A stretch of DNA of 46,537 nt, from contig CAIYSL010000005.1 in NCBI GenBank assembly GCA_903928915.1, forward strand, positions 1 through 46,537, given 5' to 3'. The notes beneath the pieces were generated by a model. It saw only the letters and a program-made list of their open reading frames with translations, did no database searches and was not told the origin of the DNA. Shown here in pieces: positions 1 through 46,537 of this stretch. Position 1 is the stretch's first letter, and each line of letters begins with the position of its first letter. A program made the position numbers and the translations under genes. Source of the stretch: an uncultured Syntrophobacterales bacterium. GTDB taxonomy: Bacteria > Desulfobacterota > Syntrophia > Syntrophales > UBA5619.

Positions 1-1
1 C

Positions 2-3000
2 GGCGGCCGCATGGCCCAGCTCGACAAGACCTTCCCCACCAACGACTGTGCCATGTGCATCGTGTCGCCGAAACTCGTCGAGACCGGCCGGCACCTGAAC
101 ATCGAGATCCTCACCGATTCCGAGCTGCTGGCCCTGACGGGCGAACCGGGCCGGTTCACGGCGCGGGTGCGGCGCCGTCCCCGGTACGTGGACACGGCCA
201 AGTGCACCGGCTGCGCCGATTGCGTGGCCGTCTGTCCGATCGGCCTGCCGAACGAATTCAACGCCGGCCTGGACGAGCGTCGGGCCATCTACCGCCCCTA
301 CCCCCAGGCGGTTCCCAACTCCTTCCTCGTGACGAAGCGGGGGACCGCTCCCTGCAAGGCCGCCTGCCCCGCCGGGACGAGCGCCCAGGGGTACGTGGCC
401 CTGATCCGGGAAGGGCGCTACGCCGAGGCCCTGGAGGTGGTCCGAGAACACAACCCCTTCCCCGCCTCGGTGGGGAGGGTGTGCACCCATCCCTGCGAGA
501 GCGCCTGCAGCCGGGCGAAGGTCGATTCCCCTGTGGCGATCTGCGGCCTGAAGCGGTTCGTCGCCGATTGGGTGCACGCGCACGGAACTGACCGGCCGAA
601 GGCATCCGCCGCGGACGGGAGAACCGACCGGCCTGCGGCGCGGGTCGCCGTCGTGGGGGCCGGGCCGGCAGGGCTGAGCTGCGCTTCATACCTGGCGCGG
701 ATGGGGTACGGGGTCACGGTGTTCGAAGCGCTCCCCGTGGCCGGCGGGATGATGCGGGTGGGGATCCCCGAGTACCGCCTGCCGCGGGAGGTGCTCCAGC
801 GGGAGATCGATGCGATCGCCGCCGAGGGGGTGGAGATCCGCCTGAGCACCCCGGTCCGGGATTTGGATGCGCTGTTCGGCGAAGGGTACCGGGCGGTGTT
901 TCTGGCGATCGGCGCCCATGAGCCGCAGCGGCTGGGGATCCCCGGCGAAGCGAGTCCGGGGGTGTACCACGGGATCGATTTTCTGCGCACCGTGGGCCTG
1001 GCCTGCGGGAGCGCCGAGCTTCCCCCGGTGGGCGATAGCGTGGTGGTCGTCGGCGGCGGCAACACCGCCATCGACGCGGCGCGGACCGCGCTTCGGCTCG
1101 GGGCCCGAACGGTCACGATCCTGTACCGCCGCTCCCGGGCCGAGATGCCCGCCAATGACTGGGAGGTGGAAGAGGCCGAGGCCGAGGGGGTCAACCTGGA
1201 ACTCCTTGCCGCCCCGGTGGCGGTGGAGACACGCGACGGCCGGGTGGCCGCGGTCCGCTGTCAGCGCATGGAGCTGGGCGAACCCGACGCCAGCGGGAGA
1301 CGGCGCCCCGTTCCGGTGGCGGGCTCCGAATTCACGCTCGCGGCGGATACCCTGATCGCAGCGGTGGCGCAGACCCCGGCGAGCGCGGCGATAACCGCCG
1401 CCCGGCCGCCTGCGGTGAACGGCCAGCGGGCCTTTGCCGTCGATCCGCTCAGCATGGCCACGGATCGCCCCGGCGTGTTCGCCGGGGGAGATGCCCGGCG
1501 CGGCCCGGCGATCGTGATCGAGGCGATCGCCGACGGTAAGCGCGCCGCCGGCGCCATCGACCGTTACCTCCGGGGGATCGAACCGCTCGCAGCGGAGGCG
1601 GCCCCGCCGCCCGTGGCCGAGCTCTCCCAGGCGGAGGCGGACCGGATCGCGGCCTCGGGACGGGTCTCCCGGGCGGGGCGTGCAGGGGTGCCCACGGCCG
1701 ATCCCGCGACGCGCGGCCACGACTTCCGCGAGGTGGAGCAGGCGCTGACCGAAGAGGCGGCGCGGGAAGAGGCGGCACGCTGCCTGGCCTGCGGCGTCTG
1801 TTCCGAATGCCGGCTTTGCGTGAGCGTCTGCAAGGCCGGGGCGATCGACCATTGCCAGAGTTCACGCGAGGAGGAGCTGCTCGTCGGATCGGTGGTCCTG
1901 GCGCCGGGGTTTGGTCTGTACGATCCCGCGCTCTCGCCGGAGCTGGGATACGGCCGGTATCCCAACGTGGTGACCAGCATGGAGTACGAGCGGATGCTCA
2001 GCGCCTCGGGACCCTTCGGCGGCCACGTCACCCGCCCCTCCGATCACGTCGAACCCAAACGGATCGCCTTTCTGCAATGCGTGGGGTCCCGGAACAAGGA
2101 CCACGGCTACTGCAGCTCCGTCTGCTGCATGTACGCGATCAAGGAGGCGGTCATCACCCGGGAGCACCTCCCGGCTGCCCGCTCCACGGTCTTCTATACC
2201 GACATCCGCGCCCAGGGCAAGGATTTCGATATCTACTACGAACGGGCGAAGAACGACTACGGCGTCCGGTTCATCCGTTCGCAGGTTTCCCGGATCGCCG
2301 AACGGCCCGGGAGCCGCGACCTTCTCGTCGCCTACATCGACAGCGAGGGCAGGCCCCGCGACGAGGAGTTCGACCTGGTCGTCCTGTCGGTGGGGGTCCA
2401 GCCGGCGCCCGAGGCCCGCAAACTGGCCGGCATGCTGGGGCTTGCGCTCACCGCCGACGGATTCTGCCGGAGCGAACCCTTTGCACCGCTGGCCACGTCC
2501 CGGGAGGGGGTGTTCGCCTGCGGCGTATTCCAGGGCCCCAAGGACATCCCCGAGACCGTCGTGCAGGCCGGCGCTGCGGCGGAGGCCGCCTCCGCATTCC
2601 TCGCCGAGGCGCGCGGCACGCTCACCCGGACGAAGGAGTATCCGCCGGAGCGGGTCGTGACGGGCGAGCCCCCCCGGATCGGCGTGTTCGTCTGCCACTG
2701 CGGGATCAACATCGGCGGGGTCGTCGACGTCCCCGCGGTCAAGGAGTACGCGGCTACCCTCCCCGGCGTGGTGTACGTGGATGAGAACCTGTACACCTGC
2801 TCGCAGGACACGCAGGAGAAGATCAAGGCCGCCATCGACGAGCACGGACTCAACCGGGTGGTGGTCGCCTCCTGCTCGCCCCGGACCCACGAGCCCCTGT
2901 TCCAGGAGACGATCCGGGAGGCGGGCCTCAACAAGTACCTGTTCGAGATGGCCAACATCCGCGATCAATGCTCCTGGGTGCACATGCAGCTTCCCGCGGA

Positions 3001-4369
3001 GGCGACGACCAAGGCGAAGGAGCTGCTGCGCATGATGGTCGCCAAGACACGCCTGATCCAGTCGCTGGACGAGCCGACGATGGCGATCACGAAGCGGGCG
3101 CTCGTCATCGGGGGCGGGCTGGCCGGGATGAAGGCCGCCCTGGGGCTGGCGCGCCAGGGGTTCGCCAGCGCCCTCGTGGAGCGCGAGGCGGCCCTCGGCG
3201 GGAATCTCCGCCACATCAGCCGCACCCTGGCAGGGGAAGACGTGCAGGAGCTCCTGGCGCGGACCGTCCGGGAGGTCCGGGCGACCCCGGAAATCACGGT
3301 CTACACCGGGGCCTCGCTGAAGAGCATCGACGGCTACCTGGGGAACTTCCGGAGCCTGATCGCGCAGGACGGCAGGGAGGTGGAATACGAACACGGCGTG
3401 GTGATCGTGGCCGTGGGGGCCGAGGAGAGCCGGCCGGAGGAATATCTGCTGGGTAACGATCCGCGGGTCGTGACCCAGGGCGAGTTCGAACAGCTCCTGG
3501 CCGAAAGCCCGGAGGCGGTGAAGAAATACCGCAGTGTGGCAATGATCCAGTGTGTGGGGTCGCGCACCCCCGCCCACCCCAACTGCAGCCGGATCTGCTG
3601 TTCCGTCGCGGTGAAGAACGCCCTGCGGCTCGCAGCGCTCGCCCCCGACGCGGAGGTCACCGTCCTGTACCGCGACATCCGCACCTACGGGTTCATGGAG
3701 CACGCCTACAAGGTGGCCCGGGAGCACGGGGTCCGGTTCGTTCCCTACGCCCCGGAGGAAAAGCCGCGGCTGACCGTTCAGGACGGCGGGTTGGCGCTTA
3801 CCGTGCGGGACATCCTGGTCGGCGAGGAGACGACCCTCGCCCCCGACCTCGTCGTCCTGTCGAGCGCCGTTCTGCCGCGCGATAACGCCGTCCTGGCGAA
3901 GATGCTCAAGATTCCGCTCACGGCGGACGGGTTCTTCCTCGAGGCGCACATGAAACTGCGGCCGGTGGATTTCGCCACTGACGGCGTGTTCCTGGCGGGC
4001 ATGGCCCATTTCCCCAAGACGATCGACGAGACGATCGCCCAGGCGGGGGCTGCCGTGGCCCGGGCGACCGCGGTGATCGCCAAGGGGGAGATCGGCATCC
4101 TCCCGACGATTTCGGAGGTGAACCGGGAGAAGTGCGTCGGCTGCGGCCTCTGCGAGTCCCTCTGCCCCTTCAACGCCATCCGCGTCGTGGATACCGACAA
4201 GGGGAAGAAGTCGGAGACCATCGCCGCGTCGTGCAAGGGGTGCGGCATCTGCAGCGCCAGTTGTCCTCAGGGGGCCGTCACCATCCGCCATTTCAGCGAT
4301 GAAGAGTTGTGCGCCCAGATCGAGGCGCTGCAGGATATCCCCGGTGCCGGGGCCGGAGGGGTGGTATGA
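2..4369 (+). CDS. HdrA / NfnB-like / HdrA fusion, flavin and Fe-S electron-transfer protein (5' partial)
   Basis: The reading frame is open through base 2 and gives Gly-Gly-Arg just before the Met at 11, which matches the interior of HdrA (GGRMAQLDKTFP). The true start is therefore outside the window. Counting from that Met, three parts are visible. First comes the end of an HdrA FAD region with a ferredoxin-type C65-C68-C71-C75. Next, at about 110-525, is a GltD/NfnB-like module with cysteines 115, 119, 158, 162 and 166, an FAD GAGPAG at 216-221 and an NAD(P)-type VVGGGNTAID near 345. From about 590 HdrA sequence resumes, and a second complete HdrA begins at about 889 (VCHCGINI), with FAD GGGLAG near 1035 and two C-terminal 4Fe-4S motifs near 1375 and 1407. 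HdrA proteins are bifurcating flavoproteins; the NfnB-like insert suggests a direct NAD(P)H site (inference). The stop overlaps the next start (ATGA). Confidence 0.9.
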   Translation, partial: GGRMAQLDKTFPTNDCAMCIVSPKLVETGRHLNIEILTDSELLALTGEPGRFTARVRRRPRYVDTAKCTGCADCVAVCPIGLPNEFNAGLDERRAIYRPYPQAVPNSFLVTKRGTAPCKAACPAGTSAQGYVALIREGRYAEALEVVREHNPFPASVGRVCTHPCESACSRAKVDSPVAICGLKRFVADWVHAHGTDRPKASAADGRTDRPAARVAVVGAGPAGLSCASYLARMGYGVTVFEALPVAGGMMRVGIPEYRLPREVLQREIDAIAAEGVEIRLSTPVRDLDALFGEGYRAVFLAIGAHEPQRLGIPGEASPGVYHGIDFLRTVGLACGSAELPPVGDSVVVVGGGNTAIDAARTALRLGARTVTILYRRSRAEMPANDWEVEEAEAEGVNLELLAAPVAVETRDGRVAAVRCQRMELGEPDASGRRRPVPVAGSEFTLAADTLIAAVAQTPASAAITAARPPAVNGQRAFAVDPLSMATDRPGVFAGGDARRGPAIVIEAIADGKRAAGAIDRYLRGIEPLAAEAAPPPVAELSQAEADRIAASGRVSRAGRAGVPTADPATRGHDFREVEQALTEEAAREEAARCLACGVCSECRLCVSVCKAGAIDHCQSSREEELLVGSVVLAPGFGLYDPALSPELGYGRYPNVVTSMEYERMLSASGPFGGHVTRPSDHVEPKRIAFLQCVGSRNKDHGYCSSVCCMYAIKEAVITREHLPAARSTVFYTDIRAQGKDFDIYYERAKNDYGVRFIRSQVSRIAERPGSRDLLVAYIDSEGRPRDEEFDLVVLSVGVQPAPEARKLAGMLGLALTADGFCRSEPFAPLATSREGVFACGVFQGPKDIPETVVQAGAAAEAASAFLAEARGTLTRTKEYPPERVVTGEPPRIGVFVCHCGINIGGVVDVPAVKEYAATLPGVVYVDENLYTCSQDTQEKIKAAIDEHGLNRVVVASCSPRTHEPLFQETIREAGLNKYLFEMANIRDQCSWVHMQLPAEATTKAKELLRMMVAKTRLIQSLDEPTMAITKRALVIGGGLAGMKAALGLARQGFASALVEREAALGGNLRHISRTLAGEDVQELLARTVREVRATPEITVYTGASLKSIDGYLGNFRSLIAQDGREVEYEHGVVIVAVGAEESRPEEYLLGNDPRVVTQGEFEQLLAESPEAVKKYRSVAMIQCVGSRTPAHPNCSRICCSVAVKNALRLAALAPDAEVTVLYRDIRTYGFMEHAYKVAREHGVRFVPYAPEEKPRLTVQDGGLALTVRDILVGEETTLAPDLVVLSSAVLPRDNAVLAKMLKIPLTADGFFLEAHMKLRPVDFATDGVFLAGMAHFPKTIDETIAQAGAAVARATAVIAKGEIGILPTISEVNREKCVGCGLCESLCPFNAIRVVDTDKGKKSETIAASCKGCGICSASCPQGAVTIRHFSDEELCAQIEALQDIPGAGAGGVV

Positions 4370-5196
4370 TCGACGGACAGGGGGCAGCGCAGACGGGTGC
4401 CGTGCAGGCGGATGCAAAACTGCATCAGGCAGAGGGGCAGGCGGGGTTTGAACCGCGGATCCTCTCCTTCCTGTGCAACTGGTGCGCCTATGCGGGCGCC
4501 GACCTGGCGGGGATCTCGCGGTTTCAGTACCCCCCGAACACACGGGTGATCCGGGTGATGTGTTCCGGCAGGATCGATCCCGCCTTCGTGCCCCGGGCGC
4601 TCTTGGCCGGGTTCGACGGGGTGATGATCCTCGGATGCCACCCCGGCGACTGCCATTATCTGAGCGGCAACATCCAGGCGGAGCGGAAGATGACCTTCCT
4701 GAAGAAGCTCCTGGCCGGCGAGGGGATCGGCGCGGGGAGGCTGATCCTGGACTGGGTCTCGGCAGGCGAGGGACAGCGGTTCGCCGAGCTGGTCCGCGAC
4801 TTCACCGGGCAGATTCGTAGCCTCGGGCCGTTCCGGGTGACCCCGGAAGCGGAGGGGACGCTCCGGGCCATCCAGACCGCACTCGAGGGGGAGAGGATCC
4901 GCTGGATGACCGGCAAGGCCGGCGAGCTCCTGGAGAAGGACAACGTCTACGGCGAGCGGTCGGACCCCGACCGCGTCCGGGAGGTGCTGGAGGCGACCGT
5001 CCGGGACGAACTCCGCAAGAACCGCATCCTCCGCTTCCTCGAGACAGGCCCCCTGACCGCAGCGGAGATCAGCGGCAAGCTCGCCGTCCCGCTGAAGGAG
5101 ACGCTTCCCCAGCTGGTCGCGCTGGTGGGGGAGGGAAGGATCGGGTTCGAGCCGGCGGAGGAGTCGCACCAGCCGCGGTACGTGAAAAGCGGTTAG
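4366..5196 (+). CDS. mvhD: MvhD/FlpD-type 2Fe-2S electron-transfer subunit with C-terminal extension
   Basis: This 276-residue protein belongs to the MvhD (methyl-viologen-reducing hydrogenase delta) family, which carries electrons to or from HdrA. Conserved cysteines are C37-x2-C40 (FLCNWCAY), the Cys in RVMCSGRID and the GCHPGDCHY motif. The family core of about 140 residues is followed by some 130 extra residues. Their last part (about 210-265) looks like a winged helix (AAEISGKLAVPLKETL), as in a DNA-binding or partner-docking domain; no function is assigned to it. The ATG at 4366 is chosen because it overlaps the upstream stop in ATGA and gives the usual N-terminus; an upstream in-frame start at 4309 would lie inside hdrA. 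It is flanked by hdrA genes on both sides, so it probably docks on one of them. Confidence 0.9.
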   Translation: MIDGQGAAQTGAVQADAKLHQAEGQAGFEPRILSFLCNWCAYAGADLAGISRFQYPPNTRVIRVMCSGRIDPAFVPRALLAGFDGVMILGCHPGDCHYLSGNIQAERKMTFLKKLLAGEGIGAGRLILDWVSAGEGQRFAELVRDFTGQIRSLGPFRVTPEAEGTLRAIQTALEGERIRWMTGKAGELLEKDNVYGERSDPDRVREVLEATVRDELRKNRILRFLETGPLTAAEISGKLAVPLKETLPQLVALVGEGRIGFEPAEESHQPRYVKSG

Positions 5197-5205
5197 GGGA
5201 CGGGT

Positions 5206-8200
5206 TTGAGAGGGAAGATGGCGACAGTAGAGAACGAAGAAGTGAAGGGTGGGCAGGCCAAACCGGTCGGCGCCGTGCTGGTAGTGGGCGGCGGGATCGG
5301 CGGGATGCAGGCCTCCCTCGACCTGGCCGAGTCGGGATTCTACGTCTACCTCGTGGACAACGCGCCCACGATCGGCGGGGTGATGTCGCAGCTCGACAAG
5401 ACCTTCCCGACCAACGACTGCGCCATGTGCATCATGTCGCCGAAGCTCGTCGGAACCGGGAGCCACCGGAACATCCGGGTCATCACCCACGCCGAGGTGA
5501 AGGAGGTCGCGGGAGATCCGGGGGACTTCGAAGCCACGATCCTGCGCAAGGCGCGGTACATCCGGCCTGACAAGTGCACCGGCTGCGGCGAGTGCGCCAA
5601 GCACTGTCCCGTGACGATCGCCGACAGCTACAACGAAGGGATGAGCCGCCGCGCGGCTGTGTACCTCCGCTACCCCCAGGCGATTCCGAAGGTATACCTG
5701 ATCGATCGGGAGGCCTGCATCGGCTGCGGCCTCTGCGAGCGGGTCTGCCTGGCGGGCGCCGTCGATTACGCCGACGAAGCATGCCAGGAGAAGATCGCCG
5801 TCGGTTCGGTAATTCTCGCCCCGGGGTTCGAGGTGTTCGACGCGGCGCGCCGGCCCGAGTTCGGCTACGGCGTCTACCCCAACGTGATCACCTCGCTCGA
5901 GTTCGAGCGGATCCTGAGCGCCACCGGCCCCCACCGGAGCCATGTGCTGCGCCCCTCCGACGGCACCATCCCCGAACGGATCGCCTTCATCCAGTGCGTG
6001 GGTTCCCGCGACAAGAAGTGCGGCAACGACTACTGCTCGTCGGTCTGCTGCATGTACTCGGTGAAGGAGGCGGTCATCGCCAAGGAGCACGTCCCCTTCA
6101 TCAAACCGACGATCTTCTACATGGATATGCGGGCCTACGGGAAGGGGTTCGACGCCTATTACGAGCGGGCGAAGGCCGACCAGGGGGTCCGGTTCGTCAA
6201 GAGCATGGTCTCCCGGGTGCGGCAGCAGCAGGGGACCGGAAACCTGATCGTCACCTACCTGGACGATCAAGGGAAGGCCGCCGAAGAGGTGTTCGACCTG
6301 GTCGTCCTGTCCGTGGGGATGACCACCTCGCAGGCGGTCCGCGACACGGCGGCGCGGCTGGGGGTCCGGCTGAACGCGTACGGGTTCTGCGAGACGAACC
6401 CCTTGGCGCCGCTGGCCACGTCGCGGGAGGGGATCTACGTCTGCGGCGCCTTTCAGTCGCCCAAGGACATCCCCGAGACGGTCGCCCAGGCGAGCGGCGC
6501 CGCCGCCGCGGCTGCGGGCGGGATCGCCGCGGGCCGGGGGACCCTGGCCACAAAGAAGGAGTATCCGCCGGAGACCGAAGTAGCGTCCGCAGAGGAGCCC
6601 CGGATCGGCGTGTTCGTCTGCCACTGCGGGATCAACATCGGCTCCGTCGTGAACGTTCCCTCCGTGAAGGAGTACGCGGCAACGCTCCCGAACGTGGTCC
6701 TTGCGGACGAGAACCTGTACACCTGCTCGCAGGACACCCAGGAGAAGATCAAGAAGGCCATCCAGGAGCACGGGCTGAACCGGGTGATCGTGGCCTCCTG
6801 CTCCCCCCGCACCCACGAGCCCATGTTCCGCGAGACGATCCGGGACGCGGGGTTGAACAAGTTCCTGTTCGAGATGGCCAACATCCGCGACCAATGCTCC
6901 TGGGTGCACATGCGCCAGAAGCCGGAGGCCACCGCGAAGGCGAAGCATCTCGTCCGCATGGCCGTGGCCAATGCCCGCCTGAACAGGTCGCTGGGGGAAA
7001 CGGCGGTCCCGGTGGCGCAGCGGGCGCTCATCATCGGCGGCGGCGTGGCCGGGATGACCGCGGCTCTGCGCCTGGCCGGGCAGGGCTTCGCCGTGTACCT
7101 CGTCGAGAAGGAGGAGCTGCTGGGGGGGAACCTCCGGAACATCCACCGGACGATCGAGGGAGAGGACGTGCAGGCCTTTCTCACCGACCTGATCGACCGC
7201 GTTTCCGCCGAGCCCCGGATCCACGTGCTCACTGGCAGCCAGGTCACGGAGTTCGGCGGGGTGCGGGGGAACTTCACCACGGCCGTGACGACCGCGCCCG
7301 CCATGACCGCCCAGAAGATCCAGCACGGCGTGACCGTGGTGGCCACCGGCGCCGAAGAGGAGCGCCCCGAGGGGTTCCTGTACGGCGAGGACCCGCGCGT
7401 CTGCACCCAGCAGGAGTTCGAGGGGCGCCTCGCCGCGGGCGGGGAAGAGGCCGCCGGCCTGCGGGAGGTGGTCATGATCCAGTGCGTGGGGTCGCGCAAC
7501 GAGAAGCGCCCCTCCTGCAGCCGCACCTGCTGCGCCACGGCCCTGAAGAACGCCCTGGCGCTGAAGCGGCTCAACCCCGCGGCGACGATCCGGGTCCTCT
7601 ACCGGGACGTGCGCAGCTACGGGATGCTCGAGCCCTACTACGCCCAGGCGCGGCGGGAGGGGGTCCTGTTTGTCCGGTATGAACCCGAGGCTCCCCCGGT
7701 GGTCGCCCGGGAGGGAGACAGCCTCACGGTTTCCTTCGCCGAGCCGATCCTCCAGGAGCAGGCCACGGTGAAGCCCGACCTGGTGGTGCTCTCCAGTGCG
7801 ACCGTCCCCCGGGAGAACCGGGAACTGGCGAACCTGCTGAAGGTGCCGCGCACCGCCGAGGGGTTCTTCCTCGAGGCGCACGCCAAGCTCCGTCCCGTAG
7901 ATTTTGCCTCCGACGGCATCTACGTGGCAGGATCGGCGCACGCCCCGAAACTGATCACCGAGAGCGTTTCTCAGGCCTATGCCGCGGTGGCGCGGGCCTG
8001 CACGATCCTCTCCAAGGAGAACCTGATGGTGGGCGGCGTCGTGGCCGTGGTGGATGGGGAGCGCTGCGCCGCCTGCCTCACCTGCGTGCGCGTCTGCCCC
8101 TACGACGTGCCGGTGGTGAACCTCCGCGGCGAGGCGGAGATCGACATCGTCAAGTGCAAGGGGTGCGGCACCTGCGCCGCGGAATGCCCCGCCCGGGCGA

Positions 8201-8265
8201 TCGACCTGATGCACTACCGCGGCGAGCAGCTCGAGGCAAAAATCGGGGCCTTGGTGGAAGGATGA
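5206..8265 (+). CDS. hdrA: double-length HdrA, heterodisulfide reductase subunit A-like
   Basis: At 1019 residues this is about 1.5 times the usual HdrA length. The N-terminal unit has an FAD-binding GGGIGG near residue 27, ferredoxin motifs CTGCGECAKHC near 124 and CIGCGLCERVC near 171, and the YCSSVCCMY motif. A second unit starts near 466 (VCHCGINIGS) with its own FAD motif GGGVAG near 611 and two C-terminal 4Fe-4S motifs near 953 and 983. Unlike the upstream paralogue it lacks the GltD/NfnB-like insert. HdrA is the flavin-bifurcating core that normally partners HdrBC and MvhD; no hdrB or hdrC lies in this window. TTG at 5206 has AGGGGA five bases upstream; ATG at 5218 is an alternative start with a closer AGAGGG. 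The neighbours imply a role in supplying electrons to MetVF. Confidence 0.92.
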   Translation: MRGKMATVENEEVKGGQAKPVGAVLVVGGGIGGMQASLDLAESGFYVYLVDNAPTIGGVMSQLDKTFPTNDCAMCIMSPKLVGTGSHRNIRVITHAEVKEVAGDPGDFEATILRKARYIRPDKCTGCGECAKHCPVTIADSYNEGMSRRAAVYLRYPQAIPKVYLIDREACIGCGLCERVCLAGAVDYADEACQEKIAVGSVILAPGFEVFDAARRPEFGYGVYPNVITSLEFERILSATGPHRSHVLRPSDGTIPERIAFIQCVGSRDKKCGNDYCSSVCCMYSVKEAVIAKEHVPFIKPTIFYMDMRAYGKGFDAYYERAKADQGVRFVKSMVSRVRQQQGTGNLIVTYLDDQGKAAEEVFDLVVLSVGMTTSQAVRDTAARLGVRLNAYGFCETNPLAPLATSREGIYVCGAFQSPKDIPETVAQASGAAAAAAGGIAAGRGTLATKKEYPPETEVASAEEPRIGVFVCHCGINIGSVVNVPSVKEYAATLPNVVLADENLYTCSQDTQEKIKKAIQEHGLNRVIVASCSPRTHEPMFRETIRDAGLNKFLFEMANIRDQCSWVHMRQKPEATAKAKHLVRMAVANARLNRSLGETAVPVAQRALIIGGGVAGMTAALRLAGQGFAVYLVEKEELLGGNLRNIHRTIEGEDVQAFLTDLIDRVSAEPRIHVLTGSQVTEFGGVRGNFTTAVTTAPAMTAQKIQHGVTVVATGAEEERPEGFLYGEDPRVCTQQEFEGRLAAGGEEAAGLREVVMIQCVGSRNEKRPSCSRTCCATALKNALALKRLNPAATIRVLYRDVRSYGMLEPYYAQARREGVLFVRYEPEAPPVVAREGDSLTVSFAEPILQEQATVKPDLVVLSSATVPRENRELANLLKVPRTAEGFFLEAHAKLRPVDFASDGIYVAGSAHAPKLITESVSQAYAAVARACTILSKENLMVGGVVAVVDGERCAACLTCVRVCPYDVPVVNLRGEAEIDIVKCKGCGTCAAECPARAIDLMHYRGEQLEAKIGALVEG

Positions 8266-8289
8266 CCGGGTCGTCCGCCTCCTTATTGC

Positions 8290-8314
8290 CCCCTCTCCCC
8301 CTGCGGGAGAGGGG
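8290..8314. repeat. intergenic palindrome of the CCCTCTCCC...GGGAGAGGG type
   Basis: A perfect 10-bp inverted repeat (8290-8299 with 8305-8314) encloses a 5-base loop and lies between the second hdrA and the selenocysteine mvhD. A further G-rich run follows. Elements of this kind are common intergenic repeats in GC-rich bacteria. In a transcript it would fold into a stable hairpin inside the operon, where it could stabilise or attenuate mRNA; that role is inferred. Confidence 0.6.
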
Positions 8315-8412
8315 AGGGGTGAGAGGCGGTGCTTTTTCTTGGTATCGACCGGGGATATGACGCAGGGACAACGCGGGCGCAACGCGCTCAGACGGGGAGA
8401 TGGACAGGGAAT

Positions 8413-8856
8413 ATGGCTGATACGACACCCAACGGGTTCGAACCGGAGATCATCGCATTCTGCTGCGAGCATTGAGCCTACAGCGCTGCGGACCTGGCAG
8501 GTTCGATGAGATTGAATTACCCGAGCAACGTGAAGGTGGTGAAGGTCCCCTGCACGGGCCGGGTGGATATGCTGCTGATCCTGAAGGCTTTCGAGAGCGG
8601 GGTTGACGGCGTGTACGTGGCCGGCTGCATGGAGGGCGAGTGCCACTACCTGCGCGGCAATCTCCGGGCGCGGCGGCGGGTCGAGCAGGTGAAGAAGCTG
8701 CTCGACGAGGTCGGTCTGGGGGGCGAGCGGGTGGAGATGTTCAACATGAGCGCCTCGCAGGGGCAGCGGTTCGCCCAGTTCGCCCGGGAGATGACGGAAC
8801 GGATCCGGTCGCTCGGGCCGTCGCCGGCGAAGAAAAACAAAGAGGTTCTGCCATGA
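8413..8856 (+). CDS. mvhD: selenocysteine-containing MvhD-type electron-transfer subunit (TGA at 8473-8475 read as Sec)
   Basis: Read from ATG 8413 with codon 21 (TGA, 8473-8475) decoded as selenocysteine, the frame gives 147 residues typical of MvhD: FCCEH-U-AYSAADLAG, then KVPCTGRVD and GCMEGECHYLRGN. The Sec sits exactly where the upstream paralogue has the second Cys of LCNWCAY. Homology is continuous on both sides of the TGA, and a stem-loop suited to a bacterial SECIS follows at 8489-8505. Selenocysteine forms of MvhD are known from deltaproteobacteria. Ordinary gene calling would start at the internal ATG 8506 and lose the first Fe-S ligands. The protein probably passes electrons between HdrA and MetVF. 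Its stop overlaps the metV start (ATGA). A weak AGGGA precedes the start at short spacing. Confidence 0.88.
8489..8505 (+). promoter_or_regulatory. candidate bacterial SECIS element
   Basis: The bases after the in-frame TGA can form a 6-bp stem (8489-8494 with 8500-8505, one G-U pair) closing a UGGCA loop with G in its second position. The loop lies 19 bases after the TGA. Bacterial SECIS elements are short stem-loops in the coding region, with the apical loop about 16-37 bases from the UGA and a G near the start of the loop, so position and shape fit. The stem is short and could arise by chance; the support comes mainly from its position in an MvhD gene. Confidence 0.65.
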
Positions 8857-9521
8857 TAGTGGGAAATCGCAAGGAGTTCGGCGAGATACTGGAAAAACTG
8901 GGAACAGCCAGGCGGGTCCTGGTGCTCGGGTGCAACGAGTGCGTCACCGTCTGCGGTGTCGGGGGGGAGCGCGAAGTGGGCGTCCTGGCCTCTGAACTCC
9001 GGCTGTACTGGCAGAAGGAGGGGCAGGACTTCGCGGTGAAGGAGCACACCCTGGAGCGCCAGTGCGACTACGAGTACATCGATGCGATCCGGCCCCTCAC
9101 GGGGGAGTACGACGTCATCCTCTCCATGGCCTGCGGCGCCGGCGTGCAGTACGTTGCCGAGGCGTACAAACCGAGACTGGTGATCCCGGCGGTCAACACG
9201 ACCTTCCTGGGGGTGACGCTCGAACAGGGGGTCTGGAGCGAGCGCTGCCAGGGCTGCGGCTCCTGCATCGTGGATATGACCGGAGGCGTCTGTCCGATCG
9301 CACGCTGCGCGAAGAGCCTCCTGAACGGGCCGTGCGGCGGGTCCTCCGGCGGAAAATGCGAGATCGACCGCGACACCGACTGCGCCTGGCAGTTGATCGT
9401 CGACCGGCTCACCGAGTCGGGACAGATGGAACGGTACGAGGAGATCCAGCCGGTCAAGGATTGGCGCACCGGCCGGGACGGAGGACCCCGCAAGCGGGTG
9501 AGGGAGGATTTGAAGCTGTGA
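8853..9521 (+). CDS. metV: MetV, zinc/Fe-S subunit of methylenetetrahydrofolate reductase
   Basis: This 222-residue protein matches the MetV family (methylene-tetrahydrofolate reductase C-terminal-like). Cysteine groups are GCNECVTVCG (C27, C30, C34), CQGCGSC in the middle, and CPIARC with GPCGG further on, consistent with two 4Fe-4S clusters and a zinc site. In acetogens MetV partners MetF and accepts electrons for reduction of methylene-THF to methyl-THF; in some it sits in a larger complex with Hdr and MvhD proteins. The gene starts at ATG 8853, overlapping the end of the selenocysteine mvhD, and ends overlapping the metF start, so translation is probably coupled across mvhD-metV-metF. Reading frames starting further upstream lie inside mvhD and are not used. 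Confidence 0.92.
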   Translation: MIVGNRKEFGEILEKLGTARRVLVLGCNECVTVCGVGGEREVGVLASELRLYWQKEGQDFAVKEHTLERQCDYEYIDAIRPLTGEYDVILSMACGAGVQYVAEAYKPRLVIPAVNTTFLGVTLEQGVWSERCQGCGSCIVDMTGGVCPIARCAKSLLNGPCGGSSGGKCEIDRDTDCAWQLIVDRLTESGQMERYEEIQPVKDWRTGRDGGPRKRVREDLKL

Positions 9522-10438
9522 AGACGAATTCCCGGATTGAGAAACTCTTGGGGCAGGGGGCCTTTGTCGTCACGTCGGAGTGCGGCCCGCCCCGGGGCGC
9601 CGACCCCGAGGTGATCCGCCGGAAGGGCGAGCTGCTCAGGGGCGTCGTGGACGCGGTGAACGTGACGGACAACCAGACGTCGGTGGTCAGGATGTCGTCC
9701 CTGTCCGCGGCGGTCATCCTGAAGGGGATGGGGCTGGAGCCGGTCCTCCAGATGGTGTGCCGGGACCGGAACCGGATCGCGCTGCAGAGCGACCTGCTGG
9801 GCGCGGGGGCCCTGGGGATCAGCAACGTGCTGTGCCTCTCCGGGGATCATCAGAAGTTCGGCGATCATCCCCAGGCGAAGAACGTCTACGACATCGATTC
9901 GATCCAGCTGATCCAGACGGTCTGCCGGATGCGCGACGAAGGGAAGTTTCTGGGTGGCGAAGAGATCAAGGGGAAGCCGGCGCTGTTCGTCGGGGCGGCG
10001 GCGAACCCCTTTGCCGATCCCTTCGAGATACGGGCGGCCCGGCTGGGCAAGAAGGTCAAGGCGGGCTGCGAGTTCGTCCAGACCCAGTGCATCTACAACA
10101 TCGAGCGGTTCCGCCGCTGGATGGAGATGGTCCGCGAACGCGGTCTCCATGAGCGGTGCGCCATCCTGGCGGGGGTGACCCCCTTCAAGACCGCGGGGAT
10201 GGCTAACTACATGAAGAAGAACGTCCCCGGGATGGATGTTCCCGACGAGATGATCAGCCGGATGAAGGGGGTACCCAAGGAGAAGCAGGCCGAGGAGGGG
10301 ATCCGGATCTGCGTGGAGACGATCGCCGAACTCCGGGAGATCCCCGGGGTGCGGGGCATCCACCTCATGGCGATCGAATGGGAGGATCGGGTGGCCGAGA
10401 TCGTCAAGGCCGCGGGTCTTCTCCCCCGTCCCGAATAG
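9518..10438 (+). CDS. metF: methylenetetrahydrofolate reductase, MetF
   Basis: This 306-residue flavoprotein TIM-barrel enzyme reduces 5,10-methylene-THF to 5-methyl-THF in the methyl branch of the Wood-Ljungdahl pathway. Visible MetF features are the N-terminal strand with the catalytic-type Glu (VVTSECGPP), NVTDNQ, and LCLSGDH followed by VYDIDS, where the folate-binding Asp is expected. It starts with GTG at 9518, overlapping the metV stop in GTGA, with AGGGAGG ten bases upstream; longer frames extend into metV and are rejected. It is short, as are other MetFs that need MetV, and lacks the C-terminal regulatory domain of eukaryotic forms. The electron donor is probably the HdrA/MvhD set encoded just upstream. 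Confidence 0.93.
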   Translation: MKTNSRIEKLLGQGAFVVTSECGPPRGADPEVIRRKGELLRGVVDAVNVTDNQTSVVRMSSLSAAVILKGMGLEPVLQMVCRDRNRIALQSDLLGAGALGISNVLCLSGDHQKFGDHPQAKNVYDIDSIQLIQTVCRMRDEGKFLGGEEIKGKPALFVGAAANPFADPFEIRAARLGKKVKAGCEFVQTQCIYNIERFRRWMEMVRERGLHERCAILAGVTPFKTAGMANYMKKNVPGMDVPDEMISRMKGVPKEKQAEEGIRICVETIAELREIPGVRGIHLMAIEWEDRVAEIVKAAGLLPRPE

Positions 10439-10442
10439 CCGG

Positions 10443-10520
10443 CCGGGGCGCCGGCGGGAGGCCCCGGAGCCGAACGGTTCCTCGGAGGCGCACGCGGCCG
10501 CGGACCCACGCCTGGGTCCG
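10443..10520 (+). promoter_or_regulatory. two GC-rich hairpins between metF and the kinase gene
   Basis: A 7-bp stem (10443-10449 with 10461-10467, 11-base loop) directly follows metF. A perfect 8-bp stem (10501-10508 with 10513-10520, loop CGCC) lies just before the GAGGAG ribosome-binding site of the kinase gene. Neither has a U tract, so they are not clear intrinsic terminators. They may mark an mRNA processing or attenuation point separating metabolic from signalling genes. Confidence 0.4.
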
Positions 10521-10546
10521 ACGCGCCTCCGGGCGAGGAGACACCG

Positions 10547-12010
10547 GTGCAGCAGCATGAGACAGGCATACTGATCGTCGACGACGAGGCCTCGGTGCGG
10601 GATTCCCTGTACCAGTGGTTCAGGGCGGACGGGTACCGGGTGGATACCGCCGCGGACGGCCAGGCCGCACTCGGGAAGTTTCAGGACGCGGCCTGGGACA
10701 TCGTCCTGCTCGACATCCGAATGCCCGGGATGGACGGGATCGAGCTGCAGCAGCGGATCAGGCAGATCGATCCGCACATCGTAACCATCGTCATCACGGC
10801 GCACGCCTCCGTGGATACGGCGGTCCGGGCGCTGAAGGACGGGGCCTTCGACTACATCACCAAACCGATCGATCCGGACGACCTGGGCCGGCTGGTCAGA
10901 AATGCCGTGGAGAAGCGAAGGCTGGTGCAGGAAAACATCCAGCTGCGCCGGCAGGTCGAAGACAAGCTGATCGAATCCTCGGTGGACGGCATCGTCGTTG
11001 CCGACCGGGAGGGCAAGATCCTCATCTTCAACCGCGGGGCCGAAGCCCTGCTCGGGTACCGCGCCGAAGAGGCGGTGGGAAAGATGAGCATCCGCGACAT
11101 CTACTTCGGATGCCGGGGGAAGATGGCCTCCTTTCCGCTGCTGCTGAGAAGGAAAGACGGGGAATTGATCGAAAGCGAGTTTTCCGCCTCCATCGTCTAC
11201 GACGAGAAGGGGAACGAATCGGTCACCGTCGGCGTGTTCAAGGATATGCGGGAAAAGCGGGGGATGGAACGGGAGCTCCGCGAAACCCGGGAGGCGCTCC
11301 TCCAGGCCGAGAAGCTCGCGGCGATGGGCAGGCTGACCTCCCAGATCGCCCATGAGCTAAACAACCCCATCTACGGGATCATGAACACCCTCGAACTGCT
11401 CAAGACAGAGGTGCCGGCCGGAAGCAAACGCAGGAGCCTCCTGGAGCTTTCCCTCGCGGAGACGGTGCGGCTGTCGGAGATGCTGCGGAACATGCTCAGT
11501 TTCTCCAAACCGGAAGAGGAGAAGCGGGTGCCCGTGAACATCAACGAACTGATCGAGGGCATCCTGCTGGTGATGGACAAGCAGATCCGCGAGGCGAACG
11601 TCCGGGTTTCCGTCTCCTTCGGCGACGTCCCGGAGATCATGGCCTCGGCAAACCAGCTGCGGCAGGTCGTGCTGAACGTCCTGAAGAATGCCAAGGAGAG
11701 TATGTCCGCGGGAGGAGAGCTCTTCGTCAAAACGGCGGCCGGCGACGGCTCCGTCCTGATCGCGGTTCGGGATACGGGGGAAGGGATCCCCGCGGCGGTG
11801 AAGGACAGGATCTTCGATGCCTTCTTCACGACCAAGGCAAAGGTGAAGGGGGCCGGACTCGGATTGTCGGTCTGTTACGGCATCGTCAAGGGCCACGGCG
11901 GGGAAATCAAGGTGGAAAGCGAAGTCGGGAAAGGTACGAGTTTCATCATACGCTTGCCCGTGAAGGCGGTGTCGGGACCCGCCGGATCCGAGCGGGCAAT
12001 TCATGCATGA
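10547..12010 (+). CDS. hybrid signalling protein: receiver-PAS-histidine kinase
   Basis: This 487-residue soluble protein has an N-terminal receiver domain (about 1-125, phosphoacceptor Asp56 in IVLLDIRMPGMDG, Lys in TKPID), a PAS domain (about 140-250), a dimerisation/phosphoacceptor helix with IAHELNNPIYG, and a C-terminal HATPase with NVLKNAKES, DTGEGIP and GAGLGLS. No membrane segment is seen, so it senses an internal signal or is driven by another kinase through its receiver. The GTG start at 10547 has GAGGAG six bases upstream. It overlaps or abuts the next gene, an HTH-receiver protein, suggesting a phosphorelay pair embedded in the Wood-Ljungdahl operon. The ligand of the PAS domain cannot be told. 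Confidence 0.88.
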   Translation: MQQHETGILIVDDEASVRDSLYQWFRADGYRVDTAADGQAALGKFQDAAWDIVLLDIRMPGMDGIELQQRIRQIDPHIVTIVITAHASVDTAVRALKDGAFDYITKPIDPDDLGRLVRNAVEKRRLVQENIQLRRQVEDKLIESSVDGIVVADREGKILIFNRGAEALLGYRAEEAVGKMSIRDIYFGCRGKMASFPLLLRRKDGELIESEFSASIVYDEKGNESVTVGVFKDMREKRGMERELRETREALLQAEKLAAMGRLTSQIAHELNNPIYGIMNTLELLKTEVPAGSKRRSLLELSLAETVRLSEMLRNMLSFSKPEEEKRVPVNINELIEGILLVMDKQIREANVRVSVSFGDVPEIMASANQLRQVVLNVLKNAKESMSAGGELFVKTAAGDGSVLIAVRDTGEGIPAAVKDRIFDAFFTTKAKVKGAGLGLSVCYGIVKGHGGEIKVESEVGKGTSFIIRLPVKAVSGPAGSERAIHA

Positions 12011-12020
12011 GGGTGAGACC

Positions 12021-12593
12021 ATGGACGTGTACACCGTATCTCAGGCAAGTGCATACTGTAACGTACCGAAGGGAACCATCATCAAGTGGCTCGACACCGG
12101 CAAGCTTCGCGCGCAGGAGACCGAAGACGGACACCGGCTGATCGGGAAGCGGGACCTGGAGCGCCTGCTTACGGAGTTGGGCCTCCCGCTCCCCGGGGCG
12201 ACGAAGCGGGAGGGGCGCAAGAGGATCCTCGTGGTGGACGACGACCGGATCATCGTGGAGACGCTCGTCCAGGCCCTGGAGGAGGACGACTACGAATACG
12301 ACGTGTACTCTGCAGCAGACGGGTTCGAAGCGCGGCTGCAGATCAGCCACTTCAAACCCGACCTGCTGATCCTCGACATCATGATGCCCGACATCGACGG
12401 CTACGAGGTGTGCCGGAAGGTGAAGAGCGACCCGGCCGGGAAGGCGACCAAGATCATCGTCCTTTCCGCCTACCTCGACGCGGAGGCCTTCGAACAGATG
12501 CGGACCTACGGCGCCGACGCCTGTTTTTCCAAACCCCTGCCGCTGGCCCAGCTCAAGCGCGAGGTAGCACTGATGCTGGGACTGGAGAAGTGA
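12021..12593 (+). CDS. excisionase/MerR-like HTH fused to a response-regulator receiver
   Basis: This 190-residue protein has an N-terminal excisionase-like winged HTH (YTVSQASAYCNVPKGTI, then DGHRLIGKRDLERLL; residues 1-55) and a C-terminal receiver (about 68-188; Asp119 in LLILDIMMPDIDG, acidic DDD near 73, Lys in FSKPLP). The order DNA-binding first, receiver second is the reverse of most response regulators. ATG 12021 follows GAGGGTGAG at suitable spacing; ATG 12003 is an in-frame alternative overlapping the kinase gene. It is the likely output partner of the preceding kinase. Targets are not visible but could include this operon. Confidence 0.85.
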   Translation: MDVYTVSQASAYCNVPKGTIIKWLDTGKLRAQETEDGHRLIGKRDLERLLTELGLPLPGATKREGRKRILVVDDDRIIVETLVQALEEDDYEYDVYSAADGFEARLQISHFKPDLLILDIMMPDIDGYEVCRKVKSDPAGKATKIIVLSAYLDAEAFEQMRTYGADACFSKPLPLAQLKREVALMLGLEK

Positions 12594-12600
12594 GGCGGCC

Positions 12601-13494
12601 ATGATCCTCTGTGAGAATCTGAAGAAGAAGAAATTCGTCGTGACCACGGAGATCCAACCGACGATCGATGCGGACGCCGGGGAGCTGGTGAAGAACGTGG
12701 AACGCCTCCGGGGCAGCGTGGATAACCTGAGGGTTCCGGACCTGAAGATCGAAGGGGTCGTCGCCGACACGATCGGGACGTGCAGGATCCTCCGGGAGCA
12801 GAAATTCGACCCCATCCTACAGACCGCCTGCCGGCATCACAGCAGGGTGGATCTGCAGGCCCATCTGTCGAAGGCGGCTGCGGCGGGGATCGACAACCTC
12901 CTCGTCTTCACGGATGACTACCGGATCACCGGCGACAGCCTCCAGGAGATCATGTTTTTCCATGTGGATTCGGGAAAGCTGTTTTCCGTCCTCGACGCCA
13001 TCGCACAGGGGCAGGACATCGCCGGCCGGGAACTGCCCCAGCAGGCGCAGTTCTGCGTCGGCGCTGGAATCGATTCCCGCTGGGGGAGCGGCGTGCCGGA
13101 CATGCAGCTTCAGGAAATGGAGTCGCTGGCCGGTCTCGGCACCGATTATTTCCTGACCACGCCGGTGTTCGATCTCGATTCCTTCCGCCAGTTCATGAAC
13201 CGGGTGCATCCGCTGGAGATACCGGTTATCGCCGAGATCATCCTCGTGCGGTCGGCGGAAATCGGTCTTTTCCTGAACAAGTACGTCCGGAGCGGTCTGG
13301 TCCCCCGGCATATCATCGACAGGTTGGCCGCGGCCCAGGATACGGAACGGGCGAGCGTGGAGATCGTGATCGAAGTCGTCCAGGGGCTCCGGGAGCTCTG
13401 TCAGGGGGTGCACCTGATCCCGATCGGCGCCGCGGACCGGATACCGGCCTATCTCGACGCGGTGAAGCGGTCCTCCGCCGGGACCGAAGGGTGA
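12601..13494 (+). CDS. MetF-like methylenetetrahydrofolate reductase paralogue
   Basis: This 297-residue protein has the MetF barrel layout but differs from the metF at 9518. It keeps the N-terminal Glu (VVTTEIQPT) and an Asp-bearing loop (LLVFTDDYRITGDS) followed by HVDSGKL. It has no adjacent metV and follows the HTH-receiver gene by only a few bases, with fhs next. It may be a second methylene-THF reductase with a different donor, or a folate-binding protein with a regulatory role beside the signalling genes; the sequence does not decide. ATG 12601 is the only sensible start. Confidence 0.75.
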   Translation: MILCENLKKKKFVVTTEIQPTIDADAGELVKNVERLRGSVDNLRVPDLKIEGVVADTIGTCRILREQKFDPILQTACRHHSRVDLQAHLSKAAAAGIDNLLVFTDDYRITGDSLQEIMFFHVDSGKLFSVLDAIAQGQDIAGRELPQQAQFCVGAGIDSRWGSGVPDMQLQEMESLAGLGTDYFLTTPVFDLDSFRQFMNRVHPLEIPVIAEIILVRSAEIGLFLNKYVRSGLVPRHIIDRLAAAQDTERASVEIVIEVVQGLRELCQGVHLIPIGAADRIPAYLDAVKRSSAGTEG

Positions 13495-13500
13495 GCGGGG

Positions 13501-13577
13501 GCGCCGCGGCGCAAAGGTTCAACGGAAAACAGTAGGGTACGGGTAACACATATTTTAAAAAAGGAGGGGGAATTGAC
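13501..13577 (+). promoter_or_regulatory. fhs leader with GC palindrome, AT-rich stretch and strong ribosome-binding site
   Basis: The gap before fhs begins with a 12-bp perfect palindrome (13501-13512), continues into an AT-rich run (about 13546-13560, containing TATTTTAAAA) unusual for this region, and ends with AAGGAGGGGG ahead of the fhs ATG. The AT-rich run could hold a promoter -10 element giving fhs-folD their own transcript. No convincing -35 was found. Confidence 0.35.
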
Positions 13578-15365
13578 ATGGGTTTCAACATCTCGAAGAA
13601 GTACCTGAAGGCGGATCCCAGAAAGCTCGCGGACTGGCAGATCGCGGACATCGCGGAAGAAAACATGCCAACGGTTGACCAGTGGCGGGACAAGCTCGGG
13701 CTGCAGCCGGAAGAGATCATCCCGATGGGGAAATTGTGCAAGCTCGATTATATCAAGATCATGGAGCGGCTGAAGAAACGGCCGGACGGAAAGTACATCG
13801 AAGTGACCGCGATCACCCCGACCCCCCTCGGCGAGGGAAAATCGACGACCAGCATGGGGTTGATCGAAGGGCTCGGCAAGCGCGGGAAAAACGTGGGCGG
13901 CTGCCTCCGCCAGCCTTCCGGCGGCCCGACGATGAACGTGAAGGGAACGGCCGCGGGGGGGGGCAAATCCCTGCTCATCCCGATGACCGAATTCTCGCTC
14001 GGCCTCACCGGGGACATCAACGACATCGTCAACGCCCACAACTTGGCCATGGTCGCCCTGACCTCGCGGATGCAGCATGAGCGGAACTATGACGACGCCG
14101 AGCTGGCGAAACGGAAACTCCGGAGGCTCGACGTCGATCCGACGAACGTCGAGATGGGCTGGATCATGGATTTTTGCGCCCAGTCGCTCCGGAACATCGT
14201 CATCGGTCTGGGGGGCAAGCAGGACGGGTTCACGATGCAGTCCCGGTTCGGGATCGCCGTAAGCTCCGAACTGATGGCCATCCTTTCCATCGTCCGGGAC
14301 CTGAAGGACCTGCGGGAACGGCTGGGCAACATCGTGGTGGCCTACGATAAGAAAGGCAAGCCCGTTACGACCAGCGACCTCGAAGTGGCGGGCGCCATGT
14401 GCGCGTGGATGCGCAACACCATCAACCCCACCCTGATGTCCTCCACGGAATATCAGCCCTGCCTGGTCCACGCGGGACCCTTCGCCAACATTGCCGTGGG
14501 GCAGTCATCCATCATCGGCGACCGGGTCGGACTGAAGATGTTCGACTACCACGTCACCGAGAGCGGGTTCGCCGCGGACATCGGGTTCGAGAAGTTCTGG
14601 AACGTAAAGAGCCGGCTGAGCGGGCTCACCCCCAACGTCTCCATCCTGACGACGACGATCCGCGCCTCGAAGATGCACGGCGGAGGCCCGACGGTGGTTC
14701 CCGGCCGGCCGCTGCCCGAGGAGTACACGAAGGAGAACCTGGCGCTGCTGGAAAAGGGGCTCTGCAACATGACCCATCTCATCGGAGTGATCCGGAAGTC
14801 CGGGATCAATCCGGTGGTCTGCATCAACGCCTTCCACACCGACACGAAGCGGGAAATCGCGCTGGTCCGCAAGTATGCCGAGGCGGCCGGCGCCCGCTGC
14901 GCCCTTTCCGAGCACTGGCTCAAGGGCGGGGACGGCGCCCTCGAGCTTGCCGACGCCGTGATGGATGCCTGCAACGAAAAGGTCAAACTCAAATTCCTCT
15001 ACCCGCTCGAATTGCCGTTGCGGCAGCGGGTGGAGCTCGTCGCCAAAGAGGTCTACGGCGCCGACGGCGTCTCCTGGACCCCCGAGGCCGAGGCCAAGGC
15101 CAAACGGTTCGAGGCAGACCCTGCCATGCGGGATTTCAACACGATGATGGTAAAGACCCATCTGAGCCTGTCGCATGATCCGGCCCGCAAGGGGGTGCCC
15201 AAGGGATGGATCCTGCCGGTCCGCGACATCCTGGTGTTTGCCGGTGCAAAGTTCCTCTGCCCGGTGACGGGAACGATCAGCCTGATGCCGGGGACGGGTT
15301 CCGACCCCGCCTACCGGAGGGTCGATGTGGACGTGAAGACCGGAAAGGTGAAGGGATTATTCTAA
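13578..15365 (+). CDS. fhs: formate-tetrahydrofolate ligase
   Basis: This 595-residue enzyme makes 10-formyl-THF from formate, THF and ATP, the entry step of the methyl branch. The P-loop TPLGEGKST lies at about 83-91, followed by [21 protein letters not shown] and later the LSGLTPN and MHGGGP segments typical of the family. Length is slightly above the common 555-560, partly from a longer N-terminus. ATG 13578 has a strong AAGGAGGGGG upstream. folD follows after 16 bases, and the metVF genes lie upstream, so the operon covers formate to methyl-THF. The cyclohydrolase/dehydrogenase step is provided by FolD. Confidence 0.97.
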
Positions 15366-15381
15366 CGAAGGGGGAAATGCG

Positions 15382-16275
15382 ATGACCGCAAAACTGATCA
15401 GCGGCACCGAAGTTGCCCGGCAGATCCGGGAGGAGTTGAAGGAAGAGACGGACCGTCTGAAGGAGAAGTTCAACGTCACGCCGGGACTGGTGACGATCCT
15501 CGTGGGGCAGAATCCGGCGTCGATGAGCTACGTGACCGCCAAGCAGAAGACCTCGAAGGAGCTGGGGTTCCACTCGGTGCAGGACAACCAGCCGGAAACC
15601 ATCTCGGAGGGCGATCTGCTGGCCCTGATCGAGAAGTACAACCGGGATCCGCAGATCCACGGGATCCTGGTGCAGCTCCCGCTGCCGAAGCACATAAACG
15701 AGACGAAGGTGCTGTACGCCATCGATCCGAAGAAGGACGTGGACGGGTTCCATCCGGTGAATGTGGGGAAGCTGATGATCGGGGAGGCGGACTACCTCCC
15801 CTGCACCCCGGCGGGGATCCAGCAGCTCTTGATCCGCTCCGGCGTCAAGACCGACGGGGCGGAGGTGGTGGTCGTGGGCAGGTCGAACATCGTGGGCAAG
15901 CCGATCGCCAACATCCTCATCCAGAAGCAGAAAGGGGCCAACGCGACGGTGACGGTCTGCCACACCGGCACGAAGGAGATGGCCTTTCACACGCGACGGG
16001 CGGAGATCCTGATCGTGGCCGCCGGAAAGCCCAACGCAGTCACGGCGGACATGGTCAAGGAAGGGGCGGTCGTGATCGACGTGGGCGTCAACCGGATCGG
16101 GATGACGCCGGAGGGGAAGGCGAAGCTCTGCGGTGACGTGGATTTCGAGGCGGTGAAGGAGAAGGCGTCGCTGATCACGCCGGTCCCCGGAGGCGTGGGG
16201 CCGATGACGATCACGATGCTGATGCTCAATACCGTCAAGGCGGCGAAGCTCGCCGCGGGAATCCCAGCGGTATAG
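15382..16275 (+). CDS. folD: FolD, bifunctional methylene-THF dehydrogenase / methenyl-THF cyclohydrolase
   Basis: The 297-residue protein shows standard FolD signatures: the catalytic Lys in YVTAKQKT near residue 50-57, the dinucleotide-binding GRSNIVGKP near 166, PCTPAG, and the C-terminal PVPGGVGPMT. It converts 10-formyl-THF through methenyl- to methylene-THF with NAD(P)H and so links Fhs to MetVF. It lies 16 bases after fhs and is the last gene of the + strand operon; two hairpins follow. Confidence 0.96.
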   Translation: MTAKLISGTEVARQIREELKEETDRLKEKFNVTPGLVTILVGQNPASMSYVTAKQKTSKELGFHSVQDNQPETISEGDLLALIEKYNRDPQIHGILVQLPLPKHINETKVLYAIDPKKDVDGFHPVNVGKLMIGEADYLPCTPAGIQQLLIRSGVKTDGAEVVVVGRSNIVGKPIANILIQKQKGANATVTVCHTGTKEMAFHTRRAEILIVAAGKPNAVTADMVKEGAVVIDVGVNRIGMTPEGKAKLCGDVDFEAVKEKASLITPVPGGVGPMTITMLMLNTVKAAKLAAGIPAV

Positions 16276-16329
16276 GGGCCGGCGGTTTGATACCGCCGCT
16301 CCCCGAACGCCCCCTGCAGTGAACAGCGC

Positions 16330-16363
16330 GGGCCGCGGATGATCGGTCGATCGTCCGCGGCCC
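16330..16363. terminator. strong hairpin terminator between folD and the convergent gene
   Basis: A perfect 10-bp GC-rich stem (16330-16339 with 16354-16363) encloses a 14-base loop that can itself pair (GATC/GATC) and is followed by TGATTGTATTT. A smaller hairpin (16281-16286 with 16291-16296) lies just after the folD stop. Placed between convergent genes, it probably ends the Wood-Ljungdahl operon and may act both ways, although the U tract is imperfect. Confidence 0.65.
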
Positions 16364-16403
16364 TGATTGTATTTCCCCGGGAACGAACCCCCCGGCCGCG
16401 TCG

Positions 16404-16832
16404 CTACTGGAGCGTCGTGACTTCCGGAACCAGGCCGTCCCAGCCCTTCGGCACTATCCCCTTTTTCGTCCCCTGGAGCATCTTTCCCAGCACGACCGAG
16501 GCATCCGGCAGATCCCCATCGCTGTAGACGACGAACCGCGGCCTGAGGACGTGCGCCAGGGCCGTGGTGGCCTCGTCGCAGTTGGGGAGGACCAGGATAG
16601 TGCGAAAATCGGCCAGCAGATCGCGCCGGGTGATCAATGCACCCAATTCATCCACAAGGGTGATGTGGAATACCGCGATCGCCAGACCTTCCAGGGGTCT
16701 GCGGAGCCGCGCGTCGAGAGCGGCCAGGGACCGGCAGATCTCGATCCGGTCTCGCGGGATGTGGGAGACGACGATCCGGAGAAACCTCTTGCCGATTCCC
16801 GTCAGCGACGCCGAGTAAAACAGCACATTCAT
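16404..16832 (-). CDS. small pseudo-receiver-like protein, function unknown
   Basis: This 142-residue protein has the alternating strand/helix layout of a receiver or flavodoxin-like fold: MNVLFYSAS as strand 1, LAIAVFHI where the phosphoacceptor strand should be, TILVLPN, and FVVYSDGDLP. The expected phosphoacceptor Asp is replaced by His in AVFHI and the acidic pair after strand 1 is absent, so phosphorylation is unlikely. It is preceded by a near-perfect sigma-54 promoter (16896-16911) and lies downstream of an NtrC-type activator gene on the same strand. The start codon has AAGGAGG 13 bases away, rather far. The fold is inferred from strand pattern only. Confidence 0.6.
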   Translation of the reverse strand: MNVLFYSASLTGIGKRFLRIVVSHIPRDRIEICRSLAALDARLRRPLEGLAIAVFHITLVDELGALITRRDLLADFRTILVLPNCDEATTALAHVLRPRFVVYSDGDLPDASVVLGKMLQGTKKGIVPKGWDGLVPEVTTLQ

Positions 16833-16895
16833 GGGGTACCATCAGCCTCCTTCGTAAACGGATGAACAGGGGAGCGGCCTGTCTGAATGTGATAA

Positions 16896-16911
16896 TACAA
16901 GGGGCGTGCCA
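16896..16911 (-). promoter_or_regulatory. sigma-54 (-24/-12) promoter
   Basis: On the minus strand this reads TGGCAC-N5-TTGTA against the consensus TGGCAC-N5-TTGCA, with the invariant GG and correct spacing; the only departure is T for C at -12. It points towards the pseudo-receiver gene, whose start lies about 50 bases beyond the expected transcription start. The adjacent sigma-54 activator gene supports the call. Confidence 0.7.
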
Positions 16912-17029
16912 GAGCTGCGGTCTTTGTGGATAAATTATTTAACTTTCTGAATGTATTTGATATATTTTCTTCCGTCGCCCCCCTGCGCGGGGCGCGCAGG
17001 GGGGGGCGGACAGCGGGGTGCGGCCGATC

Positions 17030-18505
17030 TCATCCGGCCGGGGCGGAAATCGTCCGGCCGGAGTGGAAATCGTCCGGCAATGCAGGACAGTAGCGGTACG
17101 CCTGCACCTGCGGGGTCTGGTATTTCTTGATCAGCTCGTACAGGCGGGAACGGGAGAGGCCCGATATGGCGCAAGCCTGCTTGATGCTGTCTCCTGCCAC
17201 CGCCATCAGGTCCTTGAGGTACTGCTTCTCCACCCGGACGATCGCCTCGTCCCGGAGGTCCTGGAGCTTTGGCAGCGGCGACGGCGCGGCAGCCGGAGAG
17301 GGCGGCCGGCCGGATGCGGACTTGCCGACCAGGGCGGAGCGGATCATCTGCACCCGGATGTGCGAGGGCAGATCCTTCGGGAAGACGGTGGCATTGGCGC
17401 CGGCCTCGGCCAGGACGCGTTCCAGGGCGTTGACCAGCTCGCGCACGTTGCCCGGCCAGTGGTACGCCTTCAGGGAATCGATGAATTCCGGCGAGAAGTT
17501 TATCAGCTTTTCGCCGTGTCGCTCCGCCAGACGGCTCACATGGTAGGAAACCAGGGCCGGGATGTCTTCGGGATGCTCCCTAAGCGGCGGCAGTTCGATG
17601 GTGAAGGAACGGATCCGGTACAACAGGTCGCTCCGGAACTGGCCGTCCCGGACCATCGCGTCGAGGTCGCGGTTGGTGGCGGCGACGAGCCGAAAGTCGC
17701 TGGAGAGCTCTTCTTTGCCGCCCAGCGGCCGGAACCGGCGTTCCTGCAGCACCCGGAGGAATGCCTTCTGCACGGCAAGGGGAAGCTCCCCGATTTCGTC
17801 GAGAAACAGCGTCCCGCCGTCCGCCTGTTTGATCAGCCCTTCGCGGGACCGGTCGGCCCCGGTGAAGGCCCCCTTCTGGTAGCCGAACAGCACGCTTTCC
17901 ACGAGGGTGTCCGAAAGGGTGGCGCAGTCGACCACGACGAAGTTCTTGTCAGCCCGCCGGCTGTTGTCGTGGATCGCCCAGGCGAACCCCTCCTTGCCCG
18001 TCCCCGTCTCCCCGGTGATCAGCACGCTGGTGTCGTTTTCCGAGGCATGGGAGACCCGGTCGAGACAGGCAGTGATGCTCGCAGAGCTGCCCACGATCCC
18101 CTGCCGTTTGAGCGTCATCAGCGGCTTAGGCGACAACTTGACGTCGCGGTACTGGAGCGCCCGCACCAGGGGGAGGATCATCATGTTGATCGAGGAGGGT
18201 TTTTCGAGATAGTCCCAGGCGCCGCTCTTTATGGCCAGCTCGGCCCCGTCGGGGTCGCCCGCGCCGGTCATGATGACCACCTCCGGACAGGAGAGGGTGT
18301 TGCGGAGCTCGGGAATGGCGTCCAGGCCGTTTCCGTCGGGCAGGATGACGTCGAGATAGACGACGGCAAAGCTGCTGGCCTTTGCCGCGGCGATGCCGTC
18401 CGTCAGGGTGTGGGTACAGAGGATGTCGTGCCCCCGGTCCTTGATCGCCTGGGAAAGCAGTTCCGACATCACAACGTCGTCGTCGATGATCAGGATATTG
18501 GCCAT
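17030..18505 (-). CDS. NtrC-family sigma-54-dependent response regulator
   Basis: A 491-residue activator with three domains. The receiver (1-120) has acidic residues IIDDD and phosphoacceptor Asp52 in VVYLDVILPDGNG. The AAA+ domain (about 138-375) has Walker A GETGTGKE at 165-172, the sigma-54 contact GAFTGA at 212-217, Walker B GGTLFLDE at 230-237 and the GNVREL segment. A Fis-type HTH lies near the C-terminus (about 440-475). ATG 18505 with GGGAG upstream is preferred over a TTG at 18529. It is divergent from the Ehr-like operon and upstream of the sigma-54-promoted pseudo-receiver gene, so it probably regulates one or both. Its cognate kinase is not obvious here. Confidence 0.92.
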   Translation of the reverse strand: MANILIIDDDVVMSELLSQAIKDRGHDILCTHTLTDGIAAAKASSFAVVYLDVILPDGNGLDAIPELRNTLSCPEVVIMTGAGDPDGAELAIKSGAWDYLEKPSSINMMILPLVRALQYRDVKLSPKPLMTLKRQGIVGSSASITACLDRVSHASENDTSVLITGETGTGKEGFAWAIHDNSRRADKNFVVVDCATLSDTLVESVLFGYQKGAFTGADRSREGLIKQADGGTLFLDEIGELPLAVQKAFLRVLQERRFRPLGGKEELSSDFRLVAATNRDLDAMVRDGQFRSDLLYRIRSFTIELPPLREHPEDIPALVSYHVSRLAERHGEKLINFSPEFIDSLKAYHWPGNVRELVNALERVLAEAGANATVFPKDLPSHIRVQMIRSALVGKSASGRPPSPAAAPSPLPKLQDLRDEAIVRVEKQYLKDLMAVAGDSIKQACAISGLSRSRLYELIKKYQTPQVQAYRYCPALPDDFHSGRTISAPAG

Positions 18506-18781
18506 ACGTGAACTCCCGTGTTTGTTCAATGGGCACGTGCCGTCGTGGCGGCGCTCCGGCAGCAGAAGATCCGGGGTACGGGCGGGCAGTCCGGCTGCGA
18601 TCCGACCGACTCTACAAGCACAGTATCGGCAATCCGCGGGAAAGCTTTAGCCCTTTCCACAGGAAAACCGGTCACCCGTCCGGGCCGCAAAAAAGGGAAA
18701 AAATGTGCCCCCTGGTGAAAAAACGGTTGCCTATTGACGGAAATGGGTGTAGAAGCGGCCAACCTTTGCTGGTTGAAACCG
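18506..18781. promoter_or_regulatory. divergent regulatory region between the NtrC-type regulator and the Ehr-like operon
   Basis: No gene is seen in this 276-base gap. It holds a perfect 10-bp palindrome GGCACGTGCC (18532-18541), a possible activator-binding site. A weak sigma-54-like match with correct GG-N10-GC spacing (18694-18709) points towards the Ehr-like operon and lies 34 bases before ATG 18743. The -24 side is poor (GGGAAA for GGCACG), so the promoter call is tentative. Confidence 0.35.
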
Positions 18782-19315
18782 ATGTTATCCGAGATACTTA
18801 GTGTAAAGAATCCGTTGATCGCGCCGCAGCCCGCTGCCGGAACCGCCGAGGTGCTCGCAGCCGGCCGCGAGATCCGGGAGCGGGTGAAGAGGCTGTTTCA
18901 CCGGTCGCTGGCGATCCGGGTCGTGACCGCCGGCTCGACAAACGCCTGTGAACAGGAGCTGGTAGCCCTGGGGAACGCCTTTTACGACGTGGAGCGGTTC
19001 GGGGTCCGGTTTGTCGCCTCACCCCGGCATGCGGATATGCTGATCGTGACCGGCCCGGTCAGCCGCAACATGCGAGAGCCCCTCCGCCGTACCTACGAGG
19101 CCATGCCCGGACCGAAGATCGTCGTCGCCCTGGGTGACGATGCCGCCGACGGGGGGATATTCCGCGGAGGCTACGCGGTCCTAGACGGCGCCGAGGCAGT
19201 GGTCCCGGTTCATTACCGCATCCCCGGCGATCCGCCGTCCGCATACACGATCCTCTGTTCGCTCCTGGCGATCCTCGCCGACCTGGACGGAAAGGAGGCG
19301 CCTCGTTCGGCATGA
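18782..19315 (+). CDS. HyfI/HycG/NuoB-like small subunit of an Ehr-type complex, cluster ligands mostly lost
   Basis: This 177-residue protein aligns with the hydrogenase-4/Ech small subunit (VERFGVRFVASPRHAD, TGPVSRNMREPLRR, YEAMPGPK, ADGGIF, VPVHYRIPG). Four cysteines normally hold the proximal/N2 4Fe-4S cluster in this family. Here the CNGC motif reads TNAC (Thr53, Cys56), the next Cys is Asp120 in GDDAADGG, and the GCPP Cys is Asp150 in GDPP. Only one ligand remains, so a normal cluster cannot form. The sequence otherwise looks intact and under selection. The start is uncertain: ATG 18782 fits family length, and ATG 18743 or TTG 18734 are in-frame alternatives. It overlaps the next gene by four bases. 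Confidence 0.85.
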   Translation: MLSEILSVKNPLIAPQPAAGTAEVLAAGREIRERVKRLFHRSLAIRVVTAGSTNACEQELVALGNAFYDVERFGVRFVASPRHADMLIVTGPVSRNMREPLRRTYEAMPGPKIVVALGDDAADGGIFRGGYAVLDGAEAVVPVHYRIPGDPPSAYTILCSLLAILADLDGKEAPRSA

Positions 19316-21363
19316 CCGCCCTGATCCTTTCCCCGGCCGGCTTTTCCGCGATCATCGCGGCCTTTACCGTAGGCGCCCTGGGCGCACTGCTCTTGGGCAG
19401 GCACGAGCGGGCGGCGGGTCTGTGGGGAAACCTCTGGGCCGCCGGGGGATCGCTCCTGGGGCTGCTGTATTCCGCAACCGCGCTGATCACCGGGGATGTA
19501 CCCGCCTTCGGCGTCGCCACCTCCTTTCCGCTTCTGTCGCTCTCCTTCCGGATCGACGCGCTGTCGGCCTTCTTCCTGCTCGTGATCTCGCTCGTCGCGC
19601 TGGTCAGCGCGGTGTATGCCCTGGGCTACGTTCGCCACTACTACGGCAGATACCCCCTCGGGTCGCTGGGGCTGTTCACCAACGCCTTCATCGCCGGGAT
19701 GATCCTCGTGGTGACGGCGCATCATGCCCTCTGGTTTCTGATCGTCTGGGAGCTGATGTCGCTGACGTCGTACTTCCTGGTCATCTATGAACGACGCGAG
19801 CCGGAGAACATCCAGGCAGGATCGCTGTATTTCATCATGACCCACATCGGCACCGCCTTCATCATCCTGGCCTTCCTGCTGATGTACGGCGCGACCGGCT
19901 CCTTCGATTTCGGCGCCATCGGCCGGGGGATGGCCGCCGCTTCGCCGCTTCTGCGGGACGGGGTGTTCCTCTTCGCCCTGATCGGGTTCGGGGCCAAGGC
20001 GGGGATCATCCCGTTCCACATCTGGCTTCCGGGCGCCCACCCGGCGGCGCCGTCGCACGTCTCGGCGCTGATGTCGGGGGTGATGATCAAGACCGGCATC
20101 TACATGCTGGTTAGGGTCTGCACGGACTTCCTGCCCGGGCCGCCGCCACTGTGGTGGGGGCTCACGATCCTCGGCAGCGGAGCGGTCTCGTCGCTCCTGG
20201 GGGTACTCTATGCCCTGTCCGAGCATGACCTGAAACGGCTGCTCGCCTATCACAGCATCGAAAACATCGGCATCATCCTGATGGGGTTCGGCAGTGCGCT
20301 CGTGTTTTTGTCCGCGGGGTTCACCGCGCTCGCCCTGCTCGGAATGATCGCTGCCCTGTTCCACACCCTGAATCACGCCACCTTCAAGGCCCTGCTGTTT
20401 TTCGGGGCAGGCGCGGTGATCAGCCAAACCCATACCCGGAACATCGAGGAATACGGAGGGCTTATCCGGTCCATGCCGCAAACCGCCCTGTTCTTCCTCG
20501 CCGGCTCCCTGGCCATCTCCGCGCTGCCGCCGTTCAACGGTTTTTTCAGCGAATGGATGACCTTCCAGGCCCTGTTTGCGGGGGTAGGGACCTTTTCGCT
20601 GGTTACCAAGGCGGTCTTCCTGCTGGGCGTCGGCAGCCTTGCCTTCACCGGCGGTTTGGCGGCGGCCTGTTTCGTCAAGGCCTTCGGGGTCACCTTCCTG
20701 GCCAGGCCGCGCAGCCCCGAGGCGGGGCGGGCAACGGAGGCGCCGCTGTCGCTGCGGCTGGCCATGGCGGCGTTGGCGCTGGCCACGTTGCTCCTCGGGG
20801 TGATCGCGGGCGGCGTGTCCCGCGCAGTGGGGGCGATCGTCCAGGCGCTGCCGGCATTTCAGGGCGGGGCGCTCCAGCCGGCCTCGTATACGCTCCTGCG
20901 GGTCGATACGGGATTCGCCGCGGTCTCCCTGCCGGCGCTCACGGCGGTCCTGGTCGGGGTAGCGGCCGCGGTCGCCGGGGCGGTGCACCTGCTCACCCGG
21001 GGACGGCGGGTCACGCTCGGCCGCACCTGGGACTGCGGCGCCGACCTCACGGGCCGGATGGAGATCACCGCGACCGCCTTTTCCCGGTCGATCGTCACCG
21101 TATTCCGCGGGGTGCTGAAGCCCACGGGGCAGACCGAGATCGACTACCACGACGCCCGGCTGCGGTATTTCCCCAAATCGGGCCTGGTGCGGCTGGAATT
21201 CCGAGACATCTGGGCCCAGTTCTTCTACCAGCCCCTGCAGAAGATGACCCTGGGGATCGCCGGGCAGATCAAGAAGATCCAGGTAGGCAACATCAACGTG
21301 TACATCGGGTATATCCTCGTAACCCTGACCTTTCTACTCATAATGCTGGCGGCCCGGCCATGA
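19312..21363 (+). CDS. HyfB/NuoL-like proton-translocating membrane subunit
   Basis: A 683-residue polytopic membrane protein of the antiporter-like (Mrp/NuoL) family. Conserved charged sites are present: Glu in VWELMSLTSYF near 147, the Lys in GFGAKAGIIPFHIWLP near 229, HPAAPSHVSALMSG, and the later SIENIG and HTLNHATFKALLFFGAG segments. It is expected to move protons or sodium ions across the cytoplasmic membrane. The start overlaps the small-subunit stop in ATGA; AAGGAGG lies 15 bases upstream. The stop again overlaps the next start. All channel residues appear intact, in contrast with the lost redox ligands of the two soluble subunits. Confidence 0.92.
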   Translation: MTALILSPAGFSAIIAAFTVGALGALLLGRHERAAGLWGNLWAAGGSLLGLLYSATALITGDVPAFGVATSFPLLSLSFRIDALSAFFLLVISLVALVSAVYALGYVRHYYGRYPLGSLGLFTNAFIAGMILVVTAHHALWFLIVWELMSLTSYFLVIYERREPENIQAGSLYFIMTHIGTAFIILAFLLMYGATGSFDFGAIGRGMAAASPLLRDGVFLFALIGFGAKAGIIPFHIWLPGAHPAAPSHVSALMSGVMIKTGIYMLVRVCTDFLPGPPPLWWGLTILGSGAVSSLLGVLYALSEHDLKRLLAYHSIENIGIILMGFGSALVFLSAGFTALALLGMIAALFHTLNHATFKALLFFGAGAVISQTHTRNIEEYGGLIRSMPQTALFFLAGSLAISALPPFNGFFSEWMTFQALFAGVGTFSLVTKAVFLLGVGSLAFTGGLAAACFVKAFGVTFLARPRSPEAGRATEAPLSLRLAMAALALATLLLGVIAGGVSRAVGAIVQALPAFQGGALQPASYTLLRVDTGFAAVSLPALTAVLVGVAAAVAGAVHLLTRGRRVTLGRTWDCGADLTGRMEITATAFSRSIVTVFRGVLKPTGQTEIDYHDARLRYFPKSGLVRLEFRDIWAQFFYQPLQKMTLGIAGQIKKIQVGNINVYIGYILVTLTFLLIMLAARP

Positions 21364-22289
21364 AGACGACCCTGGTCTGGACAATCCAGTTCCTCCTGAT
21401 TCCGGCGCTGTCGCCCCTGGCCGTCGGCGTCACCCGGAAGCTGAAGGCCCTGCTGCAGAACCGTCAGGGCGCCTCTCCCTTCCAGCCCTACCGCGACCTT
21501 GCCAAGCTCCTCCGGAAGGATGAGGTCATCAGCCGTGACGCCTCCTGGGTGTTTCGGGTCACCCCCTACCTCCTGTTCACCCTCACCGTCGCGGCAGGGG
21601 CCTCGATCCCGCTGGTATCGACGGCGCTCGGGAATCCCGCCACCGGCGATTTCCTGGTGGTGGTGTACCTCCTCGCCCTGGGGACCTTCTTCCTGGCGCT
21701 GGCCGGAATCGATACGGGGGGCGCCTTCGGCGGCTTCGGTTCGAGCCGGGAGATGCTGGTCGCAGCCCTTGCGGAGGGCGGACTGATCCTCGCGCTGTTG
21801 ACACTGGCCCTGCTCGGCCGGACCACCGACCTGTTCGCCCTGGCGGGCGGCATCGCCTCGCTTCCCGTCACCGATCTGGCGCCCGTCATCCTTGCCTTCG
21901 TCGGGTTCTTCGTGGCGCTCCTGGCAGAGACCGGCCGGTACCCCTTCGACAACCCGGCCACCCATCTCGAACTGACGATGATCCACGAGGCGATGATCCT
22001 GGAGTATTCGGGCAAGCGGCTCGCCCTGATCGAATGGTCCAGCGCGAACAAATACCTGCTGTTCACCGCCCTGGGGGCGAACCTCTTTTTCCCCTGGGGG
22101 CTCGCCGGATCGCTCGCCCTCGGGGAAATCGCCCTGGCCCTGACGGTGTTTCTGGGCAAGGCGCTCGTGCTGTGCGCTGCCGTGGCGCTGCTGGAATCGA
22201 CGATCGCCAAATTCAGGATCTTCCGGTTACCGGACCTCCTGTTCACCTCCTTCATCCTCAGCATCATCGCGATAGGATTGATCGGATAG
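21360..22289 (+). CDS. HyfC/HycD/NuoH-like membrane subunit
   Basis: This 309-residue membrane protein matches the NuoH/HycD/EchB family that connects the peripheral arm to the membrane pump. Visible features are the N-terminal RKLKALLQNRQGASPFQPYRD loop region (family QxRxGP-like), DTGGAFGGFGSSREM, and the acidic loop ETGRYPFDNPATHLELTMIHEA, rich in Glu and Asp as in NuoH. It starts at ATG 21360 overlapping the HyfB-like stop; longer frames run back into that gene. Its loops suggest the pump side is still built to respond to a conformational signal. Confidence 0.92.
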   Translation: MKTTLVWTIQFLLIPALSPLAVGVTRKLKALLQNRQGASPFQPYRDLAKLLRKDEVISRDASWVFRVTPYLLFTLTVAAGASIPLVSTALGNPATGDFLVVVYLLALGTFFLALAGIDTGGAFGGFGSSREMLVAALAEGGLILALLTLALLGRTTDLFALAGGIASLPVTDLAPVILAFVGFFVALLAETGRYPFDNPATHLELTMIHEAMILEYSGKRLALIEWSSANKYLLFTALGANLFFPWGLAGSLALGEIALALTVFLGKALVLCAAVALLESTIAKFRIFRLPDLLFTSFILSIIAIGLIG

Positions 22290-22292
22290 CCT

Positions 22293-22949
22293 ATGAGACC
22301 GATAGCGCCGCAGACCCTGTTGTTCCTGGAGATCGCGATCTTCAGCGCCGCGGTGTTCCTCCACCTGACCAAGAAGAACTCCTCCGCCGTGCGCCTGTAC
22401 GTCGCCCAGTCGGCGGCAGTGTCGTTTTTGCTTATGGTGCCGGCCTTCGCGGAGCCCTCGGCGCTGCTGCTGACCGCCCTCGTCGCGACGGTGGCGGTCA
22501 AACTGCTCGTCGCCCCCTATTTCTTCTTCGGCCTGATCAGGCGGCACCGGCTGAGATTTTCGGTCAGCACCTATCTCAACACGCCGGTCACGGTCCTGAT
22601 CATCGCCGCGCTGGCGGCCTTCACCCAGACGGAGGCGTTTAGGCCGCTGACGCAGCTCGCCGCCGGGGGCGATCGCAGCCTGCTGCTGTCGGTGGCGACG
22701 ATCATGATCTCGCTGTTTCTGATCATCAACCGGAAGGGGGCGCTCTCCCAGATGCTCGGCATACTCTCCCTGGAAAACGGCATCGTCTCCTTCGCCCTGT
22801 TCGCCGGTCTCGAACAGAGCCCGGGCCTGCAGCTGGGCATAACCTTCAACATCCTCATCTGGATCATCATCGCCACGGTGTTCATCTCGATGATCTACCG
22901 CCAATTCGGGTCGCTCGACGTGACCGCGATGAAGAGGCTGACGGAATAG
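22293..22949 (+). CDS. HyfE-like membrane subunit
   Basis: This 218-residue hydrophobic protein resembles HyfE of hydrogenase-4, whose C-terminal part is NuoK-like. The segments LINRKGALSQMLGILSLENGI and the C-terminal MIYRQFGSLDV match the family; the Glu in SLENG corresponds to the conserved NuoK-type membrane Glu. It sits three bases after the HyfC-like gene and three before the HyfF-like gene, in hyf gene order. Confidence 0.88.
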   Translation: MRPIAPQTLLFLEIAIFSAAVFLHLTKKNSSAVRLYVAQSAAVSFLLMVPAFAEPSALLLTALVATVAVKLLVAPYFFFGLIRRHRLRFSVSTYLNTPVTVLIIAALAAFTQTEAFRPLTQLAAGGDRSLLLSVATIMISLFLIINRKGALSQMLGILSLENGIVSFALFAGLEQSPGLQLGITFNILIWIIIATVFISMIYRQFGSLDVTAMKRLTE

Positions 22950-22952
22950 ACC

Positions 22953-24395
22953 ATGGCACTGCTCGTTCTGACGCTTACCCCGCTTATCGCCGCCCTCGCC
23001 TCGCTGGCGATGCGGGCGGTCCGACCGCTGGAGGTGCTCGCGGTCCTGGCAGCGCTTCTGGAATGCGGCGCCGCGGCCGTGGCGGCGGTGACGGTTTCCG
23101 CAGCCGGCCGGTACGGGTCCGGAGCCCTCGCACTGGACAGCCTCGGGATGGTCGTTCTGACGACCGTCGTACTGGTGGGGACCGCCGCATCCCTGTACTC
23201 GGTCGGCTATCTCCGCCAGGAGGTGGCCAAAGGGATCATCGGGTTCCGCCGGGTGAAGCAGTATTACGTCCTGCTGCACCTGTTTCTGATGGCGATGCTG
23301 TACGGCGTCTGCACCGTCAACCCGATCATGATGTGGATCGCCGTCGAGGCCACGACCCTGTCGACGGCCTTTCTGATCAGTTTCTACAACAAGCCCACGG
23401 CGATGGAGGCGGCCTGGAAATACCTGATCATCAACTCCATCGGGCTGCTGCTCGGGTTCTTCGGGACGCTCCTCTTTTTCGCCGCCGGTTCGCCCGGGGC
23501 CCAAAGCGCCTTCGTCACCTGGGAGGCGCTGGGAGGCGGCGCCGGCGCCTTCAATGCGACCCTCGTGAAGATTGCCTTCCTGTTCATCCTGATCGGCTAC
23601 GGCACGAAGACGGGACTGGTGCCGATGCATACCTGGCTTCCCGATGCGCACAGCAAGGCCCCGTCGCCGATCAGCGCCCTGCTGTCGGGGGCGCTGCTGA
23701 ACTGCGCGCTGCTGGCGATCCTGAAGTTCAAGGTGATCGCCGACGCCGCGCTCGGGCCGGCCTTTGCGCAGAATCTGCTGATCTTTTTCGGGCTCGTGTC
23801 GATCGCGATTCCCGCGTTCATCATCGTCATCCAGAAGAACTACAAGCGCCTGTTCGCCTATTCGAGCGTCGAACACATGGGGATCATCACGCTCGGGTTC
23901 GGGTTCGGCGGACTCGGCTCCTTCGCCGCGCTGTTGCACATGATCTACCATTCACTGGCGAAATCCGTGCTGTTCTTCTCGGCGGGCAACTGCCTGCTGA
24001 AATACGGCTCGACGAAAATCGACCGCGTCGGGGGGGCCCTGGACGCGCTGCCGGTCACCGGAAAGGTCCTCCTCGTGGGGTTTCTGGCAATAACCGGCGT
24101 GCCGCCGTTCGGGCTGTTCCTGACCGAAGTGTACATCCTGACCGCCGGTATCGCCGCGCATCCGCTGGTGGTGGTCGTGGCGCTGTTCCTGCTGGCGCTG
24201 ATCTTTGTGGGGTTCTTGCGGTTCATCGCGGCGATGGTGTTCGGCGCCGCCCCGGAACCGCCGGTGCGCGGCGAGATGAACCCCTTGACGATCGTCCCTC
24301 CGGTGGCCCTGCTGGCGCTGCTGCTGACCATCGGCATCTACCTGCCGCCGCCGCTGGAGGCGTGGATCACCGCGGCAGCGGAGATCCTCCGATGA
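22953..24395 (+). CDS. HyfF/NuoN-like proton-translocating membrane subunit
   Basis: A 480-residue polytopic membrane protein, the second antiporter-like subunit of the complex. Conserved sites include the Glu in WIAVEATTLSTAF, the Lys in GYGTKTGLVPMHTWLPDAHS, SKAPSPISALLSG, SSVEHMG and the HSLAKSVLFFSAGN segment. It is expected to add a further ion channel. Its stop overlaps ATG 24392, so translation is coupled to the large-subunit gene. Confidence 0.92.
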   Translation: MALLVLTLTPLIAALASLAMRAVRPLEVLAVLAALLECGAAAVAAVTVSAAGRYGSGALALDSLGMVVLTTVVLVGTAASLYSVGYLRQEVAKGIIGFRRVKQYYVLLHLFLMAMLYGVCTVNPIMMWIAVEATTLSTAFLISFYNKPTAMEAAWKYLIINSIGLLLGFFGTLLFFAAGSPGAQSAFVTWEALGGGAGAFNATLVKIAFLFILIGYGTKTGLVPMHTWLPDAHSKAPSPISALLSGALLNCALLAILKFKVIADAALGPAFAQNLLIFFGLVSIAIPAFIIVIQKNYKRLFAYSSVEHMGIITLGFGFGGLGSFAALLHMIYHSLAKSVLFFSAGNCLLKYGSTKIDRVGGALDALPVTGKVLLVGFLAITGVPPFGLFLTEVYILTAGIAAHPLVVVVALFLLALIFVGFLRFIAAMVFGAAPEPPVRGEMNPLTIVPPVALLALLLTIGIYLPPPLEAWITAAAEILR

Positions 24396-24406
24396 AGGAG
24401 CGGGCC

Positions 24407-25969
24407 ATGGACAGGAGTGCAGCCTGGGATCGATACCTGCCGCCGAAGGCGGCCATCAGCGAGTACGGCCGCATCGCCGCCTACGAACTGCAGCCCGGCG
24501 AAGTCGTGGAGGAGTGCCGGCGCCTGTACCGCGACCTGCCGCTGAAGATCATCACGGCCTTCGACGAGCGGCAGGAGACCGGGGCGTTTCGGATCATGTA
24601 CCTCTTCGGCGTTCCCCGGGAGAACCGCTTCCTGGCGCCCTTCATCCGGGTGCAGGAGGCGTTCCCGTCGCTCACCCCCGTGATCCACGAGGCGTCCACG
24701 TACGAACGGAAGATCAAGACCTTCTTCGGGTTGATCCCGGAGGGCCATCCCGACCCGCGATCGATCATCCTGCATGAAAACTGGCCTGCGGGGCTCTTCC
24801 CCTTGCGGAAGGATTTTCCCGGGGATTCGCGTCCCGCCGAGGCCGCAGGGGAATTCCCCTTCCGGCGCATCGGCGGGGAAGGGGTGTACGAGATCCCGGT
24901 CGGCCCGGTCCACGCGGGGATCATCGAGCCGGGCCATTTCCGGTTCAGCGTGGCCGGGGAGGAGATCCTGTTCCTCGAACCGCGGCTCGGGTACTCCCAC
25001 CGGGGGTGCGAGAAACTCTTTGAGACGCTGGCGCCGGCGGACCGGCTCCGGCTCGCGGAGCGGATCTCCGGCGACAGCTCCTACAGCCATTCGCTCGCCT
25101 TCTGTCTGGCGCTGGAGGAGCTCGGCGGGACGCGGCCGGGAGAACAGGCGGGTTTCCTGCGGGTCCTCTTTTCCGAGCTCGAGCGGATCGCCAACCACCT
25201 GGGCGACATCGGCGCGATCATGACCGACGCGGGGTTCAATTTCGGCGGGGCCCAGGGGGCGCGTCTGCGCGAAACGGTGATGCGGATGAACGACGCCCTG
25301 ACCGGGAGCCGGTTCCTGCGGGGGGTAAACCGCATCGGCGGCGGGATCTCCCGGCAGATCCCGGCGGAGACTGCCCGGCTGATCGACGGCGAGCTGCGGG
25401 GGCTGCTCGCCGAATTCACCGCGGTCATGGCGGTGGCCGACAACAGCCATTCGCTCCTGAACCGCCTCGAACATACCGGCACCCTCGCGGCGCAGACCGC
25501 GCGGGATCACGGCGTCATCGGAGTTGCCGGCAAAGCGGTCGGGTTTTCCGCCGACGCGCGGGTCGACTACCCCTACGCCGCCTACGGCACCCTGGTCCCG
25601 GAGGTCGTCACCGAAACGGGCGGCGACGTCCTGGCGCGGTTCACCGTGCGCGTCCGGGAGGTCCGCAACTCCCTCGACCTCGCCCGGCGGGCGCTGGGGG
25701 GGCTGTCCGCGGCGGATGATCCCGTCGCACCGGAGGCCGGTGCGCTCGCGCCGAACGCCTACGCGCTCGGCATCGTCGAAGGGTGGCGGGGCGACATCGT
25801 CTATCTGGCGGCCACCGATGCCCGCGGCAAGATCAGCCGGGTCGACGTCCGGGACCCCTCCTTCCTGAACTGGACCGCCCTGAGTTACGCGGCTGTCGGC
25901 AACGTGGTGCCCGATTTTCCGCTGATCAACAAGAGCTTCAACCTCTCCTATGCCGGAAACGACCTCTGA
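24407..25969 (+). CDS. HyfG/HycE-like large subunit lacking all NiFe-site cysteines (Ehr type)
   Basis: This 520-residue protein joins a NuoC-like N-terminal domain (1-150) to a NuoD/hydrogenase large-subunit domain (from about 160; GPVHAGIIEPGHFRF, LGYSHRGCEK). In true NiFe hydrogenases two CxxC motifs hold the metal. Here the first is replaced by ERISGDSSYSHS (218-229) and the last by the C-terminal INKSFNLSYAGNDL, so no NiFe site can form. This is the mark of energy-converting hydrogenase-related (Ehr) complexes, known from Geobacter and other lineages. ATG 24407 has AAGGAG six bases upstream and is preferred over ATG 24392. It is the last gene of the operon; no ferredoxin-like HyfA/HyfH gene is present. 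Confidence 0.9.
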   Translation: MDRSAAWDRYLPPKAAISEYGRIAAYELQPGEVVEECRRLYRDLPLKIITAFDERQETGAFRIMYLFGVPRENRFLAPFIRVQEAFPSLTPVIHEASTYERKIKTFFGLIPEGHPDPRSIILHENWPAGLFPLRKDFPGDSRPAEAAGEFPFRRIGGEGVYEIPVGPVHAGIIEPGHFRFSVAGEEILFLEPRLGYSHRGCEKLFETLAPADRLRLAERISGDSSYSHSLAFCLALEELGGTRPGEQAGFLRVLFSELERIANHLGDIGAIMTDAGFNFGGAQGARLRETVMRMNDALTGSRFLRGVNRIGGGISRQIPAETARLIDGELRGLLAEFTAVMAVADNSHSLLNRLEHTGTLAAQTARDHGVIGVAGKAVGFSADARVDYPYAAYGTLVPEVVTETGGDVLARFTVRVREVRNSLDLARRALGGLSAADDPVAPEAGALAPNAYALGIVEGWRGDIVYLAATDARGKISRVDVRDPSFLNWTALSYAAVGNVVPDFPLINKSFNLSYAGNDL

Positions 25970-26141
25970 GATCGCCGGCAATTCCGCCGCGTTTCACCGC
26001 CAGGGCCGCGGCACAGCCGAGACACGATGCAGCAGCCGCCGGCGGACGCATTCACCCGCGGCGCGGCGGACGACAGGCTGACAGGGGCGAACGTTCGGGT
26101 AATGATCGCTGATTTCCGCAGGAACCGCAGGAGATTTGCTG

Positions 26142-27587
26142 TTACCGGTAGTTCTGTTCGAGCAGATTCTTCCGGTATTCGAGCGGACGGATGCCTTCTT
26201 GCTTCCGGAAGATTCTGGCAAAGTGGCTGGGATCCTGATACCCGACCTCAAGGCAAATCTCGATGATACTCAGGTCCGTCTGTTGCAGAAGTTTTTTTGC
26301 GATCGATATCCTGACCGACGTCAGATACTCGAGAAAGGAGATCCCCATCTCGTTTCGAAAAAGATGGCTCAGGTAGAAGGGATTAATTTCCACTGCCGCG
26401 GCGATTTTTTTCAACGAGATGTCACGATTGTAATTTCCCCAGATGAATTCTTTTGCCTTTATGAAGATCCGCGTGTGCCGGATGTTTCGGTTTTGATAGA
26501 TACATTCGAAGAGTTGGTCAAAGGCCTTCCTGAGAAAGTAATACAGGGTCTCCTGGGAATCGTCTTTCGAAAGGTTCTGAATGCACTGATACTTGAACCC
26601 GAGGATCTCCTCGAGATTGGCACCTGCCTCAACCGCAGCGCGGGCAATGATGAAGATGATCTCCAGCGCCCTGGCCTTGAGCACTCCGATGTGTTCGTGA
26701 CTCCGAAAGAGGGTCGTTCCCAGCAGCTCGTCCAGTAATTCTTTCGCTTTCTTCCGGTCCCCCATCTTGATGAGGTCGATCAGCTCGTTTTCCTTGTACA
26801 GATCGCTCCGGGAGTATGGCTGCGCGGGCGCGCAAGACGGTTCAGACGGGTCGTTCTGTTTACTCAAGAAGAGACCTTCCGCCAGAACCGCTTGCTGCCG
26901 AGTTATTTCCTGCCGTATCTGATGGGACGTGGAATCAACCCGCGAGAAGTAATTTGCCGTCATGAACAGGAGGTCTGCGGCTGCTTGCACCCTTCGTTCC
27001 GAAAAAACGGGCACCTCCGAAAGGGTTTGCAGAAGCGATGGCTCATCAAGCGAGAGGTCTTTCACCTTGGTACGGATGGTCTGCTCCGTCTGGGGATTCA
27101 TATGTCGCAAGAGAATCGGACCGCACACAAAGGCGGATGCGCTTTTCGCTCCGTCGGGAAGAGCAGCAGTGAATTCAATCATGTCGGTATGACATTGAAA
27201 AACATAGGGTTCCCCTGTTTTTAAGGCTATCTGGATGGCCCGGTTGATATCGATCAGACAGCGTTCTCTCCCCAGCGAGCTGCTACGGATGATTTCACAG
27301 AAGGGATGGCCCTGTCCGGTGATCGACTGAACGACTCCGTGACCGCTCAGCGGGAGGAGACGGACCTGCAGTTTCATCGCCTCTTGAAAAGAATCGAGGA
27401 GTCGGACGAAGGCATTTCCCCTGGTCCGGTCGGCGTCCGGCACCTGAGGAATGGAGGGAAGGCTCTCGCCGGTCGCGGCGGAGAATCTGCGATCCTGACG
27501 GGTAACGTCCCCCCTCGTCCGGACCCGCTTGCTCCGCAGCGGGACTCGAAGATTGAGCCCGCCGGCGGATTCAGGGTTCAAGACCAC
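26142..27587 (-). CDS. PocR-domain AraC-family transcriptional regulator
   Basis: A 481-residue regulator with a PocR-type sensory domain at about 55-210 (FCEIIRSSSLGRERC, CHTDMIEFTAAL, FVCGPILLR), a linker helix region, and a C-terminal AraC double HTH at about 375-475 (ISLKKIAAAVEINPFYLSHLFRNE, GYQDPSHFARIFRKQEG). PocR domains bind small organic ligands and are often found beside cobalamin-dependent pathways. GTG 27587 has GGGAGG seven bases upstream and lies inside the end of the preceding corrinoid-protein gene, so the two are coupled. It most likely controls the methyltransferase genes around it; AraC operators were not located. Confidence 0.9.
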   Translation of the reverse strand: MVLNPESAGGLNLRVPLRSKRVRTRGDVTRQDRRFSAATGESLPSIPQVPDADRTRGNAFVRLLDSFQEAMKLQVRLLPLSGHGVVQSITGQGHPFCEIIRSSSLGRERCLIDINRAIQIALKTGEPYVFQCHTDMIEFTAALPDGAKSASAFVCGPILLRHMNPQTEQTIRTKVKDLSLDEPSLLQTLSEVPVFSERRVQAAADLLFMTANYFSRVDSTSHQIRQEITRQQAVLAEGLFLSKQNDPSEPSCAPAQPYSRSDLYKENELIDLIKMGDRKKAKELLDELLGTTLFRSHEHIGVLKARALEIIFIIARAAVEAGANLEEILGFKYQCIQNLSKDDSQETLYYFLRKAFDQLFECIYQNRNIRHTRIFIKAKEFIWGNYNRDISLKKIAAAVEINPFYLSHLFRNEMGISFLEYLTSVRISIAKKLLQQTDLSIIEICLEVGYQDPSHFARIFRKQEGIRPLEYRKNLLEQNYR

Positions 27588-28242
27588 TCTTTTTCCTCCC
27601 GGCCGTTCTTTCGGTGGTCAGCTCCTTCGCTTTCTTTACCCCGTCCAGTGCGTCCATCCCGAATTCATCGGCTCCGATGCTGTCGGCAAAACCTTTGGTG
27701 ATGGGGGCTCCCCCGACAAGGATCTTTACCCGCCCCTTTAGTCCCGCCTTTTTCAGGGCGATGATGGTATCTTCCATGGAATGCATGGTGACGGTGTAGA
27801 GACAGGAGAGCAGCAGAAGGTCTGGTCTCTCTTTCCTTACCGCTTTGACGAATGATTCGGGCGTCACATCGATGCCGAGATCGATGATCTCGAACCCGTT
27901 CGCCTCCAGGAACATCAAGAAGATGTTCTTGCCGATATCGTGAACATCGCCTTTCACGGTACCGGCCACGGCTTTTCCCGCGGAGCGCGACCGTACCCGC
28001 ATCAGGGCGGGCTGAAGGGTGCCCAGGGAGAGTTTTGTCGCCATGGCCGAGACCAGGACATTGGGGAGAAAGTATTCGTAGGTCTTCCACCGCTCCCCGA
28101 CGATCTCCATGGCACGCAGGATGCCCTGCTCGATGATGTGCGCCGGATGCAGACCTTCACGGAGACATTTTCCCGTGAGAGCGGTTGCCCGATTGACATC
28201 CCCCTTCACGATTGCGCATTCAAGCTGGCGAATGGATCTCAT
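27571..28242 (-). CDS. corrinoid (B12-binding) methyl-carrier protein
   Basis: This 223-residue protein has the N-terminal four-helix cap (MtaC/MetH-like; residues 1-85) and a Rossmann B12 domain with the cobalt-ligating His101 in GDVHDIGKN, then LSCLYTVTM and VGGAPIT. It carries methyl groups between methyltransferases. ATG 28242 fits the family N-terminus, although the GGGAGG upstream is about 15 bases away. It is 3'-overlapped by the PocR-AraC gene. It differs from the corrinoid protein at 31098 and is separated from it by a terminator, so it may serve another methyltransferase partner. Confidence 0.92.
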   Translation of the reverse strand: MRSIRQLECAIVKGDVNRATALTGKCLREGLHPAHIIEQGILRAMEIVGERWKTYEYFLPNVLVSAMATKLSLGTLQPALMRVRSRSAGKAVAGTVKGDVHDIGKNIFLMFLEANGFEIIDLGIDVTPESFVKAVRKERPDLLLLSCLYTVTMHSMEDTIIALKKAGLKGRVKILVGGAPITKGFADSIGADEFGMDALDGVKKAKELTTERTAGRKKSGLEP

Positions 28243-28425
28243 AGGACTATCGCAGGTGAACCTCCCGCTCAGCGAAGCTTGTCCCGCTCGTTGCAAGGAT
28301 CGACGTTCGTTATCACTGCACAGGTACACCGCGGAGACTCGCGGGGTACGCGATCACAGGCCGATTCACTCCACTCTGTGACCGTAAGGTGCGTAAGGCT
28401 ACCACAGTTCTAAAAAAAGTGGAAT

Positions 28426-28446
28426 GGGGGGGGCGGGAGCCCCCCC
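28426..28446 (-). terminator. intrinsic terminator after the MFS gene
   Basis: An 8-bp G:C stem with a 4-base loop lies just past the MFS stop on the minus strand, and a run of seven T follows about eight bases after it. It probably ends the four-gene minus-strand operon that starts with the cytochrome. The gap 28243-28474 otherwise shows no gene. Confidence 0.6.
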
Positions 28447-28474
28447 GTATGTCGGCAGCCGTCATCGCTCCGGA

Positions 28475-29842
28475 TTAGAGATACTTTCCTGCCTCGGGCT
28501 TATATTTCCAAAGCCCGAACAGAATGGCGGAGGAGATGAATGCCGAGATGATCCAGAACCAGAAGGCGGACTCCCAGCCCCATTTGTCGGTCAGCACCCC
28601 GGTGAAGACCCCGGCCATACCGGCGCCGATGTATCCGAAGAAATCGATGAATCCGGCGGCCGACCCGGCTGCCTTGCGTGTTCCAAAATCCATCGGCACC
28701 GCTCCGATCAGGATGACCTGGGTACCCAGGACGCAGAAACCGATGATCCCCAGTGTCAGAAATCCCAAGACCCAGGCATCCTTCGGCACGCCGTAGTAGA
28801 AGAAGATGGCCATGAACCCCAGTATTCCCATGAGCAGGGCCGCGATCGGTGCCCGGCGGGACTGGAAGAACCGGTCGCTGGCCCAGCCGGAGAAGATCGC
28901 CCCGGCGATCCCGAAAAGGGGTATCGCGATCACCTTGTAGGCCGTCTTGTCGATGGCCGCTTTCTGAATCTCGAACATGTAGGTGGGTGCCCAGAGGAGA
29001 AACCCGTAGCGGATGATATCGACGAAGAAGAAGGCCCATGATACCGCCCAGACCCGGGGATTCCCGACGGTTTGCTTCAGGGTGAAGGCGAATCCTGCAT
29101 GTTCGTCCTTCTCCTTTTTCGGTTTGATCTTGGCCTTGATCGCTTCCACCGTCATCCCGGCAAACTCACCGTGCTGCTCATAGATTTCGATTGCCGGGAG
29201 ATTGACCTCCTCTGGCCTGTTCTTGAGAAGCAGGAGCGGGAGGAATCCGATGGCGGCAAAGATCAACGCCGGGCCCCAGAAACCCGCACGCCAGCCGTAA
29301 TTGGCAATCAGGTATCCCGCCAACAGCCAGGAAAGGGTGTTGCCGAGCTGATAACAGGCACCGTACCAGCCCATGCGTTTCCCCCGGGCTTTGGGGGGGA
29401 ACCACTGAGAGAGAGTCTTAATGCAGTTGGACCAGCCCCCCGCCTGGAAGAATCCGTTCAGACACCAGATCACACCGACGGCGAGAATCCCCAGTCCTAC
29501 GGACGGCCCGATCAGGACATTCATCAATGCGGACAGCATGATGGCTGCGAACAGGTAGTGCTTTGCGGAATAGCGTTCCACAAGTTGGCCATGAACGAAC
29601 TGTCCCACGGCATAGGCCCAGAAGAGGGCCGTACCGACGGCCCCCAATTGCGTTTTCGACCATCCCGTCTCCTTCATGATTCCCGGAATGGCAATCGAGA
29701 AATTCACCCTGCAGAGATAGAACGCACCGTAGGTGATCCATAACACGATGAAGATCTGATTGCGCCAGCGGGCGAATCCCCTTTCCCATTCCGCCCATTG
29801 CGCCTGCTCTTCGGGTTTCAGTGTGGATATGTCTATCGGCAT
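28475..29842 (-). CDS. MFS transporter, organophosphate/anion-type family
   Basis: A 455-residue carrier with about 12 membrane segments. The N-terminal YGAFYLCRVNFSIAIPG, GGWSNCIKTLSQWFP, and the central charged loop rich in Lys and Glu resemble the GlpT/UhpT-type (OPA) branch of the major facilitator superfamily. It follows the UroD-type methyltransferase gene after 57 bases, with AAGGAGG before its ATG. It probably imports the methylated substrate or exports the demethylated product; the substrate itself cannot be told. Confidence 0.88.
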   Translation of the reverse strand: MPIDISTLKPEEQAQWAEWERGFARWRNQIFIVLWITYGAFYLCRVNFSIAIPGIMKETGWSKTQLGAVGTALFWAYAVGQFVHGQLVERYSAKHYLFAAIMLSALMNVLIGPSVGLGILAVGVIWCLNGFFQAGGWSNCIKTLSQWFPPKARGKRMGWYGACYQLGNTLSWLLAGYLIANYGWRAGFWGPALIFAAIGFLPLLLLKNRPEEVNLPAIEIYEQHGEFAGMTVEAIKAKIKPKKEKDEHAGFAFTLKQTVGNPRVWAVSWAFFFVDIIRYGFLLWAPTYMFEIQKAAIDKTAYKVIAIPLFGIAGAIFSGWASDRFFQSRRAPIAALLMGILGFMAIFFYYGVPKDAWVLGFLTLGIIGFCVLGTQVILIGAVPMDFGTRKAAGSAAGFIDFFGYIGAGMAGVFTGVLTDKWGWESAFWFWIISAFISSAILFGLWKYKPEAGKYL

Positions 29843-29899
29843 AATACCCTCCTTCGCTTTGGATGTTAGGAAACGATCACGGTATCCCCCCTGTCCCGT

Positions 29900-31060
29900 C
29901 TAATAGTTCCCGTGCTCGTGGTAAGTCTCGAACAGGGCCACGACGTTCTCGATCGGGGTGTCGACCTGGATATTGTGGGCGGTGCAGATAATGTACCCGC
30001 CACCCTTCTTCGCCGAATCCAGGGCGTACTTTGCCATTGCCTTGACATCTTCCGGCTTGCCGAGCGGAAGGACCTGCTGGATATCCATCGCCCCCTGGAA
30101 GGTGATATCCTTCCCAAACTCCTCTTTCAATTTCTTGATATCCATATTGGTGGCCCTGGGCTGGAGGGACTGAAGGATGTCGAGTCCGCATTCGATGAAG
30201 TCCGGTATGAACTGCCTGACGTCACCGCAGGTGTGATACATCACGGGGATTCCGTAGGTATGGGCGATCTCGATGTAGGTCTTGAACCCTTGCTTGAAGT
30301 ATCTCCTCCACATGTCGAGGCTGAGCAGAGGTCCGGTCTGGCCGCCGATATCATCGCCCATCATGAAGATGTCGATCTCGCCCTCAACGGCCGAGAAGAC
30401 GCGGTGGTTGTACGTTACGAAGTATTCGATGATACGATCTCGGATGAACTCGACGACCGCGGGATTCATCACCATATCGATGAAGATCTGCTGGATCCCC
30501 CGCAGGTACATCATCGGTTTGAGCTGGGCGGTTCTGTCCATGCGGTCGCCCACATTGATGACGCAGTACCGGGGGTGGTAGAGCTGGCAATCGGCCTTGA
30601 CTTTGGAATAGTCCCACCACTCGGGACTGGCCCAATGGTCGTATTTCTTGATTTCCTCGAGTGTCTGAATCTTTTCCAGGGGAGACTCGGCGACTTCCGA
30701 ATAGCTTCCCTGGTGCGCCGTTCCCTTTCCGTAAACGACGGTCTTTCTCTTCACTCCCCAGAGGTCTTCGACTGTTCCGTCGGGATGTTTCTTGAACGAT
30801 TGTCCCACGTAGCTTGGGCCGTAGTTGTTTCTGAAATCGACCCCCAGAAAATCGAGGAGCTCGTTGTAGGAGTCGCACCCGAAATACTCCATCGTCTTCT
30901 TTTGGATCTCCGGGACCATCCAGTTGTCGATGGGGACCCGATCGGGCTCCTGATGTTTAACGGACATCAGCGCCCGTTCCCGGCAGGTCAGCCGCTCGTT
31001 CTTTGCCCGCAGCTCATTGATCCGGGCCCTCCGTTCTTGAAAGATTCTGTCTTCCTTCAT
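29900..31060 (-). CDS. UroD-family corrinoid methyltransferase (O-demethylase MT I type)
   Basis: This 386-residue protein belongs to the uroporphyrinogen decarboxylase superfamily, in the branch that holds MtaA/MtbA and the MtvB/OdmB aryl-ether demethylases. Visible features are the N-terminal PDRVPIDNW, the MGDDIGGQTGPLLS segment and the metal-binding region MYHTCGDVRQFIPDF. It is some 40 residues longer than uroporphyrinogen decarboxylase and has no haem-biosynthesis neighbours. Between a corrinoid protein gene and an MFS gene, it most likely transfers a methyl group from a methoxylated or other methylated compound to that corrinoid protein. The substrate is inferred only at class level. 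Confidence 0.85.
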   Translation of the reverse strand: MKEDRIFQERRARINELRAKNERLTCRERALMSVKHQEPDRVPIDNWMVPEIQKKTMEYFGCDSYNELLDFLGVDFRNNYGPSYVGQSFKKHPDGTVEDLWGVKRKTVVYGKGTAHQGSYSEVAESPLEKIQTLEEIKKYDHWASPEWWDYSKVKADCQLYHPRYCVINVGDRMDRTAQLKPMMYLRGIQQIFIDMVMNPAVVEFIRDRIIEYFVTYNHRVFSAVEGEIDIFMMGDDIGGQTGPLLSLDMWRRYFKQGFKTYIEIAHTYGIPVMYHTCGDVRQFIPDFIECGLDILQSLQPRATNMDIKKLKEEFGKDITFQGAMDIQQVLPLGKPEDVKAMAKYALDSAKKGGGYIICTAHNIQVDTPIENVVALFETYHEHGNY

Positions 31061-31097
31061 CGCCGCCTCCCTTCTGTTTTTCGGCCATCGGCTTGTC

Positions 31098-31733
31098 CTA
31101 TTTGCCCAGCCAGCCCATCACTTTCTTGACGCCGGAAGGAGGATCAGGCGCATACCCGTCCGCTCCGATCATGTTCGCATAGTTCTGATCTATCGGGGCC
31201 CCTCCGATGATGACTTTCACGTCGTTACGCACATTCCGCTCCTTGAGCAGCCGCATCACGTCGTTCATGGCAAGACGGGTCGGTGTGTACAAGCAGGAGA
31301 GGGCCAGAACATCCGGTTTCTCCTTCTCCACCGTATCGACGAATTTTTGCGCGGACACATCGATGCCCAGGTCCGTAACCTGAAAACCGGATCCAACGAA
31401 TATCATCGAGACGATGTTCTTCCCGATGTCATGGACGTCCCCTTCCACGGTGCCGATGACCACTTTCCCGACGGGCGGGATGTCGCTTTTCTCCATGATC
31501 GGTTTGAGGATCGAGAGGGCATCCTTCATGGCCATCCCGGCCATCAGCAGCTCGGGAACGAATATCTGCTGAGATTCAAAAAGCTTGCCGACGGTTTCGA
31601 GACCTTTGATCAACCCTGTATTGAGGATATCGTTGACCGGTATCTTCTGCTCAAGGGCCTGCCTGGTCAGGAGCTTCACTTCATCCATCCGTCCTTTTAC
31701 GATTGCTTCTTCGATCCCTTTTAAACTGTCCAT
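31098..31733 (-). CDS. corrinoid (B12-binding) methyl-carrier protein
   Basis: A 211-residue protein with the helical cap and B12-binding Rossmann domain; His101 in EGDVHDIGKN is the cobalt ligand, followed by LSCLYTPT and IGGAPIDQ. ATG 31733 has AAAGGAGG four bases upstream and is preferred over an in-frame start at 31751. The UroD-type methyltransferase gene follows after 37 bases, so the two are the likely MtvB/MtvC-like pair. The methyl group would then go to THF through the MtrH-like enzyme encoded divergently at 32527. Confidence 0.93.
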   Translation of the reverse strand: MDSLKGIEEAIVKGRMDEVKLLTRQALEQKIPVNDILNTGLIKGLETVGKLFESQQIFVPELLMAGMAMKDALSILKPIMEKSDIPPVGKVVIGTVEGDVHDIGKNIVSMIFVGSGFQVTDLGIDVSAQKFVDTVEKEKPDVLALSCLYTPTRLAMNDVMRLLKERNVRNDVKVIIGGAPIDQNYANMIGADGYAPDPPSGVKKVMGWLGK

Positions 31734-31769
31734 GCTGCCTCCTTTGCTCATCCAAACAGTCGCGAGTCA

Positions 31770-32093
31770 TCAGGGTCCCGGCGGTAACGTCGATTGCATG
31801 AAATCGAGCCATTTCTGGATCCGCTTGAGTTCCTCGGGGGTGATATTGGCATGGGGCTTGCCCGCCATGATCTTGAGGAGATTGTCCCATTCCTCCTTCG
31901 ATGCCTTCTTTGCCAGTATCCGCTGCAGACTATGGCAGCCGGAGCATTTCTCCATGAACGTCGTCATCTCCTTGTCGTGCTGCTTCATGAATTGCTTTTC
32001 TTCCTTCGTCTGCGCCCGGGCCGAAGGAGCCAGAAGGAAGACAAGTGAAACCAACACCGACATGCAGACCATCAAAAAAACACATTTCTTCAT
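31770..32093 (-). CDS. small periplasmic monohaem c-type cytochrome
   Basis: This 107-residue protein has a Sec signal peptide (Lys-Lys start, long hydrophobic core, likely cleavage after SARA near 27) and one haem motif CSGCH (Cys50, Cys53, His54), with a Met further on (KIMAGKP) as possible sixth ligand. It is exported and binds one haem. It is the first gene of a minus-strand operon with corrinoid and methyltransferase genes, an unusual setting for a periplasmic cytochrome. A strong AAGGAGGTG precedes ATG. Its electron partner is unknown. Confidence 0.85.
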   Translation of the reverse strand: MKKCVFLMVCMSVLVSLVFLLAPSARAQTKEEKQFMKQHDKEMTTFMEKCSGCHSLQRILAKKASKEEWDNLLKIMAGKPHANITPEELKRIQKWLDFMQSTLPPGP

Positions 32094-32526
32094 ACCTCTT
32101 CACCTCCTTGTCAGTGATGTTGTGAATCTCATCGATCCCCCCCAGTCTGGTGTAGCGATGCTGCCGTTGCGGTTTTCCGGCGAGCGGGTGATGCTGTGAA
32201 ACAGGAAGAAACCGGATTGCTGCGTCCGGAGAAAAATGAAGATGTCGGGCATGACCGGAGAAGATACGAGCCTTCTCCCCGGTGATCGTTTTCAGATTAA
32301 CTTATGCGAGGGAACCGCATCCTTGTCTATGGACTTTTTGTGAAGATTAGGCCGTTCTTGCGAAAATATTCCCCCGGCCGACAAATCGATCTTGAATGAC
32401 ACATCACTCTTTGATACACAACTCATACATTCCTGCCGGCGGAGAGCCAGTTCAAAGCGGTTCCCGCAGCGAGGAAATGACTGAACAGCAGCATCGTCAA
32501 AATCCGATTCTGAAAGGGATAGCGTC
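32094..32526. promoter_or_regulatory. divergent intergenic region of the methyltransferase island
   Basis: This 433-base gap separates the minus-strand cytochrome operon from the plus-strand methyl-THF methyltransferase gene and shows no convincing gene. It is less GC-rich than the flanking operons. A stable imperfect hairpin at 32254-32283 (ACCGG/CCGGT and AGAAG/CTTCT with a 2-base bulge) is followed by GATCGTTTTC and could be a leader attenuator for the plus-strand gene. No cobalamin-riboswitch B12 box was found. Promoters for both directions, and PocR-AraC operators, are expected here. Confidence 0.4.
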
Positions 32527-33321
32527 ATGCTCATCATTGCCGAAAGAATCAACACATCACGAAAAGCGATTGCCCAGGCCATCACCGCCGGAGACCGTTC
32601 CTTCATCCAGGAAGAAGCGAAAGCGCAGACCCGTGTCGGCGCCGATTACATCGACGTCAACGCCGGTACCTTCATCGGAGAGGAGACCGAGAAGCTGAAA
32701 TGGATCGTGGAGGCCGTCCAGGAGGTTACGGACCTCCCCCTGTCGATCGACAGTCCCGATGCCGAGGTGATCGAAGCGATGCTGCCGCTCACGAAAAAGC
32801 CTCCCCTGATCAATTCCATCACTCTGGAGCCTTCGCGCATCGAGGGGATTCTACCGCTCGTCGTCGCGCACAAGACCAAGGTGATCGCGCTCTGCCAGTC
32901 GGAGCACGGGTCGGCGGACACCGCCGAACGCAAGGTATCCCTGGCGGGGCAGCTGGTGGAAAAGCTCACGGGAGCAGGCGTTCCGCTCGCTGACATCTAT
33001 ATCGATCCCCTGGTATTTCCGCTGTCGACGGATCCACAGTCGGCCAATGCGACGTTGGATGCGATCGGCGAGATCATGCAGCGATTTCCGGGTGTCCATA
33101 CGATTTGCGGCCTGACGAACGTCTCCTTCGGCCTTCCCGCCCGGAAGCTGGTCAACCGGGCCTTTCTCGCCGCCGCGATCAGCAGGGGGCTGGATTCGGC
33201 CATCATCGATCCGACGGACAAGCTCCTGTATGCGATGCTGAAAGCCGCCACGCTCGTCGTCGGCAAGGACGAATTCTGCATGGACTACATTCGCTCGTTC
33301 CGCGAAGGCCGTCTCGAATAG
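32527..33321 (+). CDS. methyltetrahydrofolate:corrinoid methyltransferase, AcsE/MtvA-like
   Basis: A 264-residue TIM barrel of the pterin-binding (DHPS-like) family. Key segments are LIIAERINTSRK, GADYIDVNAGTF, LSIDSPDAEV, LINSIT, and TICGLTNVSFGLP, matching the methyl-THF-binding fold of AcsE and MtvA/OdmD proteins. It moves methyl groups between corrinoid protein and THF, and would join the demethylase module to the methyl-THF pool of the Wood-Ljungdahl operon. It is divergent from the corrinoid/UroD genes and is followed after 11 bases by a DUF1638 gene. Confidence 0.92.
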   Translation: MLIIAERINTSRKAIAQAITAGDRSFIQEEAKAQTRVGADYIDVNAGTFIGEETEKLKWIVEAVQEVTDLPLSIDSPDAEVIEAMLPLTKKPPLINSITLEPSRIEGILPLVVAHKTKVIALCQSEHGSADTAERKVSLAGQLVEKLTGAGVPLADIYIDPLVFPLSTDPQSANATLDAIGEIMQRFPGVHTICGLTNVSFGLPARKLVNRAFLAAAISRGLDSAIIDPTDKLLYAMLKAATLVVGKDEFCMDYIRSFREGRLE

Positions 33322-33332
33322 CGGAGGATGCC

Positions 33333-34031
33333 GTGTCGGCGGATGAAACGGGTCGCGACGACCGGAGGGTCATCATTGCCTGCCGTGTAATGGAGCCGGA
33401 GCTGGCCCATGCCGCTGCCGAGCGGAAGGAGGCGGGAGAGCGCCCGAATATCCTCTACCTCGAACAGGCCCTCCACCGAACGCCCGAAAAACTGCGTGCC
33501 AAGGTCCAGGAAAAGATCGACCAGGCTGCCCGCACGGCGGCGAGCATCGTCCTGGGCTACGGTCTCTGCGCCAAAGGAGTTGTGGGGATCACGGCACGGA
33601 CGGCGGAGTTGCTCATTCCCCGCTGCCACGACTGCATCGCCCTGTTTCTCGGTTCACCAAACAGTTATCGGGAAATATTCCGTGAAAAACCAGGGACATA
33701 CTACCTCACTCCCGGCTGGCTCGCGGAAAAGAATGATCCCTTGGGGATCATTGAGGAGCAGGTACCCAGGTTCGGGCGGGAGACGGCTCGCTGGGTGGTC
33801 GAAGAAGAGCTGAAGCATTACACTCATATCGCCCTGATCGATACGGGGGTTCAGGAGATGGCGCCGCTACGGGCACGGGCGAGGGAGAACGCTGCCGTGC
33901 TAAAGAAACGGTATGCGGAGATCCCGGGCAGTCTCGATTATTTCCGCGCACTCCTCTGCGGCCCGTACGGGGAGGAGCAATTCCTGCGACTCCGGCCGGG
34001 GCAGACCTTCACCCCGGAGATGGTCCCGTAG
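33333..34031 (+). CDS. DUF1638 family protein
   Basis: This 232-residue protein matches the DUF1638 family, often found beside corrinoid methyltransferases; its function is not established. Conserved-looking cysteines occur as IIACRVMEPE near the start, GYGLCAKGVVG and PRCHDCIALFLGS, suggesting metal, corrinoid or Fe-S binding. GTG 33333 has GGAGG five bases upstream; the open frame extends upstream inside the methyltransferase gene but has no better start. Its 3' end overlaps the convergent RACo-like gene by 23 bases. Confidence 0.82.
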   Translation: MSADETGRDDRRVIIACRVMEPELAHAAAERKEAGERPNILYLEQALHRTPEKLRAKVQEKIDQAARTAASIVLGYGLCAKGVVGITARTAELLIPRCHDCIALFLGSPNSYREIFREKPGTYYLTPGWLAEKNDPLGIIEEQVPRFGRETARWVVEEELKHYTHIALIDTGVQEMAPLRARARENAAVLKKRYAEIPGSLDYFRALLCGPYGEEQFLRLRPGQTFTPEMVP

Positions 34032-35931
34032 CTGTTGTCCCCGGCCCCGGGAGATGCGGAAAGGCATCGGCCCCGTGGGGGATGAACATGGCGGCCATGA
34101 ACTCCTCCTGGAAGTCTTTCGCAAGGGTCAGTTCGAGATATTCGACCTCCCGTGCAACGGCCTCTGCATCCCGCCGTTTCTCACGGTTTAGCAGGGCGGC
34201 CCGCGCCCCGTCGCCCGCCGCGTTGCCGACGGACGAGACGTGGTCGAGGTCGCAATCGGGGAACACTCCCAGGAGCATGGCCGACTTCTTGTCGATATAG
34301 CTGCCGAAGGCCCCTGCCAGGATCACCCGGTCCAGCATCGCGATCCCCAGCCGTTTCATCATCAGTTTTGCGCCCGCATACAGGGCGCCCTTGGCCAGCT
34401 GGACGCTGCGGACGTCCTGCTGGCTGATCGTGATCGCCTTATCCAGCTGAGTCTCTTCCGGCCAGGCGATGACGAACTCCTGTCTCCCGTCGGTCGTGCG
34501 GAGTCGCGGCGTTTGACAGTCGCTTCGAAAGCGGCCGCTCTGATCGATGATGCCGGCCCGGTAGAGCTCGGCCACCGCATCGATGATCCCGGAACCGCAA
34601 ATCCCCCTGGCGCCGGCGAGCGGGAACTCCGGCCTCCACCGCTCATCGCCGATGATCTTGAACGAGACCTCCCGCGTTTCGGAATCGATCCGGATCCGTT
34701 CGATCGCCCCCGGGGCCGCGCGCATGCCGAAGCTGATGTGCGCCCCTTCGAGGGCCGGGCCGGTGGCGCAGGAAGCGGAAAGAAGCTTTGTCCTGTTGCC
34801 CATCACCAGTTCGCCGTTGGTACCCACGTCGATGATCAGCACCCGCTCCTCGCGGCGGTAGGGCTCCAGGGCGATCAGCACCCCGACGTTGTCCGCACCG
34901 ACGAACCCCGCCTCCACCGGCAGCACATGGCAGTTGGCTGCCGGATGGACCGCAAGACCCAGGTCGCGCGCCTTGATGTCGAGACTGCGGTGGATGGCCG
35001 GAGCGAACGGGGCGACCCCCAGAGGACGCGGGTCGACACCGAGGAAGATGTGATGCATCGCCGTGTTCCCGACCACCGTCACTTCGAGGATATGACCGGG
35101 AGCGAGGCCGGCGGATTTGGTCACGCTGCGGATGAGGCCGTTCAGGCAGCCGATGATTGCGCCGCGGAGCGATTCGAGGCCGTCGGGGTGCTCCGTCGCG
35201 TAGGTGATCCGGGCGATCACGTCCTCGCCGTAGGCGACCTGGGGGTTCATGGCCGACTCGGCGGCGATGACCGTCCCCGCGGAGAGGCTGCAGAGGTACG
35301 CGGCGACGGTGGTAGAGCCGATGTCGACGGCCAAACCGTAGGCTTCCTCCACCTCGCCGGGATAGATGGCGACGATCTCCCGTTCGAGCCAGAGGGCCGC
35401 CGTAGCCTGCCAGTTTCCCTGCCGCAAGACACCGGGAAGCTCGCGCAGCACCGTATGATCGATCGTGGGCCGGGGAAGGTGGTAGCACTCGGCCAGGGTA
35501 GCGGCGAGGCGTTCGTAATCCCCCCGGGGATCGGTCAGGTCGGGGGGGAGAAGCTTCACCGGGAAGAGACGGACTGCGGGATTGAGCGTTATCGGCAGCT
35601 TCCCGGCCTCTTTTCTGATCGTTTGGGTGCTTCTGCGGCTTTCCTCCGGCACGAACAGGACGGCGTTCCCGCGTATTTCCGCTGCGCAGGCGAGCCGGAA
35701 CCCCTCGGCCCGCTCCTTCTGTTCGATGAAGCGGCACTCCTCAGGAGTGAACGGCGAAAGATTGGCGGTTCCCGCTTCGCATACGACGCGACACTTGCCG
35801 CAGCTCCGGGTTCCCCCGCAGACCGATTCGATGTCCACCCCCAGGGACCGTGCAGCTTCGAGGACGGTGCTCCCCGCCGGTACGGCGCTTCGCCTGCCGG
35901 AGGGTTGAAACACGACCTGATGCTTCTTCAT
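34009..35931 (-). CDS. RACo-like reductive activator of corrinoid proteins
   Basis: A 640-residue protein with an N-terminal plant-type 2Fe-2S ferredoxin (Cys38, Cys44, Cys47, Cys82 in CGGTRSCGKC and LACAAE), a linker, and a C-terminal ASKHA ATPase-like domain (LAVDIGSTTVAAYL, VVGNTAMHH, IIDVGTNGELV, GGNTAG-like AGAFGSYIDKKSA). RACo proteins use ATP and a low-potential electron to return inactive Co(II) corrinoid to Co(I). Its place beside two corrinoid proteins and methyltransferases fits. The weak ribosome-binding site and overlap with the DUF1638 gene end are notable. Length agrees with the family. Confidence 0.93.
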   Translation of the reverse strand: MKKHQVVFQPSGRRSAVPAGSTVLEAARSLGVDIESVCGGTRSCGKCRVVCEAGTANLSPFTPEECRFIEQKERAEGFRLACAAEIRGNAVLFVPEESRRSTQTIRKEAGKLPITLNPAVRLFPVKLLPPDLTDPRGDYERLAATLAECYHLPRPTIDHTVLRELPGVLRQGNWQATAALWLEREIVAIYPGEVEEAYGLAVDIGSTTVAAYLCSLSAGTVIAAESAMNPQVAYGEDVIARITYATEHPDGLESLRGAIIGCLNGLIRSVTKSAGLAPGHILEVTVVGNTAMHHIFLGVDPRPLGVAPFAPAIHRSLDIKARDLGLAVHPAANCHVLPVEAGFVGADNVGVLIALEPYRREERVLIIDVGTNGELVMGNRTKLLSASCATGPALEGAHISFGMRAAPGAIERIRIDSETREVSFKIIGDERWRPEFPLAGARGICGSGIIDAVAELYRAGIIDQSGRFRSDCQTPRLRTTDGRQEFVIAWPEETQLDKAITISQQDVRSVQLAKGALYAGAKLMMKRLGIAMLDRVILAGAFGSYIDKKSAMLLGVFPDCDLDHVSSVGNAAGDGARAALLNREKRRDAEAVAREVEYLELTLAKDFQEEFMAAMFIPHGADAFPHLPGPGTTATGPSPG

Positions 35932-36088
35932 TGCCTGTGCTCTCCGTCTGTCGTAGTCTTGACCCGCCCGGCCCCGGTGCGGGCCCCGGCCTCCACCCCG
36001 TAATTCCCGAGAGCCCCCCTATCATATTCCCGGGGAGATGTCGAACGGATTTAAGGGGATCGGCCTCTCCCCGCTGCGGCCGGCGGTC

Positions 36089-36661
36089 TCAGTCCGGGGG
36101 CAGGTTCCGGAGGTCCTCCGGGGTGTTGATGTTAAGGAACATCGCGCCGCCGGGGTCGAAGGAGTTCAGGACCTCGGGCTCGATCCTGAGGAGCCGCTGG
36201 CTTGGGTACAGCTCCTTGATCTGCCGGCGGCCCTTCACGAGGAGGCTGCGGATGACGGGGAGGCAGCGCCGGGAGTAGACGGCATGGAGCGGCTGGAGGC
36301 CGTCGGGCGGTGCCGGGACCACGATGTCGTACCCCGCAGCCAGGGAGGTCATGTACTCGATGAAGGGGCGGTTGAGGAAGGGGATGTCGCAGGCTACCAC
36401 AAAGGCGTAATCGTCGGAGGCGGTGAACAGGCCGGTGTACAGCCCGCCGAGGGCGCCCGTGCCCGGGAGGATGTCGGTGACCAGGGCGCAGTCCTGGTCG
36501 AGATGGGCGAACGGGTCCGCGGCAACGATGATCACCTCGCGAAAGAGCGAACGGAGCACACCGACGGTCCGGTCGATCAGCCGCCGGCCGCCTACGGTGA
36601 GAAAGGCCTTGTCCTGTCCCATCCGGGTGTTGCCGCCGCCGGCGAGGACGATACCGGTCAT
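36089..36661 (-). CDS. mobA: molybdenum cofactor guanylyltransferase
   Basis: The 190-residue protein has the nucleotidyltransferase motif LAGGGNTRMGQDKA at the N-terminus, the metal-binding VACDIPFL near 95, PLHAVYSR and the C-terminal NINTPEDL, all MobA marks. It attaches GMP to molybdopterin to make the guanine-dinucleotide form used by formate dehydrogenases and related enzymes, which suits a Wood-Ljungdahl organism. ATG 36661 has GGGAGGAAGG upstream. It stands alone, divergent from queF. Confidence 0.93.
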   Translation of the reverse strand: MTGIVLAGGGNTRMGQDKAFLTVGGRRLIDRTVGVLRSLFREVIIVAADPFAHLDQDCALVTDILPGTGALGGLYTGLFTASDDYAFVVACDIPFLNRPFIEYMTSLAAGYDIVVPAPPDGLQPLHAVYSRRCLPVIRSLLVKGRRQIKELYPSQRLLRIEPEVLNSFDPGGAMFLNINTPEDLRNLPPD

Positions 36662-36935
36662 GCCTTCCTCCCTCTGGTCTTGCGCCGCGGAATCCGCCGT
36701 GGTGCTCGGCAGGGATTATTAGCCCACCCCGGTTTATTTGGCAATGGTTTTTCCGCTGCCTTCGTCTCCCCCGGTCCGGACGGGGGGCCTAGGCTGCGGG
36801 AAGGCCGCGGTCAGCGGGGATCAGCGGTGAAAAGATTTGAACGCCGCAGCGAGTTATGGTAGGCATAGCCGAGAGTTACGCTTGGGAAGCATGCCGCTGC
36901 GGGAGACCGGCAGGAAGGACGACCAGGGTGATCCG
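36662..36935. other. divergent mobA-queF gap
   Basis: This 274-base gap shows no supported gene. It carries an AT-richer run (about 36714-36755) likely to hold promoter elements, but no clear -35/-10 pair. No preQ1 riboswitch was recognised upstream of queF. Confidence 0.3.
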
Positions 36936-37367
36936 ATGAAGAAGGGGTTGACAGCGAAGGGGGACCTGAAGAGCCTGACGCTCCTCGGGACAACGGGGAA
37001 GGGGAAGGGGAAGGGGAGGGGTGCCCCGGGCCGGTCGCTGGAGGCCTTCCCGAACCACCATTCCGGGCGTGACTATACGGTCACCCTGCGGACGGAGGAG
37101 TTCACCTGCGTCTGCCCGCTCACCGGGCAGCCGGACTTCGCCCGGATCGCAATCCGGTACATCCCCGATAAGCTGATCCTGGAATCGAAATCGCTCAAGC
37201 TCTACCTGCAATCCTTCCGGAACGCCGGGACGTTCCACGAGCACGTGGCCAACGTGATCCTCGACGATGTGGTGGCCGCCCTCAGCCCGCGGTGGTGCAA
37301 GATCACCGCCGATTTCGCCGTCCGGGGCGGCATCGCCATCTCCGTGGACGCGGAATTCACCAAGTAG
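36936..37367 (+). CDS. queF: NADPH-dependent 7-cyano-7-deazaguanine reductase, QueF
   Basis: This 143-residue protein is the short (unimodular) QueF type that reduces preQ0 to preQ1 for tRNA queuosine. The catalytic Cys lies in EFTCVCPLTGQPDFA, followed by the QueF motif ESKSLKLYLQSFRN and FHEHVAN. ATG 36936 has GGGTGA five bases upstream. A frame opening at 36837 adds 33 residues with no family match and is rejected. A Lys/Gly-rich run near residues 20-32 is a local oddity. Confidence 0.95.
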   Translation: MKKGLTAKGDLKSLTLLGTTGKGKGKGRGAPGRSLEAFPNHHSGRDYTVTLRTEEFTCVCPLTGQPDFARIAIRYIPDKLILESKSLKLYLQSFRNAGTFHEHVANVILDDVVAALSPRWCKITADFAVRGGIAISVDAEFTK

Positions 37368-37492
37368 GCGGCTGATGCTCCCCGGGCCGGCGGGCTGGCC
37401 GTGCCGGGATGCCGGCGCTTTGCGGCGAAACCGCGACGCCTGGCCGCGCTTCGCCCCGCGGGGGGTACGGGTGCCGGAAACTTTGTCTTGAT

Positions 37493-37523
37493 AAAATCGG
37501 CCATCGGCGGTAGGAAAATCGGC
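37493..37523 (+). promoter_or_regulatory. pair of AAAATCGGC direct repeats upstream of paaK
   Basis: Two identical 9-bp repeats (37493-37501 and 37515-37523) lie 22 bases apart, about two helical turns, just before the paaK ribosome-binding site. This spacing suits a dimeric repressor or activator site. No regulator gene is adjacent. Confidence 0.35.
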
Positions 37524-37546
37524 TACTACGAACGCGGAGGATGTGC

Positions 37547-38845
37547 ATGTACTGGGAACAAGAGATAGAAACGATCGACCGGAAAAGCCTCGCGAAGCTG
37601 CAGGCCTCCCGGCTCGCCGCGACCCTGGAGCAGGCGAAGCGGTCGAGCCATTACGGCGGGCTCTTCGAACGGACGGGGCTGGATACGGCGCGCATCCGGT
37701 CGGCTGCGGACGTGGAGATGCTCCCGCTCACGACGAAAGAGGACCTGCGCGAACAGTGGCCCTACGGGTTTCTCGCCTGCTCCCGCGACGAGCTGGTGCG
37801 GATGCACTCCTCCTCCGGCACGACCGGGCGGGCCACGGTGATCTTCCACACCGCCTCCGACATTGCCGCCTGGACCGACCTGCTCGCCCGGTCGATGTAC
37901 ATGACCGGGATGCGGCGATCCGACGTGTTCCAGAACATGATGACCTACGGCCTGTTCACGGGCGGGCTCGGGTTCCACTACGGGGCGGAGAAGATCGGGG
38001 CGCTGGTGATCCCCGCCGGGGCCGGCAACTCGAAGCGGCAGATCCAGCTGATGCGCGACTTCGACACCTCGGTCATTCACATCATCCCCAGCTATGCGCT
38101 CCACCTCTCGACGGTGTTCACCGAGACCGGCGTCGATCCCCGCCGGGACACGCGGCTGAAGATCGCCTTCCTCGGGGCGGAGCCCCATTCGGAAAAGATG
38201 CGGCTGAAGATCGAGGAGTTCTACGGCTTCAAGGGGTTCAACTCCTACGGCCTCTCCGAGATGAACGGGCCGGGGGTGGCCTTCGAGTGCCCCGAGCAGC
38301 AGGGGATGCACATCTGGGAGGACAACTACATCGTCGAGATCATCGACCCGGAAACGGGAAAGCCGCTCCCCGACGGCCAGGAGGGCGAACTGGTGTTGAC
38401 GACCCTCCGGCGGGAGGGGATGCCGATCCTCCGCTACCGCACCAAGGACCTGACTCGGATCCTCCCCGGCCCCTGCCCCTGCGGCCGGACCCACCGCAGG
38501 ATCGAGCGGATCAAGGGGCGTACCGACGACATGATGATCCTCAAGGGGGTGAACATCTTCCCGATACAGATCGAGAAGAAGCTGATGGAGATCCCCGGGG
38601 TGGGGACCAACTTCCAGATCATCCTCGACCGGGAGGGGTACAACGACTCGCTGACCGTGAAGGTGGAGATCAAGGGCGAGTTCTTCGGCGGCGACCTCCG
38701 GGAGCTCGAGGCGCTCCGGCGGAGGGTCGTGGAGGAGCTCCGCAGCGACATCCTGATCACCCCGCACGTGGACCTGGTCGAGCCGGACAGCCTCCCGAAG
38801 AGCGAGGGCAAGGCGGTGCGCGTCATCGATAACCGGAAGGAGTGA
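37547..38845 (+). CDS. paaK: phenylacetate-CoA ligase family, AMP-forming
   Basis: A 432-residue adenylate-forming enzyme with the AMP-binding loop SSSGTTGRATV near 88-98, NSYGLSEMNGPG, the RYRTKDL hinge and a C-terminal Lys in PKSEGKAVRV. It makes aryl-acyl-CoA thioesters (phenylacetate or related aromatic acids) from acid, ATP and CoA. ATG 37547 has GCGGAGG six bases upstream and is preferred over ATG 37541. An ACT-domain gene follows directly, a pairing common in anaerobes that ferment aromatic amino acids, but no indolepyruvate oxidoreductase genes are present. Confidence 0.94.
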   Translation: MYWEQEIETIDRKSLAKLQASRLAATLEQAKRSSHYGGLFERTGLDTARIRSAADVEMLPLTTKEDLREQWPYGFLACSRDELVRMHSSSGTTGRATVIFHTASDIAAWTDLLARSMYMTGMRRSDVFQNMMTYGLFTGGLGFHYGAEKIGALVIPAGAGNSKRQIQLMRDFDTSVIHIIPSYALHLSTVFTETGVDPRRDTRLKIAFLGAEPHSEKMRLKIEEFYGFKGFNSYGLSEMNGPGVAFECPEQQGMHIWEDNYIVEIIDPETGKPLPDGQEGELVLTTLRREGMPILRYRTKDLTRILPGPCPCGRTHRRIERIKGRTDDMMILKGVNIFPIQIEKKLMEIPGVGTNFQIILDREGYNDSLTVKVEIKGEFFGGDLRELEALRRRVVEELRSDILITPHVDLVEPDSLPKSEGKAVRVIDNRKE

Positions 38846-38856
38846 AAGGAGGGGCC

Positions 38857-39312
38857 ATGATTACCCATCAGCTATCGATTTTCGCCGAGAACAAGCCGGG
38901 CCGGCTGGCGGCGGTGACGCAGGCCCTGGGCAGGGAAAAGATCAACATCCGGGCGACGACGATCGCCACCTCCGACACCTTCGGCGTGATCACGCTGATC
39001 GTCGACGACCCTCCCCGGGCGGAGGCGGTTCTGAAGAAGGCCGGGATGACGGTGCGGCTGAGCCCGGTCCTGGCCGTGGTGATACCGGACGAGCCGGGCG
39101 GGCTCGACCGGCTGACGCAGCTTATGTATGCCGAGAAGATCAACATCAACAACGCCTACGGGTTCGTCCTGGAGGGGGGGCAGAAGGCGATATTCGTGGT
39201 CAGCGTCGATCGCGTCGAGGCGGCAGAGAAGCTCCTCGAAGCGCACGGGTTTCAGACCCTGGACAGCCAGTCCCTGTCGGCGATCGAACCGATCCATAAC
39301 CCGAAGCGATGA
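38857..39312 (+). CDS. tandem ACT-domain protein
   Basis: This 151-residue protein consists of two ACT domains (QLSIFAENKPGRLAAVTQAL at the start; AVVIPDEPGGLDRLTQLMY from about 72). ACT domains bind amino acids. The protein sits downstream of paaK, a widespread pairing, and may sense aromatic amino acids or assist the ligase. ATG 38857 has AAGGAGG five bases upstream; GTG 38842 is an in-frame alternative. No enzyme domain is attached. Confidence 0.9.
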   Translation: MITHQLSIFAENKPGRLAAVTQALGREKINIRATTIATSDTFGVITLIVDDPPRAEAVLKKAGMTVRLSPVLAVVIPDEPGGLDRLTQLMYAEKININNAYGFVLEGGQKAIFVVSVDRVEAAEKLLEAHGFQTLDSQSLSAIEPIHNPKR

Positions 39313-39322
39313 GGGGGAAGCG

Positions 39323-39757
39323 ATGACACACTCCGACGCGGGACGGTATGCGGCCAAACACGGAAACGGAACACTCGACCAGGGGATAGCCGCGGCGGTC
39401 CGCGCCAAGCTCACGGCCGGGGAACTGGCCTGCGCCAGCGCGGAGCGGATCGCTTCCGAGCTGGGCGTGGCCATGGCGGAGGTGGGCCGGACCGCCGACC
39501 TGCTGGAGATCAGGATCGGCCGCTGCCAGTTGGGACTGTTCGGGTACGACGCCCCGGGCGGCAGGACCGTGCAGCCGGCCACCGCGGTAGACGAGGGTCT
39601 GGAGGCGGCCATCCGGGCCGGCCTGGCCGACGGCAGGCTTCCCTGCGCAACGGCCTGGAAGATCGCCGCCGACCGGAAGCTCGCCCGGATGGACGTGTGC
39701 TCCGCCTGCGAGAAGCTGAAGATCAAGGTGAAGCCTTGCCAGCTCGGGGCCTTCTAG
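39323..39757 (+). CDS. small protein with two tandem Cys-containing repeats, function unknown
   Basis: A 144-residue soluble protein built of two similar units of about 50 residues. Unit 1 runs from about 21 to 73 (IAAAVRAKLTAGELACASA ... RIGRCQLGLFG) and unit 2 from about 92 to 144 (LEAAIRAGLADGRLPCATA ... KVKPCQLGAF). Each has a Cys in an A/P-C-A motif and a Cys in a CQLG motif, with a helix-turn-helix-like middle (IASELGVAMAEVGRTAD in unit 1). The paired cysteines suggest metal or Fe-S binding. ATG 39323 follows GAGGGGGAAG and lies ten bases after the ACT gene. The family is not recognised by name. Confidence 0.82.
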   Translation: MTHSDAGRYAAKHGNGTLDQGIAAAVRAKLTAGELACASAERIASELGVAMAEVGRTADLLEIRIGRCQLGLFGYDAPGGRTVQPATAVDEGLEAAIRAGLADGRLPCATAWKIAADRKLARMDVCSACEKLKIKVKPCQLGAF

Positions 39758-39759
39758 GA

Positions 39760-39877
39760 GGCTGTTGAAAGACGCCACCTGCGGCGTTTCCCTCATCCTT
39801 CGCCGTTCAACGTACCCAAGGTACGCCTCACGGCTCAGGATAGCGGGGGCCTTGCATCCGGGTATTTTTGAACAGCC
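39760..39877. repeat. MITE-like palindromic repeat element
   Basis: A 118-base element is bounded by 11-bp imperfect inverted repeats (39760-39770 and 39867-39877, one mismatch) and contains an internal hairpin (CGTACC/GGTACG). It lies between convergent genes and ends in a TATTTTTG run, so it may also act as a terminator. No transposase is present. Elements with GGCTGTT.AAA ends are frequent in deltaproteobacterial intergenic DNA. Possible target duplication was not clear. Confidence 0.6.
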
Positions 39878-39910
39878 GCTAGACGAGAGGTATGCCCCAG
39901 AAGCGGGGTG

Positions 39911-40633
39911 TCAGTCGGTGGCCTGCAGGGCCCTCTCCAGGCAGCAGCCCAGGATCTTCTGGATCGTCTCGGCGTTGCGCCGGGCGTGCCAGAGGATCTT
40001 CTCCATGGTCAGCTCCTTGTCCTCTAGGCCGTGGGCGAAGTTGTCCACCGAGCAGAGCGAGGCGTAGGGGAGCCCCAGCTCCTGGGCGACGATCGCCTCG
40101 CTCGCCATGGTCATCCCCACGATGTCGGCGAACTGCGCCATCATCGCGATCTCGGCCCGCGTCTCGAGGCGGGGGCCGGCGGTCTGCCAGTAGATCCCCC
40201 CGTCGACCACCTCGGCGCCGCAGGCGCGCGCCGCCGTCAGGATCGTCTGGCGCACCTCCCCGTTCAAGACCGGCGCGATGTGAACGGCCTTTCCCTGTAC
40301 AGCGGTGGGCCCCGGCTGCGGCATCAGGTAGTCGTCGGGAACGACGAGCATCCCCGGCTTCAGGCGTCGCTTGAGCGAACCCGTTGAATTGACCCCCAGG
40401 ACCGCCCCGACCCCCAGCTCCTTGAGGGCCTGCAGGTTTGCCGGGTGGTTGATCAGGTGCGGCAGGATGTGGTGGTCGGGGTCGATCCCGTGGCGGGGGA
40501 CGAACACCACCTCGGCGGAGCGTAGCACCAGCGCCGGGCCGAAGACTGTCTGTAGTCGCTCTTCGCGCAGCTCCGCGAAGATCCCCTTGCCCCGCAGAAA
40601 GACCGTTCCCGAGATGATGCCCAGGGGTTTCAT
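39911..40633 (-). CDS. MTA / purine nucleoside phosphorylase family
   Basis: This 240-residue protein belongs to the MTAP/PNP family: LGIISGTVFL at the start, phosphate-site PRHGIDPDH, GVNSTGSLK, GPRLETRAEI and GMTMASEAIVAQELGLPYASL. It splits methylthioadenosine or purine nucleosides with phosphate to the base and sugar-1-phosphate. Substrate choice between MTA and 6-oxopurines cannot be settled by eye. ATG has GGAGGAGG upstream. It is transcribed alone, convergent with the duplicated-Cys gene across the repeat element. Confidence 0.88.
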   Translation of the reverse strand: MKPLGIISGTVFLRGKGIFAELREERLQTVFGPALVLRSAEVVFVPRHGIDPDHHILPHLINHPANLQALKELGVGAVLGVNSTGSLKRRLKPGMLVVPDDYLMPQPGPTAVQGKAVHIAPVLNGEVRQTILTAARACGAEVVDGGIYWQTAGPRLETRAEIAMMAQFADIVGMTMASEAIVAQELGLPYASLCSVDNFAHGLEDKELTMEKILWHARRNAETIQKILGCCLERALQATD

Positions 40634-40795
40634 GCCTCCTCCTTCCGGCCTCGGCGATGGCGCAGAAGCCTATCCCGCATGCGGTCCAGCCTATAGCAGT
40701 TTTGCCGTTCCTTGTCAAAGCGGAGGTCGAGCCGGCGAAGGCCGGACCGGCCGGCGTGCCCTGTTTCCGGCGCGGAAAAGGTGCCGGCGTCAGCC

Positions 40796-40824
40796 TTGAC
40801 ATCCGCAGCCCGAGTGTGCATAGT
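40796..40824 (+). promoter_or_regulatory. sigma-70-type promoter for trxA
   Basis: A perfect -35 TTGACA (40796-40801) is separated by exactly 17 bases from CATAGT (40819-40824, four of six matches to TATAAT). The trxA start at 40850 follows after a short leader with AAAGGAGGAG. It probably drives trxA-bamD. Confidence 0.6.
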
Positions 40825-40849
40825 GGTACATAACCAAAAGGAGGAGCAT

Positions 40850-41179
40850 ATGGCGAGCGCAAACCTGACGAACGTAAACGACGCGAACTTCGAACAGGAG
40901 ATCCTGAAGGGCGACAAGCCCGCCCTGGTCGATTTCTGGGCCCCCTGGTGCGGCCCCTGCAAGGCCCTCGGTCCCCTGGTGGAGGCACTGGCGGACCAGT
41001 ACCATGAGCAGGTCACGGTGGCGAAGGTCAACGTGGACGAAAATCCCAAGACTGCCGCCTCCTACGGCGTACGGAGCATCCCCACGGTGCTGCTGTTCAA
41101 AGAGGGGAAGGTTCTCGACACGCTGATCGGCCTGGTCCCCAAGGACCGCCTGGAGAACTTCCTCAAGAAGGCGCTGTAG
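40850..41179 (+). CDS. trxA: thioredoxin
   Basis: This 109-residue protein has the WCGPC active site (Cys34, Cys37), the buried Asp in ALVDFWAP, and the cis-Pro in RSIPTVLLF, the full thioredoxin pattern. It reduces disulfides in the cytoplasm. ATG 40850 is preceded by AAAGGAGGAG; a longer frame from 40712 runs through the promoter and is rejected. The bamD gene follows after 25 bases. Confidence 0.97.
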   Translation: MASANLTNVNDANFEQEILKGDKPALVDFWAPWCGPCKALGPLVEALADQYHEQVTVAKVNVDENPKTAASYGVRSIPTVLLFKEGKVLDTLIGLVPKDRLENFLKKAL

Positions 41180-41204
41180 GGTGCTGCGGCGAAAGGGGGC
41201 GACC

Positions 41205-41963
41205 GTGCGTAACAGAAGAATCCTTCCTCTGCTTATCGTCCTGGTGGTGATCATCTCCGGGTGCCAGTTCAGCTGGCCCTGGCAGAAGCGGGTGGACCTC
41301 ACCCGCGCGACCCCGGACGGGCTGTACCAGCAGGGGGTCGCCTACTACCAGAACGGCAGCTACAAGAAGGCGGTCGAAGTATTCCAGCGCCTCAAGGAGG
41401 AATACCCCTTGAGCAAGTTCGCCATCATGGCGGAGCTGGGGATCGCCGATTCCCATTTCAGCGACGAGGCGTGGCCCGAGGCCGAACTGGCCTACAGCGA
41501 ATTCGTCAACCTCCACCCGACCAACGAGAACCTCCCCTATGTCCTGTACCAGCTCGGGTTGTGCCACTACAACCAGATGGCCACGATCGACCGCGACCAG
41601 TCGGAGACGCGCAAGGCCCTCCGGGAGTTCGAGCGGCTGACCGCGCGATTTCCCAACAGCAAGTTCGCCTTCATGGCCGAGAAGATGATCCGGGAGTGCA
41701 AGAAGGTCCTGGGGGAGCAGGAGTTCTACGTGGGCGAATTCTACTTCAACAGCAAGAACTACCAGGCGGCCCTGAAGCGATTCGAGCGGGTCGCCCGGGA
41801 TTATCCGAACGTGGGCCTCGACTACAAGGTGAGCTACTATCTGATCGAAACCAAGCGCCGTCTCGCCGAGGCCGATGTGAACCGGAAGTCCGACGAAAAG
41901 CGGGGGGTGTTGACCCCGCCGGTGATGCGGCGCGCGGGCGGGGAGCAGCCTCCGCTGTATTAA
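41205..41963 (+). CDS. bamD: outer-membrane assembly lipoprotein BamD
   Basis: The 252-residue protein has a lipoprotein signal (MRNRRILPLL, hydrophobic core, lipobox IISGC with the Cys near 20) and TPR-like helices (LYQQGVAYYQNGSYKKAVEVFQ, SKFAIMAELGIADSHF, KFAFMAEKMIRECKK), as in BamD/ComL. It helps the BAM machine insert outer-membrane proteins, so the cell is diderm. GTG 41205 has AAGGGGG six bases upstream and is preferred over GTG 41181. Its stop shares a TTAA with the convergent kinase gene. Confidence 0.93.
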   Translation: MRNRRILPLLIVLVVIISGCQFSWPWQKRVDLTRATPDGLYQQGVAYYQNGSYKKAVEVFQRLKEEYPLSKFAIMAELGIADSHFSDEAWPEAELAYSEFVNLHPTNENLPYVLYQLGLCHYNQMATIDRDQSETRKALREFERLTARFPNSKFAFMAEKMIRECKKVLGEQEFYVGEFYFNSKNYQAALKRFERVARDYPNVGLDYKVSYYLIETKRRLAEADVNRKSDEKRGVLTPPVMRRAGGEQPPLY

Positions 41964-43540
41964 CCCGCTGCCGGATCCAGCCCCTTGATCTTTGCCAGGG
42001 CCTCCTCCAGACACTCCTCCGGTGACTTCCCCGTATCCACGAGCAGGTGCGTCCCTGCCGGAAACTCCGTCACCGCATCGAAATCCGTTTTCTGCGCCAG
42101 GTAGATCTCCCACCTGCCGTCGGAGGGGTCCCTCCCGGCCGCCTGCCGGCTGTCGAGGCGCCGCTTCAGGGTCTCCTCCGGCGCGGTGCATTCGATCAGG
42201 AAAAAACCCGCGTCCAGCCCCGTTGCCGTTTCTGCGGCCCGGAGCCGCTCCGGACGGCGCTTGTACGAGGCGTCGATGATCACCGAACGCCCCTCCTTCA
42301 GCCGTCCCGCGGCGATCTCCAGCGCCTTCTCGTAGGTCAGGCGGGAGAACTCGTCGGAATAGATCCCCTGGCCGAAGGGCTCGGTGTGCCGCTCCTGGGG
42401 GCCCGCGGCGAAGAGCTCCTTCCTGAGGACGTCGGTGCGGATCACCTCGGCGCCCAGCCGCGGGGCCAGGTTCTGCGCCAGGACGCTCTTGCCGGTCCCC
42501 GTAAGCCCTGCGGTCAGGATGAGGAGCGGCCGCTCGGGCCGGGCCGCGTAAGTGAAGGCCTGGTCGAAATACCGGGCTGCCGTCCCGTTCGCCTCATTCC
42601 GTCCGGCCGCATCGATCGCCGGGTCGTTGATCCGGAACCCCACCACCTTTCCCCGGACGTAGGCGTAGTAGCAGCGGTAGAAGTCGAGGAGACGCCGGAT
42701 GTCGGTGTCGCCGCTGTGGCGGATGTACGCCGCGACAAAGACCTCCGCCCACTGCGGGTAGCCGTTGTAGTCAAGGTCCATGGCCAGGAAGGCCACCTCG
42801 GCGGCCACGTCGCCGAACCGGAACCGCTCGTTGAACTCGATGCAGTCGAAGATCGTGATCCCGCCGGCAACGCAGATGTGCTCCAGGTGGAGGTCGCCGT
42901 GGCAGTCGCGGATCCGGTGCGCGGCGACGCGGTTCTCGAGGAGGGGCCCCTGCCGTTTCAGAAACGCGCGGTCAAAGGCGCGGATGAAGGCGTACCGGCC
43001 GCGAGGGATCGTGACGTCCACGTAGGCCGCGGTCTGGCTGAAGTTCTCCTCGTGGTTGAACCGGATCGTCTCCACGCCGCCGAGCTCGTCGATCCTTCCG
43101 CCCGTTTCGGCCCTGCCGTGGAAGTCGGCGAGCTTGGCCGCCACGGCGTCGATCATGGCGTGATCGCATTTCCCCTCGGCCAGGAGGCGCTTGAGCATGC
43201 GCTCTTGGGGGAGTTTCTTCATCCGGACGGCGTACTCGACGACCGGGCCGCTCCCGTTCAGGCCGAGCCCGTGGGCGTCTGCGGTTATCCGCTCCAGACC
43301 GAGGTAGGCCTCCGGGGCGAGCCGCCGGTTCAGTCGGAGCTCCTCCTCGCAGTAGAACTTGCGCTTCTCCAGGGTGGTGAAGTCGAGAAACCCGAAGTCA
43401 ACGGCCTTCTTCACCTTGTACACCATCTCTCCACAGATGAAGATGAAGGAGATGTGGGTCTGGACGACCTCTACTCGTTCCGGCCGGTGCGGGTAGAATT
43501 CGGGCCGGCTCATGGCGCTGAACAGTTCCGGATGGGTCAT
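41960..43540 (-). CDS. fused APH-like phosphotransferase and P-loop kinase
   Basis: A 526-residue two-domain protein. The N-terminal part (about 1-330) resembles aminoglycoside phosphotransferase/kinase folds, with a catalytic-type motif CHGDLHLEH at 213-221 and a metal-binding Asp-Cys-Ile-Glu loop after it. The C-terminal part (about 338-526) is a zeta-toxin/gluconokinase-like P-loop kinase with GLTGTGKS at 345-352 and DASYKRRPER. Such fusions are widespread and uncharacterised; the substrate is unknown. ATG 43540 has GGAGA upstream and removes a low-complexity Arg-rich extension. Confidence 0.85.
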   Translation of the reverse strand: MTHPELFSAMSRPEFYPHRPERVEVVQTHISFIFICGEMVYKVKKAVDFGFLDFTTLEKRKFYCEEELRLNRRLAPEAYLGLERITADAHGLGLNGSGPVVEYAVRMKKLPQERMLKRLLAEGKCDHAMIDAVAAKLADFHGRAETGGRIDELGGVETIRFNHEENFSQTAAYVDVTIPRGRYAFIRAFDRAFLKRQGPLLENRVAAHRIRDCHGDLHLEHICVAGGITIFDCIEFNERFRFGDVAAEVAFLAMDLDYNGYPQWAEVFVAAYIRHSGDTDIRRLLDFYRCYYAYVRGKVVGFRINDPAIDAAGRNEANGTAARYFDQAFTYAARPERPLLILTAGLTGTGKSVLAQNLAPRLGAEVIRTDVLRKELFAAGPQERHTEPFGQGIYSDEFSRLTYEKALEIAAGRLKEGRSVIIDASYKRRPERLRAAETATGLDAGFFLIECTAPEETLKRRLDSRQAAGRDPSDGRWEIYLAQKTDFDAVTEFPAGTHLLVDTGKSPEECLEEALAKIKGLDPAAG

Positions 43541-43682
43541 TGCTGTCTCTCCGCTGAATCGTGGCCGGCGATCGGACCCTCCGCGGCGTGCGGCAGGGCG
43601 CCCGCTCGTACGTCCGGGGTCCCTGCTGCGCGCCCGAAAGCCTCGCGCGGTGCGCAAACCATAGCCGAGCCGGCGGGAAATG

Positions 43683-44069
43683 TCAAACCGATGGCGCGCT
43701 GCCCTGCTTTCTTCGGCCGTGCAGCCAGGCCGCGGCGTAGATCGCGCCGTTGAGGAAAAGGATCAGCCCCCCGAGGATGAGCTGATGATCCCGGGTGAGA
43801 CCGTCGGGGTAGAGCAGGGGCATCACGGTACGGTCGACGAACTCCCCGCCGCGGGCCTCCTGGCCGGCCAGGAGGCGGAGCCGGTCCTCCAGCGGCGTGA
43901 GCGGGCAGATCCCGCCGGAGAGTTCGATGAACGCCGCCCAAAGAAAGGCCGGCAGATGCACCCAGCCCCAGCGGGCGCGCCAGAGGACGAGAAACCCGCC
44001 AAGGGCCGCGAACAGGACGAACGCGCAGTGGATGAGGACCACCAGATCAGCCAGGAGACGGTGCGCCAT
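43683..44069 (-). CDS. DUF2784 membrane protein
   Basis: This 128-residue protein has about three to four membrane segments (LLADLVVLIHCAFVLFAALGGF, WVHLPAFLWAAFIEL, LILGGLILFLNGAIYAAAW) and a conserved-looking CPLTPLE after the second one. It matches the DUF2784 family of small inner-membrane proteins with no known role. It stands alone between two unrelated minus-strand genes. Confidence 0.85.
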   Translation of the reverse strand: MAHRLLADLVVLIHCAFVLFAALGGFLVLWRARWGWVHLPAFLWAAFIELSGGICPLTPLEDRLRLLAGQEARGGEFVDRTVMPLLYPDGLTRDHQLILGGLILFLNGAIYAAAWLHGRRKQGSAPSV

Positions 44070-44265
44070 CGTTCCCCCGCAGGAATTGTTTGGACGATGA
44101 TGCTACTGCCGCAGCTACGAAATGATACCACATCGGGCGAGGCTGTCGAAGGACAAAGGACCGATAAGCGTTCTCGATCGATGTGATGCTTACACCTACA
44201 AGTCAATGATAAGAGGAGTCTATAAGAACAATGAATATCGTTTGTACTCTTGAATATGCTGTTCC

Positions 44266-46536
44266 CTATTTCCGCTTCAATTCAGCCCGAATCGCCACGC
44301 CGATCTTGTCCTTCATGTAAGGCTTCTTCACAAAGGCCCCGGCACCTAGTCGTTGGGTCTCCTGCACTCGCTCGGTCTCTGCAAAGCCGCTTACGATGAT
44401 TGCTCTCTGATGAGGGAAATGTTTGATGATCCCCCGGTACGTATCCAACCCATCCATCCCCGGGTCCATGATCATATCCAGTACGAGGACGTCTGCTTTG
44501 TTGACCTTCAGATATTCGATCGCCTCCTCGCCACTGGAAACACTGCTCACGCGATAGCCGAGCCTGGTCAACAGCGCAGTCGCCACCTGCCGCTGGTCCG
44601 CCGAATCGTCAATTACCAGCACCGCTTCACCCTGACCGGCATACTCTTCGCCCCGGACGCTGGCCGCATCATGCGCTGTCTCCTCCCGCGTCGCTGGGAA
44701 ATACAGGGTGAATATGGACCCTTTACCCACCTCGCTGGTGACATCAATGTAGCCGTGATGATCCTTCACCGTCCCCCAGACGATCGCCAGGCCTAGGCCC
44801 GTGCCGCTATTCTTCCCCATGGTCTTGCGGGTGTAAAAGGGTTCGAATATCTTGCCTAGGTGGTCGGGCGGAATCCCCGCACCCGTATCGGATACAGTCA
44901 GCACCACATACTCTCCCTCGTGCACCGCGTCGTATCCTGCAACCGGCCTGTCAATATACCGGTTCTCCGTCCTGATGGTCACGGTGCCCGCGCCGGAAAT
45001 CGCCTCTACCGCATTCGAGACCAGGTTTGTCAGCGTCTTCTCCAGGTGGATCGGCGATCCCTTGATATTCATGATTTCCTCGGCAAGCTCAACCGAGATG
45101 GTTGCGCCGGGATTCATCGCCTTGATATTCGCAAACACGGGGCTGTGGAGAAAACCCGTGACATTGTGGTTAAGGTTTGTTACCGCTGAAACCATCACCC
45201 CTCTGCGTGCCATGGTGAGAAAGTCCTCGATGAGGGCGGCCGCCTTCTGAGTCGATGAGAGGATACTTTCGGCAGACTTTCGCAGCGGGCTCTCTTCCGA
45301 AAGCTGTTCGTAGATAAGTTCCGCATAGGCCATCGAAACGCCCAGTACGTTGTTGAGGTCGTGAGCCACGCCGCCGGCGATCTGGCCAAGGGATTCCATC
45401 TTTTCCGAACGGGCTAACGATTCCTGGAGCTTACGACTTTCCTGCTGATAACGATCGCGTTCCCTACGGGCACTGAGTATCGGAGAAATGAAATCGGCAA
45501 TCTTCTCCAGCAACCTCTGATGTTCATCTGTATAGCCTCCCGGCCGGTTCCCTAATGAAAGAAGGCCAATCGATCGACCGTGTAACCTGATAGGAACTGT
45601 CAGAAAAGAAGTGACTGGAACATGCCCCTGGGGCACTCTAAATTCTCTGTTGGCGTATTTCGATTGGCCCTCTCGGAGCGCACAACCCCATAATGAGTCG
45701 TTCCAAGTTGATTGTGGAAAGACGATTGATTTTTCTGGAATATTGCAATCGTCCCAAATATGATGCGTCATACTGGGAATCACCAGATCGCCGTTGTCCG
45801 CGACAAAACCGAATAATCCGTGAGGGCTTTCAAACTCACAGAGAAGAATCTCCAGCACACCTTTATACATTTCCTCGTCGGAAGCAGTGAGAAATACTTG
45901 CGCAATCCTGTTACGGATAACTATTTCATTTTCTGCGCGCTTGCGATCGGTGATGTCCCTGATAACACTGGTGAAGAAGACTCCTTCTTTTGTTTGCCAT
46001 TTAGTCGCGGTGAATTCTATCGGAATCTCACTGCCGTCCTTTCGAAGTCCGGTCACTTCCAATATCCTACCGCAATGCCTTAACCCCGATTCAGTAACAT
46101 GCCCTATAGCGTCACGATGGTGTTGGCTGTATTCTGCGGGAATCAGCGAGGATATGTCTCTGCCCATTATTTCTCCAGGGGTGTATCCAAAGACCTTCTC
46201 CGCCCCGCTATTCCATAAAATCACGTGTCCTTTTTGGTTGATCGTTATGATGGCATCCGAAGCGGTCTCCACAACAGAACGGAATCTCACTTCGCTTTCC
46301 TCTAGAGATTGAAGGTTCATACTGTTGCGAAGAGCGACCGCTGCAATTTCGCCCAATCCGGTTGCCATTCTGGCATCGTTTTCATCAAATCCACCGGGCT
46401 TGTTCGCCAGTCCGATCACACCGACAACGCTGCCCTCCAGCGGAAGAGGAGCAAACATAACGTTGTCGAGCGACACATGACCCGATGGGATGAATTGCAT
46501 CCATTCGCTGCGCGGGAAGTCGTTTTCATAAACAGG
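44266..46536 (-). CDS. GAF-PAS-GAF hybrid histidine kinase with C-terminal receiver (5' partial)
   Basis: The frame stays open to the right edge (PVYENDFPRSEW precedes the first visible Met at 46500), so the start lies outside the window. Visible from N to C are the end of a GAF domain, a PAS domain (RFRSVVETASDAIITI), a second GAF domain (about 200-350; FLTVPIRLHGRSIGLLSLGN), a phosphoacceptor helix with GGVAHDLNNVLGV, an HATPase (NLVSNAVEAIS, DTGAGIP, GTGLGLA) and a receiver (VLVIDDSADQR, VLVLDMIMDPGMDG, VKKPYM). It is a cytosolic sensor by what can be seen. Base use is less GC-rich than its neighbours, hinting at separate origin. The gap 44070-44265 upstream of its end holds no gene. Confidence 0.9.
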   Translation of the reverse strand, partial: PVYENDFPRSEWMQFIPSGHVSLDNVMFAPLPLEGSVVGVIGLANKPGGFDENDARMATGLGEIAAVALRNSMNLQSLEESEVRFRSVVETASDAIITINQKGHVILWNSGAEKVFGYTPGEIMGRDISSLIPAEYSQHHRDAIGHVTESGLRHCGRILEVTGLRKDGSEIPIEFTATKWQTKEGVFFTSVIRDITDRKRAENEIVIRNRIAQVFLTASDEEMYKGVLEILLCEFESPHGLFGFVADNGDLVIPSMTHHIWDDCNIPEKSIVFPQSTWNDSLWGCALREGQSKYANREFRVPQGHVPVTSFLTVPIRLHGRSIGLLSLGNRPGGYTDEHQRLLEKIADFISPILSARRERDRYQQESRKLQESLARSEKMESLGQIAGGVAHDLNNVLGVSMAYAELIYEQLSEESPLRKSAESILSSTQKAAALIEDFLTMARRGVMVSAVTNLNHNVTGFLHSPVFANIKAMNPGATISVELAEEIMNIKGSPIHLEKTLTNLVSNAVEAISGAGTVTIRTENRYIDRPVAGYDAVHEGEYVVLTVSDTGAGIPPDHLGKIFEPFYTRKTMGKNSGTGLGLAIVWGTVKDHHGYIDVTSEVGKGSIFTLYFPATREETAHDAASVRGEEYAGQGEAVLVIDDSADQRQVATALLTRLGYRVSSVSSGEEAIEYLKVNKADVLVLDMIMDPGMDGLDTYRGIIKHFPHQRAIIVSGFAETERVQETQRLGAGAFVKKPYMKDKIGVAIRAELKRK

Positions 46537-46537
46537 C

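Follow-up and report, generated by a model that had tools for sequence, protein, structure and literature searches.

We analysed a stretch of 46,537 nucleotides (hereafter the window; GenBank contig CAIYSL010000005.1) from an uncultured Syntrophobacterales bacterium. Positions 18782 to 25969 of the window hold six Ehr-type genes in the order S-A-B-C-D-L, all running in one direction and tightly packed, so that the complete set of A, B, C, D, L and S expected of an Ehr complex lies within one operon. The genes, together with a divergent regulatory gene that adjoins them, are as follows:

17030-18529, minus strand: sigma-54 response regulator, divergent from and adjoining the operon (Pfam Sigma54_activat, 1e-64)
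18782-19315, plus strand: EhrS, 177 aa, NuoB/HycG-type small subunit without cluster ligands (Pfam Oxidored_q6, 2e-22)
19312-21363, plus strand: EhrA, NuoL/HyfB-like antiporter-type subunit (NCBIfam hydrogenase 4 subunit B, 1.8e-199)
21360-22289, plus strand: EhrB, NuoH-like subunit that joins the membrane arm to the cap (Pfam NADHdh, 5e-42)
22293-22949, plus strand: EhrC, HyfE/NuoK-like subunit (NCBIfam hydrogenase 4 membrane subunit, 1.5e-13)
22953-24395, plus strand: EhrD, HyfF/NuoM-like antiporter-type subunit (NCBIfam hydrogenase 4 subunit F, 3.7e-139)
24407-25969, plus strand: EhrL, fused NuoC/NuoD (HycE)-type large subunit (Pfam 49kDa, 4e-33; 30kDa, 1e-17)

A first-pass annotation of the window had described a tight operon of overlapping genes, and the boundaries bear this out: 4-bp ATGA overlaps occur at S/A, A/B and D/L, and gaps of 3 bp separate B from C and C from D. 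For EhrL we prefer the start at 24407, which has GGAG ahead of it, to the alternative at 24392; the 968-aa open reading frame listed by the program for this gene is an over-extension. The same annotation had stated that the membrane subunits retain their channel residues, which holds for the window (E147, K229, K260, K359 and E414 in EhrA; E138, E189, E203, E209, E214 and E278 in EhrB; K70 and E161 in EhrC; E132, K219 and K337 in EhrD) and, as detailed below, across relatives. EhrS has no N-terminal ferredoxin domain, and scans of the six genes with Pfam and NCBIfam found no ferredoxin-type gene, in agreement with the earlier claim that no ferredoxin subunit is encoded; they also found no NADH module (NuoEFG), no MrpB/E/F/G-type subunit and no DabA-type zinc carbonic anhydrase subunit. 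Rfam gave no matches.

The divergent sigma-54 response regulator is a possible regulator of the operon. No counterpart adjoins the operon at the orthologous loci searched, and the intergenic region contains no sigma-54 promoter ahead of ehrS. A near-consensus sigma-54 promoter with one mismatch lies at 16896-16911 on the minus strand, 64 bp before a gene for a 142-aa protein (16404-16832) that has no Pfam or NCBIfam match and that the sigma-54 activator gene adjoins; sigma-54-like sites across the whole window are not above chance. Elsewhere in the window, two large HdrA/GltD-like flavoproteins with several 4Fe-4S motifs (11-8265) are encoded upstream near MetF, Fhs and FolD (12601-16275), possibly forming a separate methyl-branch energy-coupling cluster. 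Positions 26142-31751 hold a corrinoid methyltransferase set, with two B12-binding proteins, a URO-D type methyltransferase, an MFS transporter and a PocR-type AraC regulator, which likely demethylates some methylated compound. A role of the Ehr-type complex as a partner of C1 (Wood-Ljungdahl) metabolism was rejected: the genes for MetF, Fhs and FolD, which precede the operon in the window, were not found at the orthologous loci searched.

In alignments of EhrS to E. coli HycG (7z0s_G) and P. furiosus MbhJ (6cfw_J), residues T53, C56, D120 and D150 fall on the four cysteines of the proximal [4Fe-4S] cluster, which confirms that Thr53, Asp120 and Asp150 replace three of them. EhrS thus has the tetrad TCDD where the sampled cluster-bearing relatives have CCCC, and it lacks the N2 ligands that the NuoB-type subunit of respiratory complex I carries. 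The alignment of EhrL to HycE (7z0s_E) likewise upholds the loss of both NiFe CxxC motifs, CGIC being replaced by S221-G-D-S224 and DPCYSC by S514-Y-A-G517, and Gly222 aligns with the quinone-site Tyr of Nqo4. This separates EhrL from the large subunits of group 4 NiFe hydrogenases, with their two CxxC motifs for NiFe, and places it, like its relatives, with Ehr, whose large subunit is without both motifs. That Ehr complexes lack NiFe ligands was, as the first-pass annotation noted, already known, being reported in two papers (PMC6349859; PMC10284858) and, for Patescibacteria, in a third (PMC7304191). HypD, needed for NiFe maturation, is missing in 20 of 26 carrier genomes.

The only cysteines of EhrS are C56 and C159. 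The possibility that shifted residues supply the missing cysteines, named beforehand as one that would overturn the claim, is ruled out: the alignment shows none, no new Cys column fills the old site and no conserved Cys in any subunit compensates. Chance or assembly error is ruled out by four further genomes of the same family, whose orthologues have the tetrads TCDD (G001), DCDD (G014), DADD (G011) and DADN (G008); gene order matches that of the window in the three with a complete operon, the contig of G001 ending within A. AlphaFold2 models of the single chains (pLDDT 87 for EhrS, 84 for EhrL) have the folds of HycG (Z 18.8, rmsd 2.8 over 144 aligned residues) and HycE (Z 43.9, rmsd 2.7 over 502), a type of search that returns known folds and is silent on function. 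Both proteins are therefore predicted to hold the shape of their homologues but not the metal ligands.

Classic Ehr complexes occur nearby, in the same order of bacteria, with CCCC and a fused two-cluster ferredoxin domain on S; their L ends in SYCG.DL, whereas that of the window's clade ends in SY(A/S)GNDL. A scan of GTDB genomes with the cluster-free query gave at least 80 named loci, these being the best matches to the query, so that the counts are not frequencies; close relatives of the query are over-represented in the sample, and metagenome-assembled genomes, some with doubtful names, make up many of the records. Together with the relatives, the scan matches include at least 55 distinct S proteins without the ligands, from Deltaproteobacteria, Dadabacteria, Lentisphaerae, Methanoregula and many Patescibacteria (Adler-, Vogel-, Levy-, Magasanik-, Kaiser-, Moran-, Staskawicz- and Uhrbacteria, and others), and at least 29 with CCCC, from Rhizobiales, Acidobacteria, Verrucomicrobia, Nitrospirae, Methanomassiliicoccus and others. 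Of 380 evenly sampled Patescibacteria, ten have a strong match. In the Lentisphaerae genome GWF2_38_69 (L063, 10001-17984; L183, 7397-14015), a cluster-free S-A-B-C-D-L set is nested between the A'B'C'D'L' genes and the S' gene of a classic Ehr operon.

T/C/D/D, first put forward as a pattern to look for in Ehr small subunits, proved too narrow. The tetrad varies (TCDD, DCDD, DADN, DVDD, TEGD, SEGD, NEGD), and what is kept is a carboxylate at position 56 or 120, with one exception, and D, N or E at position 150. Among the matches listed, all 55 cluster-free S proteins have at least one carboxylate in the tetrad and 52 have two or more; the acids at 56 and 120 are mutually exclusive (E56 in 16, D120 in 38, neither in one), and position 150 is D, N or E in every case. 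D119 is near-invariant in cluster-free S and is common in CCCC proteins too. Judged from these sequences, the old cluster site seems to have been maintained as an acidic site and not to be the product of drift, and a pair of carboxylates may possibly mimic the cluster's charge.

Trees were built from B, D and L, with S itself excluded. They place the window complex, by its membrane and large subunits, among Ehr, and cluster-free and CCCC complexes interleave in them. A quick tree of 73 complexes needs three changes; a careful tree of 44 complexes, including the Patescibacteria locus L182, needs four, three of them forced by starred branches, with the bootstrap not fully settled. The trees point to independent losses of the cluster, of which at least three are strongly supported and four is the most parsimonious number, the TCDD and TEGD clades representing either one loss or two. 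The D/A/D/N tetrad occurs in three separate lineages, represented by the same-family genome G008, Methanoregula (L102) and L182. L182 (about 8917-9670, minus strand; genome G343) encodes a classic-type S of 251 aa with D/A/D/N at the proximal site and two ferredoxin motifs, one degraded and one intact, and its L ends in SYAGNDL; it is an apparent intermediate of cluster loss. The loss is thus conserved and recurrent, beyond what a single window could show.

Purifying selection acts on the whole complex. In close pairs with measurable dS, omega is 0.04-0.17 for every subunit, which rules out a pseudogene or decay, and S has values among the lowest (0.04-0.08), including in pairs without any cluster Cys. 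Mean identity of S is 68% and 73% in two cluster-free groups, against 28-62% for the other subunits, and S is the most conserved subunit in the CCCC group as well (64%); loss of the cluster, therefore, did not relax S. Cluster-free and CCCC complexes share the conserved charged residues of the membrane arm, exceptions being few. H169, E174, H177, D223, N508, K509, Y515 and D519 of L are invariant in both kinds of Ehr, so that the old active-site pocket seems to be functional without the cluster. The same observation bears on the earlier suggestion to look for a new pocket: the pocket in L is common to cluster-bearing Ehr and hence is not new to the cluster-free variant.

Clustering of the flanking open reading frames brought up an F1Fo ATP synthase operon. 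Among the matches listed, atp genes lie beside the ehr operon on the same strand at 13 of 55 cluster-free loci and at none of 29 CCCC loci, a contrast that is suggestive only, because the available flanks differ between the groups, being shorter upstream for cluster-bearing loci, where S is usually last. Twelve of the 13 atp operons are upstream and one is downstream; the loci span both major clades (five in the TCDD/DCDD group, eight in the E56 group), and in six of them 18-277 bp separate the end of the epsilon gene from ehrS, which follows it. We estimate that this adjacency is well above chance for a genome of about 1 Mb with one atp operon. Moreover, F1 gamma is found in 231 of the 380 Patescibacteria (61%) and in all ten strong ehr carriers (0.61^10 = 0.007), with coordinates within about 10 kb of ehr in four of the ten. 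It was not found in G343, the genome of L182, which is outside the 231. No atp operon lies near ehr in the window or beside most cluster-free loci, so that the link to ATP synthase extends to the window by homology to its relatives. The recovered c subunits have a glutamate or aspartate in an H+-type context and are without the usual Na+ ligands, so that they look H+-type, and a Na+-type enzyme was rejected. That small genomes encode the complex next to an H+-type ATP synthase suggests a role in spending or rebalancing the proton gradient.

Several known systems share parts of this architecture. Cluster-bearing Ehr has the same six subunits, the same membrane subunits and channel residues, an L without NiFe ligands and the same invariant residues in L; it differs in that its S keeps the proximal-cluster ligands and, in some relatives, a fused ferredoxin domain, whereas cluster-free S is usually encoded by the first gene rather than the last and, in many relatives, stands next to ATP synthase genes. 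Formate hydrogenlyase/hydrogenase 4, a group 4 NiFe hydrogenase (HycE/HycG, 7z0s), provides the closest solved relatives of both cap subunits, but the window complex lacks NiFe ligands and cluster ligands, and neither a ferredoxin nor a formate dehydrogenase subunit belongs to it. Respiratory complex I (Nuo) has homologous S (NuoB), L (NuoCD) and NuoH-, NuoL-, NuoM- and NuoK-like subunits; unlike it, the window complex is without an NADH module and N2 ligands, and has Gly222 in place of the quinone-site Tyr. Mrp Na+/H+ antiporters are redox-free and are built from the same antiporter-like subunits, but the window operon adds a complete S/L cap as well as a NuoH-like subunit, and has no MrpB/E/F/G-type gene. 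In the literature searched, where the passages treat the large-subunit ligands, neither loss of the small-subunit cluster nor a link to ATP synthase is reported; prior mention, for example in the founding paper (Marreiros 2013), is possible.

We consider it an even call that the complex is an Ehr-type relative of complex I that works without electron transfer and is coupled to an ion gradient. Pointing to this are the absence of all redox ligands without substitutes, their recurrent loss, the conservation of S, the carboxylates, the retained channel residues, the adjacency of ATP synthase in relatives, the cluster-free S being the sole NuoB-type protein in the Patescibacteria carriers examined, and the precedent of DAB2. 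The four membrane subunits would transport H+, or swap it for another cation, through the buried Lys/Glu/His chain, and the S/L cap, no longer an electron carrier, would be retained as a gating or coupling element. In S, the cavity that once held the proximal cluster would now be an acidic carboxylate site near the entrance of the NuoH-type channel; in L, the former NiFe site would be a polar Ser/Asp/Asn/Lys pocket, the probable binding site for a proton, an ion or a small ligand. Energy would be drawn from, or handed to, an ion gradient that in many carriers would be handled by the adjoining F1Fo ATP synthase, and the most likely role would be gradient-driven: cation/H+ exchange, or the balancing of pH and gradient. 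We infer from the sequences that the complex assembles, binds no other redox cofactor and moves ions, and that the carboxylates act as proposed. The first-pass annotation had held that a conserved pump must be driven by something else; coupling other than by the usual electron path stands, whereas the pump itself had been inferred, and a gradient-using secondary device fits the evidence at least as well as a driven pump, given the ATP synthase neighbourhood in relatives. More tentatively, and with the balance tilting somewhat against so specific a history, a branch of complex I may have repeatedly given up electron transfer to become a gradient-driven machine, in which carboxylates within the former cluster cavity replace the cluster as a charge or proton switch and which in many Patescibacteria has F1Fo ATP synthase as its partner.

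Against a cap that serves only as a gate, the whole S/L cap is costly to keep, so that a catalytic role is possible, and the pocket in L, being common to cluster-bearing Ehr, may reflect an ancestral redox role. One alternative is an enzyme driven by the proton-motive force, in which the pocket in L would catalyse a non-redox step (hydration, carboxylation or hydrolysis) powered by proton flow through the membrane arm. There is a precedent in the DAB or vectorial carbonic anhydrase (DabA-DabB), where DAB2 couples a NuoL-like membrane subunit to a non-redox soluble subunit and is driven by the proton gradient (PMC13144422), and such an enzyme would fit the invariant polar pocket in both kinds of Ehr and the strong conservation of L and S. 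However, the soluble part of the window complex is a NuoB/NuoD-type cap rather than a DabA-like subunit, no metal site like the zinc of DabA is visible, and the loci share no substrate gene neighbourhood, the C1 genes of the window not being found at the orthologous loci searched; we regard this alternative as unlikely, though deserving of serious weight. An antiporter and a machine driven by the proton-motive force, like DAB, are two forms of the redox-free reading, both compatible with the sequence.

It is improbable, in our judgement, that electrons reach the cap without the proximal cluster from an unseen flavin, quinone or soluble ferredoxin docking on it. The fused two-cluster ferredoxin domain on S of cluster-bearing relatives would fit such a partner, as would the nested Lentisphaerae operon and the Ehr of Geobacter, which, according to PMC7894505, is expressed and rises in abundance on formate. 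Nevertheless, no ferredoxin-type gene recurs beside cluster-free operons, no other NuoB-type protein is present in the Patescibacteria carriers examined, the ferredoxin domain of L182 is itself partly degraded and, with the cluster gone, no relay is visible from the surface to the pocket. We rejected the idea that a second small subunit, one that bears the cluster, serves as a general partner: such a subunit is seen only in Lentisphaerae L063, where it is part of the classic operon; the window genome has no gene for one.

The free variation of residue identity at the old cluster site would suit a cap that is a mere plug or scaffold for an Mrp-like antiporter and is heading for loss, but the identity of S, the highest of the six subunits, its omega, among the lowest, and the convergence of the replacement residues on carboxylates make this quite improbable. 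A pump in which some exergonic reaction of the cap feeds the adjoining ATP synthase would account for the gene adjacency, but it is very improbable, since no candidate reaction or substrate gene is present and F1Fo may equally run as an ATPase in small fermenting genomes.

It has long been asked how electron transfer in complex I can drive ion channels at a distance. A complex with the same membrane arm and the same cap fold, but without redox centres, is a natural control and, if it moves ions, coupling could be studied without electrons. If the more tentative reading of a repeatedly evolved gradient-driven machine is true, the coupling in complex I, both conformational and electrostatic, is able to operate in the absence of redox chemistry. 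Such genes are misleadingly annotated as hydrogenase or NADH dehydrogenase; for the Patescibacteria, which are mostly without respiratory chains, they encode a candidate bioenergetic device.
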